From assembly GCF_016097555.1 (NCBI RefSeq), contig NC_054704.1, positions 76,961,638-77,025,637 of the forward strand: 64,000 bases of DNA, read 5' to 3'. The position numbers were made by a program, and so were the translations under genes. Shown here one piece after another: positions 1 through 64,000 of the stretch (its first letter is position 1; every line of letters begins with the position of its first letter). The notes below the pieces were generated by a model that saw nothing but the letters and a program-made list of their open reading frames with translations, searched no databases and was not told where the DNA came from. The stretch is from Gigantopelta aegis (Eukaryota > Mollusca > Gastropoda > Neomphalida > Peltospiridae).

Positions 1-32
1 GTTTCTTCAAACATGCATATTTAGGAATTTGA

Positions 33-387
33 AAGAAACATTTTATTTACGGTTATATGGTGTCAGACATATGGTTAATGACCACACAGATTTTGAAAGG
101 AAACCCGCTGTCGCCACTACATAGACTACTCTTTCTGATTAGCAGCAAGGGGTCTTTTATTTGCACTTCCCACAGGCAGGATAGCACAAACCATGGCCTT
201 TGTTGAACCAGTTATGGATCACTGGTCGGTGCAAGGGGTTTACACCTACCCACTGAGCCTTGCGGAGCACTCACTCCGGGTTTGGAGTCGGTATCTGTAT
301 TAAAAATCCCATGCCTCGACTGGGATCCGAACCCAGTACCTACCAGCCTGTAGACCGATGGCCTAACCACGACGCCACCGATGCTGG
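33..387 (-). repeat. Full-length composite tRNA-derived SINE with 15-bp TSD
   Basis: Flanked by perfect direct repeats TATTTAGGAATTTGA at 18-32 and 388-402. On the minus strand the head starts near 387 with a tRNA-like A box (GTGGCGTCGTGGTTAGG) and B box (GGTTCGGATCC), and the tail ends near 33 in the segment ending TAAATAAAATG. The tail is shared with the other SINE family in this window (for example 58293-58615), so this is a composite element. Confidence 0.85.
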
Positions 388-515
388 TATTTAGGAATTT
401 GATTCTTATATGAAGCACAACAATTTTTCGAGATGCAATGTTTTAATTGGGATATTTACAATGGTACACTTTGACGTAGCACATTTTACACAATTGAGTC
501 TAAAATTAACATTTG

Positions 516-597
516 TTATTTAACTGGTTTCATGTTCCATAGTCCATCATTCAGAAAGTGAATGTTGTCCACACCAACACCTTTATTTTTTTCCAAG
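516..597 (-). CDS. MCTS1: MCTS1 terminal coding exon
   Basis: Acceptor GTTTCAG, then C-TTG-GAA. Encodes [19 protein letters not shown] and WNMKPVK, then TAA at 518-516. It matches the MCTS1 C-terminus (family pattern NIHYLNDGLWHMK). Too short to appear as a long ORF; found by homology and phase. Confidence 0.93.
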
Positions 598-3500
598 CTG
601 AAACATAATTTTTTAAAACTTCCATTAATATCATCCAAAGCTGCATATAAATATATTCACTAAAACCATGGCAATGAAAAATATTCTATTAGTAAAATGA
701 CGAGATATAACAATTAAAACTTTGACATAACGAATTAACATCACATTTAATCAGACACATGTACGAATGCTCATGCACATATCACTGAAAATGTGCAAAT
801 AAAACTTGTAAATGAAGTAATTTCCAGCATTATTTAAATATGTGTGGGTTTAGAAGTGGGTACATTATCTGAGTGAAAATAGTTGCATTCAGAGCAACGA
901 ATAATGTAATTTGTTATGCAAGAAGTGCCCCACTGGAAAACAGCCTTAAATTAAGGCATGTTGCCAGATCTTCTCTCCCCTACCCGCTCCTTTCTTACAA
1001 ACCTCATGCCTTGAATTTTGGCCTAGGTACGTGTTTGAATATGTACATTCTAAAATGACATCAGCAATATTTACCAGCATATCCTAAATTTCTAATTAAC
1101 AAGTTACCAAAATATGTTAATACTCTTTTTAATATTTGACACTTCTAAGTTCTATGTAATATTAATCCAGCCTTCTACATTAACTTTTCTATCTAGGAGC
1201 CAGATGGCGCCCACGGGTACTTGTATTTTTATATAGATAGTATGAAATGTTTTAGTTGCCAAATGAAAAAGAAAAAAATGGTGACATATGCAACCCGGTC
1301 GCAATGTAGAGGGCTGATAATCTGTTATATACATTAATATGACTATGAATAGCATCTTGTAGACAAAAATGTCCTAAACTATTCTGAAATTAGGAGTTAA
1401 AAACTCTTGATAATTTTCTTTTAGAAAACTTACATGTCATCTGCTTTTAACTTTGTGAGACCAATTCCAAGTGCGTGCTGCTTGCCTTCTGCCATTACAG
1501 CCTGGGGGACAGTCAAGGAGATAATTACACAGCAAGACATCACATACATTACAATTGGATCTGCATGACTAGAACAGATTGAAAGCTGATTTTAAAGTCA
1601 AATTATCAATTCCTACATCTATATATAACCAGTGACCCTTAACTAGTACATCAAAGGTAGTTATGTGCTGTACTTTCTGCAGGATTGTGTATATAAACGT
1701 TAAAATTTGTTTAATGACACCAGTACAGCACATTGATTTATTAATCATCAGCTATTGATGTCAAACATTTGGTAATTTTGACGAATAGTCTTGGAGAGAA
1801 AACCTGCTACATTTTTTCATAAGTAGCAAGGGATCTTTTATATGCATCATCCCAAAGACATGATAGCACATACCACGGCCTTTGATATACCACAGATGGG
1901 TATGAGGCTCAGTGGTAGAGTGCTCGCCTGAGGTGCGATAGGTCGCAGGATTTGTCAACTCTGTGAACTTGGGTTTTCCCCCATCCCAACCAGTGCCATA
2001 TATAAAGATCTCTTGAGGTGGGGATTGATTTATTAATCATGGCTCATAGGATGTCAAACATTTGGCAACTCAGACATATGCTATGTAGTTTTAAAGAGAA
2101 AACCAGCTACATTTTTCCATTACTAGCAAGGACGGCACATACCACAGCTTTCAACATATCAATCGTGGTGCACTGATTGGGACGAGAAATAGCCCAATTG
2201 GCCAACCGATAGGGATCGTCAACAGACTGCACATCAGGCGAGCACTTTACCACTGGGAGATCGATCCTCGTCGGTGGGCGATTTCTCGTTCCAGCCACGA
2301 CTGGTATACCAAAGGCTGTGGTATGTGCTATTCTGTTTGTGTGATGGTGCATATAAAAGACACCTTGCTAGTAATTAAAAGATGTAGCAAATTTTATCTC
2401 TAAGACTATATGTCAAAATTACCAAAAGTTTGACATCCAATAAAGATAAAGATCTCTTGCTGCTTTATCAGGAGGTGTCTTTCCTCCTTTGACTATGAGT
2501 CAGAATTACCAAATGTTTGACATCCAATAGCCGATGATTAATTAATCAATGTACTCTACTGGTGTCATTAAACAAAACAAACTTTATCAGTAGGAGTTTC
2601 TTCATACATGCATACAAGTATTTCAATGTCAAAATAACCATGTTACCACCAAACAGCCATAGTTTAAAATGTATTGAGGTGGAGTTGAAATTTGTTTTTC
2701 CTCAGATGCGTCTGCAGGGGGAGCGTTTCAGGGGTCAAAACCCCTCCCTGCTCAAAATCTAATTTTCCTTGTTCTCAATATATTTTCCTGACGAACATGA
2801 CTCGACCTCTCTAAAACTTCAATCACCAGTGTAGAACTCCTTCAGCATCTGCTATAATTCCTGCACCCGTGCCAGTTCCTTGCATGTCTGTCTCTCTCTA
2901 GACAAATGTTAATCACCTAAATGACTTCAGTAAAAATAAAAACGTTTACCAGATGTATTCTTTTTTCCTGCATATATAAACAGAACAAACTGAAAATAGC
3001 ATTTCTGAAAAGTTGATGCTGGTATTGATCAATGTTTTTTCAATTTATAATTATGTTCACACCAAATAATAATGCTATAATTATGCAACAGCTGAAAGGA
3101 TACCACCACTGTATCTTTGGGAACACGGGTCATTCTGGCTCCTGGCGATGTCAAGCCAGGACACATGATGTTGGCACCACTAAGAACAAACCTGATTGCA
3201 CCTTTGTCTACCTGCATGTGTGGGAGAATGAATGGGTCTGAAACAGAGACACAGTTAAAGTAAATGCAGTTGCAGGGTTAGCTCTGGGTGAGAAGAAAAT
3301 TTTGCCAAATTATCTATTAAACTTCAAAAATTGCAGAAAGCTTGTTACTTTGTGACAAAATATTTATTAATACCTGAAATTATTTTGCCTAATTAAAATA
3401 AAATTTGCCAATTGTTTTTAAAATTTGTACTTGATGAATTTGGCAAGTGCCAGAGCTACAATTAGCCCTACGGTTCACATATTTCAGACATAGAGTGCTA

Positions 3501-6500
3501 TATGGTAATAATGATTACCCTCTGGACCTTAATTTACGTATAGCAGAATCTACCAAACTTTTTCGAATTGTCAAAACGCTTCACGTTTTAACTTCGTAAA
3601 GCCATTTATCCTACAACACCTTGTCACTTGCAAGTTTGGCTGCTGTAACGTGGGCGGTAGGCGAGAATCACTGATGTAAGTTAATCTTTGGAAATCAGGT
3701 ATATTTATGTACGCATGGACAAGTATACTAGTTTCATTGTCTTTTAGACTCTTTGTTTTTTTTATGATGGAGTGCAAATTATAAAAACAATTGTTTTTAA
3801 TTCTCCGAAGAACATGTCAATTAATACATGTGTATATTATAAATTGTATGTAACAAAGTATGTGTGGAGAGGCATTAATATAGGCCAATGGCTTGTTTGC
3901 CAATCCATTTCTTTTGTGAAATAAATATTGTTTATACCGTATGAAATGTAAAACTAAATTTGGATGGACTCTCATGTTACAAAACCTTAAATCGTTTTTG
4001 GTTATCATATTAACAATATCCCATTAATATTAATAGTGCCTGAATTTGGATTTTTGGCAGGTACTTTTTCAAAATAAATCCTATTTAATCACTAGAATAT
4101 TTGGCCATTAGCAACTTTTTGAATCATCAAAAACTTACATCTTCTGAAATTATATACTGCAAACTTCAGAAGGTAACTAATCTAAAAATACATTTGAGAT
4201 AATTGATTATGTAATGCAAATATAATTCACATAAACCAAACACTGTTACCTCTATAAAGCAACTTCCAGTTGTACTTAAGATTTTTAAAATATTGATACC
4301 TGGATTACAGTAATTTGGTAAATACTCACATTTATGTACTAATTTAAGTGTTGGGCAGTAAGGACCATCTCTCTGCCTAAAGAACAGCAATTCTCCACTT
4401 TGTCCAGCCAAGATCTCTATATGTTCATGACTGTAACAGACAGCCAAATATATTTGTTAGTGACTCGCATGGATATTAGTGACAGGTCATATTTATATAA
4501 AAAAATAATGTTGACGTAGCAATTCTGTTTGAAAATGCACGTAACAATTCTGTTTGAAAATGCACATCTAAACTAAATCTCTGTTAGCCAAATAACATTG
4601 GCTAAAAGACAGCTTTATTAAATATACAAATCTCAATTGACTTTTCAGTCCTCAAAATTTGTGACAGCATTCAGCAATGCCACTACAAAAAGCTGTTGCA
4701 AAATTGATCTGTGATGACATTTTTTATCATTATTGGGCATTTACTTTATCATCTGTAATAAAGTAGTTGCAAGATTATCTGAATTTCGAGGACAGTTTTT
4801 TGTAAAATATAGTATGAAAATGAAATAGCTGATCCAAATTCAACTTCAATTAGTAATTGACAAATGACAATTTAAACCCAAATTTGTGCATGTGTGTACA
4901 TACATGTACATACATATATACATATACTGTAAATCATACAATATTAGCGATCTTACAATTTGGCGAAATTCAGATAAGTGACATATTAGCAACATAAAAC
5001 TTTATCACCGTAAAAACTTAAAAAGAACAGGCTTAAGTTTAACATCAGCTGAAATAATATCTTTGATCAATGCAGGATACAGACTACTTACATTTAGTAG
5101 AAACTTGCAGTAACTAATGTGTATGTTAACTAGGCTGTTGTTTGGAATCCTTTCGGTTTAATCAATATTTCATTTCAACTTATTGTGGTGTTTATATCCA
5201 ATTACGGTTCAAGCACACTGTCTTAGGCACACACCTCAGCTATCTGGGCTGTTTGTTCAGAACAGTGGGTTAGCTGGTAGTTCGTTAGTGAGAGAGAAGA
5301 GAGTGTAGTGGCCTTACACCTACCCATTCAGCCCTTAAGAACTCACTCTGAGTTGAAGACAGTGCCGGGCTGCGAACCCTGTACCTACCATCCTGTAGTC
5401 TGGTGGCTTAAAGGAGGGGACAATTAAACGCGCTCTGTTACGGATGGTTGACCTAATTACTGACCCAACAAAATATTATATGACAATATATACATTTGAT
5501 TTGTACCTAAAAGTACTTTATTAAACCATCTACATAACCACCATATCACACTTATTATTGATATTTTATAAAAATAATTGAATTATGGGTACGGTCCATA
5601 ATTCTGAGAAAAATAACGGCTATTTGGACAGCAGAGGTGTGACGTATTATTTTGAGTCACGTGACGCGTATTCCCCGAATAACCGCAGTGCCAAAACTAT
5701 TTACCAAGTTCGTGTAACGAGAACGCTTGACCGTCCTCTGCGACGTAGGGTAAATAGACAAAAAACAACAATGAAAATAAATTATTAAAAATTAATAAAA
5801 ACATGTACTGAGTGATATTAAGCTTAAACATTAATTTATTTTTGTAACAGTTCTAAGCATGTTAAACGTCGACAATCCCGATTAGTTAGGCCTTTGCATC
5901 TATAGGTAAATTTATCATTAGTCGTACGTGAAAAACTCTAAACATCTGGATCACAAACACCGTCATTTTCCACCTTGTCAAATTCATTAATATACAAAAT
6001 ATGCCATAACAGATGACTTGGGATAGGAATTGTTACATTTTTAAAGAATACTCTGAACTAGACGGTGTTTATATACGATGTAACTATATATACGAAGGCC
6101 GTGTCTATAGCCTCCACTAACGAGGGCTGGCTATACTCACAGCAAAAATGTATATAGGCGGTAAATAAGTACATGTATGTATTTGATTGATCCATATTAC
6201 CGAACCATCTGGAACAGGAGGTATACATACTAAGTACTGTACGAACAGTGCATTTTCTGAACAGGGGACGGGGTGGGGGAGTATATGAATTTAGCGGACC
6301 CTTTTGTCTACGTTTTCCATAGATATATGAATAGCGTCATATTGTCCCTACAGTACTAACAAAAAATTAATTATAACAAATAAATAAATAAATAAATAAT
6401 AAATAATAATAATAACAATAATGATGATGATGATGAAATAAATAAATAAAAATAACAATTACAAATTATCAGCGGCTGAGGTAGATTAACTGAAAGAGAA

Positions 6501-6881
6501 ACTAACTACGGACAGTATACAAACTAACAACAGGGCTTGAAATTAATAATTTTTCACTGATTGCAATTTTGAGGCTGCTTACGTAAAACAAAAATTAAAA
6601 GTTAATTTTACCATAAATAAATATAACTAAAAGGTTATTTTGCTGTATTTAGTCACATTTCAAATGCTCAAAATTGCAAGGGCCAATAAAACTCAAAATA
6701 CATTTTTTTATAGGCTACTAGTAAAGCTTAGACCACTCCCCGGTACCCCTCTAGATTTATGTAATGTTTCATTAACAACTGCCCCCACCCACCCCACCGC
6801 AACATGATTTCACCAACATTATTATAATGTTGGTGAAAATGTATAATACATGTAATAATAATAATAATACACAATTATTAT

Positions 6882-6980
<99 letters not shown>

Positions 6981-9900
6981 CACTACTATTATTATTAGCC
7001 TACTACTACCTTTTTGGGGTGGAGGGGCAGTGTTTTATCTGGAGGAGTTCTGGCTATAAAAATGCAAAATTAACGTGCGTGCACACATGCACAAACGGCA
7101 GGCTGAACATGTCCCTGCAAGTAGAACTGGAACTGGATTCAACTGGGTTAAGTAATAATTAGCCAACCTTTGGACGACAAAACATGCAACAGTACACTGT
7201 TTTTTTACGCTATACATTAAAACCGAAATACCACTTTGCAAACCAGTCAAAATAATTTGCACACGCACCTAATAATAATAATAATAATAATAATAAATGG
7301 TGAGTTCATGTTCCGACTGTTTATTATTTTATTTCAGCGTATTCGCGGTTATTTTTGTCATGAAATAATATATTTTTTTATTATTTGCCATGTATATAGC
7401 CGGCCCTCATTTGCCAAGTCTCTATACATGGCGATCGTTTATATAAAATCCACAAATACATTATATGATTGTCGTATATATAGCCTCATCACTACGAGTC
7501 TGTTTTTCCGTATTTTTATGACTTTTTACAAGAAAACTTCAAAATTTTAAAATTAAAATGTTTTGGACCATACAGTAACTAAGGTTTGGTATTCCAAATG
7601 AATGTAATTTCCATTTATAATGCAGATTTAGAGAAACAAGGCCCACTAAATCCGTGATTGAGCTCCTTTAAGGCATTTGGCCTGGTATGCATATTCAACG
7701 ATATATAATGCACATTACTGCTTAATATCAACAAGTATAATCTTATAGTTAATTAATAAAAGGGTTAAATGTGACGGCTATTATATATAATGGCGCAGCC
7801 ATTTTGTACAATCCCAGTGAATACGCCCTCTGGCGAGCTGGTGGTTACGTAATACCCAACGTGTCACGTCAGGAATTAGTCTTCGAACTGAAGAAACAAA
7901 ACATACCTGATTATTGTGAATGCATCGCAATGTTCTGTAATAATATCCATCCCAGTAAGCCAGCAACAATTATATATTATATTAAAATACAAAATAAAAC
8001 ACTATTGTCAAAGTGTTGAAATAATTGCATTATGTTTTGTACATAAATTAAACCATGTACTGAAATAATAATCAGAGTGTTTTCTTGGTTAATTGGTCTT
8101 TTCTTTCCGTGGCCTGTACCTGTGGGTCCTGATTGGCAGGTGTATATTTAGACGGTCCCCAAACACTGTGTCTAGACACCCTAAAAAGACGCGCCTCTTT
8201 TATTAAGATCACAGGGTATTGTGTGATAACTGCACGGATATCCCTCAAATCGTAATGGACTTATCAGCCTTCCTGCTTTATTACTGTAAGTAATTCTGTA
8301 AAACCCTTGATTAAGTAGACTTGCCCATCTAAAATCACAAAACTGACCAATTACGTCGTCCCAAAGAAAAGAAAAGTATCACTTGGGTATCGTGAGTGGT
8401 CGTTTTTGCTCGAACGTACCCTACCAATAGGCCTAATAATATGCATTTTTTCTTTGGATTTAAAAAAAAATAAAAAAATACTGTAACTCCATTTCGTTAT
8501 ATTGATGCAAATTTAAATACATTTAGTTAAATAATTTATTATACTATCAAGTCATTTATGTTGTTTTACAAGTCAGGTTGATGAAAGCGAAGCACCGTGT
8601 CGTAAATTAGAGCATTTGTTTACACTGTGATGGACAGAGCTGACGTCACTTCGCCCCAAGCTATACCACCGGTCGTCACAAAAACGAAACAAAATGGCTG
8701 CCCCCAGTTAGCAGGAATAATCATGTTTTTTTATTAACTCTAAAATTACGCGTTTTTTATTTGTTAAAGTGTCAGTATGTGTTGGTGATCTGGGTATGCA
8801 TCTTTCCAACACATAAGGCTCTTGTTTGAGTTGACCCTACCTTTAACCACTGCTCCACCGAGGCTGGTTTAATCAATAGCATGGAACCAGTGTTGTGAGT
8901 TTAGTTAATCATTGGCAAAACAATAGCACAAAAGCCTTTCCAAACAATCTGCTGTAGGTCTCTTTAACTTTAGCATCATGAAATATTAGTATTTGTATGG
9001 CCTCACTAAATTCGCTAACATTTTATGCTTACTAACATTTCCTGATTTACAGTACATATACATATATATATATATATATAATTAAATATTGGCTGCAGTA
9101 TTATGAGCAAAAGTTTCATATTTCAAAAACGTAATTTACTAACAGACATTTTGCTAGTGATACTGCAGATCAAAATAATTTTGTTAATAAAAAAATCAAA
9201 ACAACCATCTATAACAATTACCATTTGATAATTTTTAGAGCATCTTTCTTGGGCAGTATCTGGTCTAGGTAGGTCTCAATCTGTGGGTACTGTGCAAGTA
9301 ATGAAGCTTTGATTCCTTTTTGAACTGATGACTTGGCATTGTTCACATTGGAGATCATCTCCTTTTCATCAAATCTGAAATCATGTGAAAGTTTTAACAT
9401 TTAAAACTTGTACAACATGTATGCATAATGAAACAAATAAGCATTCTGAGAGTACTGTTGTTAAAGCAATATACACATTGTTTAATTAATTATAGGCTAT
9501 TGGATGTGAAACATTTGGTAACAGGGACGCATAATCTCAAGAGCGAACCCGCTACATTTGTCCATTTGCAGCAAGGGATCTTTAGTGATTATTTTAGGTT
9601 AATCTGACCACAAAGTAGATGTTTATCTCCGTTTGTGAATATGGTACGGAATTACCAAATACTACACCTGTACATGATAAAAGCCAGGTTTGAAAAAAAC
9701 TATGGCAATAAATGATCAAGAGGTATAGCATAAAATGACAAATATCCATCTACAGATGGTTTGTTTTTGGTTTTCCTTAGAGGGTTGAGTGGTGAGTTTT
9801 TTAAAACATGATATTCAGTCTTAAAATCTCTTGAAACTCAAAAGGACGGTGAGAGATCTTGGTGTATTTCTGTTCACTTGTTTCCACTTGTTCTGTATTA

Positions 9901-10399
9901 AACCACATTTTTAAAAAGTCGATTTCCGTGCTTATTATTATATCCAAATAAGGTTCAAGCATGCTGTCCTGGGCTCACACCTCAGCTATCTGGTGTGTCT
10001 GTCCAGGGCAGCAGGGTAGTGGTTAGTGAGAGAGATGAAGGAGTGTAGTGGTCTTACACCTACCCATTGAGTGTTTAAAACTCGCTCTCTGTGGGAGCCG
10101 GTACCGGGCTGCGAACCCAGTACCTACCAGCCGTATGTCCAATGGCTTAACCAGACACCACGAAGGTCAGAACTAAACCACAACACACCATCATCCCCCA
10201 CCCCGTCCTCACAGTATAACACACATACAAACACGTTTACACATTGTCAATCATTGTGAATGACAGTAAGTTGTGACATATTCAATGATTCATGATCGCA
10301 CACATTTTAGTTTAACAAAAGATATGAGATAGAACTGTATTTTATATTTTTAATGTTATGTCAGTTTACTACCTGTACGTAGTCTTACTTTCTAAACAT
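516..10399 (-). CDS. MCTS1: MCTS1, translation re-initiation/recycling factor (6 coding exons)
   Basis: Spliced coding region on the minus strand: join of 10399-10389, 9374-9222, 4430-4330, 3237-3104, 1501-1434 and 597-516. The lengths (11+153+101+134+68+82 = 549) give 182 codons plus stop, close to the 181 aa I recall for human MCTS1. All five introns have GT-AG ends and compatible phases. Recognisable blocks in order are [27 protein letters not shown], the PUA-domain stretch [33 protein letters not shown], and the C-terminal [16 protein letters not shown]. From the known family: MCTS1 pairs with DENR in the cytoplasm, binds the 40S subunit and helps recycling and re-initiation after upstream ORFs. 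The first 90 or so residues form the N-terminal domain and the rest the PUA domain. Introns are loaded with SINEs. Two ETS-like CCGGAA sites lie about 80-100 bp upstream of the ATG. I am sure of the identity; the least certain part is the tiny first exon. Confidence 0.95.
598..1433 (-). other. MCTS1 intron 5, no features seen
   Basis: AT-rich intron between the last two coding exons. I see no coding signal, structured repeat or RNA gene here. Confidence 0.6.
1434..1501 (-). CDS. MCTS1: MCTS1 coding exon 5
   Basis: Acceptor TCCCCCAG, then GCT-GTA-ATG. Encodes [22 protein letters not shown] plus AT of the next codon, and ends before donor GTAAGT. 68 nt; part of the PUA domain. Confidence 0.95.
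1717..2025. repeat. SINE fragments, tail (-) joined to head (+)
   Basis: 1717-1905 carries the common SINE tail in minus orientation (ATTTATTAATCATC, TGTCAAACATTTGG, GGGATCTTTTATATGCA). From about 1905 a tRNA-like head in plus orientation follows (GGCTCAGTGGTAGAG). In MCTS1 intron 4. Confidence 0.7.
2026..2258 (-). repeat. SINE, minus orientation, left arm of inverted pair
   Basis: Tail to head in minus orientation, ending in the A-box region (CTTTACCACTGGG) at about 2258, where an opposite SINE begins. In MCTS1 intron 4. Confidence 0.75.
2259..2580 (+). repeat. SINE, plus orientation, right arm of inverted pair
   Basis: Starts at the B-box region (GATCGATCCTCGTCGG) and runs through GTGCATATAAAAGA and TTGACATCCAATAGCCGATG to AAACAAAACAAACTTT. 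The tail block is partly duplicated near 2440-2520. Confidence 0.75.
3104..3237 (-). CDS. MCTS1: MCTS1 coding exon 4 (PUA domain start)
   Basis: Acceptor TTTCAG, then AC-CCA-TTC. Encodes (Y)[16 protein letters not shown], then [18 protein letters not shown] and [10 protein letters not shown], ending before donor GTATCC. The [13 protein letters not shown] block is the signature of the MCTS1 PUA domain. Confidence 0.95.
3238..4329 (-). other. MCTS1 intron 3, no features seen
   Basis: AT-rich intron without a recognisable gene, repeat or RNA. Short open frames here have no coding character. Confidence 0.55.
4330..4430 (-). CDS. MCTS1: MCTS1 coding exon 3
   Basis: Acceptor GTTACAG, then T-CAT-GAA-CAT. 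Encodes (C)[19 protein letters not shown] and onward to KLVHK, ending T before donor GTGAGT. The TG|T split codon gives the cysteine expected before HEHIEIL. Confidence 0.95.
4921..5005 (+). repeat. Dispersed repeat fragment (TACTGTAAATCA family)
   Basis: TATACTGTAAATCA followed by ATATTAGCGA and TTTGGCGAAATTC. Related fragments occur at 8970-9062 (minus) and 39971-40066 (plus), so it is a dispersed repeat. Confidence 0.55.
5198..5411 (-). repeat. SINE family B, minus orientation
   Basis: Shares the CAGCTATCTGG, GTGTAGTGG, CTTACACCTACCCATT and GTACCTACCA blocks with 9945-10162. On the minus strand these give a tRNA-like head with a B box in the GGTTCGCAGCCC region. In MCTS1 intron 2; the head is cut off at 5411, next to a TTAA. 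Confidence 0.75.
6881..6999 (+). repeat. (ACT/TAC)n trinucleotide microsatellite
   Basis: About 100 bp of nearly perfect CTA/ACT repeats flanked by ATT repeats, in MCTS1 intron 2. A leucine-only open frame across it is an artefact of the repeat. Confidence 0.9.
7270..7298 (+). repeat. (AAT)n microsatellite
   Basis: About nine AAT units in MCTS1 intron 2. Confidence 0.85.
8970..9062 (-). repeat. Dispersed repeat fragment (TACTGTAAATCA family), minus
   Basis: Reverse complement reads TACTGTAAATCAGGAAATG, then ATTTAGTGAGGCCATAC. It is the inverse of the repeat at 39971-40066. In MCTS1 intron 2. Confidence 0.65.
9222..9374 (-). CDS. MCTS1: MCTS1 coding exon 2
   Basis: Acceptor TTTCAG before A-TTT-GAT-GAA; the exon encodes [12 protein letters not shown] to [12 protein letters not shown] and ends TG before donor GTAATT. 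Total 153 nt. It covers the N-terminal domain that contacts DENR in known MCTS1 structures. Confidence 0.95.
9484..9592 (-). repeat. SINE tail fragment, minus
   Basis: TAATTATAGGCTATTGGATG, ACATTTGGTAA, CCCGCTACATTTGTCCAT and GCAAGGGATC match the common tail, without the head. In MCTS1 intron 1. Confidence 0.7.
9945..10162 (-). repeat. SINE family B, minus orientation
   Basis: On the minus strand the head reads GTGGTGTCTGGTTAAGCC (A-box-like), then GGGTTCGCAGCCCGG (B-box-like), then the family-specific body ending near AACCTTATTTGG. Second copy of the 5198-5411 family. Confidence 0.75.
10389..10399 (-). CDS. MCTS1: MCTS1 coding exon 1 (11 nt)
   Basis: Reads ATG TTT AGA AA followed by the donor GTAAG on the minus strand, giving M-F-R-K with the lysine completed by the A that opens exon 2. 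The start M-F-x-K agrees with the family N-terminus, and phase and donor fit exactly. It is too short to be found by ORF length. The 5' UTR must lie above 10399. Confidence 0.85.
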
Positions 10400-10475
10400 T
10401 TTACAAAATCGTCATCCAACAAAATATTAAAAAAATAAATAAATAAAGTCGGCAGCTTTTCTTGCGTGCTTCGAA

Positions 10476-10498
10476 ACCGGAAGTATTAAACCGGAACT
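10476..10498 (-). promoter_or_regulatory. Paired ETS-like sites upstream of MCTS1
   Basis: ACCGGAAGT at 10476-10484 and ACCGGAACT at 10490-10498, about 80-100 bp upstream of the MCTS1 ATG. CCGGAAGT is the core bound by GABPA/ETS factors in many animal housekeeping promoters. Promoter role is inferred from position only. Confidence 0.45.
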
Positions 10499-12401
10499 TG
10501 GACAGAATAATAAATTTGGGGTTAAATTCGTCTGCATTACGTCAGTACGTGCGTAACTGGAACACTCATGGCACATTATTAATATACAATATATAAAACA
10601 AATACATAAACATTACAGTATTAAAAATAAAAAACAAAAATACCATCCCAGTTATTAATAAAGTGATTTTTGTAAAACGCTTGGGTGAAAAAACCACTGC
10701 TCAGTCGATTTGACCCCCATCAGACCTGTGACGTAGCATCAGGCGTTGTTAGTAGGTCAACATGCCGACAGCAGAGAATGGTTGTTCGAAAAACAGCTGA
10801 TTCTTAACAGACGCTAGTTTGGACATTTTGGTCTTAACACATTTGTACATCTACTCTAATGGTACCTCGATTGGTGAGGAAGTGATATATAAGCACGTTA
10901 ACCTAGTTAGGCTACCTACCTACCTACCTGTGAAAAGCAGGACACAAGTTCAGTCCCGACTTTTGAAAGTGGGATATTAACATTTGAATGTAATAAAAAT
11001 ATGTCTCAAGATCAGAACGCATTTAAAACAACAAGCAGAATAAATAACATTATTCCCTACGCTACTGCAGGGACGGCGCATGGCCTAACACTTTTCAAAG
11101 AGGCACTTTTGTGGGTTATATTCGTTGTATCTGTGAAAATGTCTTACCATTATATTTTACACTGCCGCCCGTGCTCTGGTACCCTCCCCGCCTCCTCCCC
11201 CCTCCCCCTTTTGAGCTCTGGTTTAGCTCGTGCTCGTCGTGGTTTCTTGTCTGTTGTATCATGAGCAATCGTAGAACATGTGCCGGTGGGGATACAGGCT
11301 TAGAACAGATATGTTTAAAATATATATATATTTAAAAAAAAATAGGTTTCATATTTATCGACCACCTTAAATAATTGTCGTAATCCCCAGGGATGAAGTG
11401 GTCACTGCAGATCCTATCCCATCGTGATGGTCCTTTCCATTACGCACGGGTTCTGTTTAAGAACCACTTCCATGCAAACCCTGTGATTGTCAGTTTGTTT
11501 AAAGTTCGGAAAAAATGCTGCTTTGATACATCCAAACACTAAACAATGGTTCACCACATTTTACATTTGAAAACTATCTCCAAAAGAATATTCCATCCAT
11601 ACAATTCAATTCAATATAATACAATTTTCGCGTTTTAAAAATACACTTGTTCCACCTTCCCAGTAAAATGTTTGAAAGGCTGTGAATCACGCTTTCATGT
11701 TATGCCGGTTAGCGCGTCACGGGGTCACGTCTTGAGTCGACAGGTGTTTTGGCAAGCGATGGGAAAAACGCGACTTTTTATTGCGAATATAATAAAAACG
11801 GGTAAATGTTTTATAATGTATTTTACTGATACTTCATATATATTGTAAAACGTATACGTAGATGCCAAACAATAGTGAATTACGTTTTTGTTAAATGTTG
11901 ACCTTTAATACTTTGCACATCGAGTTATTTTAAATTTATGAGTGTATAATGACCAATAAATTCTTCAGGTACTTGGCAACTTTTTGTTTTGTTTTAAATA
12001 TATAAAGGCAGTCTGCAGACAAGTAGGCATAAATGCAATGACGGATCCAAGGGGAGAGGGTTTAAACCTTCCCTTTATAATTAGCTACCAAGTAAAAAAT
12101 AGACTACCTTCACCCGGCTCCAACACGTCCTTTCCTTGTTGGGTGCACTACAATATAACATTCTCAAGTGTACAGAGTCGGATCTAGGTGGGCAGGTGCC
12201 CGGGCCCCCCTTAAAGTTTACGATCCCCCTCCAAACCTCCCCCAAAGTTCCTTTGGCATTCCACCTCATGTCACTGCCCCCCCCCCCCCACCCCTAATGG
12301 CTTTTCTGGATCTGCCACTGGTGTACTTGGTATTCTGTCTTTGTAGGTTTTGCTGGTGTTATAACACCTGTTACAATTCAACGGTTTGACTTAAATACCT
12401 G

Positions 12402-12494
12402 GGCCACGAAGCGATCTTAGCCCTAAGATCATTTTAAGTGCATAGCTCTACCTTATGTACTTAAGGTGATCGTAGCACTAAGATCGCTTCGTGG
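12402..12494. mobile_element. Small foldback MITE (about 93 bp)
   Basis: Nearly all of it is one inverted repeat. CCACGAAGCGATCTTAG at 12402 pairs with CTAAGATCGCTTCGTGG at 12478-12494, and the arms continue inward through GATCA..TTAAGT and ACTTAAGGTGATC. No coding capacity. Confidence 0.8.
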
Positions 12495-13242
12495 AGCGGG
12501 GCCCTGATCAGATCAATACAAATTACATTTTAGAGTGGGAAAATGCACCTTTAATGTTTTGCTTTTTTTTTCACTGGAATTTTTTTTTTAAACAAACTTT
12601 ACAAAAACAAAGAAACAGATCTAAGTCTTAGGTACACAAGATTAAGCTTACAAAGACCTAACCATATAACTAGGCTATACCCGCCTTGATCACTACCGAA
12701 AAACACTCCTTAATCGAAAATACGTGGATACCTTCGCACTAACACACATCCGCGCATATAAATGTTGGTTCCACATGTCTCCACAAGTATCTTTAACATT
12801 TGCATCATGGAACGTCCCACGTGCAAGACGCTAACTTCAACTTTGGAAATTAGCTAATTTAAAATAAAAAGTTTAGTTACGTAAGTAATTAAGAAATACA
12901 ATTAAGCAATTACTACTGTCCTTAAAACATATTACTTATGAAGGAAAGGTTTTAGAAATTATGTTATTTTTAACGTTTTTCAAATGCCAGTTTTCCAAAT
13001 GTTTGGAAAGCTTCCATCCCTGTTTAATGGCGTCCCAGCAAGTTAATAAGTGACTATAATAATGAATACCTAACACAGTACGTAATTGCAATACAATGTC
13101 GTGAGAACAAAAACAACACATCAACAGCAACATGTCTCTATTCCGTCACTTCCAACATACAGAATATTGGAGATATTTTTACATTGACAAGTCATGATTG
13201 TATAAGGGGGGAGGGGTCAACACTACGCCTGTGTAAATACAT

Positions 13243-13246
<4 letters not shown>

Positions 13247-13316
<70 letters not shown>
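13247..13316. repeat. (TA)n microsatellite
   Basis: About 35 TA units directly left of the Tc1-like element, which inserts at TA. Confidence 0.9.
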
Positions 13317-13322
<6 letters not shown>

Positions 13323-13330
13323 AATATATA

Positions 13331-14712
13331 CTCTGTCAAAAAAGAAACGCATAGGCGAAATATTCATGGAATTATCTCTTTAATACAAAGTGGCATAATT
13401 TCGTTATTTATGATCGTATCACAATCAAATTTGACATGAGTATGTGACAATGTTCTTGCTATGGACCGATGGCAGTGGAGGCGTTTTCGTCACCAAACAG
13501 TGTCGCACGAGGGCGCTGAAATCAGTACCATGTGTGGCCACCAGGAGCAGCAATCACTGCACGACATCTCCTTGGCATAGACTAAATGGGTCTCTGAATT
13601 CGGGCACGTCGAATCCTAGCCCATTCTTCCTGCAGTGCATGTGACAGTTGCGGGAGCGTCTGAGACTTCGGGTCACGCTGGCGTACACGTCTGTCCAGTT
13701 CGCCCCATAGATGTTCAATGGGGTTGAGATCTGGCAATCTTGATGGCCATGGCAGCACATTAATGTTCTCATTTTATAGGAAATCCATTGTTACACGTGC
13801 CGTATGTGGCCTGGCATTGTCCTGCTGTAAGAGTTCTCTCTGTCGATCCAAAATGGGAAGCATGTGACGGCGAAGAATTTCATCCCGGTAGCGTACAGCT
13901 GTCAGATTGCCTTGTACGAACACAAGTTCACTTCTTCCAGTGTATGAGATGGTTCCCCACATCATGACACTCCCTCTACCGAATCTGTCAACTTGGGCGA
14001 CGCAGTTGTTGGCAAAATGTTCATTGCGGCGTCTGTAAACACGGTGTCGTCCATCACGTCGCTATAGAAGGAAACATCACTCATCGCTGAACCATACTCG
14101 CCGCCCGTTCCCCAAGTTCCACCCCTGTACATTCGTGCACCAGCGAACACGTAAATGTCGATGTTGACGTCGCAGGACGGGGCCAGCATACGGTCTCCTA
14201 GCCCGTAAACCAGCTTCTCGAAGTCGGTTCCGAATGGTTTGCGCGGACACCCTTCTCAAACCAGGTATGCGCCCAGCAGTGTTCATAGCTGTGGCGATCT
14301 TGTGCTGCAGTTGTTATGCGAAGTCTTCCACTTCTGGGCCGGTTTTGAGCTGATTGAAACTGCTGGTACCTGTCCCAGACACGTGAAATGGTGCTCTGAT
14401 GAACGTTCATGTGGCGTGCGGTTGCTGACTGCGATTCGCCAAACTGGAGGCGGCCTATTGGAATATTTCGATTCGGCAGGCTTAGTCTTGGCATCTTGTA
14501 ACTCGTCTACGTCGAAATGGAAATGAGGCATCATTGCAGCTTTAAATACCCATCAGTACCCCAATCTTTTCACGTGGACTCGCCAAAATATGACCATTTC
14601 ACGCCGATTTCCTGTAAATGTCGCATGGTCATTCAGCAACATTGTAGAAAAAAAAACTATATTTTGTAAAATCAAACATTTTTCTTCTTTCCTCATCAGC
14701 TATGCGTTTCTT
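13331..14712 (-). mobile_element. Tc1-like DNA transposon, decayed
   Basis: Terminal inverted repeats include AAGAAACGCATAG near 13342-13354 and its reverse complement CTATGCGTTTCTT at 14700-14712. The right end lacks the outer CTGTCAAA seen on the left. A fragmented transposase lies between on the minus strand. Sits next to a TA-rich tract, consistent with TA target choice. Confidence 0.88.
13499..14494 (-). pseudogene. Tc1-like transposase, broken
   Basis: Minus-strand fragments in successive frames give a DNA-binding helix-turn-helix part (ATARHMNVHQSTISRVWDRY), then RVSAQTIRNRLREAGL, the first catalytic Asp in RRVWFSDE, then MMWGTISY, QQDNARPHTARVT (second Asp), and NPIEHLWGELDRR (Glu), the DD34E layout of Tc1 transposases. 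The frame is lost near 14287, near 14085 and again between about 13960 and 13770. A TAG interrupts the C-terminal part at 13584-13582. The segment after AAQDRH looks deleted. It cannot make a full transposase. Confidence 0.9.
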
Positions 14713-14799
14713 ATATATAATACAATTTTAATTCCTAATATATGATATTGCCGATACCTAAAAACACTGGTAATACACACCCCCCCCCCCCCTTCCGCT

Positions 14800-15454
14800 C
14801 TCTCTCTCTCTCTCTATATATATCATAAGTGGGAGATCGTGATTGGTTATTCGAATTGTTGACCTAAAAGCCAAAGCCACACTGCAATAATATTAACACT
14901 ACCGAAATTGATTGCTCTGGGGTACATGTTGCATCGTAAGCGTGCAAGCATGAATACACAAGTTGTGGTTTAACCGTTAGAAACATTTAGTTAAGGTTTT
15001 TTGTATATACTAGTCTTTCAATACTATTTCCCCTGCGCGTGCTGTAACCTCACCGTGGTGCAGGGGTGTAACATTCTCTTTGAGAATGGCCAATACAGCA
15101 CAAATTGAAGTTTAGAGTAAAATTCTGTGATATCTGTATTTGTATTTTTGGCACAGTTCTTTACACTGTTTTTGTTTGAACATTGAATTTTTATATTGAT
15201 GTTGATATCACTTTATTTATTTGCATTATCATAGTTGACACCCAATAGCCGATGTATTTTTTATGCTGGGGTGTCGTTAAACATTCATTCATTCATTCAT
15301 TCAATACTATTTATCTTGTTTAAAAAGGTATCAAACTTTCTTTTGCTCGTTGGATACATTTTAAAACATCTTATCAAATAAATTTATTTTAATACCCACT
15401 GTTGTAGTATTCACTATAGCACACCAATATCTAAGCAATGATCAAAGTTAAAGT
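14800..15454. other. Intergenic; short repeat tail with (CATT)n
   Basis: 15225-15302 ends in CACCCAATAGCCGATG, GGGGTGTCGTTAAACATT and (CATT)n, the tail of a retroelement-derived repeat. The left part has short TC and TA runs. No gene seen. Confidence 0.5.
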
Positions 15455-15710
15455 TTGTTTGGTTCAACACCACTATAGTGCACATTGATATAATAATAAC
15501 CTATTGGATGTAAAACATTTGGGAATTTTTACATATAGTCTTAGAGAGTAAACCCACCACATTTTTTCCATTAGGAGCAAAATATATTTTATATGCACCA
15601 TCCCATACACAGAATAGCACATACCACACATATACCAGTTGTGGTGCACTTGCTGGAATGAGAAATAGCCCAAATGGCCCACCAACCGGCATCAATCCTA
15701 GACCACCACT
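15455..15710 (-). repeat. SINE, minus orientation
   Basis: TATTGGATGTAAAACATTTG, TATGCACCATCCCATACACA, ATAGCACATACCACA and GAAATAGCCCAAATGGCCCA match the SINE family in minus orientation; the head is degraded. Confidence 0.75.
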
Positions 15711-15774
15711 GAGCTTCATCCGGCCCCTTGAGCAAAGATCAAGGTCTAAAAAAATTCTTAAAAGCAAAGATCTG

Positions 15775-16035
15775 GGCAGGACGCAGCCCAGTGGAAAATT
15801 TCTCATTCCAGCCAGTGCACCGCGACTGGCATATCAAAGGCCATGGTATATACTACCATCTGTGGGATGGTGCATATAAAAGATCCCTTGCTGCTAATTG
15901 AAAAGAGTAGCCCATGGAGTGGCAACAGCAGGTTTCCTCTCTCAATATCTGTGTGGTCCCTAACCATGTGTCCGACACTATATAACCCTAAATAAAATGT
16001 GTTGTGTGCATCATTAAATAAAATATTTCCTTTAA
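15775..16035 (+). repeat. SINE, plus orientation
   Basis: ACGCAGCCCAGTGG (A box), CATTCCAGCCAGTGCACC, GGATGGTGCATATAAAAGAT and AGTAGCCCATGGAGTGGC, ending in TAAATAAAATGTG. Same tail type as 58293-58615. Confidence 0.8.
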
Positions 16036-16217
16036 AGCAAAGATCAAGGTCTAAAACTGCTCTTAATGGTAGGTAAAGCAAAAAATTGCCAGTATTAGAA
16101 CTCAAAAGTTGAACCATGTTTAAGCGAAGTTTATTAAAAAAAGAACGACAGCATTACAATAATTCAATAATCATGACAGTCAAACAAGATATGGCTTGCA
16201 CAATTGTTGAAAGACTG

Positions 16218-16371
16218 TCACATTTGATGTGATGTACTTTCTTATGCAACTTAGTAAACGACATACATTTGGCTTAGATCCATTCACATTTGATGTGATG
16301 TACTTTCTTATGCAACTTAGTAAACGACATACATTTGGCTTAGATCCATTCACATTTGATGTGATGTACTA
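16218..16371 (+). repeat. 66-bp tandem repeat, 2.3 copies
   Basis: TCACATTTGATGTGATGTAC recurs at 16218, 16284 and 16350, period 66. The first two units are almost identical and the third is truncated. Confidence 0.92.
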
Positions 16372-16593
16372 AGACACATACATACATGTACATTTATCCA
16401 CTGACCCATTCTTGAAACAAGTCTTTTATTTCACATTATTTGGCAACACAAACACCAGTAAAACTAAAAGGTTAAAATATTATAACTTGCTGTATCGGCA
16501 TGTGTCAATTTATAAAATTCAAATACATATATATTATATATACATAATTTTAAAATGTAGATGATCAAGTCCATGTTGAGAGCATTTTAACCA

Positions 16594-16945
16594 GAGCTTC
16601 TATATTATGGTAGCCCCACTCCCATGGCTAGTGATATTCAATGTTGGGCAAGTAAATAACTAATATTGCCATGCCTGACGGCTAGTGAAAAAAAAAAAGA
16701 GTCAAATGTTGCAGTTAAGTCTATTTTATAAATATGAATAGCCTGCCCCATCCCAATCCTCCAATGTTAGTGTTTTCAAGCTCCATCTCCTATTTTAGGT
16801 GACATATCTTATTATTACTATTAATTAGTAAAATTATATTAACTAAGTAAAGTAGGGCTAGTGAATTTGTTATTGTGGCTAGTACAATTTTTTAATCACT
16901 GATCCCATGGCTAGTGGATTTTATAAAAATTCTAGAAGCCCTGCA
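16594..16945. repeat. Interspersed repeat with CATGGCTAGTG blocks, copy 1
   Basis: Intact copy of a roughly 350-bp repeat whose second copy (20357-21524) is split by a TTAA element. Shared blocks include ATGGTAGCCCCACT, GCTAGTGATATTCAATGTTG and CCATGGCTAGTGGATTTTAT. Confidence 0.8.
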
Positions 16946-17007
16946 TTAACAATACTTATTCTTTCCAACACAATACTGAAATAAGTATTAGATTTTAATA
17001 TTGGACT

Positions 17008-17496
17008 TCATTTAGGTAGCACTGATAGCTGCTTCTCCATATTTACAATAGTCCGAAAGAGATGAGGTCCACAGGCCAATGTATCCATTGGTTCACCTAT
17101 CTTTACAAATCCCATTTTCTCAAAGAAGCCCACCGCCTTAACTGCACTTTGAACTCGAACTGGGCGATGTGATGCATGTGCGGTCATCTTCTCAATTACT
17201 CCATTTATCAGTTGTGTTCCATAACCTTTTCCCTGATAATCACGCTTAACAAACATGAAGGTGATCTGATGGAAATAATCACATTCAAACGTTGACTCAG
17301 TGTATGTCTGGTTCAAGTTAGCCAATGAGAAAGTTACACCTCCAATATGTAGGTTTATCTTGTGAATATTATAATATGCAAAAAGGGCATGATTTCCTTC
17401 TGGGATGTCAAAACCCTCCCCAGATACATCTCTGGATAGTTGTCGAAATTTGTATTTGGATGTGTTACTTGTCTTGATGTCCTGTATTTTTAACAT
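17008..17496 (-). CDS. GNAT-family N-acetyltransferase (last coding exon)
   Basis: A 162-residue open frame ends with TGA at 17008. Residues 85-95 read RDYQGKGYGTQ, the acetyl-CoA pyrophosphate-binding motif A (Q/R-x-x-G-x-G) of GNAT enzymes. FFEKMGF at 124-130 is the usual C-terminal beta-strand/helix motif. The substrate cannot be told from the sequence; small-molecule or protein N-acetylation are both possible. The ATG at 17496 lies one base after a strong acceptor (pyrimidine tract then CAG at 17498-17500), so either the upstream exon is 5' UTR or it adds N-terminal residues in frame. I could not identify that exon. Head-to-head with MAPK15, whose ATG lies 1.3 kb to the right. Confidence 0.8.
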   Translation of the reverse strand: MLKIQDIKTSNTSKYKFRQLSRDVSGEGFDIPEGNHALFAYYNIHKINLHIGGVTFSLANLNQTYTESTFECDYFHQITFMFVKRDYQGKGYGTQLINGVIEKMTAHASHRPVRVQSAVKAVGFFEKMGFVKIGEPMDTLACGPHLFRTIVNMEKQLSVLPK

Positions 17497-17500
17497 GCTG

Positions 17501-18820
17501 AAAAAAGAAAGAAATATGATTTAGTTTTTGTAAAAATGATTCTTTCTACGTCCGAATATTGTTACATACCGTATATATATATAGCTGGTACCATATTCAA
17601 AACTTGTGGCACCATGTTTCAACCTTTTCTCAATCGAAATAGTGCAACAAATGGACACACAAAACCAAAAATGTATAACCTCCGGTACTCACAAAATCCC
17701 AATTGAAGTAGACCCTACTTGCATCATTGTTAACAAAATAAACCAATAAATCTTCCAACAAGAACATAAAACTTTTTACCACCATTTTAAATTTGCTAAA
17801 TAGAGGGAAGCATCTTGCCCTGCACATTGTGACATTAACAAAAGTATTGACTTAATGTGCGCTCTGCACTAATATTTATAAATAACAAACTCAAATCAAA
17901 CCCTAACAAATATTTACAAAATTTGTCAGGGGAAAAATAAGTAATTCTTTCCAAAATCACACCACTGTATAATATTGAACTGTACTGTAGGACTTTCCTT
18001 TGGCAAATTGGCACAGTCACGTATAAAGAACATTATAAACGCTTAATAAATAGAGTTGGGATTAGGGTTAGTGACAGTGCCAAAGGAAAGTCGTTTCAAA
18101 TGTACTTGTGTTTACATGCTTATTTTATAAATGGGATACAATCGTAACAATGAGCATTACAAAATGGCCATCTTATTCGGCGGAAATTGCTGCTTTAAAA
18201 ATGTTATTTTTTTTTAAAAACCATCCGCTGTCAGAAATTAGAACTTATTGCTAGAATATAAGAGTCTAAATAAAAAGGACCTGCCATTTAACTAAATGGT
18301 GCAATATTATTATGACTAAATTAATTCATACATTAATCAATCATGGTTGACGCTACAAGCATTATCAACTTCAACTTGAGAGGGAATCCAAAATAAGCAC
18401 TTCTTTCCGCGCGGTAAATTGCAATCGGTATATATCGCCTATTTCCGTAAGTCTGACGGAGAAAATTCGATATATTCCGAATCTAAAAATACCATCACAT
18501 ACGGGTCATTGTCATAACAACAGGCCAAACTTTCAGAAAAAGTTGTGACGCCGTCCTGTCAGTGTTTTGTATTTTTGGAACGTTAATATCAATTCGCGTT
18601 TCACATAACATAAATATTTGGAAGTACACACAATTATTATATTTTCATTTTGTGTACCGTATTGAAATACTTGCATTATTTTAAAATATACAAGAAGAAT
18701 TCGCTAATGAACGTGTTTTAATTAAGAACTATTTCTTCCAATTAACTACTGTATCATTACAACTTCCGGCATCCATGACAGTCGACGAAATTGTTGTTAA
18801 TTTCTATTTAGAATCGAAGC
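17501..18820. promoter_or_regulatory. Divergent intergenic region, GNAT gene / MAPK15
   Basis: Should hold the GNAT gene's 5' exon and first intron and the MAPK15 promoter. The reverse-oriented ETS core ACTTCCGG lies at 18762-18769, 52 bp upstream of the MAPK15 ATG. I see no other coding segment. Confidence 0.45.
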
Positions 18821-18886
18821 ATGAGTTCTGAAATCGAACCACATATAACAAAAAAGTATGAAATCAAGAAGAGACTTGGAAAGGGG
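18821..18886 (+). CDS. MAPK15: MAPK15 exon 1
   Basis: [20 protein letters not shown] ending KG, then donor GTAAGAT. Phase 0. Start chosen because it matches the short ERK7 leader before the glycine loop. Confidence 0.92.
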
Positions 18887-21800
18887 GTAAGATACCGGAT
18901 TTTGCAATGACTTCTTTATCTTGGTAGACATGGATTGTTGATCGAAAATGATTCAGATGTGTCACTACTTGAAGTTCAAGTTGAACCGTTTCAGCTTGTT
19001 CTGTGTTGTGTAACTGTCCACAACTTGTGCTTGTAGTCTGTTCTGTTTATTATATTTTTCACATAAACTATTTTTATTTTGGTAATTTCAAAATAATCTA
19101 GTAAACTCAAAGTGTTTTGCACATCTGACATACTAATTTTTTTAAAGATAACATCATGATCATCAATGTCATGTCTACTCCCTACTCCAAATAGGTCGAT
19201 CCAGCGTTAGTTTATGTCCTCTAGCCCTGACCTGTTTACTGTGTTTTAAAGTGACAGACGCTAGTTTTTAAAAAAGACAGCTTATGTTTTGCCATTAATG
19301 CTGTTTTTCATAATTGAAATCAGACATTACATATACAGTGCTGTCCGGTGTATCGGCACACCTAAGCTTTCAAGGACCATTTTCTATGTGAACATTGTAA
19401 AATATTTAATAAAATGCGTCTCTCACCAATGAAGAAGTGCATAATCTGAAATACACAACAAACTGTTTTATGTCTGTAGTAAATAAACATTTTAAAATGG
19501 TGCATAAATATAGGCACCCCCTTGTATCCAAAACAATTTGCATGTCCGGTGATTCAGCGCAGTAGATGTAGATCGTTGACCCCGCTATTTATAAACCGCC
19601 CATGACCTCAGTTTTAGCCCATAAACGCTACACTATTGTACATACCAGAATTATTTTAGTACTTTTTTGTTTTGTCTTGTTAAAAATATTACTATGAAAA
19701 TGAACGATCACATATGACCCATCTCATGATCAGTTTCGGAATCGTTTTCTTGAGTGGCACAGTACTGCAGATGCATACATGTTCATTGTCATGCATAGCT
19801 AAGATGCCTACATGGATTTTATTTTTCTCGGGTAGATTGTGCACACACGTGGATCTTATTTCGCTTTTATTTTTTATAACAATGTGACAGTTGTGAACTG
19901 GAATGACTGTCAATTAAGGTGTAAAATTTTGTTTTGTTTGCATTTGCCTGTGTTTTCTTTTTCGGTTTAAATAAAAAAATAACCGAACAAAAATAATTAC
20001 ATTTATACTGTTTACTATAATTTTTAAAATGCGGGAAAGGTTTTTTTAGACTGGTTTTAACATTCTTAATTAATAGCCTATCAATAAGGATGACCTACTT
20101 CGCGTTTATAAACACGAAAACAGGTGAATAATATATTTTGAAATTATTATATAATTATTGATAATTCTAAAAAAAAAAAAAAATTGCACCCTTAACAATA
20201 AATATGTTGATACTTGATTAACCATTGAAAAAGGAATTGAACTTTAATTCGTTAAAAACTCCGACAACATGACAACTTGTTAAGCATACTCAAGCAAAAT
20301 ACCAAGTGCGCCGAATCACCGGACGCGCCGATACACCGGACACGGTTGTATTTTCAGGGCTTCTAGATTATGGTAGCCCCACTTCCATGGCTAGTGATAT
20401 TCAATGTTGGGCTAGTAAATAACTATTATTGCCATGCCTGATGGCTAGTGAAAAAAAGTTATCAAATGCTACATTTAAGTCTATTTCGTAAATATGAATA
20501 TCCTGCCCCTCCACCCCACCCCTATCTTAGTGTTTTTTAAGTTCTATATCCCTCTTTATGTGACATATCTGATTATTACTATTAAAGCCGCACACCCTAG
20601 TTCCATCCAGCGGAAATAAATTATAATTTGGTTAATCTACAAACCTGTAACACAGTTAGATCACGTTTTTATCAAATGGAGTGAAAAAGCAGGTTTTATA
20701 TCGATAAATACCATGGGAATCCCCATGTCCAAGTTGCTTGAAATAATTTTGAAAGTTTGTATTCTGATGTCACCGATAGATGTCGCTCGAAGCACAACAG
20801 TGCCTACATCATGACAAATTTCACAGACTTGGCATGCGTTCTTTTCACCTCTCCTGGACATGTTCCATCTGTTCTGTCCTGGTTGTATCCCCTCTCCAGA
20901 TATCGTAGGACTTAGCAAAATTATTGGTTTTAAGGATTTGTAACGTTTTGTATTGAGATACTTACTTGTCTGAACTTTATTGTTACTGAAAATGTTCACG
21001 AACTGTGAAGAAAAATGTCACAAATGAACAACAACAAATCGGATGTTGATTGCGCGAACCGTGCACGAGAAAACAAACCGAACCAAAATGATAACGGTCA
21101 CGTGGTATACCAACGTCTGTGACATTGAAATGGAAATATCCCGTCTAAAAATAGATTAGACCTTGTCTGCTCAACGTTTTTTTCTCAAACGTGCGCCCGT
21201 TTTTCAGAAATGCGAAAAATGCATTTTGTGGTATTACAAACACCAGGATTACCAGGATTACCAAAAAACACTTCAGGTGAATGGAAATGTATATTCTAAA
21301 TAATAAACGGTAAGTAAAGTGCAATTTTATTTGTGAAAAAATGGGTTTAATAGCGAAAAACAATGCCGTAATGGTTAACAACTTGCCGTAACTAGGGTGT
21401 GTCCCTTTAATAAAATTGCATTAACTTAAAGTAGGGCTAGTGAATTTTTAATCATGGCTAGTAAATTTTCTAAATCACTGATTCCATGGCTAGTGGATTT
21501 TATAAATATTCTACAAGCCCTGATTTTATTGTTTCGAATATACATGAACATCCTGCTGAAGTATTAAACTTGTTTTGTTTAACGACTCCACTGGAGCACA
21601 CTGATTTATTAATCATCGGCTATTGTATATCAAATATTTGGTCTTGTCATCATAGGAAACCCGCTACATTTTTCCTAATGCAGCAAGGGATCTTTTATAT
21701 GTACTTCCCAACAGACAGGAAAGCACTAGAGCTGGGCAGTATTGAAATTTCAGGTTCGGTATCAGTATTTTGGGGGTGATTTACCACAGTATCGGTACAG

Positions 21801-24800
21801 TATTCGGTATTGACACAATACCAATACAGATACCGATATCAAACGGTATTTTCGGTATACTCTGCTTTAAATGCATGCCAGAGTTAAGGCTCGCCTGCTA
21901 ATTGCATCTAAATAAAATTAAATTCCATACACAAGGCTCACGTCTAATTTATACCCAACCCATTTTGCGTTTGTCAGATATATTGTCAGTGTTTTACTAA
22001 ATTGTAGAAAACATTTTTCAAAATCGGTATTCACATGATACTAATACCTAATGGTATATACACTATACCGCCCAGCTCTACAGGGCATAAAATTTGGCAC
22101 GAACAATTTTGTCGTTAGTCTGTCGGTTATGCAAAACCAACATCAACATAAACGACCGATCGTTTGTGCAAAAGCTGTAATTGTTCATCAGAAAATTAAA
22201 AAAGAAATTTTGGCTTCTTTTTTTTCACTGTTTTTTTTAAAGAAAATAATAAGATAATGGGCCTACATTGCCAGTTGCTGGTTATTTTGGCCGATATATG
22301 ACTCGCATAATTTCGGTACTTTCCGTTCAGATCCGGAAGCATTAAACTCAATGCTTCCAGGAAATCCCTGTCTATTATCATTTCATTCAAATTATTGTTT
22401 GGCACCAATAAGTACTCCCCTGTAAAAGAACCGATGGAGTTGTGTGTTGTAATGTAAACAGGCAGCTTTCAAGTTGGTTGTGACGGTACATGCTCTTAAT
22501 TTTGTTTTCGCCTGTGGTGATATTAATTGTTTTAGAAGGCCGTGTTCAGTTCCAAATTGCACTTAGCCAGGTGGGCAACTTGTTACGTAATACTTCTGCG
22601 CAACGGTCCTCGAGCTGTACGCCTAATACACACCCAGAAAAGGGGTGGAGACCATGTGGCTAGTAGTTACGTAATATCTCCGGTAGTGCTGTTTATGGCC
22701 AGGGGATTGCTCGCAGGATGGCGACAGCCAGACTGACGATCAGAGAGAAATATAGCGACTCTGGGAGAGGTGGAATATCAGATGATAGGTGAGGTACCGC
22801 GTTGTACCCCCAGGCAATATTCGCTGTCTCTGAGAGTTTTGAATAAATAGCTAGGGTTTAGAGATATCTGGGAGAACCATAGGAAGGTATCCCGGGGGAA
22901 CGTTGTCCGTCCGGACTGGTAATTATATATTATTTCTGCTCTGTTGTATAGCCTTGATGTGATTGGTGTGACTTTAAATATTTTAATACTGTATTATACC
23001 AATATTATTTAGACAGTGTCTTCGGTCATCTGACGAAGTAAATCGTAGTCTTACTGTTCTATATTTATACGAGTATTTGGTAATATAAAGCTTAGCCAGT
23101 CATCCTAGAAGACCTAGGTAAACTGTAGGTTATTGTCTTTATTGTGATAGGTACCAGTATTAATTCTGTATTACAAGGTTATTGAATGAGTAGTTAGGGT
23201 TAATTAAAAATTAACCAGTTAGGAATAGTGTTGTAATTCCTTTATTAATTAAGTTCCCCTAGAAGCATTTCTCAATTATCACACGTGTGGGTGTTGTGTC
23301 ACGGTGAAGTGATTAGCATATTGTGTAAACTAGACACCTAGAGATTAACTAATTAAGAGATCAGTTCTGGGTTGTTATTATTGTTGTTATTAATTAACTA
23401 CTGCGGCAGTACATTTGTCAGCGTAGGTTAATACAGATTCCAAAGTGTATTGTGTTTTTGTTGTGTTTTCTAGTGAACTAAACGTGCTATAATAATATAT
23501 ACTTTATATAACATCGTATCTCTGATCATACCTAGAGACGAGCCACAGCGGGTATATACCGCGCGTTACAGAGAGATCTAATAGATATACAGTTAGGAGA
23601 GATATTTGGACAATCGTGTTTTATTCAGTTACGGGTATTATAGAATCCCTGTGACATTGGTTCTAGCATACATTTAAAAAAAAAGAAGTATTTATGATAG
23701 GACATTTGATGGAGAAAAGCTACAAAATTAGTTCATATTGCATTCACGTTTAATTGATCCATTAAAATTTGCGTTTGTATCTGAAGTAACTACTGAAGAA
23801 ATTCGTTCATGTAAACACTAAAACCACACGAACGACATATCGGTTGTCTAAAAAATTCAAATTGTATGCCCTGGCTCTAGTAAGCACATACCACAGCCTT
23901 TGTCCAGTTGTGGAGGGTGGGACATAGCCCAGTGGGAAAACGCTTGCTTGATATGCGGTCTGTCTAGGATCGATCCCCATCGGTGAGCCTATTGGGCTAT
24001 TTCTCGCTCTAGCCAGTGCACCACAACTGGTATATCAATGCTGTGGTATGTGCTATCCTGTCTGTGGGATGGTGCATATAAAAGATCCTTTGCTACTAAT
24101 GGAAAAAATGTAGCGGGTTTCATCTCTGTGACTCAAAATGACCATATGTTTGACATCCAATAGCCGATGATTAATAAATCAATGTGCTCTAGTGATGTTG
24201 TTACCCCGTAAACAAAACAAACAAATTGTCCAGTTGTGGTGCACTGGTTGTAACTTTATCCGGATGTGATGCAGATTTGTAAATGACTTAACCAAAAGCA
24301 GTGTCTGTTTTCAAGGGTTCAAATTACTGTCCAAACCAAAATGTTAACAACTACAAAAAATTACTCTCCTACCTTTAATTACCGTTACATTTCCCCAAAA
24401 TTTTGTCCACATGCAAGTTGTGAAAAGACCATTACAGTGACAGAGATTCCACATATGAGACTGTAACGATGTCGCCAGTATCGACTTCGCTGAGATAGCA
24501 TAGGGCAAAATACATGCAGTTTTCTGCCGTCTGCCATTTTGCTTTTTTATGGAATACTCTTCAAGAGGGGTGAAAGCCTCCAAAGTATGTGACATAATTA
24601 ATATAAAATCAATGATCTTTAGTGGTATATTTAAACAAACAAAAAATAATTTAAAAAATTAATATGATGTCATCACATTTGCTTTTATATCATAACATGT
24701 TATGACGTTGCTAGATTAAGTCATATCCTTTCACCCCTCTTGGAGAATATTCCATAAAAAGTCAAAATGGCAGCCGACACAAAATTACATGCTTTTTGCC

Positions 24801-27800
24801 CTATGCGATCTCAGCGAAGTCGATATTGGTGACATATTGTTATCATCTAGTATGTGGAATCTGTGTCATTGCAATGGTTTTTCCTAGATTTCTGTCAGGA
24901 AAAAATGTGAGTAAAATCTAACGAAAAATAAAGGTAGGAGAGCAATTTTTGGTAGTTGTTAACATTTTGGTTCGGACAGTAGGGTCTGAGACTTTAAATA
25001 CACACATTTTCAACAAGCATTCAGTGGATTTAGTTTGATCCTTTTCAGGTTTACTCGTAACATTAAACAAACATCTTGGTGACTAATACAAAAGCTACAA
25101 GAAGAAACTCAACACCAAGCTGGGAAACAATGTTTTTGGTGGTGCCTGTTAAATGACCTAGCTCTTTCAATACATTTGAGTCAGTCACCAAATGTTGAAA
25201 TAATGTTACTGTAATTTTTTATAATCATACTACTATACATGTAGTTACATGGTACAGTGAAACTTTCTAAGTTCGACACTTGTGCCTAAAACAAAACTTA
25301 TGCCTAAAACAAAAAGTCTGGTTTTAATGGGTATCTAGTTTAAAGGTGTTTGGATTGAGGTAAAAGCCTTTATTGTATGGTGTTTTATACGCTCTTGAAG
25401 TTAAATAAAACTAAAAAATCTTTTAGTTATCATCAAATGATAATTCAACAGGTTAACGTTTTGTCAGATTTTGTGACAAGTTTAAATTTCATTTGGAAAT
25501 AAAACAGTTGATTTAAACAATTATTCAGCAGTCAAATAGAGTGGATTGAAATGAATAAAATAAAATAGTTACTTAGCCATTCAAAAATGTTTAACAGTAC
25601 ACCCCCCCCCCCCCCCACCCCCCCAAATTAAAAAAAAATAAAAATAAATAAAAGAGAAAAAGATTGATGCATATATTATTTAAATGATTTTATTTTCAGG
25701 CTTATGGTATTGTTTGGAAAGCAATTGACCGCCGTTCAGGTGAAGTTGTAGCAGTGAAAAAGATCTTTGATGCTTTCAGAAATCAAACAGATGCTCAAGT
25801 ATGTTTAAATTTTAGCAAATATGACATACAATTGTAACAAATTTATTACATGTATGCTGATCTAGATTTCATTGTGACATATTGATACTCATTAACTACA
25901 TGTCAGTGTTATTGATTTGAGTTTCTGATCATATTTCTTAATATTTCAAGTTTCATATCATTTTCCATGTTAATATTACTTTGAAGTGATATTGCTGCTT
26001 CGTGCACTCTTGATTGGTATATCAAATGTCTTGGTATGTGCTGTTCTTTCTGTTGGATGGTGTATATAAAAGATCTCTTGCTACTAATGGAAAAATTTAG
26101 TGGGTTTCTTCTCTAAGACATCACGTCAAAATTACCAAATGTTTGACATCCAATAGCCAATGAGTAAGAAATCAGTGTGCTCAAGTGGTGTTGTTAAACA
26201 AAATAAACTTAGTCTTATTCAACTTACTGTGCTAGCACAACAAATATGCTATTCAACCTGAGTCATACCTACATACTGCAGAATTCTCTCCCTTGCCGGA
26301 TATGCGCAATGCTATCCTTGCACGGGCTACCTGTAACTTCATTCTCAATTCTGCAGTCCACCTGTTAACACCTGTTAAGCTTTGGCAAAAAGTTTTCTTT
26401 ACTTGTAATTTTGTGTTTGTTTTTTTGGTTGAACTTGACATACGGTTGGTAGTTGGGAATTCTGTGTTGAATTTACCATGTCCGACGCGAGTTCGTTGAC
26501 AGCTAGCGCACGGAAAGTTTGTGCGCGAGATGGTTGTCCATTTCCTTTACGACGTAAAGACACACACGTGTTGTGTCCGGACTGTCGGTCTTGTTCTCAA
26601 GACCGTCAGTGTGAGATCTGCGCCACGTGGTCTCCTGACCAGTGGGTTCGGTTCGGTTCGCAGACTCAGGTTTCGGGTACCAGCAAAATCTTGTCGTCTG
26701 CTTCGGCAGTAGTCGGCAAGTCGGACTTAGTGGGTAGGTCCCATAAGTCTGTAGACACTTCGAAAAGTGTCCGGAAAGGGGGGAAACACAAGGGTGTTTC
26801 TTCTTCGGTCCGTGTTACGAGTACAGTTACAGATACTTCGGGAGCGCCCCCCCGGGCTCCTATTGTGACCGTGGTACGTGAGCCGTCTTCGTTAGTGACG
26901 GCGCCTTCTTCTGTTTGTGTGGCTTCGTCGCGGGCGTCGCCATCGTCGTTACGGTTACCTTTACAAACAGAAGGGGGGCAGGGTGGAGTCGTCGCGGCAC
27001 CGGTTTTGACGACTTCATCGGTTACCGAGCACATGCACTCCGTTGTGCATAGGTCCACTGCTTCGTCCGCAGAGCAGGTGGCCCCGACTTTGCCTTCGAT
27101 TGCTGACAGTCGCTTCGGCACCTCAGCATTCTCAAGGCCCGAGGAGAGTTCTGCCAGTTTGCTTCGAACTGAGCCAGTTGTTCCGATGCCGGGATCCGTC
27201 TCTGATGGCATCCCGACCGATGTTTACCGTTGGGTGGAGGACTCATCCCGTTTGGGTCCTCCGTTTGCATATGTTTACCCCAAGGGTCCGGTGACTTCGG
27301 TAGCAACGGACATCTCCTCACAGTTTGCACCGTCTTTGGTCCCTACCTCTTCGACTTTACTCGATAGAGGACGAGGTTCGCGCAGATACCCCTCGGCTGG
27401 GGGTACTCTGTGGCCGCAAACTCCGACCGTTCCGCACTTGGCGCAGGAACGACCGTTAGGCTTTCAGGAAACGTTGTTTCGGAGTTTTGTGGAATTTTTG
27501 AACGCTTCGCCTCAGTTGGGATCATTGCTTTCGCAGACGGGACCGTCGGGTGCGGCTCCCATTCCTCCCCCCCCCCCCCCCCCCTGGTTTTCCGCCAAAA
27601 CCAGCAGAAACTGCGTCTCGACAGCAGTTTGACGATGCAGTTAGGGATTGTCGTTCGGTTCCTATTGTTTCCGTCTCGGGAGACGCTGCCCCAGGGGCGT
27701 CTCGATTAGGGGGAGGAGTCCATATCGATCTTCGGGATCCAGTGGACAGTGACCTGGCTTCAGAGGAAGCGTCGGTTGGACCGGATTCTGTCGCTGACCC

Positions 27801-30800
27801 AGCTCTCTCTCACTTCGGTTCGGAGGTAGAGGAGGAGTGCGATTATCCGGCGGTTCTGGCTTTTGTCAGGGACCAGGTCCGACAGGTATGCGGGGACGCT
27901 ATACCTCAGGTTGAGGCCCAGCCTACATTCAAGGGTGTCTCCTTCGGGAACCGTTCTTTGAATTTGGTCACTCCTCGTGAGGAGTCGGGTTTACCACTTG
28001 CACAGGAGGCGCACAGTTCACTTTGTGACATTGATGTGTTGATCACTGGCAGTGATCGTATCCTGGGAGTGGGTGTTGATGAGTACCCAACGGCACTGCC
28101 TACGGGGAAAATCCTAACGGGAGCGCGCATTTTTCGTGCCGACTCCTATGAGACGTTGGGGGCGGATTTTCTCGAACATCCGGCGGTCGTTCCCGCTAGT
28201 GTCCGAGCCGCTTGTTTCCCCATCGCCGCATGTGTCATTGCCAATCGCGGATCTGGAATCGTTCGAACGGCTGGCTAAGTCGATGTTCCAGGTTAATAAC
28301 CATTTAGGTACGTTCCTATTTGGCTTGGATAAGGCTGTCGAGAGCCTTCCCGCGATGGCGAAAGGCTGTTTGGAGGCTGCGTCAAAAGCCTCTAAGCATA
28401 TCGCTCAGTTATCTGGCCGATTGTTTGCGAACAGTCTTTTGTTACGGCGTGACCATTACCTGGCGGGTTTGAGTGCGTCAAACGTTGCGAAGACGTTTTT
28501 TCGTACACGTTCGGTACGGGAAAATTTACTTTTCGGTCCCGATTTTAATATTGTCCTAGACAAGGATTTGTCGCGACCAGTCCCGAACACTCGACCCTCA
28601 ACCTCTGGTAAACGTCGGTCCACGTTTTCGGGGTTCAAGCCTCCTCCTGTAAAAAAGGCTGCTTTTTTACAGTCGGCTCAGATCCCTAGGGTTCCTGACA
28701 CTAGGAGGCAACCAGGTAACAACCCGTCTTCCGCTAAGCGAGGACGCAAACGTCGTACTGCGTTCCGTTCTCAGTCCACCAAAGGCGTTGCGCCTACGGG
28801 TGGTAAGCGGTTGGGGTGAGGGTACGTGAACGATCGGCAGTTGCTTTCGGAGGTACCGTTAGCAACCATACCCGTGGGGGGCAGGCTCCGCCATTTCCTT
28901 CGAAATTGGTGCAAGCTGCCTGGTCTCGACCCCTGGGTTCTGTCGGTCGTTCGACACGGTTACAAAATACCCTTTTCTTCGAGCCCCCCTCTTACTTCCA
29001 CTCCGAGAATGCCGCCGTTACCGTCCGCGGATCGGCGCGTTTTAGTGGAGAGTATGATTGCCGAGTTTCTCGACAAAGGGGCCATCCAGAGAGTCAGTCT
29101 GGACACTCCGGGATTTTATTCTCATCTTTTCTTCGCCCGGAAGAAAAATGGGGAATGGAGACCAATCCTAAATTTGAAGCCACTGAACGTCTACGTCGAT
29201 GTTCCTTCCATGAAAATGGAAACGGTTCATTCGGTCCGGAACCTGCTTCAAATTGGGGAGTGGGCTGTGTCGATCGATCTGAAAGACGCATACCTCCATG
29301 TCCCGGTGCACAAGGCGTTTTGGAAGTTTCTGCGCTTCCTGTTCGACGGGAAAGCGTACGAGTTTCGTGTGCTCCCGTTCGGTTTGGCGACGAGTCCCCA
29401 TGCTTTTACACGTGTGGTAAAAGCGGTGGTAGGTCATGTTCATTTGTTAGGGGTTCGAATGCATACCTATCTGGACGATTGGTTGATCCCAGCTTCGTCG
29501 CAACAGGAGTGTCAGACCAATGTCGGGTTGGTTTTGGACACGATCCTCCAATTGGGTTTTATTCCCAATTGGGTGAAATCGGAGTTAACGCCGGCTCAGA
29601 TTTTCACATATCTCGGAGTGGTCTTCGATCTTGTGGTAGCGTCGGTTCGTCCCACCGATGCGCGTATCCACAATTTCCAAACGTCGGCGCGACGTTTGAT
29701 GGGGGAGCAAAGTACTACGGTACGATCTCTCCACGTGGTGTTGGGCCACCTCGAATCTCTGGCCTCATTGATCGTGCGGTTCAGACGATTCAAACGACCA
29801 CTCCAGTGGCATTTGTCCCCACGGTGGGACGGTCACAATTGGGACACGATAGTGCCTCTGGGCCCATGGTTCACTCATCCGATACAGGAGTGCCTGTCGG
29901 ACAAGTGCATGTCCCTATCGGTTCCGTTGCACCCCCCTGCTCCGGATCTGATCCTGTTCACGGATGCGTCGCTGCACGGGTACGGGGCGCATCTGTTGGA
30001 TCAACACATTTCAGGGGTATGGAATCTCTCCGAGAGGAAGCTTCATATCAACTGTTTGGAGATGGAGGCAGTGCATCGTGCCTGTCTTCATTTCCGGTGT
30101 GTTCTTCGACACCGTCGAATTCTGTTGAGATGCGACAATACGTCGGTAGTGGCATATCTCAATCGTTGGGGTGGAACCAAATCGGAGACTTTGGGTCGCA
30201 AAGCTCTTGCGATTTTGGAATTCTGCGACCAACTAGGGACCACTCTGTGGGCGAAACACATTCCTTCATCGGTGAATGTGTTAGCAGATGCCCTCAGTCG
30301 ACATACCCCTGTTCAGACGGAGTGGATGTTGAACAAAGGGGTGGTCGCAGCGGTTCTTCGGGTGTGGGGCAGTCCACAGGTGGACATGTTTGCCACACGG
30401 TTGAACAACCAATTGCCGGTGTTCGTGTCCCCGGTACCGGACACATTGGCGTTGGAGTACGACGCGTTAAGTATGGATTGGACGGGACTGGATTTTTATG
30501 CCTTCCCTCCTCCTGTCTTACTCGGCAAGGTGTTGACCAAAGTGGTCCAGGAACCTTGTCACGTGACGTTGATAGCTCCTCTGTGGGTGGCGCAGCCCTG
30601 GTTTCCACAGCTCCTGTCACTGTTAGTGGCAGTCCCGTTCCGATTACCAGTGTTGTCCGATCTACTCAGCCAGCGACTGAGTCAGACGGTGTGGCATCCG
30701 AAGCCGGAGGTCTTCCGGTTTCACGCGTGGAGGTTATCAGGGCTTCCTTGCGACGCAGAGGTTTTTCGACAAGAATTGCGCATCTCGTCTCTTCAGCAAA

Positions 30801-33800
30801 GCGCAAATCTACCGAGTCGGTTTATCAGTGTCACTGGCGTATGTGGGTTCGTTGGGCGAACGCACGGGATTTCGATCCCTTATCGCCTACTGTCAACGAT
30901 TTAGCGGAGTACTTTCTGGCGTTGGTCCAAGAAAGGAAACTTAAAGTCACGACAGTGAAAAGTCACAGAGCTGCGATTTTCACTACTCTTAAACAGTGTG
31001 GATGTCGTGACTTTTCTACCAACTTGGTGTTGCATGATTTACTTAAATCATTACAATCCACGGTTGAACGACCTTCCATTATTCCGAAATGGAATGTCTT
31101 TCTGGTGTTGCATGCTCTTAAGGGTGCGCCTTATGAGCCGTTGAGGTTTGCTAGTCTTCGTGCCTTGACGTGGAAGACTCTGTTTCTGGTTTCACTGGCA
31201 GCTTGTCGTCGGATCAGTGAGATACATGCTTTTTTGCATGACTTGGTTGATTACAATTCGGACGGGTCTGTCACTTTACGTACCGACCCTATCTTTGTTG
31301 CTAAAAACCAGTCTCCAGGGGAAGAGTTTCCACCTACTGTCATTCACAGTTTATCTCGTACACTGTCATCTGATAACTCGGATAGACTTCTTTGCCCGGT
31401 GAGAGCATTGAAGTATTATTTGCAGCGTACGAAAAACCGGCGGCAGGGTAAAAAGAGATTGTTTATTTCTTATACCATTAGGCCGGGTGATGTCACAAAA
31501 AATGCTTTGTCTCGATGGATAGCAGCTACCATCAAGCTAGCATATGAGATGGCGGGTGATCATGTGTTACGGAATTTCTCTGTTAAACCACATGAGATCC
31601 GAGCCATTTCTGCTTCCCTGAATTTTCATGACTCTTTAGATATTATAAAGGTCATGAATGCAGGGGTTTGGAAAGGACGGCACACTTTTGACCGTTTCTA
31701 TTTCCGGGATATGGCGGTTGGTCCTGACGGTACGCGTAGGATCCAGACAGTCATTGCGGCTCAACACGTCGTGTCTGTGCGCAGGGCAACGGAAAGGGGT
31801 CGACCTCTTTTCCGTCCGACTGCCATCGATTCACGCTTCGGACATGTTTAACACTCCACTCTTTTCTGAGGGATGGGGTTTTTTTTTTTTGTAGTGTTGT
31901 CTACCGTTTCCTCTCCCTGGGGAGATGTTTTTCCTCCCTTTCATGGGGATGAGTTTTTCTTTTGGGAAGCCCCTTTTTATTCCCAAAAGTTTTTTGACTC
32001 CTTGTTACCGTATGTCGTGGTTCGTCCTATCTCCATGTCATTACTTCAAAGGAGCTTTTTGGGTACGGGTAAGTCCTCTATTTTCTTACCTCCTCCCATT
32101 AATGTTGAATTCACGTGCTCTAACGGTGTCATTGCACGTCCGTTATAGCATATTTGTTGTGCTAGCACAGTAAGTTGAATAAGACTATTAGAAAATTTGT
32201 TTCTAATTTTCATTATTATTCATACTTACCTAGTGCTAGCACAACAAACTATACCTCCCACCCACCCCTATGAGGCTTTCCCTCTGCAGTGGTGGGTGGA
32301 CTTTGAACCGAGAATGAAGTTACAGGTAGCCCGTGCAAGGATAGCATTGCGCATATCCGGCAAGGGAGAGAATTCTGCAGTGTGTAGGAAATGACTCTGG
32401 GTTGAATAGCATATTTGTTGTGCTAGCACTAGTTGATTTCTTGAACTGTAGTGTCACATTTTTTTCAGGCACAGCAATGGTAAAACCAAAGTAAAGTTGG
32501 TGTTAAATTTAGTTTTCTTTTATATAAGTAATAATTAGTTTCTTTGCTAGATTTTGGTGTTTTTAAATTTGCTGTACATATTAAAAGTAAGGGGAATTTG
32601 TTATGAAACAAGCCTTTGTATTTATGAGTTTTTTGTACTTTATTTGCTATACATGATTATCTCTTTTGTTGGTTTTAGTTGGGGGGGGGGGGGGGGGGGT
32701 TCCCCCATTTTAATATGTCTTAAACGTTTTCCTATTCAGCCAAAGTGTCTGGATGATAATCTTCCAAAATGTCTACAGGTTAAAGATACAACAAACATCA
32801 TGGTCAGGTGCATACATAATCCCCTGCTTGTTTCCTTCACCTAAGAAACGTTTAGCTATTAATAAAGATCAGTCTACTCGGAAACTAGCAGAAAACTGTA
32901 ACATAGAGCAATTACATAGCACTAAAACGTTTAATACATTATTTGTTTTACCTGGCTCACACTGGAATGAATTTTGATTTAGCCAATTTTTTTAGATATA
33001 GAATGAATCCTTGAAACTTATTAAAACATGGTTAGTTTACGGAATATTTTATCAGTCAAAGATTAAATGTAGCCTGATAATGAAAATTAATTTGGCAATG
33101 GCCATGGTGAGCTCTGGTTTTAGACAAGTTTTGGGAGGTGACCATCAGCATCTAAGAATTGTAGTTAAAATCAACCTTTAATATAGGTAGTACTAGACCA
33201 AATAACTTCCGGCTGGGTCAAAGTTCGAGGTGCACCGAACTTTTGATAGAGAAGTGAACACCACAAATCCTGTGATTGGTTATAAATGTGAGTGTGTTGG
33301 TTGTAAAAAATAATAGTTTTATCTGGGTTAAAAAAAAAAGCAATTTTATTTCATCTAGTACCAATGTGTCAAGTAGCCTTGTGCTTGAAACATGTATGGG
33401 GTACCTGTAAAAAAAAGTACTCGAATTTTGTGCGGAACTAGGGTAGTCATAGACGCTACCCGTTATCTCAGAAACGAGCAGCTTGACCCCCATTTTTTTC
33501 TAATTCACTTTAAGTGTGAGGGGTGGTAGTATTTATATCCGTGGCGTTTATGTCGGTTGATACGTTGCAGGTAGGAGTTTTAGCCGCATATGTTACTATT
33601 GTCGTCTATGGGATTTGATTTGGTAGTATACACCCTATAGCACATATTCAGTGCATAATAAAAAATATTATGATTTTGTCATTTTATCATTTTATTTAAT
33701 TAAACTATACTGGTTGATTAATTAGCCATCACTCACCATGCAAGTTCACAATGACCTTGACCTTGACAGTAATCTCTGTACATGGCTCTGAATGGAGTTT

Positions 33801-36800
33801 GAATCAAAGTTAGCACTTAAGAAAAGTTGGTTTTGGCCTATAATTCATACTGTAAAGATTTCAATAATTTCTTTTTACATGGTATTTGATTTGCCATATA
33901 CAACTGCTCTTAAATATGGTATTATATATAGGCAACCTGAACTAAGATTTTAATAGCAATTTATTTTTATATTAAAAATAGCATGTGCCAATAGTGGGTT
34001 AATGTCTTTAGTTTCCATTAACATTGTTAATTTTTTATGTATGAAATTCTGAAAACTCAAATTTGTAAAGAACTTGATTTTTATTGTCATTTTGACATAT
34101 TTATAGGATGCTAAGTTATATTTTAGACAAAATAGTAGTTTTATGAAAAAATTTAAGTAAATTTGAAGAAAAACTTTATCAAAAACATAATTAAATTTGT
34201 TGTCACTATTGTGCCTTCTATTCTTATTTGTACATAACAATAAGGTTGTTAAACATATACTTAGATCTCCAGATCATTTTTTTCTTCTTAATAATCACTT
34301 AGTTAGCTCTCATGAAAAGCATTTTGAGTTTATACTAGATTCAGAACCAATTTTTTTCAGATTTGTTTATCTGCCTTGGATTAAGTTGATAATATATTTT
34401 ATTGTTAAAGCTGTATTACCTAATGTTACTAGCTAAATAAAATGCTGGATTACAGATTGTAGGAATACATCTAATATACATATTGTATTCATCCGGATTA
34501 GAAAATAATGCAAGAATATAGATGTTCGGGTAATTTTGTCATTTAAAAATAGTTTTTTTCAGTAATTAATCAAAAATAAATGTGTGAAAGCTGCATGATA
34601 ATTCCAGATATCACAACTATTAAAACCTCCAACTACAGTAGGCTATAAATAAAATATAGTCAGGAATATTGGTGGCTGCCAATGGTTTTCATGGTTCATT
34701 ATGAAAATCAGCATGGCCGATGGATTTGAAATTCCCACACCTGGTAACTTGAAGACACCCACACCCAGCATACAGGATTTCCTCCCAACACTAATGTTCA
34801 GGACATTAAGTCATTACTTCATACAGGTACAGTCATGTTTGTGTTTCCTTCCTCACACAGTGTATTTTTTTAATACTGATATTTCTTTGATGTGCCTGTT
34901 ACGGTCTTCATAATCTAGGGGTCAATCATGTGCATGTGTTTTAATGGAATTCTTTAAAGGGGTAGAGGTACTCTGACTATCTTTGTTGTCTCTACATATA
35001 TACCGGAGTACAAACACCCAACTGACAGTAAATATCTTCAGGAGTTTTATTTTAAAACATTTTGTTGTTTAATATGACATATTGCATTTGTACAAAACTA
35101 TATGCAATATATATGTTTTTTGAGGTGTACATTATATTAGGTTGCACTGTAGAAACAACAGTTTCAGTGAGGTTGTCAGTTTATGTCAGAATACACCAGA
35201 TCCTGGTTGTCATAAAGACACATAGCTGGACACTTTTTGAAAAATGTATGTTATCAGTATAGGTAGTACTAGACCAAATAACTTCCGGCTGGGTCAAAGT
35301 TCAAGGTGCACAGAACTTTTGATAGAGAAGTGAACACCACAAATCCTGTGATTGGTTATAAATGTGAGTGTGTTGGTTGTAAAAAATAATAGTTTTATCT
35401 GGGTTAAAAAAAATGCAATTTTATTTCATCTAGTACCAATGTGTCAAGTAGCCTTGTGCTTGAAACATGTATGGGGTACCTGTAAAAAAAAGTACTTGAA
35501 TTTTGTGCGGAACTAGGGTAGTCATAGACGCTACCCGTTATCTCAGAAACGAGCAGCTTGACCCCCATTTTTTTCTAATTCACTTTAAGTGTGAGGGTGG
35601 TAGTATTTATATCCGTGGCGTTTATGTCGGTTGATACGTTGCAGGTAGGAGTTTTAGCCACATATGTTACTATTGTCATCTATGGGATTTGATTTGGTAG
35701 TATACAGCCTGTAACCTGTAGAAGTATGGGCATTGTCTACAGTCAGGGTACTAATGGAAATGATGGTAACAGTTTGCTTGCTTTTTCATCATTGTACAGA
35801 GAATGTATTTGGGTGTTTCCATTTTTCACTCGCTTTCTCACTGATACCTTCTAGACTGTTCCATTGTAATAAAGGGGTGCACCCAAGTTGTTGTTATTGC
35901 AAATTGTAGAATGTTTGGAAGATAAATCGTCTGAATGGATGTTTGTTGTTAACAATGATGTTATATTTTTCAGAAACTGACCTGCATAATGTAATCAAGC
36001 GAGGGAACATTCTGAAGGATGTACACAAGAGATACATAATGTACCAACTGTTTAAAGCGACAAAATACCTTCATTCTGGGAATGTCATTCACAGAGATCA
36101 AAAGGTTAGACACTGAATTCTGCTTAAATTCTTAATCCCAAATTACCAGTGATTATTTGTTTTTAGCTTGCATTTAATGCATGACATGTTATAAACATGT
36201 AAATGATGTCCTAAATTTTATAATGTGCCTAAAAAAAGTTGGTTATGCAAAACAAGATCTACTTGGGGAATATAATCACACATAGTTAAGTAATTTGATA
36301 GGATTTACTTTTACATTATTAATTATAAAATATACTTAACACATATAATGTCTCAGATATGTGGATTATAGTGTTGTTAACTGGCATAAATATATCTGTC
36401 CTGTACATTGCGACCAATTTTTTTTGCATTTGTGATAAAGTTTTTCATTTTATCTATATAAAAAAATAGCAGTAGGTGAAAAAGTTAAATATTTATTTAT
36501 TATCCACATAGTTCAAGATATTCAGGGAAATATACTCAGTATGACCCACGTGTGTCATAATGATTTCAAGTGCACAACAAATGACGTCATTTTGTGAAGC
36601 AATGTCATAATTTAATGCAGCTTCCCCGGTTTAAAGGCTTATCAAAATGACGTAATTTCTGAAAATTACGTTGATCATTTCGTTGTCTTTTTTTAGTAAC
36701 CTTTGAAATGTTTTGACATGGTCCTAGTTTGTTATTCGTGAAAATAATATTTTGGATAATGTGGATAATAAAGAAATTATTACACTTGCGCGTGAATCGT

Positions 36801-39800
36801 ACTGATTTTACAAAACTCGTGTCAGGATTTATATATTACCCTCGCTCTTGCTCGGGTAATACAATAATCCTGACACTCATTTCGTAAAATCAGGACGACA
36901 CACAAGCTCGTATAATAATGTCTTTATATTTTAGGTAAGTGAATGGAATACATACATACTATATTTTTATCTGCACAGCCCTCTAACATCCTGTTGGACA
37001 GTGAATGCGTGGTGAAGCTGTGTGATTTCGGCCTCGCTCGATCCCTCACACAAATTGGCATGGACGAGACGGGTGACCCGAATCTGACAGAATATGTTGC
37101 TACCCGGTGGTACAGAGCCCCAGAGATTCTCCTGGCTTCACACAAGTAATAATACTTTCACTAACAAGGATATTGGTTTGATTGATTGATTGATTCATTT
37201 ATGAATTTGACTAAAGTTGATTACTTGACGCAAGTAAAAATACTTAAATTAGAAAGGATATTGTTTGATTGATTGGACAACATTGTGTGTGGGGTCTAGG
37301 TTAGTTGGTAGAGATCTTGCCTGTGTGCTTGGTTTTAAGATTGACTTCCATTGGTGGATCTGTTTTTGTTTTTTTACCCCATCCTAACCAGTGCCCCACA
37401 ACTGGTATATCAAAGCTATATTTATTAAATTTGTGAACCAACGTTTCTCCACACATTTTAGCTATTTTGATTGCATATCTTGTGTTCTATGTTAACTATA
37501 GATACTTGTGTTGAAGCCTGTTCTTGTCATGTATGTTAATTATGTATTTGAATTGTCCTCTTGTTACACAGTGTAATGTGTCCGAGTGTTGTTTAATAAA
37601 TCTTGAAAAATCTTCAACCTTGAAAGGCTGTGGGGTGTGGGGTGTGATGTGTTATCGTTGGGAAAATGCATGCATATAAGATTCTTTGATAAATTGAAAA
37701 AAGGATTCCTCTGAAGCCTGTGTGTTAGAATTATCAAATGTTTGACATCCAGTAGCTGATGATTAATTAATTGGTGTGTCCTAGTAGGGTTGTTAAACAA
37801 TCCAAACGGCCAAACATTGATTATCGAAGGCTTTATGACATATAGCAAAATGATTGACCAAATCAATGTAAAATTGAATTTAAGAAAGAAAACACTGGGT
37901 ACAATCACTATTTAGGAGATTATTTTTTTAGATCAACTGTTCTTCATTAGAACGTTTTAATTAGACCAAGAAGGCAAAACTGCTGTTACTTTTGTCAGGT
38001 AATAATGCATGTAAAATATTTTCATTTTCAACTTTTCTTTACAAAAAGTTTGTGAAATAGCTGCTGCTTTTCAAATATATCATCACATGCATATTCAGAA
38101 CTGTATTTTTGAATTGACTGGTTGTTTTGAGTTTTACACCAGAATACACAAAATCACAATGTATACATACATGTATATCAGTAGTGGTTGATAATATTTT
38201 TATTTACCTCTGAGTCAGTATTTTGTACCACTTGGAGTCATTGTATGTCATTATGTTTTTATTTTTCCTTGTGAAACATTTCTCTGATTTAGATATTTTT
38301 TGTGTTTTTCAGGTACACTAAGGGTGTGGACATGTGGAGTTTAGGCTGTATTCTGGGTGAGATGTTGCTAGGGAAGCCAGTGTTTCCCGGCACGTCGACA
38401 CTGAATCAGATCGAGAGAATCATGTCCTCTATAGCTACACCATCACGAGCAGGTTGGTACATTGAATTGTCCTGTGGCAGACTATAAAATTGACCTACTA
38501 TGTGGCTCAACAAGATGTCCGAACCAACTACAATAAATTACTCTCCTACCTTTAATTACTGTTAGATTTCCCAAAAATTGTGTCCAGATACAAATTGTAC
38601 AAAAAATCCATTATAGTGACACATTACATATACAAGACTGTAACGATGTCACCGGTATAGACTTTGCTGAAATCACATAGGGCAAAATACATGTCTGCCA
38701 TGTTGCTTGTTTATGGAATACTCTTACAAGAGGGGTAGATCGATATGACATAATCTAACAACATCATGACGCTTGAAGGTAAAACGCACTCATCATGACG
38801 TCGGATTAATTACGTCACATACTTAGAAGGCTTCCACCCCTCTTGAAGAGTATTCCATAAAAAAGCAAAATGGCAGACGATGAACAATTGCATGTGTTTT
38901 GTCCTGGGAGATCTTAACAAATTCGATATAGGTGATATGTTTTCAGTCTAATCTGTGGAATCCATGTCAATGTAATGGGTTTTTCATGATTTATGTTTGG
39001 ACAAAATCTAACGTTAATTAAAGGGATATTCCTGAGTTTGCTGCATTGCAAGATGTTTCCGACTAATAAAATACTTCTACGATTAAACTTGCATATTAAA
39101 TATATTTTCTTGTTTAGAATATCAGTGTCTGTATAGTCAATGTATTTCTGGTCATCTTAATATTTGTAAAAAGCCCAAACTGGATTTTGTCTTCAAATAA
39201 TTTTGTATGTACGAAAAAACTATATTTTAGGAAATAAGATGAAATTTAACCTAGTACAAATATTAGAATAATAAGAAACACGTTTAATATACAGTCACTA
39301 ATATTTTATGCAGAAAAATATATTTGATATATAATTACAATCGTTAAAAAGTCTCTGTTAGTCGATAACATCTTAAAAAAGTGCAGCAAACTCAGGAATG
39401 TCCCTTTAAAGGTAGGAGAGTAATTTATCTCATACCCCACTTCCGGTCTTGTTGTCATGGTTTCTTTTGTTAAAAGTGTAGGTGTATTCACCGATAACCT
39501 ACACTTTTCCTCCAAAAGTGTAGGTGTATTACAATACACCTACACTGGAGGAAAAGTGTAGGTGTATCATGATATATCGAGATATACAGGGAAATATAAC
39601 CAGTATGTGTTATAAAAATTCACGTGCATAACAAATGACGTAATTTTGGGAAGCGATGTCATAACTTAATGCGGCTTCCCCAGTCTTAACTCTGTGTAAT
39701 CGCTAACGAAATTCACGTCATTTCGTCATCTCTCTTGAAACATTTTAACATGGTCCTTGTTATTCATAAAAGTAATATTATGGATAATGTGGATAATAAC

Positions 39801-42800
39801 AAAATTCTTAGACTCGCATGAGGATCATACTGATTTTATGAAACTCGTGTCAGGATTCATGTATTAACCTCGCTCTTGCTCAAGCAGTACAATAATCTTG
39901 ACATTCGTTTCGTGAAATCAGTGCGACACACACTGATATTTTGGTATAGATTTGAATTATGAATATATACTGTAAATCAGAAAATATCAGTGGGCATAAA
40001 ATGTTGGCGAGCATAAGATGTTAGCAAATTTAGCAAGGCCATACGAAACGCTAATATTTCATGAGAAAACAAAATGATGCAATTGCTTTGTCAGTGATGA
40101 ACTGAACACACAACAGCGGTTTTAAGTATTGTTAAATGTTATTTGTTTAAAACAAAGTATGTTAATTATTGTACGCATTTGTGTGTTTTTTCTTTGCAGA
40201 CATTGATAGTATAGGTTCAGCGTATGGAACTTCTGTTTTAGAGAAAGCTTGCATGAAGTAAGAGTTTTTGTCTTTGACTTTAAATGTGTACATCGTGGAA
40301 ATAGGTGTTAGTAATTTGTTACATGCTTGGGAGAGGTATACAGTGTGTACCCATTTGTCTACCATCAAGTTCAGTTGGTAGAGTGCTCGCTTGGGGTGCT
40401 TGGGTCGTATGTTCAATCTGCCTCAGTGAACCCATTCTCAGTTTGGGTATTTTTCCCATTCCAACCAGTGGCCCATGACTTGTGTATCAAAGGTGTTATC
40501 CTTTTTTTGTGGTGAAGTGCATATAAAACATCCTTTGCTATTAGCTGATGATCAATATGTCCTAGTGGTATTGTTAAACAAAATAAATTTTAACCACTCA
40601 CCTGGTCACCAAAGCTACTTTTGTATATAAATTTCACTTTTCTTAGTGTGGGGTTGGGTTTTTTTTTTTTTGGGGGGGGGGGGGGGGGTTGTTTTTTTTG
40701 GTGGGGGTAGGAGTTAGAACATGTAAGCATAAAAAATTAATTGAGTTATGAATCTATATGTCTCCATATGGGTATCTCATAGCATTTGTGCAGACTGCAC
40801 TGAAATCTGCAATAAATTTGTTATTATTTGTAAATAAAATGAAGTCTTTTTATGCATTCCCGCCATATTTGCATACTGCACACATAAAGAGTGGCCTTAA
40901 GAGTACTATGTTAAAAAAAATCATAATACTGAAGGTCAAACTTTGATGTCATATTTGTATTATAATAGTAACAGTATATTGTATTTGCATTCTTTTTTAC
41001 TGACTTGTAAAATAGAACCAATATTTACTGGCTAAATCATGCAACCAATTTATTTATCAGTTTGCTGTCTACAGTTGAAAATTTCCATGTTTATTGGATA
41101 ATCATACTTCATACGATGATGTTTCTTATTATCAGAGGCAGGAAAAAGTTTGAAGACCTCATTCCTGATGCACCAGCCGATGGTCTCGACTTGATGAAAC
41201 GATTACTTCACTTCAACCCGGATAAACGTGTTACTGCTGAAGAAGCTCTCAAACACCCCTACGTCGAGAGGTGACATACATTTGTATTTTATAGTAAACA
41301 TCAGGACTCACCCTGTACATTGACAGATTATCCAGTTGCTAATTTTTATACAAAGTAACTATCACATTTATTCTTTGGTTAATAAAACATTCCTTAAATT
41401 AACCACATTTTAATCATTTTCAAGAAAATTTTCTAAATATCTCAAAATTGGCTAAACCAAAATTAGTTCCAGTGTGAACTCTTGACAATTGAAAGATAAT
41501 GGACAGCAGTTGATCTTTATTCAAGAAGTTAAACATAGGATAGTTTGTTGAGATGGTAACAAAGAAAGAAATGGTTATATGGCCACAGACATATGGTTAA
41601 GGGAGATGGTAACAGTTCACTGTATAATACTATTGGAAAATTAATTGAATAATAAATGTTTATAGCTGTGACTTGCAGAAGGATGGTGCTCAGCTGTTGA
41701 GCCTTTATGTGAAGTGCAATGGGTAGCAAGATTAAATCCCAGTTCTTATCGTTTGAAAATTAATGGTTAGCAAAATCCTTTCCTAACAGATTGTTAATTC
41801 TGTTAACAGAATGAGTGTATTTTGTGGTATTCAGATTTCATAACCCATCAGAAGAGCACACACTGGACTACGACGTCGTTCCTCCCATCAGTGACGAGAC
41901 ACAGCTCACGGTAGATGAATACAGGAGCAAGCTATATGAGGTATTAATCAGTTCTCATGTCAGAAATAATCAGTGCAAACAAACAAGTACCAAACTATTT
42001 TATCACATGAAAGATTGTGTTATTTGTCTTGTTAATGTTTGTCAAGACTTAAAGTTATAATTTTTCCAATGACAACATCAAATTTTATGTTCAGGTCCAT
42101 TACTCACAATTAAAAGTCCTAGACCAATGAAACTAGACTCCGACTCTTGCAGAATATATATACATTGAAACTCCTTTAAACTGGACACCCTCCAGACCAA
42201 GTAAAACGTCCGGTTATAAGAGGTATCCGATTTAGAGAGGTTCTCTTCTGTAGAGATATTTAAAAGGGGGCCGCAACAAATGTCTGATTTTGAGGGAAGT
42301 CTGGTTTTGAGAGGTTTCACTGAGAATATATATAAATTGAATGCATGTGACGTTATTAGAGATATAGCATGGGCCCTGATCTGCATGTCGTGTGTGTTCC
42401 AGATGATAATGCAGAAGAAAGCCGAGCGGCGGCGGAGACGAAGGGAAGAGGCTCAGAAGGCTCAGAAAGCTGTCCAGCTAGCTCAGATAGCTCAGCGGAC
42501 CCAGGATGAAATACCACCGGCAGAACCGGAGGTGGGCATGGAGGAGAACTCACCCAAGGGAGTGTCACCCAAGTCCATGGCGAAACACGTATCTGCCGAG
42601 AACTACAGACACCAGTCCTCATTCACAGGTATGTAAAGTGGGCCAGTTTGTACAGACAGTTACTGTATGTAAGAATACAAAGTTAAAAGGCCCACAAAGT
42701 GTATATTGGTTTGTATTAGCAGGATTAAGACCTACAGCACCAGTTAACATACAGTTATCCTCATGACCAACAGGATTATCCACAAAAAAGGAAGGCCCAG

Positions 42801-45800
42801 TTAAATGTCAACATCACTAATATCAAACACTTGTTTTGAAAACCATTACTTTCAGTCATTAAATGCAGGTGTGTGTGCAGAAAATTGTTTCAGGGGGGAT
42901 CCTAGTTTGTAGCAAGCAAAGTTTATGGGGGGGGGGGGGTCAGGTCATACTCCCCCAGAAAATATATTTTTTTAAAAGAAAATTCACTTGGAGCAGGGGG
43001 TGGGTTTTGACCCGAATACTTCCAACGTGCATGTAATGGATCTTATAAACTGTGTTGTTTGCATCATAAATAGTTTTATATTATATCTGCAACGTTTTTT
43101 TATAAACGGTAATATTATCACATTGAAAAAATATGATAACATCTTTTTGCACACTCCTGTTTTCAAAATTATTTAGTTTTCTTTTCATCAGGAATATACT
43201 ATAATAGCAATGTTGACTGATTATTCTAAAGCCTAGATCATATTATATGACACAACTCAACTGGATGATTGCATTGTCTGCAATCAAACATATTTTGTTG
43301 TGTAAAATGCTGTTGGGATGACTAAACCATTTGTCGAAGACTACTGATTTTTCAATATATACTACATGATGCAACTCAACTCGACCGTCACGTCATATAA
43401 TGTGATCTAGGCTTAATATACACGTGTGTGTTAAATATAACTAACATGGTATCTGATATTTGATTTACAATATGCATTTGTTACAGGTGTAGCATTTGGT
43501 AGAACGACACACGATGGTCATCACAAGGGCTCCAAGACCGTATTAACACGGCAGAGAAGTTACGAACATTTACAAGGTCCTTCCAACAATATGGGGGTAG
43601 GTTATTTTCCTTGCAACTGAACTGGCTTTGCTGAAATAGGAATGGCATAATTATTGGTATCAGAGGTGAGAAGTGCGGAAGTCAGAAGTTGCTGATTTTG
43701 CGATTTGTTCTGTATTTTAACATCTCTTATTCAGAAGAATAGCTGGACTAAGGAGGTAGTTTGGGGTACATCTACTTGAAGATAAAAAAAAATAAAGGGG
43801 TCTATGTTTTACAGCGTGATTGTGTGTTTTAATTTTCCATTTAAAGTGGTTACGATGTGAATTATGCTAAATTGGTCTATAATTTCTCTGGTGTTAATTG
43901 TTTAGGTTACTCATAATTTAGTCCTAAAGTTAAGAAAACTGGTAAGATGGCAATAAAGTTGGCCCTATACTTCTGTTTTTGTAATATGCAGATGCATAAA
44001 AATTGTAATCTCTTGTTCTTTGATTTGCTATAACTTCCACCTGAATCTTGAAATTGTTACTTAAAAGATGGATCGACTTGCCCTTTCAAGGTATGCTATG
44101 GCAGGCTGACCAACTTTCCAGAATTTTCATTACGTACTCGGAATTCCTGAATTAATGCCAAATATCCGGAATTTTTTTCAAATTCACTCGAATTGTTTTT
44201 TTAAGCAACTAATTCTTATTACATTCTACATTCTTAGAATTAAATATCTGTATCACTCATTTCAACCTGAGCTCCATTTTGTCTAGTTTTGTGCCATTAC
44301 CAAGGCCATGGGCGTGTGTCTATTGTCAACAGTCGACCAATGAAAATGTCGAGTAAACTGAAACCATATATGAAAATGTTCTTTCTTATTATTATTTTAT
44401 ACTCAAATAGTTTTTGTATTCATTTTAAAGATATTTTAAATATCATAGACTTATGTTCCTACTGGGCAGGCATCGGTTCTATGGCGATGTATGCAATTTT
44501 GCCACCGTGGATGAAAGCATGAATATATAACAGAAGAACGCTACGATCGTACAAAAAAAACCCCACAAAAAAACCCACAAAAAACAAAAAAAACCGAACA
44601 GACAATTGTCTTCTTTCCATTGGCTGTCACATGCAACATTTGACTAAATAATATTTGGCCACCACTAATCTGTTATATGACGCACCCATGACATTAAAAT
44701 ACCTACCGATATTATTTTATTCAAGTAAGTTAAATAATAACGCGATTTTTTTTCTGTACACTGGCTCTCCACTGTAATAGTAATGTAAGTGTAATGCAAA
44801 ATGGCAACCAGTTTTAATGTGGGTAGCAGACGTTTCGTCCCAAAAAGCCAGTTCGCCACAAATCCGTTCAACCCCACTACATGCATATGATGAAATGGTG
44901 CATATGTGGCAATGTACCTACATAAAAATAACATTGGCCCCAAGTTTATTTGTCACTTTATTGCTAATCTGTAGATGGGAGTCTTAAACTGTAATAGAAT
45001 ATTTGCTAATGAAGTGGGGTTTTTTTTGTGTGAACTTGTTGATGGTTTTTGGTGTGTGTGTGTGTGTGTGTTGGGGGGGGGGGGGGGGGGGGGGGGTCTT
45101 TTTATGAGGAGGTTCCAATTCACATATACTCATTGGTATTGTCATTTTGCAAATATATGTCAAACATGACATTTTTCACATTTTTGAAAAGGGTGTTAGC
45201 GCACATAAAAATGAAAATACCAGGAAATTCCGAAAAAAAAATTTCCATTAGGTTGGTCACCCTGCTATGCTAGAACAGTTTTAATGTCAGACATTGTAGG
45301 TTCGTTATTGCTTGGCATTGTTTCTCTATACTGAAATATACTGTAACTTTGTTGGATTACACCATAACTGATCCTTATGTTTAGGTATTTGTTAAGTAAT
45401 TCAAGGAGTATTTTGATCATAAAGCAAAACCAAAGTCAAGGGTATCAGGGTGTTGGTTTTTAAAATATTGAATTATTAGGCGTATACAAAATTGCCACGT
45501 TCACCAGGAAAGACCCTCCACATTGTGCTGATTTAACTGTTATTTATGTATGAAATACAAACCCATATAATCCATCAGTTAAAGTGTAAAAATAATTACT
45601 TTTAACTTATTTCAACACAATGGACTGTGGAGTTAGTAATCTATCCACACATGTGTGTGATCAAGAGGTGATAAGTAGGCTCAAACTAATTGTAGCCAAT
45701 GATCGATGTTGAAATTTCAACCAGTGTTCACCACTACTTAACTGTCACTCCAGAAAGAAGAAAAGAAACAAATGTTATTTAATGACGCACTCATCACATT

Positions 45801-48704
45801 TTATTTACGGTTATATGTCGTGAAACATATGGTTACGGACCACACAGATAATGAGAGAGGAAACCTGCTATCGCCACTTCATGGGCTACACTTTTCGATT
45901 AGCACCAAGGGATCTTTTATATGCACCATCCCACAGACAGGGTAGTACATACCACAGCCTTTTATATACCAGTCGTGGTGCACTGTCTGGAATGAGAAAT
46001 AGCCCAATGGGCCCACCGACGGGGATGGATCCCAGACTGACTGGGCTATGTCCCGCCCCTGTGTCACTCCAGAACGCACCCTATATTTGTCAAACGTTCG
46101 ACGAAAGGTCATTTGCTCTATATTTCATTCTTTTCCAGATTAACTCCTATCCTATCAGTGACCAACACTGTTTACCACATATCTCAAATATATGTGGCAC
46201 GATTCCATGGCTACTGCCTAGCCCTGTAGCTGAGAGTTATTTCCGAGAGCCCAGCATTTACTTGGCTCCATTTGGCTATGTAAATATAGACAGAATTTGA
46301 TCTGAGAAATCTTTTATTGTAGCTGTAGTTGGTACGGCATATAGAATGGGTTTTTACCTATTTCAGCAAAACTGGCTTCAGCTAACAGACTTGTGTGTGC
46401 TTGTTGACCATTATAACCATCACTTCTGTATAGATACTAGTTTTTCCAATAATCAAATAGATAGATTCTTAAGTAGTGGTTCTTTAGCACATATTTTTAT
46501 ACCAAATTATGCACACTCCATTTAAAATCTTGATATGAATGTACTTCAAAAAATGCATACTTTACTTGCTTGTAGTTCAGACATTTTTTTAAAGCTATCT
46601 TATCACTATGATATCATAAAACTGTCATAGGCTATGATGTCACTGTGACACTTGCCATAGCCTATGACACTTATAGAATATCATAGCTCTGGATCTTCAT
46701 TGTTATTTCTTGCCAGATATTTTCAGCATATTCATTAACAATTCTATAATTAGTAGCAATGTAGATATTTTCTTGCCTTTAGGATAGATATAATGGTAAG
46801 AGTTTTGAGGTGAGTAAATTAAATGAATGAATTAATTAATTTTGAGGTGGGTAAAATTAATTAATTAATGAAATAATTAATGAATGAATAAAGCACTGCA
46901 TGAAAATTAAAAGTTAATGTTTTCATGGTTTAATATTGTAGTTTTTCATTACACTACTAAAGAAAAAAGAAAAAGCATCGATTTATTTTGCTTTTTATTG
47001 CAGCCTTTTTTTTCCTCTTTTTTTTTGAACATTTAAAACAAACTGTCTTAAATGACTTGTTACAATTTTGTTGAATATTTAAAAGAGTTTCAAACATGTC
47101 ATATTTATAAACTGGTCGTGTGTTTTCGATGGTAAGTAGCTAGCTAGGCAAAAAACAAATTGCTCATGCTTGATGGACACATGGAATTCCTCACTTTTGA
47201 TCTGCAGCTTTTGTCAGACACATACCAACGCTTGTTTCAACAGACAGTTGTATACCTCAGGTTGGGATTTCCCATTCTCTTGACAGACACTCGTGTTAAA
47301 TTCACATTGGCTAGATTAGAATAAAGTTATGTTTGTTATTTAATGTCAGTGCTAATATCCAAGTTAATTTGAAATTCATAATGTGTTAATTTATATAACG
47401 GATAAGTTCTTTATGAAACCCACTGTTGGTCATCTAAAGATGATACGGTATCTCTTACTTGATTTAAATACTTAATTCAGCACCAATTGCTTTTTAATTG
47501 CACTTTATTTATAAGCTGGACAACAGGTCTGTTGCTGACAAATGTACACAAGGTGTTTTATGTTTAATGATATTAACAGAATTTAAAATTATTTTTAAAT
47601 TACACTATGTCTTTTTATTTTTAAAGCTGTTCAACAGATCTGCTATTGACAAATATAATTGGAATTGTTTCATATTTAATGATATCAGTAGATTTAAAAA
47701 AAAAGACATTTTAATTTTACTTTCATTGTTAAAGATGTTTAACAGACCAGTTACTTAACAATATAACTGGACATGTTTTATAGTTTAATTTCTAATGTTG
47801 TTGTTCTACAGCATGAGCCATACCCACCCATCGGTATGAGTCAGAAAAACCGCCAAACGTCGGCACCTCCCGCTGCAGGCTTGAGAGGCCGACCCATTTC
47901 AGGAACGTACGCTCGGCAGGGAAACCCAATGATAACGCGAGATGACAGATCAGGTCTGACAGTGACCAGCTCAAGAATGGTAAGTCAGTGTCGTCGTGAT
48001 TGTGTTGGAGGTTTATAATAGATGTGATAAAATCATTTATATAAGTGGGGCTCACCAATCCACCTGTATGCTTTCTACAAACAAATAATTTGAGGGTACA
48101 TAATACAGTAAAGTACTCTTATAACAAACCGGAAGGGACCATGATAGTTAGTTCGTTATGGCAGTAGTTCGCTGTACACGTTTGCATAAATTGGTTATTA
48201 ATGTATAGGGAAATAAAATGGGACTTTACAATCAGTTCGTTCTATGCAGTAGTTCATTCTAAACATGTTCATTATAAGTGTAGTTTACTGTACAAACAAA
48301 ATAGACCATAAATGTTTTGAAATTGGACACTGCAGTTCATGGTTTTGGACAAATTTTAAACAGCAGTTCTTTTACTATCATCTGTCTAAAAAAACATTTC
48401 AAATGTATATTAATTTACAAGATTTTAGGGTACATTATTTTACCCTCTGACAGAAACCCTGTAAACTGATGATGTAGCATTAAGATTTTTCACTTTTGTC
48501 TCAATTTATATTAAGGTACCCGGTCAAAGGCCAACATCTGCGAACGTCCCTCGACCGAAACCATTGTACGGCAGGAAACAGTTCAGCAACGCTGTAAACC
48601 ACCCGTCGGTGGGTGCCCACAAGGCGACATTTGGCAGCTACACGCAGTCGTACGGAACAATCTCATCAAGCGGGCTCGCTGCTCTTCAGACGAAGAAGAC
48701 ATGA
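18821..48704 (+). CDS. MAPK15: MAPK15 (ERK7/ERK8) atypical MAP kinase; one exon not found
   Basis: Exons seen: 18821-18886, 25700-25798, 35974-36104, 36979-37145, 38313-38452, 40200-40257, 41136-41270, 41835-41940, 42403-42628, 43487-43596, 47812-47979 and 48516-48704. Motifs in order: N-terminus [13 protein letters not shown] (glycine loop), [10 protein letters not shown] (ATP lysine), HRDQKPSN (the Gln is typical of ERK7/8), DFGLA, activation motif [27 protein letters not shown], then the ERK7-specific [26 protein letters not shown] and a long basic/disordered tail ending near [11 protein letters not shown]. The expected exon of about 121 nt between 25798 and 35974 (FREI.. helix C to the hinge) is missing. 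Known role: atypical self-activating kinase in ciliogenesis, autophagy and secretion control. YEMI at the exon 9/10 junction fits the LC3-interacting motif described for human MAPK15. Confidence 0.93.
19342..20342. mobile_element. Non-autonomous TIR element, about 1.0 kb
   Basis: TGTCCGGTGTATCGGC at 19342 is matched by its reverse complement at 20327-20342. A second inner inverted pair, GTCCGGTGATTC near 19552 and GAATCACCGGAC near 20313, lies inside. No transposase. Target duplication not resolved. Confidence 0.75.
20357..21524. repeat. CATGGCTAGTG-type repeat, copy 2, split
   Basis: 20357-20581 and 21411-21524 are the two halves of the repeat seen whole at 16594-16945; the break falls at the TTAA where the 20586-21406 element inserted. 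Confidence 0.8.
20586..21406. mobile_element. TTAA-flanked MITE (piggyBac-like), 821 bp
   Basis: Flanked by TTAA at 20582-20585 and 21407-21410. Ends match as inverted repeats over about 21 bp with three mismatches, sharing CACACCCTAGTT. Empty site visible by comparison with 16594-16945. A minus-strand 112-residue open frame inside (20999-20661) has the cluster [11 protein letters not shown]; no transposase. Confidence 0.85.
21726..22084. mobile_element. hAT-like MITE, about 355 bp
   Basis: TAGAGCTGGGCAGTAT at the left end and the inverse of TAGAGCTGGGCGGTAT at the right end. Interior is AT-rich with repeated CGGTA motifs. No coding. Confidence 0.65.
22083..23879. mobile_element. hAT-like non-autonomous element carrying a solo LTR
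   Basis: CAGGGCATAAAATTTGG near 22081 and the inverse, CAAATTGTATGCCCTGG near 23858-23874, form terminal repeats. Interior is interrupted by the solo LTR at 22479-23656. Boundaries are approximate because the left end abuts another MITE. Confidence 0.6.
22479..23656 (+). mobile_element. Solo LTR (1178 bp) with 5-bp TSD
   Basis: Starts TGTGACGGTACA and ends CCCTGTGACA, the TG..CA ends of LTRs, flanked by TTGGT at 22474-22478 and 23657-23661. No gag-pol next to it, so it is a solo LTR, probably of a Gypsy-type element given the 5-bp duplication. Orientation is not certain. Confidence 0.75.
23913..24222 (+). repeat. SINE, plus orientation, full length
   Basis: GGACATAGCCCAGTGGG (A box), GGATCGATCCCCATCGGTG (B box), TTTCTCGCTCTAGCCAGTGC, GGATGGTGCATATAAAAGAT and ATAGCCGATGATTAATAAAT, ending AAACAAAACAAACAAA. 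Head-to-head with the split minus SINE on its left. Confidence 0.85.
24327..24979. mobile_element. Foldback element with long inverted arms, copy 1
   Basis: Arms of about 260 bp: left starts CTGTCCAAACCAAAATG and right ends with the inverse of CTGTCCGAACCAAAATG. The arms share TTACTCTCCTACCTTT-like and GGAATACTCTTCAAGAGGGG blocks. TA flanks on both sides fit a Tc1/mariner-type target. No protein encoded. Confidence 0.85.
25700..25798 (+). CDS. MAPK15: MAPK15 exon 2
   Basis: Acceptor TTTTCAG, then [19 protein letters not shown] and [14 protein letters not shown], donor GTATGT. Contains the end of the glycine loop and the ATP-binding lysine in VAVKK. 33 codons, phase 0 at both ends. Confidence 0.95.
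25995..26210 (+). repeat. SINE fragment directly left of the DIRS element
   Basis: TTGATTGGTATATCAAATG, GGATGGTGTATATAAAAGAT, TTGACATCCAATAGCC and GTTGTTAAACAAAATAAACT. Its 3' end abuts the DIRS left end. Confidence 0.75.
26210..26346 (+). repeat. DIRS left inverted terminal repeat
   Basis: Reverse complement matches 32310-32432 over about 120 bp with few differences, from GAGAATGAAGTTACAGG to GTGCTAGCAC. The outermost 19 bases, 26210-26228, match the internal complementary region rather than the right end. Confidence 0.93.
26478..27632 (+). CDS. DIRS gag-like protein, N-terminal part
   Basis: ATG at 26478. Early Cys/His cluster [27 protein letters not shown] looks like the zinc-binding start of DIRS ORF1 proteins. 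The rest is Ser/Thr/Pro-rich. The real frame ends at an 18-C tract (27567-27584), after which the product continues in the next frame (27550-28278). Codon use is GC-rich, unlike the host introns. The nucleocapsid role is inferred from position and the Cys cluster. Confidence 0.75.
   Translation: MSDASSLTASARKVCARDGCPFPLRRKDTHVLCPDCRSCSQDRQCEICATWSPDQWVRFGSQTQVSGTSKILSSASAVVGKSDLVGRSHKSVDTSKSVRKGGKHKGVSSSVRVTSTVTDTSGAPPRAPIVTVVREPSSLVTAPSSVCVASSRASPSSLRLPLQTEGGQGGVVAAPVLTTSSVTEHMHSVVHRSTASSAEQVAPTLPSIADSRFGTSAFSRPEESSASLLRTEPVVPMPGSVSDGIPTDVYRWVEDSSRLGPPFAYVYPKGPVTSVATDISSQFAPSLVPTSSTLLDRGRGSRRYPSAGGTLWPQTPTVPHLAQERPLGFQETLFRSFVEFLNASPQLGSLLSQTGPSGAAPIPPPPPPPWFSAKTSRNCVSTAV
27550..28278 (+). 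pseudogene. DIRS gag-like, middle part (frameshifted)
   Basis: In the +1 frame relative to the first part. Acidic stretch [20 protein letters not shown] and [18 protein letters not shown] are coding-like, then the frame decays near 28215 and reaches TAA at 28278. Continues in the third frame at about 28136-28819. Confidence 0.65.
28136..28819 (+). pseudogene. DIRS gag-like, C-terminal part
   Basis: Coding-like from about 28225 ([20 protein letters not shown] onward) to a basic C-terminus ([16 protein letters not shown]) and TGA at 28817-28819. It is in the same frame as RT, which follows immediately. The basic tail would suit nucleic-acid binding. Confidence 0.65.
28816..31851 (+). CDS. DIRS tyrosine recombinase (domain from about 30700)
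   Basis: The frame is open from 28816 and ends TAA at 31849-31851, but only the last 380 or so codons have recombinase character; the first 1.8 kb overlaps RT in another frame. Core motifs: [10 protein letters not shown] (Arg at 31207-31212), KPHEIRAIS (His 31591, Arg 31600), [15 protein letters not shown] with a His at 31681 and the nucleophile Tyr at 31699-31701. These fit the R-H-x-x-R-H-Y set. N-terminal SAM-like part: [19 protein letters not shown]. There is no ATG just before the domain, so it is probably made by frameshift or internal initiation within the RT overlap (30660-30904). Role: integration of the circular DNA. Confidence 0.9.
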   Translation: MRVRERSAVAFGGTVSNHTRGGQAPPFPSKLVQAAWSRPLGSVGRSTRLQNTLFFEPPSYFHSENAAVTVRGSARFSGEYDCRVSRQRGHPESQSGHSGILFSSFLRPEEKWGMETNPKFEATERLRRCSFHENGNGSFGPEPASNWGVGCVDRSERRIPPCPGAQGVLEVSALPVRRESVRVSCAPVRFGDESPCFYTCGKSGGRSCSFVRGSNAYLSGRLVDPSFVATGVSDQCRVGFGHDPPIGFYSQLGEIGVNAGSDFHISRSGLRSCGSVGSSHRCAYPQFPNVGATFDGGAKYYGTISPRGVGPPRISGLIDRAVQTIQTTTPVAFVPTVGRSQLGHDSASGPMVHSSDTGVPVGQVHVPIGSVAPPCSGSDPVHGCVAARVRGASVGSTHFRGMESLREEASYQLFGDGGSASCLSSFPVCSSTPSNSVEMRQYVGSGISQSLGWNQIGDFGSQSSCDFGILRPTRDHSVGETHSFIGECVSRCPQSTYPCSDGVDVEQRGGRSGSSGVGQSTGGHVCHTVEQPIAGVRVPGTGHIGVGVRRVKYGLDGTGFLCLPSSCLTRQGVDQSGPGTLSRDVDSSSVGGAALVSTAPVTVSGSPVPITSVVRSTQPATESDGVASEAGGLPVSRVEVIRASLRRRGFSTRIAHLVSSAKRKSTESVYQCHWRMWVRWANARDFDPLSPTVNDLAEYFLALVQERKLKVTTVKSHRAAIFTTLKQCGCRDFSTNLVLHDLLKSLQSTVERPSIIPKWNVFLVLHALKGAPYEPLRFASLRALTWKTLFLVSLAACRRISEIHAFLHDLVDYNSDGSVTLRTDPIFVAKNQSPGEEFPPTVIHSLSRTLSSDNSDRLLCPVRALKYYLQRTKNRRQGKKRLFISYTIRPGDVTKNALSRWIAATIKLAYEMAGDHVLRNFSVKPHEIRAISASLNFHDSLDIIKVMNAGVWKGRHTFDRFYFRDMAVGPDGTRRIQTVIAAQHVVSVRRATERGRPLFRPTAIDSRFGHV
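28826..30904 (+). CDS. DIRS reverse transcriptase/RNase H polyprotein
   Basis: About 690 codons, frame open from just after the gag TGA; the frame has no early ATG (28826 is GTG), so readthrough, frameshift or internal start is needed. [16 protein letters not shown] near residue 112-125, SIDLKDAY near 150, [13 protein letters not shown] near 183-195, catalytic YLDD at 215-218. RNase [11 protein letters not shown] (Asp 380), CLEMEAVH (Glu 412), RCDNTSVV (Asp 437), VLADALSRH. The C-terminal part ([27 protein letters not shown]) resembles the domain after RNase H in DIRS elements, sometimes called the methyltransferase-like region. No stops or frameshifts seen. Confidence 0.93.
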   Translation: MNDRQLLSEVPLATIPVGGRLRHFLRNWCKLPGLDPWVLSVVRHGYKIPFSSSPPLTSTPRMPPLPSADRRVLVESMIAEFLDKGAIQRVSLDTPGFYSHLFFARKKNGEWRPILNLKPLNVYVDVPSMKMETVHSVRNLLQIGEWAVSIDLKDAYLHVPVHKAFWKFLRFLFDGKAYEFRVLPFGLATSPHAFTRVVKAVVGHVHLLGVRMHTYLDDWLIPASSQQECQTNVGLVLDTILQLGFIPNWVKSELTPAQIFTYLGVVFDLVVASVRPTDARIHNFQTSARRLMGEQSTTVRSLHVVLGHLESLASLIVRFRRFKRPLQWHLSPRWDGHNWDTIVPLGPWFTHPIQECLSDKCMSLSVPLHPPAPDLILFTDASLHGYGAHLLDQHISGVWNLSERKLHINCLEMEAVHRACLHFRCVLRHRRILLRCDNTSVVAYLNRWGGTKSETLGRKALAILEFCDQLGTTLWAKHIPSSVNVLADALSRHTPVQTEWMLNKGVVAAVLRVWGSPQVDMFATRLNNQLPVFVSPVPDTLALEYDALSMDWTGLDFYAFPPPVLLGKVLTKVVQEPCHVTLIAPLWVAQPWFPQLLSLLVAVPFRLPVLSDLLSQRLSQTVWHPKPEVFRFHAWRLSGLPCDAEVFRQELRISSLQQSANLPSRFISVTGVCGFVGRTHGISIPYRLLSTI
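31852..32144 (+). other. DIRS 3' untranslated segment
   Basis: Pyrimidine-rich stretch between the recombinase stop and the internal complementary region. Two short overlapping open frames here have no recognisable content. Confidence 0.5.
32145..32245 (+). repeat. DIRS internal complementary region
   Basis: 32150-32190 is the reverse complement of the left end (26210-26250, about 40 bp). 32229-32246 (TAGTGCTAGCACAACAAA) is the reverse complement of the right end. The two halves are joined by about 38 bp not found at either terminus. This is the splint expected for DIRS replication. Confidence 0.9.
32310..32432 (+). repeat. DIRS right inverted terminal repeat
   Basis: GAGAATGAAGTTACAGG through GCGCATATCCGGCAAGGG to GTGCTAGCAC, inverse of 26229-26346. 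Confidence 0.93.
33184..33634. mobile_element. Duplicated 450-bp MITE-like repeat, copy 1
   Basis: Almost identical to 35261-35706. Starts TATAGGTAGTACTAG and ends GGTAGTATACACCCTATAG; the ends match loosely as inverted repeats. No coding. Found in the gap where a MAPK15 exon is missing. Confidence 0.75.
34701..34823 (+). other. Short coding-like segment, unidentified
   Basis: Reads [20 protein letters not shown] and [12 protein letters not shown], with balanced codons unlike the surrounding AT-rich intron, and ends at a possible donor CAG-GTACAG. It does not resemble the kinase exon expected here. Could be a captured exon or part of a repeat; I do not recognise it. Confidence 0.25.
35261..35706. 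mobile_element. Duplicated 450-bp MITE-like repeat, copy 2
   Basis: Same as 33184-33634 with a handful of differences. The two copies are in direct orientation, about 1.6 kb apart. Confidence 0.75.
35974..36104 (+). CDS. MAPK15: MAPK15 exon 4 (third exon found)
   Basis: Acceptor TTTTTCAG, then AA-ACT-GAC. Encodes (E)[18 protein letters not shown] through VIHRDQK, donor GTTAGA. The first codon needs a G from the preceding exon, so it cannot splice in frame to exon 2, which ends on a whole codon. Confidence 0.95.
36505..36905. repeat. Interspersed repeat, copy 1 (MAPK15 intron)
   Basis: Shares with 39572-39935 the blocks ACAACAAATGACGT, GCGGCTTCCCC-like, ATGTGGATAATAA, AAACTCGTGTCAGGATT and CCTCGCTCTTGCTC. 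An inner inverted pair, GTGTCAGGATT and AATCCTGACAC, flanks the CTCGCTCTTGCTCGGGTAAT segment. Confidence 0.7.
36979..37145 (+). CDS. MAPK15: MAPK15 exon 5 (activation loop)
   Basis: Acceptor TCTGCACAG, then [20 protein letters not shown] through [17 protein letters not shown] to SH(K), donor GTAATA. Contains DFG and the TEY dual-phosphorylation motif. Confidence 0.97.
37285..37805 (+). repeat. SINE, plus orientation, interrupted
   Basis: Head GGTTAGTTGGTAGAG and CCAACTGGTATATCAAAGC-like middle at 37285-37425, tail (TTGACATCCAGTAGCTGATG to GTTGTTAAACAA) at about 37630-37805. Unrelated AT-rich sequence lies between. Confidence 0.6.
38313..38452 (+). CDS. MAPK15: MAPK15 exon 6
   Basis: Acceptor TTTTTCAG, then G-TAC-ACT. 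Encodes [20 protein letters not shown] to SSIATPSRA, ends G before GTTGGT. Confidence 0.95.
38516..39428. mobile_element. Foldback element, copy 2, split by a TTAA MITE
   Basis: Same family as 24327-24979: TTACTCTCCTACCTTTAATT, GGAATACTCTT, AGAGGGGT and their inverses. The right arm is broken at 39018 by the MITE and resumes AAAGGTAGGAGAG at 39408. Confidence 0.8.
39022..39405. mobile_element. TTAA-flanked MITE, 384 bp
   Basis: TTAA at 39018-39021 and 39406-39409. Terminal inverted repeats of about 25 bp differing at one or two bases; both contain TTCCTGAGTTTGCTGC. Inserted in the foldback element's right arm. Confidence 0.9.
39474..39565. repeat. Nested perfect palindrome (cruciform-like)
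   Basis: Outer arms ACCTACACTTTTCCTCC and GGAGGAAAAGTGTAGGT (17 bp, perfect) enclose inner arms AGTGTAGGTGTATT and AATACACCTACACT (14 bp, perfect, 2-bp spacer). AAAAGTGTAGGTGTAT also flanks it in direct orientation. Confidence 0.9.
39572..39935. repeat. Interspersed repeat, copy 2 (MAPK15 intron)
   Basis: Second copy of the 36505-36905 family. Confidence 0.7.
39971..40066 (+). repeat. Dispersed repeat fragment (TACTGTAAATCA family)
   Basis: ATACTGTAAATCAGAAAATA, GGCGAGCATAAGATGTTAGC and GAAACGCTAATATTTCATGA; inverse of 8970-9062. Confidence 0.65.
40200..40257 (+). CDS. MAPK15: MAPK15 exon 7
   Basis: Acceptor TTTGCAG, then AC-ATT-GAT. Encodes (D)[18 protein letters not shown] and AA of Lys, donor GTAAGA. 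Only 58 nt; joins exons 6 and 8 in phase. Confidence 0.93.
40365..40592 (+). repeat. SINE variant, plus orientation
   Basis: Head TTCAGTTGGTAGAGTGCTCG, CCCATTCCAACCAGTGGCCC, GTGCATATAAAACATCC, tail GTCCTAGTGGTATTGTTAAA. Just after MAPK15 exon 7. Confidence 0.75.
40658..40690 (+). repeat. Poly-T/poly-G tract
   Basis: Run of T followed by about 17 G in MAPK15 intron 7. Similar G runs lie at 32683-32699, 42926-42939, 45075-45097 and 54015-54031. Such tracts are error-prone in assembly. Confidence 0.85.
41136..41270 (+). CDS. MAPK15: MAPK15 exon 8
   Basis: Acceptor TTATCAG, then A-GGC-AGG. Encodes [20 protein letters not shown] then [20 protein letters not shown] to YVE and AG of Arg. End of the kinase C-lobe. 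Confidence 0.96.
41835..41940 (+). CDS. MAPK15: MAPK15 exon 9
   Basis: Acceptor TATTCAG, then A-TTT-CAT. Encodes [20 protein letters not shown] and [15 protein letters not shown], donor GTATTA. RFHNP follows the kinase domain. Confidence 0.96.
42165..42322. mobile_element. Small TIR element in MAPK15 intron 9
   Basis: CATTGAAACTCC..TTAAACTGGAC on the left and the inverse of CAGTGAAACCTC..AAAACCAGAC on the right give imperfect inverted ends. It lies just before exon 10. Confidence 0.5.
42403..42628 (+). CDS. MAPK15: MAPK15 exon 10 (basic/coiled tail)
   Basis: Acceptor GTTCCAG, then [29 protein letters not shown] and an Ala/Gln-rich helix, then acidic and Ser/Pro-rich sequence to SSFT; ends G before GTATGT. 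Strongly basic run after the LIR-like YEMI. Confidence 0.94.
43229..43414. mobile_element. MITE with 23-bp TIRs, 186 bp
   Basis: AAGCCTAGATCATATTATAT at 43229 and its inverse ending at 43414 match over 23 bp with one difference; the repeat goes further as CAACTCAACT/AGTTGAGTTG. MAPK15 intron 10. Confidence 0.85.
43487..43596 (+). CDS. MAPK15: MAPK15 exon 11
   Basis: Acceptor GTTACAG, then GT-GTA-GCA. Encodes [20 protein letters not shown] through [16 protein letters not shown], donor GTAGGT. Low-complexity tail. Confidence 0.9.
45770..46068 (-). repeat. SINE, minus orientation, full length
   Basis: AATGACGCACTCATCACATT, TTTATTTACGGTTATATG, GGGATCTTTTATATGCACC, GCCCACCGACGGGGATGG, and head CTGGGCTATGTCCCGCCCC at the right end. 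A 149-residue open frame across it is an artefact. Confidence 0.85.
46623..46669. repeat. Hairpin with 14-bp perfect arms
   Basis: TGTCATAGGCTATG at 46623-46636 and CATAGCCTATGACA at 46656-46669, loop 19 nt; TATGATATCATA flanks on the left. Confidence 0.85.
47497..47770 (+). repeat. Degenerate tandem repeat, period about 110 bp
   Basis: CAACAGGTCTGTTGCTGACA at 47521, CAACAGATCTGCTATTGACA at 47632 and AACAGACCAGTTACTTAACA near 47740, with AT-rich sequence between. Lies directly before MAPK15 exon 12. Confidence 0.65.
47812..47979 (+). CDS. MAPK15: MAPK15 exon 12
   Basis: Acceptor TTCTACAG, then [20 protein letters not shown] to TVTSSRM, donor GTAAGT. 56 codons, phase 0 at both ends; Pro/Arg-rich tail like that of vertebrate MAPK15. 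Confidence 0.92.
48104..48292. mobile_element. MITE in MAPK15 last intron
   Basis: TACAGTAAAGTACTCTTATA at 48104 and the inverse of TACAGTAAACTACACTTATA ending near 48292 are imperfect inverted ends; inner GTTCGTTATGGCAGTAGTTC-type blocks repeat. Confidence 0.7.
48516..48704 (+). CDS. MAPK15: MAPK15 terminal exon
   Basis: Acceptor ATATTAAG, then [19 protein letters not shown], through [18 protein letters not shown], to TKKT and TGA at 48702-48704. The GSYTQSYGT block near the end resembles the conserved GYSQAYGT at the vertebrate MAPK15 C-terminus, which supports both the exon and the frame. Confidence 0.94.
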   Translation, partial: VPGQRPTSANVPRPKPLYGRKQFSNAVNHPSVGAHKATFGSYTQSYGTISSSGLAALQTKKT

Positions 48705-49578
48705 ATCACACCCTGAGAGAAAGAGACAGAGTTGACTGGTGTCAGGCTGCTGGTGTAATATCAACACAACTTGTTTATAGTCATCACACACTCACACACA
48801 AACTGGCTGCTCCATCTTGTCAATCCGTCCGTCCATTCGTTCATCCATTCATCCATCCATCCGTTCATCCATCGTTGTTGATCTGACTTGAGCAGGCGTC
48901 TAGATGGATGGCTGATCGTATTGTGTGATGTCAGAAGTGTTGACCCATATGTTGATATGGTTGTTTGCTGGCAAACAATATTCTAGGCACAGTTAAAGGA
49001 CGGGAGTGTTTTAGCGTCAGTGTTATGTGGGTGCCTCCCCCCCCCCACACTGTAATGCTACATCGTTTGTCTACTGAAAGTAGATTTAATAATGTTTTAA
49101 TACTGTAGGTACTTTTCAAAAGTACAAGTGAATTGTTATTAGTTTATTGCCAAAATAAGTCATTACTGATACACGTATATGCAAACAGGATGAAGAAAAC
49201 TGCACCAGAGTAATTTTATGAAGACTTTCTTAATATGAATAATATTGTTGACTTACATAAGGTTTGTGAATGCATTTCCTTAAATATTTCTTACACTGCC
49301 TTTGACATTGCAAATATATATAAATCCAATATCCACAATGAATTTGGAAAGCGAATGTGAACACATTTTATTACAGTTTCTTTAATATTTCAGTAAGGGC
49401 TGTTCTAAAAATAATCACATTTGAATAGTTGGGAGGCAGTATATTCACCCAAGCAAATTATTTACAATCATTTGAATTTATAAAAAAAATAAAAATTCCA
49501 GAACTTCCAACACAATAATATTAGTACATACTGTGGCCCTGTGTACCAATGTCCTAATCAGAATTGTATTGCTTATTA

Positions 49579-50148
49579 GTCCCCTATCGGTCCAACTGGA
49601 GGGGACTATAGGTTTCATCGCCGTCCTTATGTCTGTCCATCCGTCTCTCCCACATATAGTTTTTCGGATGGTTTTTTCATAATGCTTCGAGATATTGAGC
49701 TGGAATTTTGTGTATAGCTTTATCATATACTATAATTACAGATCAAGTTGACTTTCATGACGATTTACCCATTTTGACAGAGTTATGGCCCATGAACTTA
49801 GGAGATATGAAAATTGTTTTCCTGACTTTTTTTCCCCAAATGCCTCAAGATACTAAGCTGAAATTGTGTGTATAGCTTTATCATGTACTATTACAGATCA
49901 AGTTTCAATTTCATGATGATTTACCCATTGTGGACAGTTATGGCCCGTGAATTAGGGAAATATGAAAATATGTTTTCCTAAGTATTATTTTTACAATGCC
50001 TCCACAAATTGAGATGAAATTTTTTTTTTATAGCTTTATCATATTCTGTTACAGAAGTTTAACTATCATGTCGAATTACCCATTTTTCACCGAGTTATGG
50101 CCCTTGAACATAGGAAATACAAAAATATGTTGGGCCCAATAGGGGACA
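49579..50148. mobile_element. TIR element with internal tandem repeats
   Basis: GTCCCCTATCGGTCCAAC at the left and the inverse of GTCCCCTATTGGGCCCAAC at the right form the ends. Inside are about three units of roughly 160 bp, each with GAGATATTGAGCTG-like, TATAGCTTTATCAT, TTACCCATT and GTTATGGCCC blocks. No coding. Confidence 0.75.
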
Positions 50149-53100
50149 TGTATTGCTTTAACAATACTCTCAGAATGCTTGTTATGTACAATACATGAAC
50201 ATTTCTGGAATGAAAATCTGAACAATATACCATTCTGATGGTATATTACTAAATGTACGCAACAGACATAATAAATTACCACTTATTATATCTGTTGTTT
50301 AATCGTACTAATAGGTCATCATAATGAAGTTCAGTGTTCAGGCATTTGGAATTAGATGGGCATGATTTGATTAGGACTTCAGTAGTGGAACATGTGGTCC
50401 TCCTAGGAGGATCGATCCTATGACCCTTCAGACATCAGACAGTCATTAAACAAACCTTTCTTTCCTTTCCCACACTTTCTATATGATAATTTCTGGGACA
50501 GTCCTAAAGGTATTTGCAAATGGATGTTTAAAGGTTAACTTTATTATAAAATTATTAGCTATGAGCTTATACGGTTTACTGTATATGTTGTATACCCAAT
50601 AACAGTTAAAAATTGTTATTCCAATTTTTGCTTTTATGTAACTGAAGCAAAATATCTTATAAAATATCTAAGCTAATGTTCCAAACTTTATTTGAAAACA
50701 ACAATATCATTATTTATATGTGATGTTATTCTTGATAATTTTTAGTACCAATCGTGTTTCTACTCAAGGGAGTTAACTCTGGTCATTATATTTCTTTTTA
50801 GCTGAAGAGTAATTTTAATGCAGCATTTTCAATAATTTTTATTAAATTGAAATAGCCTTTAACTACAACTTGTCTAATTTTAATTTTACTTTATTATAAA
50901 GTTAACCTTTAAGTTTGCTTTTATATTCGTCTCAAGTTTTAATATGTAAAGTGAATACATTTCCAAAACATTCACGTGCGTTTTCCCCCACAATTTACTA
51001 ATAATAAAAATAGAAATAGATGTCTGATCAAATTAAAGAGTAATGCATATTGTTTTTTATATATGTAGGAAAAAACTTGAAACAAAGTTGTTTGTGGAAA
51101 GTTTTATAGGTTTTGACATAATGAAGATACTTTGACAAGACTTGATAACACGATAGATGGTAAATTATTATTGGCAAATCCATATGTTTTGGTGAAACAC
51201 CTCAGTTACTTACAATAAAGGAACCAACTTCATTCTTAATGCAAATCATTTCAGCCATTTTTCATCATAATGGGGGGAAAAACCCTCATTAATTTGGGAG
51301 AAGACAGAACTAAATGTGGTTAACTGTTTTCAGCATGAACACTCGTCTAATAATATGATAAATCTTCCATTACTAAATTTGACCACAGATTAGTTTGCTA
51401 CATGTTATTAGAACCAGAATGTGCAAATACTTTTGTTTTAATGATGACACTTGGTTCAACAGTTTACATTCTCAGTGATACATTATTCTGGGTGGATTCG
51501 GGATTTTTCTTCAGAGTGGTGATGTACAACAACAACAAATAATATGTACGGCTGTCTAGTCTGCAAATTGCGATAAATTAGTTGTATATTGATTTCCTAT
51601 TTAAGACAGTGTTTAAGAGAGGGTGCACACCCACAGAACTTACATTCATCCACTACTGCTTAATTTGTTTATGGTTTGCCAAATTATACATACTTAGGTT
51701 GTAAGTGTTACTGACTTTGCCACATTGTTTTTTGTACAGCTGTAAACATTCCAATTACAGGGAGTATTGTCCGAGAATTATTTTTAGCAGAGTGCTAAAT
51801 GTAATTTTGTGAATTAAGATAATCTTTTTAAGTTTTTTGTTTCTCTCAAACTACATTCCATCCAGTTTTAGTATTTTATGAGTGCAGCTGATAAGCATTC
51901 ATATAAATATTAAAGTTGTACTTTTTCCAATATTGTTTAGTGAATCAGAAGATATATAATGTTAATAAAGTAGAGCCTCTTTTGGTGGTCGCCTTTATTA
52001 TATGGACTACAAATATTAGGTGGTCTTTAATATATTGTATCACTCTGCTCAAGAAAAAACAAACGGTCCAGCTGTTTATTATGTACAGTTTGTACTGTAT
52101 TTTGCATTTTTGATCTTTTAACCTATTTAATAATTTATTAATTTATTGTGATTGATGACGTCATTGACGTGTGATGCATTTCTCCATCTGTGATAGTGGA
52201 AACATTCCGTCCCTTGGATTACATAGGTCATACAAGGTTGATTTGGACCAGTATTTTAAATAGCATGATGGTTACATTGACTTAGTAATAAATTTAACCG
52301 AACCATTTGTCAGTTTGATCAGTACTTTAAATACATGGTTGTATTTATTTATTTATTTACCAGTATTTAAAATAGCTGGAAGGTTAATTTTTTACAATTA
52401 TTTAAATAGTCAGAAGGTTGACTGATGTTTACTGAAATATTAACTGACCAGCCAGTTAAATAGTTTGAAACTATCTGGTATTTTTAACATTGATTATCAC
52501 CTATAATCACCATGTTTGCATTGATGTAAACTTGTTTATATTTGTGGGGTATTAACTTTGTGGATATAGATATAATCTGTTAATGTGTTATCTAACAAAT
52601 TAACTAGTCCTAATACATTTACAGAGCTGTAATATATATTTAAAAAAAGTATATTTGTAAATAGTACTATTATAGTAGAATGTTTATATATCAAATTTAT
52701 ATTATACATATAGATAAAATACATCTGTTTTGTGTGGTACAACCATGTTTTGTATATGTGAATACACTGGTAGGCAATGTTTACATGATGCATATGATAC
52801 AGTACATGCAAATTAGTGTGTGTTTAGTTTATCTAATGTATGTTATAAAACGCTGATGTTGTCAGTAGGTCTTGAAAGTGAAAAGTGTGAAGTGTTTAAT
52901 ATATTCTTTCAGAATTTCATATTGGTATCTGCTTGGTAATTACAATTTTTCATCACATTCCAAAACTTGTCAAAGTTGCATGATAACGAAAATATTTAAA
53001 AAAAAATCTTGTGAAATATACAGATTACTCGTTGAATTACATGTCTGCAATAAACTACCTGATCGCATCCGAATAATTAACGTTATATTATTGCAAATTT

Positions 53101-55469
53101 AAATAAGGTTGACTCGCAGATTAACATCTTATGTCAGTTTGTATTTGAATTGCATCTCCGTATTTTTGAGCTATTTTAATGGATACTCGATACGTACTTT
53201 ATATTTACCAAGAATGCTAAAAAAAACCAACCCAAAATACCCACTGTTTAAGCCGAATGGCACCACCTTAAAGTCTTGGTACTCTTTGAGTTAATTATAC
53301 AAAGATTAAACATGGGATTGATTAATTTGTAGTTGCATATGATGGATACAAGTAAAAAAACCCACTAAACTAACAAAATATGACATTTACAGGTTTGATA
53401 AGGCACCTTTAAACGTTACTGGTAACAACCAATACTGTTAAATTTGAAGGTCAGTATAATTAATTTTTAATTACATTCTTTTTACTAAACATGAGTATTG
53501 TCCTAGCTTTCTGTCAATATTATTATGATGTCAGTTGATGTATGATTTGATTATAGACGTAAGCAGTTTGAAAGGGCAGTTCGTGAATTTTATTGACTGA
53601 AAAGCAAGTTAAAATAATTATAAAAGAAGAAAAACTGATGTCAATATATAAAGGTTGAAACTTGTTCTTGTAATGTTGAGTCAGTTTAAGGTAAGAGTAG
53701 TTTTCTTTTTTATTTGAATGAATTGCCCTTTGGTACTATATTAAAGTTTCCATAAAACCTAGCATTTCCTGATTGCAAGCTTACTATAATAACCTTGGTT
53801 TTTTTATGTTAATTCTTGTGTTCAGTCTTTAGATTAATAGCAGAGCCAATCACAGACTGACTGGGGAAAATGGTATGTTGAGAGATCAATAGGAAAACTA
53901 TTAACAGACCAACCGAAAAGCAGTCTATTAATAGTCTGATAGTAAATTGTTATGTTCTTAATATTCTCTTAAACTTCAGAATAGTTCAAGGTGTTTTATG
54001 ATGATTTAATATGGGGGGGGGGGGGGGGGGGAGGGAGAAGAAGAATGCTGAATGCTGAATGCAACATTTGTATAAAATGTGCCTGGATCTACCTCACGAA
54101 ATTGTTCCAGGACTTTTTTTAATTATTTTTTTAATAAATTACACTGTAGTTATTATACTGTTAGCTGTAGAATGTTATCCGTCCACTATGCATTTGTTGT
54201 TAAGCAAATATTTGTGATAGTTTTTAAATTTTTATTTATCATTTAATGTGTTCATTTGTATGTTATACAGAGTGATATCCATCCATTCACCTCATCATAT
54301 TGCATGTATGCTTAACCCACTCACTTTTTACGATACTTCCTTATAACTTTAACACCCATAACCTCGTATATTCAGTGTTCAAGTTGATGTGTTTGTCTGT
54401 AATTAATGAAAAGTGTTTTAAGTATTTTATAGTGTTTTTATTTAAATTTTGTATTGTGTTATTCAACATCCACCACCCTGGTTTTGGAAGAAGACATTCA
54501 TGGCAGCTTAAAGATAATAACAACAACAACAACCATTTAACAACAATAATACTTTCTTGAGTTAATGCTTTCAAATCAAATTCCATCTTTTTTTATGATA
54601 AATATTTTCTTATCACACGGTTGTATCTACTTTTATCCATTTTTATATACATTTTATTTAATATTTAAAAACTGAAAAGCAGTGCTCGACTCCATCGTTA
54701 TTATTAATATCATTTGTATTTTCAGTGCAGATGTACTTTCATGTAAAACATTAGTTATGTCATTCTTGTAAATATCACATTATTAAAAAAAAAAAAAAAA
54801 ATGGTGTTGGTCTGTTCACATGTTATTTAATTATTATTTTTTTAAACCATGCAACAACTTTTGATAATAGTATTTTATCTTGATGACCATTCTATACTAT
54901 TTATTCATGGGCAGATTTTATTTTTATTTTATTTTTTGGGGGGAGGAGGCAACCTAGCCCTGTCTCCACCATTGTGGCATGAAACTGCACTTTATTAACT
55001 TTTTTCCCCGATCATATTTAGTATGAGTATTCCATCAACATATCTATCTTTTTCATGTTCCACCCCAAGCCCCTTTTCACAAAACCGTATCCATCTTCAT
55101 CCGTCCATAACTGATGCTCATTTCGTTGATTATTTACAAGTGTCGTATGTTTGGTATGATACATTGGTTCTGTTTGCTACAATTCTTACCATTCTAGATT
55201 TAAATTTCAAATTTGTATGAACAACTTTTATACTTAATTTTGTTTTTAACTGTGGATACATAGGAATCTAAAATGTTTATTTATTCAGTTGCTAGTGCTT
55301 TGATTTGCTTTTTAGCTTTAAAGACTCCAGTAGCATATTCGTTGGTAGTTTATTTTTGTGAATTGTTTTAACTCTGCTAGTCTTTGGGGTCTGAGTGACC
55401 CAATTTGACATGATGTCTGTTCATAACCTGTTTTTAAACCTTCCACTGTTCCACACGCACACATTCACA

Positions 55470-55470
<1 letters not shown>

Positions 55471-55505
<35 letters not shown>
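55471..55505 (+). repeat. (CA)n microsatellite
   Basis: About 17 CA units. Confidence 0.9.
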
Positions 55506-55508
<3 letters not shown>

Positions 55509-56604
55509 TCATGCAATATATTCATGATTCAAATTTTAAATTTTATTTAATTGTAATTTATTATTTAATTTTAACTCCCTTTTTCATATCTGTTATGTGA
55601 GAGCTGTGTTTGAAAATAGATCTTTTATAATCAGCAAGGTCGGTGTTATTTTATGTTAGGGATATGGGCTGAATAAAAGGCATTTTTAAAAATATATATA
55701 TGTAAAGCAGTTTGATCACTGGAACTTTTTGGGGGTTTTCAAAGGTATCTTGAAATCTAATGGGGATATTGTGTTAATATTTTAGTCTTCTATTTTAATC
55801 ACTAAATTTTAATATATTAATGTGACTGTTGTGGAATTATATTATGGCTGGGGAAGAAACCATTTTCTTTCTTATGTTTAGTCTCACCAAACTAGAAACA
55901 ATTTTGCCACTTTTGTTTTAATAAATATTTATGTGGCTATTGAAAAGTGATATAAACCTCTGCTGTGAACTACTGCATGGAGTTAAGTGACTATGACAAA
56001 CCTGTGTTTTCACCTCATTGTTACATGTATATCAGTATTACCAAGCCGTGTAGCATTGTAACTAATCATTAACCATCATAAAAAAACATATGTTACCATG
56101 TGTGATGCGTGTCTCATGTTCTTTATGTAATATCTGAATTTGGTTCTGCAAACATTTTATCATAGCATGACGTCGTTGTCAAAACCATCTGGCAATACAA
56201 ATAAAAAGGACACAAAATAATTAAACACTTATTTGTTTGTTTTTATACCATGATTGAAAACACGACGTGGAATTATATATGTCGGGTGGCCCCTAAAAAA
56301 AAAAAAACGATAACTATTGAATATGGAATTGGCTAAAACGTATGGTGACTGTACTTTTAATACTTCACACTCATTACTATATGTATGTGGATATTTTCCA
56401 CATTCAGTGGGGGGTTGAAGGCAATGTATAAGCAAGATGGTGGACAATTTGACCACTTTTCAGTTAAACAATAGATCAAGTTACACCTTGCTTTTAGCTG
56501 TGAACTTTTTTCTTTTTTTTTAAAAAGGTATGTCGATTTGTTTTTTTTAAATTCGTGGAAATAACTCAATAAGTACGGTAAAGAAGTGCATTTCATTCAG
56601 AAAA

Positions 56605-56712
56605 TCGCTCTGGCCGGTGCACCACAAGTGGTGTAGCAAAGGCTGTGGTATGTGCTATCCTGTCTGGGTTGTTGTATATAAAATATCCCTTGCTGTTAAT
56701 CAAAAAGAGTAG
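56605..56712 (+). repeat. SINE fragment, plus
   Basis: CTGGCCGGTGCACCACAAG, GGCTGTGGTATGTGCTATCC, TGTATATAAAATATCCCTTG; head and tail missing. Confidence 0.75.
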
Positions 56713-56935
56713 CCCAGCAACAGCTAGGATTAAGGACTATGGTAAAAGAATACGGTGGGCCTATCAATAATGAGTAGCTATCGGGTACCATTTTATTGTG
56801 AGAAGAGGGTACTTCTGTCCCTCTAAGTCTTAAACGGGGAGGTGGATTTGGATCCCCCCCCCCCCCCCCAATGAATGTATAGGTCATAATTTTTTCTTAT
56901 TAAAATAACATTTGGGTGGTGGTTTTAGTACGATC

Positions 56936-57434
56936 AGTTATTATAAACATTCTAAATTGCTTTATATCACGCACACACACACGCACAAATTAAGGTTTTT
57001 GAACCTTTTTGGATAGGTGCAGTAATAAAAAAATATCGCCTTTCTAACAGTTCAAATCCTGGAACTGCCTCTGTATATATCAGAATTTGTTGTGGGGGTT
57101 TTTTGTTTTTTTTTACAAAATTAGTAAATTACAGTAGAAGACGAAAATATTTGTCAGAAGTGGGATTTGAACCCACGCCCACATTTGTGGACCAGAACAC
57201 TCGTTATCACACGATGTGTGTAAAGCTCGCTCGCCTTGAGTCTGGCGCCTTAGACCACTCGGCCATCCTGACAACAATACACTTTTAATGCAATTCGTGA
57301 AATTAATGATACACATATTGCATATTGAAAGAAATGTGGAGCTCAGTTCGATGCCATTGTTGAGATCTTCTTGGACTTAAAATCCCTTTCACTTCAAAAA
57401 TTACATGTATTACATTACGCAAACATTTTAACTC
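56936..57434. repeat. Tandem segmental duplication, copy 1
   Basis: Parallel to 57860-58282 plus 58616-58690. It runs from GTTATTATAAACATTCTA through the tRNA-Leu gene to AAACATTTTAACTCG. Confidence 0.88.
57152..57272 (-). tRNA. tRNA-Leu(CAA), intron-containing, copy 1
   Basis: Minus strand: GTCAGGATGGCCGAGTGGTC (acceptor plus box A), CCAGACTCAAG anticodon stem-loop with CAA, intron of about 37 nt, then TTCTGGTCC, variable arm, and box B GGTTCAAATCC, ending CTTCTGAC plus discriminator A. Position and type of intron match animal tRNA-Leu-CAA genes. The downstream T run (TTTT) within 8 nt is a pol III terminator. All stems pair. Confidence 0.95.
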
Positions 57435-57457
57435 GAAAACCATATGATAATGATCAG

Positions 57458-57533
57458 TGAGAATGACCAAATGTCAGACATCCAATAGCCGATGATTAAT
57501 AAATCAATGTGTTCTAGCTAGTGGTGTAGAATA
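57458..57533 (+). repeat. SINE tail fragment, plus
   Basis: ATGTCAGACATCCAATAGCC, GATGATTAATAAATCAATGT, TCTAGCTAGTGGTGTAG. Confidence 0.75.
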
Positions 57534-57534
57534 A

Positions 57535-57722
57535 AATTTGGGGGACAGGACGTAGCCCAGTGGTAAAACGTTCGCTCGATGCGTGGTCGGTCTGAGATCG
57601 ATCCCCGTCGGTGGGCCCATTGGGCTATTTCTCGTTCCAGCCAGTGCACCAAGACTGGTATATCAAAAACTGTGGTATGTGTTATCCTGTCTGTGGGATG
57701 ATGCATATAAAAGATCCCGTAT
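57535..57722 (+). repeat. SINE head and body, plus
   Basis: GACGTAGCCCAGTGGTAAAA (A box), GAGATCGATCCCCGTCGG (B box), CGTTCCAGCCAGTGCACC, GGATGATGCATATAAAAGAT; tail truncated. Confidence 0.85.
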
Positions 57723-58075
57723 TTCAGTTCTTTGTTATTAAAGTATATTAAAAAGAGAAAGAAAAAAAAGAAAAATAAACCCCAAGTTAAAAGACATTAT
57801 ATATAGCCCGAGCCTCAAATTATATTTAAAAACATACGACACACAATAATTAATAATAAGTTATTATAAACATTCTAGATTGCTTTATATCACACACACA
57901 TGAACAAATTAAGGTTTTCGAACCTTTTTGGATAGGTGCCATAATAAACTCTCCCCTTTCTAACCGAGTTCAAATCCTGGAACTGCCTCTGTATATATCA
58001 GAATTTGTTGGGGTTTTTGTGTGGGTTTTTTTTTTTTAACAAAATTAGTGAATTACAGTAGAAGACAAAAATATT

Positions 58076-58196
58076 TGTCAGAAGTGGGATTTGAACCCAC
58101 GCCCACATTCGTGGACCAGAACACTCGTTATCACACATAGTGTGTAAAGCTCATGCGGCTTGAGTCTGGCGCCTTAGACCACTCGGCCATCCTGAC
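58076..58196 (-). tRNA. tRNA-Leu(CAA), intron-containing, copy 2
   Basis: Same structure as copy 1: box A TGGCCGAGTGG, CCAGACTCAAG, intron with a TTTACACAC/GTGTGATAA hairpin, box B GGTTCAAATCC and T5 terminator just downstream. 121 bp, stems pair. Confidence 0.95.
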
Positions 58197-58292
58197 AACG
58201 ATACACAATAAATGCAATTCGTAAAACTAATGATACACATATTGCATATTGAAAGACAGTTTGATGCGCTTGTTAAGATCTTTTTGGACTTA

Positions 58293-58615
58293 CGGGGCGA
58301 GACGTAGCCTAGTGGTAAAGCTCCCGCCAGATGCGCAATCGGTGTGGGATCGATCCCCGTCGGTGGGCCCATTGGGCTATTTCTCGTTCCAGCCAGTGCA
58401 CCATGACCGGTATACCAAAGACCGTGGTATGTGCTATACTGTCTGTGGGATGGTGCATATAAAAGATCCCTTGCTGCTAATCGAAAAGAGTAGCCCATGT
58501 AGGGCGGCAGCGGGTTTCCTCGCTCCATATCTGTGTGGTCCTTAACCATAAGTCTGACGCCATATAACCGTAAATAAAATGTGTTGAGTGCGTCATTAAA
58601 TAAAACATCTCCTCC
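58293..58615 (+). repeat. Full-length tRNA-derived SINE with 11-bp TSD
   Basis: Flanked by TTTTGGACTTA at 58282-58292 and 58616-58626. Head with A box TAGCCTAGTGG and B box GGATCGATCCC, body CCATTGGGCTATTTCTCG and TGGTGCATATAAAAGATCCC, tail GCCATATAACCGTAAATAAA. No insertion at this site in duplication copy 1. Confidence 0.93.
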
Positions 58616-58674
58616 TTTTGGACTTAAAATCCCTGTCACTTCAAAAAAATACACATATTACGTTAAACAAAAAC

Positions 58675-58911
58675 TTTAACTCAAAAAACATTTGGTTATT
58701 CTGACATATAATCATAGAGAGGAAACCCGTTGCATTTTTTCATTAGTAGCAAGGGATCTTTTATATGCATCATCCCACAGACAGGTTAGCACATACTACA
58801 GCCTTTGATATACCAGTCGTGGTGCACTGGCTGGAACTAGTAATAACCCAATGGGCCCATCGACGGGGATCGATCCTAAACCGACCGCGCATCAAGCGAA
58901 CGCTTTACCAC
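58675..58911 (-). repeat. SINE, minus, left arm of inverted pair
   Basis: Tail side left, head GATCGATCCTAAACCGACC and CGCTTTACCAC at the right, then abrupt switch to a plus SINE. Confidence 0.85.
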
Positions 58912-59092
58912 ATGCTATGTACAGTCCTGTCTGTGGAATGGTGCATATAGATTAAGATCCCTTGCTACTAATGGAACAATGTAGCGGGTTTCGTCTCTAA
59001 GACTATGTCAGAATTACCAACTGTGTGACATCCAATAGCCGATTAATAATCAATGTGCTCTAGTGGTGTCGTTAAACAAAATAAACTTTTAG
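58912..59092 (+). repeat. SINE, plus, right arm of inverted pair
   Basis: Begins inside the body (ATGCTATGTACAGTCC, GTCTGTGGAATGGTGCATAT) and ends GTGGTGTCGTTAAACAAAAT. Confidence 0.85.
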
Positions 59093-62000
59093 CTGAGTGT
59101 TACGAACGTTTAATATCTATTTTTTTTTTCATTTCTTTTATTTAATTAGTTATTTAAAGTTTTAAACGTAAACCATTTCAAGTGTTGGTCGAGTATTTAC
59201 AAACAAATGAAAGGATTGTATTTTTCAAACAACGGTGTTGAAGAAAGTTTTTGTTAACGTGTTAAAAGTTGAACACAACATCAATTTTGAAGAAGTGTTT
59301 CAGTTTTAAAAGGGAATAGTCTTTAGAACAAAGGGAATTCCACACGAGCGCCAAAGTCATCTTTATTTTCATCAGTAGAACCATTGATATCTGGACAGCC
59401 TCCCTGGGCTTGAAAAAGGAGTAACTGCAAAGATTGATTTGCCGACATTCTTCTTTGTTCTCACCCTATACCGCACTTCGCAAAGATCTTTTTGCTCTCA
59501 GGTACCGTATTCACATCGTGCAAAATACATCGTACAAAGATAAATTCTATAATTTCAACGGCAATGGTAGCCGCCTCCGCTGTCTTCTGTCCGCGTAGAT
59601 CAATTTATAAAACGGCGGTCATATATTTATAAGACGTTGTACTCAAATAGCATTAACTATGATGTTTTATTTCCAATAAGGTTTATAAAATTATTCAAAA
59701 TTTGTAAAAAGTAAAAGGACCATTGAATAGTTACTCGATCGTTTTTTCACCAACTGTGGTTGTGTGGTGTTCAAATTGAAAAATTATGTTTTTAAAAATG
59801 ACGTCTCATCTTTTTTTCGAATAAAGTTTGGTATGTCTACCATACATGTAGGTATTTTGTAAATTACTTTGCAGCGCTTATGTGACAGAAAGGTGGGTTA
59901 GTAATTTTCTTACCCGTTATTAGAGCTACAAAGTAGGCCTACATGCACAGTAACACAGATTGAAACAGTATATCTCTTAGAGTAGGCATACATGATGATG
60001 TACAACACATAGCCCGTGTTTTTGAGAATTTGAGAGTCCGTGTATCAGATATGTATCAGGCATAAACTAATGGTAATTTACTCTTACCTAACTCTACGTT
60101 CCTTGAAGACAAAAACATATTTTTAAGGGATGGGCACATATATTTAATATGACGTTTACATTATATTCTATGCAAGTATTTGAAATCTTATACTTTTAAC
60201 AACGCTGACACCTGTTCCAAACCAGTTCCGTTATACAAATACCTGAACTGTTCAGGTAATCATCTGTTTATGAATTGTTATCAGAAAAACAGTTCTATTA
60301 TAAATGTAATTCAGATCAGGTGGCATTACATTTTCCGTCACTTTAGCACTTTAGTCTTGTAACCATAGAATAGACCATTATGTTCAACAGGCATACACAC
60401 CTGGTTATTTGTGAGATACATACTTCTATTTACACCACCGAGGTTCTACTCAACTCCAAAACTCAACTAATTGTAATAATCTATTATTTGTCCACACTGA
60501 TGAAGTATCAGCCTTGCAAAAAAGTGTCATCAGAGATATATGTTGAGTTACCATTGGTGAGCCAATTGTTAATCGCCCATTACTAATTTAAAGCTATCTC
60601 CTATAGGTTTGAGATCAAAGAAAGATGACACCTACACAGTATTAAATGATGACTGTGAAGAGTGGGGCCTCGTTAAGTCAATCGTCACGAACGTGTACAC
60701 ATGCAATTCTGTAAACAAATCTTACATGTAAAACGAAGCACATCAAAATGATAGTATATTATGAACTAGTCCGTTTCCCCCTTATATAAGCAGGGGAAAA
60801 AACCAATAAACATTGATAGGCCTAACTTGTTGATGAATGTATATATATGAAAGGTACACACAACTACATGTAACTGGGTCAGTCAAGTGCGGGATCTATT
60901 GTTCTACACTTGTATAAACGGTTAACAGAAGTGTTGAGAAATTTATTTCTTCACAATTAAGACAGAGAATAGCAGTTCAGTTTATCCGGTCTGTGTTACT
61001 GTCGTGTTGGGAATCGTATTTACATCAGTTCCATCGTCTGAACTGTAGGAACAATTAGTGTTAACATTTTCCGCGACAATCGATTATGAATTTTATAATC
61101 AATCATCACATCGGTACAGCCAAACCGATCAGTTTTCAGTTATATTCGATCACTGGAACTTCACTAGTTTACTGTAGTAGATACGTCACCGTAATGAATT
61201 TACAAACATATTGCTAATAGTGTATCCTTTAAATCGTAGCTACAGACACCTACTGCATTTAAATACAAACAGTTTTTGTAAATACAAGATACCTGTATGT
61301 AGCCTTTCTATAGAAACAGCAGATGTAATATAGACATAAATGGTAGAATCAACTCGCTGTAATATCAATGATGTAAAGAACAATTACCATTTCATCCTAG
61401 TTTTAGAGTATTTATGAGGCAGATACATTAAACCAAAACAAATCATATTTCTGCACAACGCAGTCGAAAATATATTACGCAAAGTGTTTAATAGATTATT
61501 GCTTACATGATCCAATATCAAGTGCTCGTCCTTAGGAAAACTTTAGGAGATTCGTAACATGTAGGATTACTGCCACTCCCAAGAATAGCTAAGAAAACCC
61601 ACATTTCCTTTACAATAAACCATCAATATATACTCTTCAAAAAAAGTAGGGGAACCTGAAATATTAATGTTAATATCAACTATTAGACCGAACATACTTT
61701 TTGACCACAGACATCCTAGTAAAGAAGGTTCAGGTCTGTTTATCAACACATCGAAACACATTCCATAGTTTGCACGTGCATCACGCAGTTGCCCCGTAAC
61801 GTGCGTGGGGTGTCATTCTCGATTTTGACAATTTCCAGGAAGGTTCATTAATCACCGTGGAACATTATTTCTGTCAATCTTTTTCATTCTGTTGATCATA
61901 CAGTTGTTATTGTTTTGTTTTTAGTCATTTGTATTGTTTGAATTTGCGATTTACTGATAAAAAACCGTCAACTTTCAAATTTCACTTCTGACCCCAATCG

Positions 62001-63743
62001 TCCTTCAAGATCTTTGGTGGTCATAAAACCTACTCTAATACTGAATTACTGGTTGTAATGTTTGCCCATTTAATTCACTATTATCATATAACCATTCCCC
62101 ACAGCTAATATACCTTACAATTTTGGCAATTGTAAATTCTTATTAGAGTTCCACTACTTTTTTGGAAGAGATGTATACATTAAATCAACTACTTTCCATT
62201 GATAACACGACGGTTGATTTCAAAATGTGGATTTCTGCTTAAAGCTACCAAATACAAAACAGATCATCATACGTGAAAACGGAATGTATACACGTGTAAA
62301 TATTACATAAATGTAAGCTACACATTTGCTGTTGATGTACAATACATTAATTTATATATTTTTCTTAGTGTATATCATACACGTTTGTGAACATTATTAT
62401 AGTCTGTATATATGTTCATGTCGCGATCGGAATCGGGGTGGACGTGCATGAACCTTCAGTCGATTTAGGCACCTAATTTAGAAAGTTTTGGGTAGTTGGT
62501 GTACATGTCTATCTTACGCCTATAAACTGGGGGTCTAGCCTGAATAATTTCATTTACCCAGACCGCATTTCCGTTAATTATTACACATTTGATAAAGCAA
62601 TCAAAATTGTAAATGGTTTGGGACGTGGTACTTTTGATAGGCAAGATGGATATCAAATCAGCTTTTAACACTTTCAATATTTCCATCAGAATCTGAACTT
62701 TTTTCAAGTTACTTGAGCACATATTTGTTGATAAATGTTTGCCAATAGGCTGTTCATTATGTGTCCTGTTCTTCATATTTAGAATGAATATTTAAATTTC
62801 ATTAACAAAAGGAAACTGATCGATTATTTATTTGGTGGTCGAAAAATACACAGAACATATTTCATAGATTTTTTATTATCATTATTATTATTATTATTAT
62901 TATTAATGAAATTGAGGTTTAATGTACTTGTGAAAGCCAGAATTAGGGTAAATGCCATTAAGCTGCGGGCGGATATATAAAATACCTGGAAATTATAGCA
63001 TCAAATTCTAATTTATTTTCCTTGACCAGGTTTATTTATTTTCTCCTGGTAGCAACTGCCCATTTTTTCCAGTGCTTTGTAACTACCACCGATAATGTAT
63101 GTCGTTTAAGTGGAGAAGTCGGTCCATGACAGTTTTGTAGGTAGCCTCTGACTGACGCGGTTCTGTTGGCGGTGGCATGGTGACGCTAGATCTCGCAATG
63201 TGGCAGATTCTCGATCAACAACAGTACCGTTTATTTATTTATTTATTTATTTGGATTTTATTTGAATTGGATTATGCTATATTTTCATCGATGATTTATT
63301 TGCATATTTTCGACATGTATATATCTGGTTCCAGTGTGCACTGTTGCTCAATTTCAGCAAAAATAATGTTCACATATTTGCAATTTTTAGTGTATTATTT
63401 CATTTGCATCTGTATCTATTTATCTATTTGTAGCCATTTATTTATATTTGGGTTGCCCAAATGCCCTATTTTCGGGTGGTAACCTTAAATTAAGCCGTGG
63501 CTAATTCAGTCAATAAATAAATAAACACACAATATTTTGTATTGTTATCTTTGAATAATAACATTTAATCTTTCTATTAAATGAAGTTATTTGAATTTAA
63601 TTGTTTTGTGTTTGTTTGGGGGGTGGGGGTTGGAAAGGGTGTAATTAGAGTAAATAGTGAGAAATTAATCCATACACATTTTTTACATAGGCAGTCTGTG
63701 AAATAAAATTAAAATGTAAACAAGTTTTAAAAGAGAAAAAATC
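59093..63743. other. Intergenic, no gene seen
   Basis: AT-rich. One MITE (61629-62173), ATT microsatellite near 62880-62905 and TTTA repeats near 63228-63252. Open frames up to 103 codons occur but none has a recognisable domain. Confidence 0.55.
61629..62173. mobile_element. Tc1/mariner-like MITE, about 545 bp
   Basis: ATACTCTTCAAAAAAAGTAG at the left and the inverse of ATCTCTTCCAAAAAAGTAG at the right; both ends adjoin TA. No transposase. Confidence 0.78.
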
Positions 63744-63864
63744 TGTCAGAAGTGTGATTTGAACGCACGCCCACATTCGTGGACCAGAATACTCGTTATC
63801 ACACACATTGTGTAAAGCTCGTAAGCCTTGAGCCTGGCGCCTTAGACCACTCGGCCATCTTGAC
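63744..63864 (-). tRNA. tRNA-Leu(CAA), diverged copy 3, possibly a pseudogene
   Basis: Same 121-bp layout and CAA anticodon with an intron, but GTCAAGA at the 5' end mispairs (A:C) with CTGAC at the 3' end, and the T stem GTGCG/CACAC has a C:A mismatch. Box A and B and a T6 terminator remain. Flanks are unrelated to the 57-58 kb duplication. Confidence 0.8.
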
Positions 63865-64000
63865 AATGATATAACAACTATGTACTAAATTTAAAGTAAT
63901 TTAGTATACTATAATTGTAAATGTTTGAGATATCAATTTTTCTAAATAGTCGTACTATTACTTGACACATAGACCTACATGCACTCACGAATACACAACG

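Follow-up and report, generated by a model that had tools for sequence, protein, structure and literature searches.

The question raised by this locus is whether a MAPK15 (ERK7/8) gene has lost the exon for helix C, the strands after it and the hinge, and, if so, whether the loss lies in the DNA or in its assembly. MAPK15 is tied to cilia and to genome stability in other animals. The window, that is the whole 64-kb stretch of DNA that was analysed, corresponds to C6:76961638-77025637 of an assembly of 1.149 Gb in 5,216 contigs, and it holds 12 readable MAPK15 exons between 18821 and 48704. Sequences of the human MAPK15 kinase domain and tail served as queries; tblastn with the kinase domain matched five exons strongly and exon 1 weakly, the tail matched two further exons (9 and 13), and exons 7, 10, 11 and 12 were added by reading phases and splice sites. 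The resulting gene model, in window positions, is as follows.

18821 to 18886, + strand: exon 1, start codon and start of the glycine loop, ends in phase 0; weak tblastn match (E 0.28), splice site and phase
25700 to 25798, + strand: exon 2, AYGIVWK...TDAQ with the VAVKK lysine, ends in phase 0; 85% identity to human MAPK15
25799 to 35973, + strand: gap of 10,175 nt; exon 3 (121 nt, encoding helix C, the next strands and the hinge) should lie here but is absent
35974 to 36104, + strand: exon 4, starts in phase 1, ends ...HRDQK; tblastn, splice sites and phase
36979 to 37145, + strand: exon 5; tblastn with the human kinase domain, splice sites and phase
38313 to 38452, + strand: exon 6; tblastn, splice sites and phase
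40200 to 40257, + strand: exon 7, 58 nt; by eye, splice sites and phase
41136 to 41270, + strand: exon 8; tblastn, splice sites and phase
41835 to 41940, + strand: exon 9; tblastn with the human tail (E 5e-7), splice sites and phase
42403 to 42628, + strand: exon 10, charged tail; splice sites and phase
43487 to 43596, + strand: exon 11; splice sites and phase only
47812 to 47979, + strand: exon 12; splice sites and phase only
48516 to 48704, + strand: exon 13, conserved end GSYTQSYGT...L and stop; tblastn with the human tail (E 3e-4)

With the gap counted as one intron, all 11 introns have GT-AG borders, and the exon phases are compatible throughout except across the gap (25798/35974). The protein read comprises 55 residues upstream of the gap, 475 downstream and one split codon. 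Exon 2 (25700-25798) ends with a whole codon, at GTATGT, and exon 4 is preceded by TTTTTCAG and requires one upstream base to complete its first codon. Splice sites and phases thus bear out the preliminary description, in which exon 2 ended on a whole codon and the next exon began in phase 1; only the coordinate needs correcting, as exon 4 starts at 35974, one base after the 35973 given there. When the PDB chains 3oz6 and 6v6a are aligned to human MAPK15, exactly 40 residues separate DAQ from the (E/D)TDL codon, which together with the exon phases means that 121 nt are missing. The absent block, RTFREI...YLVFE(F/Y)M, amounts to 40 codons and one base between 25798 and 35974, in agreement with the earlier estimate of about 40 residues, FREI to YLVFE, with a length of 1 mod 3. 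The frameshift predicted for splicing around the exon was also found, exon 2 joined to exon 4 reading ...TDAQKLTCIM and then a stop.

Among PDB chains, 6v6a (377 bits, E 5.7e-112) and 3oz6 (343.6 bits, E 8e-102) rank far ahead of ERK1/2 and others as matches to the window protein, the next chain scoring 235.2 bits. We take these two chains to be ERK7-type kinases of protists, the PDB listing itself naming them only as MAP kinase. By this ranking, the window gene is nearer to ERK7-type kinases than to ERK1/2, FUS3 or others. It also encodes the TEY activation motif followed by VATRWYR, in exon 5, and a long C-terminal tail with a conserved end (E 3e-4 against the human tail). The Pfam Pkinase model aligns in two parts, at positions 1-37 (26.2 bits, below the cut-off) and 84-263 of 263 (158.5 bits), and no DNA was found between Pkinase 37 and 84 for the helix C glutamate and the hinge of an active protein kinase. 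In contrast to MAPK15/ERK7/ERK8, the residues from RTFREI to YLVFE(F/Y)M are unencoded at the window locus.

Scans of the gap in six frames with three MAPK15 versions of the whole block gave best ungapped scores of 19, 18 and 14, whereas comparison of the three blocks among themselves gives 133-171, and human queries reach 154 on exon 2 and 153 on exon 4, the two neighbours of the gap. Three sub-blocks of 12-14 residues reached 21, 29 and 26 in the six frames of the gap, compared with shuffled maxima of 25, 31 and 26 (10 shuffles each), and a composite block scored 15 there, with shuffled maxima of 8 to 26. Exon 3 was not found elsewhere in the 64-kb window either, the best block score being 25. 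That it lies on the opposite strand, in pieces or at a displaced position in the window was rejected, because the six-frame scans stayed at or below the shuffled maxima. In keeping with the preliminary description, these scans found no N-lobe exon within 25799-35973. Similarity scoring did miss the short, divergent exon 7, for which the human counterpart gave a best score of only 22, and that elsewhere; exon 3, however, is longer and far more conserved, human MAPK15 being alike to the two PDB chains at 24 and 25 of the 40 positions of the block.

Whole-genome searches, a heuristic first look, used a 41-residue consensus and the human block as queries. Neither the 8 matches of the consensus nor the 2 matches of the human block included an exon of the window MAPK15, and in the control search with human exon 4 the window exon was the best of 15 matches (E 2.2e-12). 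The top match of the consensus query, and the only strong one (C761:4587, E 2e-4), lies on an unplaced contig, in a separate MAPK15-like gene with short introns, many frame changes and its own versions of the neighbouring exons. As these MAPK15-like exons on both sides are its own and different, the contig was rejected as the source of the missing exon; it may be a contaminant with uncorrected reads or carry a decayed paralogue. By eye, the other seven consensus matches comprise one ERK-like exon, two other kinases and four sequences that do not look like kinase, whereas the human-block match at C2:47238806 is an exon of another kinase and the second human-block match is one of the consensus eight; all were set aside. 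The C761 gene was reported neither by the human block nor by the exon 4 control, which means that a diverged, frame-broken or split exon can escape the heuristic search. Some kinase matches in the assembly contain stops, and these, with the frame changes on C761, may reflect noisy reads in part of the assembly. Exon 4 and its flanking sequence matched the assembly at one place, so that a second allele was not seen. Among the 40 of 868 candidates that were scored, the intron segment 32425-33185 was matched in full only by itself, the other 39 matches being to a repeat fragment inside it. No second intact MAPK15 was seen in the assembly with the exon 3 and exon 4 queries. The search for the exon elsewhere in the assembly, which the preliminary description had proposed, thus produced nothing usable with two queries, and the lack of exon 3 at the locus holds at the level of the assembly.

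The intron sequence of the gap is continuous, without N, and contains the following features.

26210 to 32432, + strand: DIRS-type retrotransposon with RT, RNase H, inverted terminal repeats and an internal complementary region at about 32145-32260; bounded by TAG on either side as delimited
32681 to 32699, + strand: run of 19 G in a single-copy part of the intron, a candidate deletion or mis-join site
33186 to 35709, + strand: multicopy element of 2.5 kb with direct terminal repeats of about 450 bp (33186-33635 and 35262-35709), flanked by TATA and TGTA

The DIRS-type element accounts for 6,223 nt of the gap, the second element for 2,524 and the remainder for 1,428, so that the two elements together make up 86%. 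Runs of 15-19 C or G bases occur in and near the gap, and a repeat lies at 25850-26225. The DIRS insertion recognised in the preliminary description has the RT and RNase H regions and inverted ends that are alike at 118 of 123 aligned positions, with 2 gaps; its recombinase region gave a weak SAM-like match (E 0.0026, below the cut-off). DIRS1-like elements insert without target duplication (PMC3266345), and the window element resembles them in its RT/RNase H, inverted terminal repeats, internal complementary region and identical end trinucleotide as delimited, and in that no target duplication was seen. It differs in that the halves of its internal complementary region are 42 bases apart, whereas those of DIRS1-like elements overlap on 3 (PMC3266345).

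The two 450-bp direct repeats described earlier are present, although not as separate repeats: they form the two termini of a single 2.5-kb element, and their alignment shows 7 differences in 448 positions and 2 gaps. At least 40 matches at 97-100% identity, the window copy included, were found in the assembly among 3,048 candidates. Borders were examined at 30 loci fetched by the 3' part of the element, the window being one of them; 19 right ends have no full unit after them, 10 are tandem and one has no match to the end motif. Of these 19 ends, the 18 other than that of the window all finish in CCC (doubtfully in L065, where similarity seems to continue), and the window copy finishes in GCC. 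L075 holds a further, diverged copy whose end is CCG. A 4-bp target duplication flanks both of the two copies with both ends at hand, and the window flanks TATA and TGTA match at three of four bases, which makes the evidence for a regular border good but not perfect. Both the direct terminal repeats and the fixed-length target duplication of LTR-type elements were thus found for 33186-35709, and as to coding capacity the longest frame has only 107 aa. The 2.5-kb element looks like an ordinary insertion into the intron, and the DIRS element is probably one too. Because the ends of the 2.5-kb element, and those of the DIRS element as far as tested, are regular, neither border looks like a deletion scar, and no scar of an exon 3 deletion was found. 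The earlier view that mobile DNA fills the gap stands, but a causal link between this DNA and the loss is not supported, given the regular ends of the 2.5-kb element and the same trinucleotide at both ends of the DIRS element as delimited. Recombination between the two 450-bp repeats as the cause of a deletion was rejected, since both belong to a single element, at its two ends, and its borders are regular.

The 1,590 MAPK15 coding bases and the splice sites of the 11 introns are unbroken, and none of the further disabling mutations of a unitary pseudogene was found in these 1,590 nt. Had the gene decayed neutrally, the probability of a disabling change would have reached 95% at 0.011-0.019 substitutions per site, the range reflecting different assumed indel rates. 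The unbroken coding bases imply that the loss, if real, is recent, and it may be carried by one haplotype only.

Given about an even chance, the reading we favour is that exon 3 was recently deleted on the assembled haplotype, in a MAPK15 gene that is otherwise intact, and that this allele is perhaps polymorphic; we infer both the polymorphism and the placing of the loss in the DNA rather than in the assembly. A loss of DNA within the 1.4 kb of non-mobile intron would have removed the 121-nt exon together with both its splice sites. Transcripts of this haplotype would then run from exon 2 into exon 4 in the wrong frame and meet a stop six codons on. The product would have 61 residues and lack helix C, the hinge and the catalytic loop, and the allele is therefore expected to be null. 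With the rest of the gene free of decay, such a loss would be young and may still segregate, a second haplotype retaining exon 3. In favour of a deletion allele, the exon is absent from the gap and the window, no usable copy was found in the assembly with two queries and the positive control worked; the 12 exons fit in borders and phase, their coding bases are unbroken, no second allele was seen, and the borders of the 2.5-kb element are regular and those of the DIRS element regular-looking. Against it stand the missing scar, a heuristic genome search that can miss exons, the possibly noisy reads in part of the assembly, and the consideration that loss-of-function alleles are not expected to be common in a gene this strongly conserved. 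Deletion, collapse in assembly and an exon on the other haplotype, the three accounts listed in the preliminary description, are all still plausible. Nothing points to a new mechanism or a new kind of gene.

The main rival of a deletion allele is that both chromosomes carry exon 3 and that a short stretch was dropped in assembly, for example at the 19-G run, by a haplotype switch or in gap filling. This is a serious though less probable account: MAPK15 is otherwise unbroken and strongly conserved, C or G runs lie in and near the gap, and at least one of the 5,216 contigs holds a frame-broken gene, but no contig with the exon of the window gene was found with the consensus and human block queries, the intron sequence is unbroken by N, its single-copy parts turned up once each, and no frame error occurs in the 1,590 coding bases read in the window. 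Alternatively, MAPK15 function may have been lost in the whole species by a fixed, recent pseudogenisation in which decay has just begun, as an exon not found in the assembly and the lack of a visible second intact MAPK15 would allow. We regard this as improbable, for the 1,590 nt hold no other disabling change and fixation at so early a stage would be a more special case than an allele that still segregates.

A complete but altered protein, with exon 3 present in the gap in unrecognisable form or replaced by a new exon, is very unlikely for a block so strongly conserved (133 and 142 between human and the PDB chains, at most 19 in the gap), even though the splice sites on both sides are intact, exon 7 was found via phase and splice sites only, and the sub-block scores come near the shuffled maxima, in one case 29 against 31. 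We would be still more surprised if a working MAPK15 were made despite the absence of exon 3 from the assembled locus, via a new gap exon or an exon from an unassembled place; if true, the N-lobe would be rebuilt in a way unfamiliar for the family. An in-frame ATG-ATG just upstream of exon 4, with the reading frame open into that exon, could in principle start a shorter product, a kinase-dead C-lobe with the tail, but these ATGs lie in intron sequence upstream of the acceptor, where chance suffices, and we attach hardly any weight to it.

In the literature searched, no paper was found in which MAPK15, mollusc and exon occur together. In bivalves, hemizygous or haplotype-specific segments are described for Mytilus galloprovincialis (PMC7653742) and the pearl oyster (PMC9646362), mobile elements being a source of the variation in the latter; the variation referred to here concerns whole genes, structural variants in general and large regions rather than MAPK15, and offers an analogy only. 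If the loss arose in assembly, it is a warning that gene models here should be backed by reads before loss is claimed. Should the deletion be real, the locus would be a clean knock-out allele, of natural origin, for a conserved kinase, and would exemplify presence-absence variation at the scale of single exons. With exon 3 counted as one exon, 13 exons are expected here, compared with about 14 in vertebrate MAPK15 (PMC3202601).

The second insertion in the gap is a multicopy 2.5-kb element that begins with GG and ends with CCC (GCC in the window copy, which lies between TATA and TGTA) and has target duplications of 4 bp, seen in both of the copies compared at their two ends. Its genome copies are near-identical among the matches listed, its longest frame is 107 aa, and it is also arrayed in tandem with a unit of 2.07 kb, as in the five consecutive units at 53.108-53.117 Mb of contig C3. 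Runs of C or G, each of 15 to 19 bases, lie within and near the MAPK15 gene.

33186-35709 (+), 2.5-kb element, direct terminal repeats of ~450 bp
25602-25616, C or G run
27567-27584, C or G run
32681-32699, C or G run
40672-40688, C or G run

The DIRS element has its internal complementary region at 32145-32260. DIRS1-like elements are described with a 3-bp overlap there (PMC3266345), whereas here the halves are separated by 42 bases, with CTA on either side of this spacer.

A second MAPK15-like gene is present at ~4400-5900 of L017 (C761:1-10000, from a 148-kb unplaced contig). Its introns are short and its reading frame shifts many times; it is either a decayed paralogue or a contaminant with uncorrected reads. 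Several further kinase matches in the assembly contain stops, on large as well as small contigs. L084 (C2:47238500-47239300) holds a kinase exon that, judged by eye, belongs to another gene; its end portion, from about IFETSREVILVLEL, is present there in four tandem copies, along with sequence that resembles an intron.
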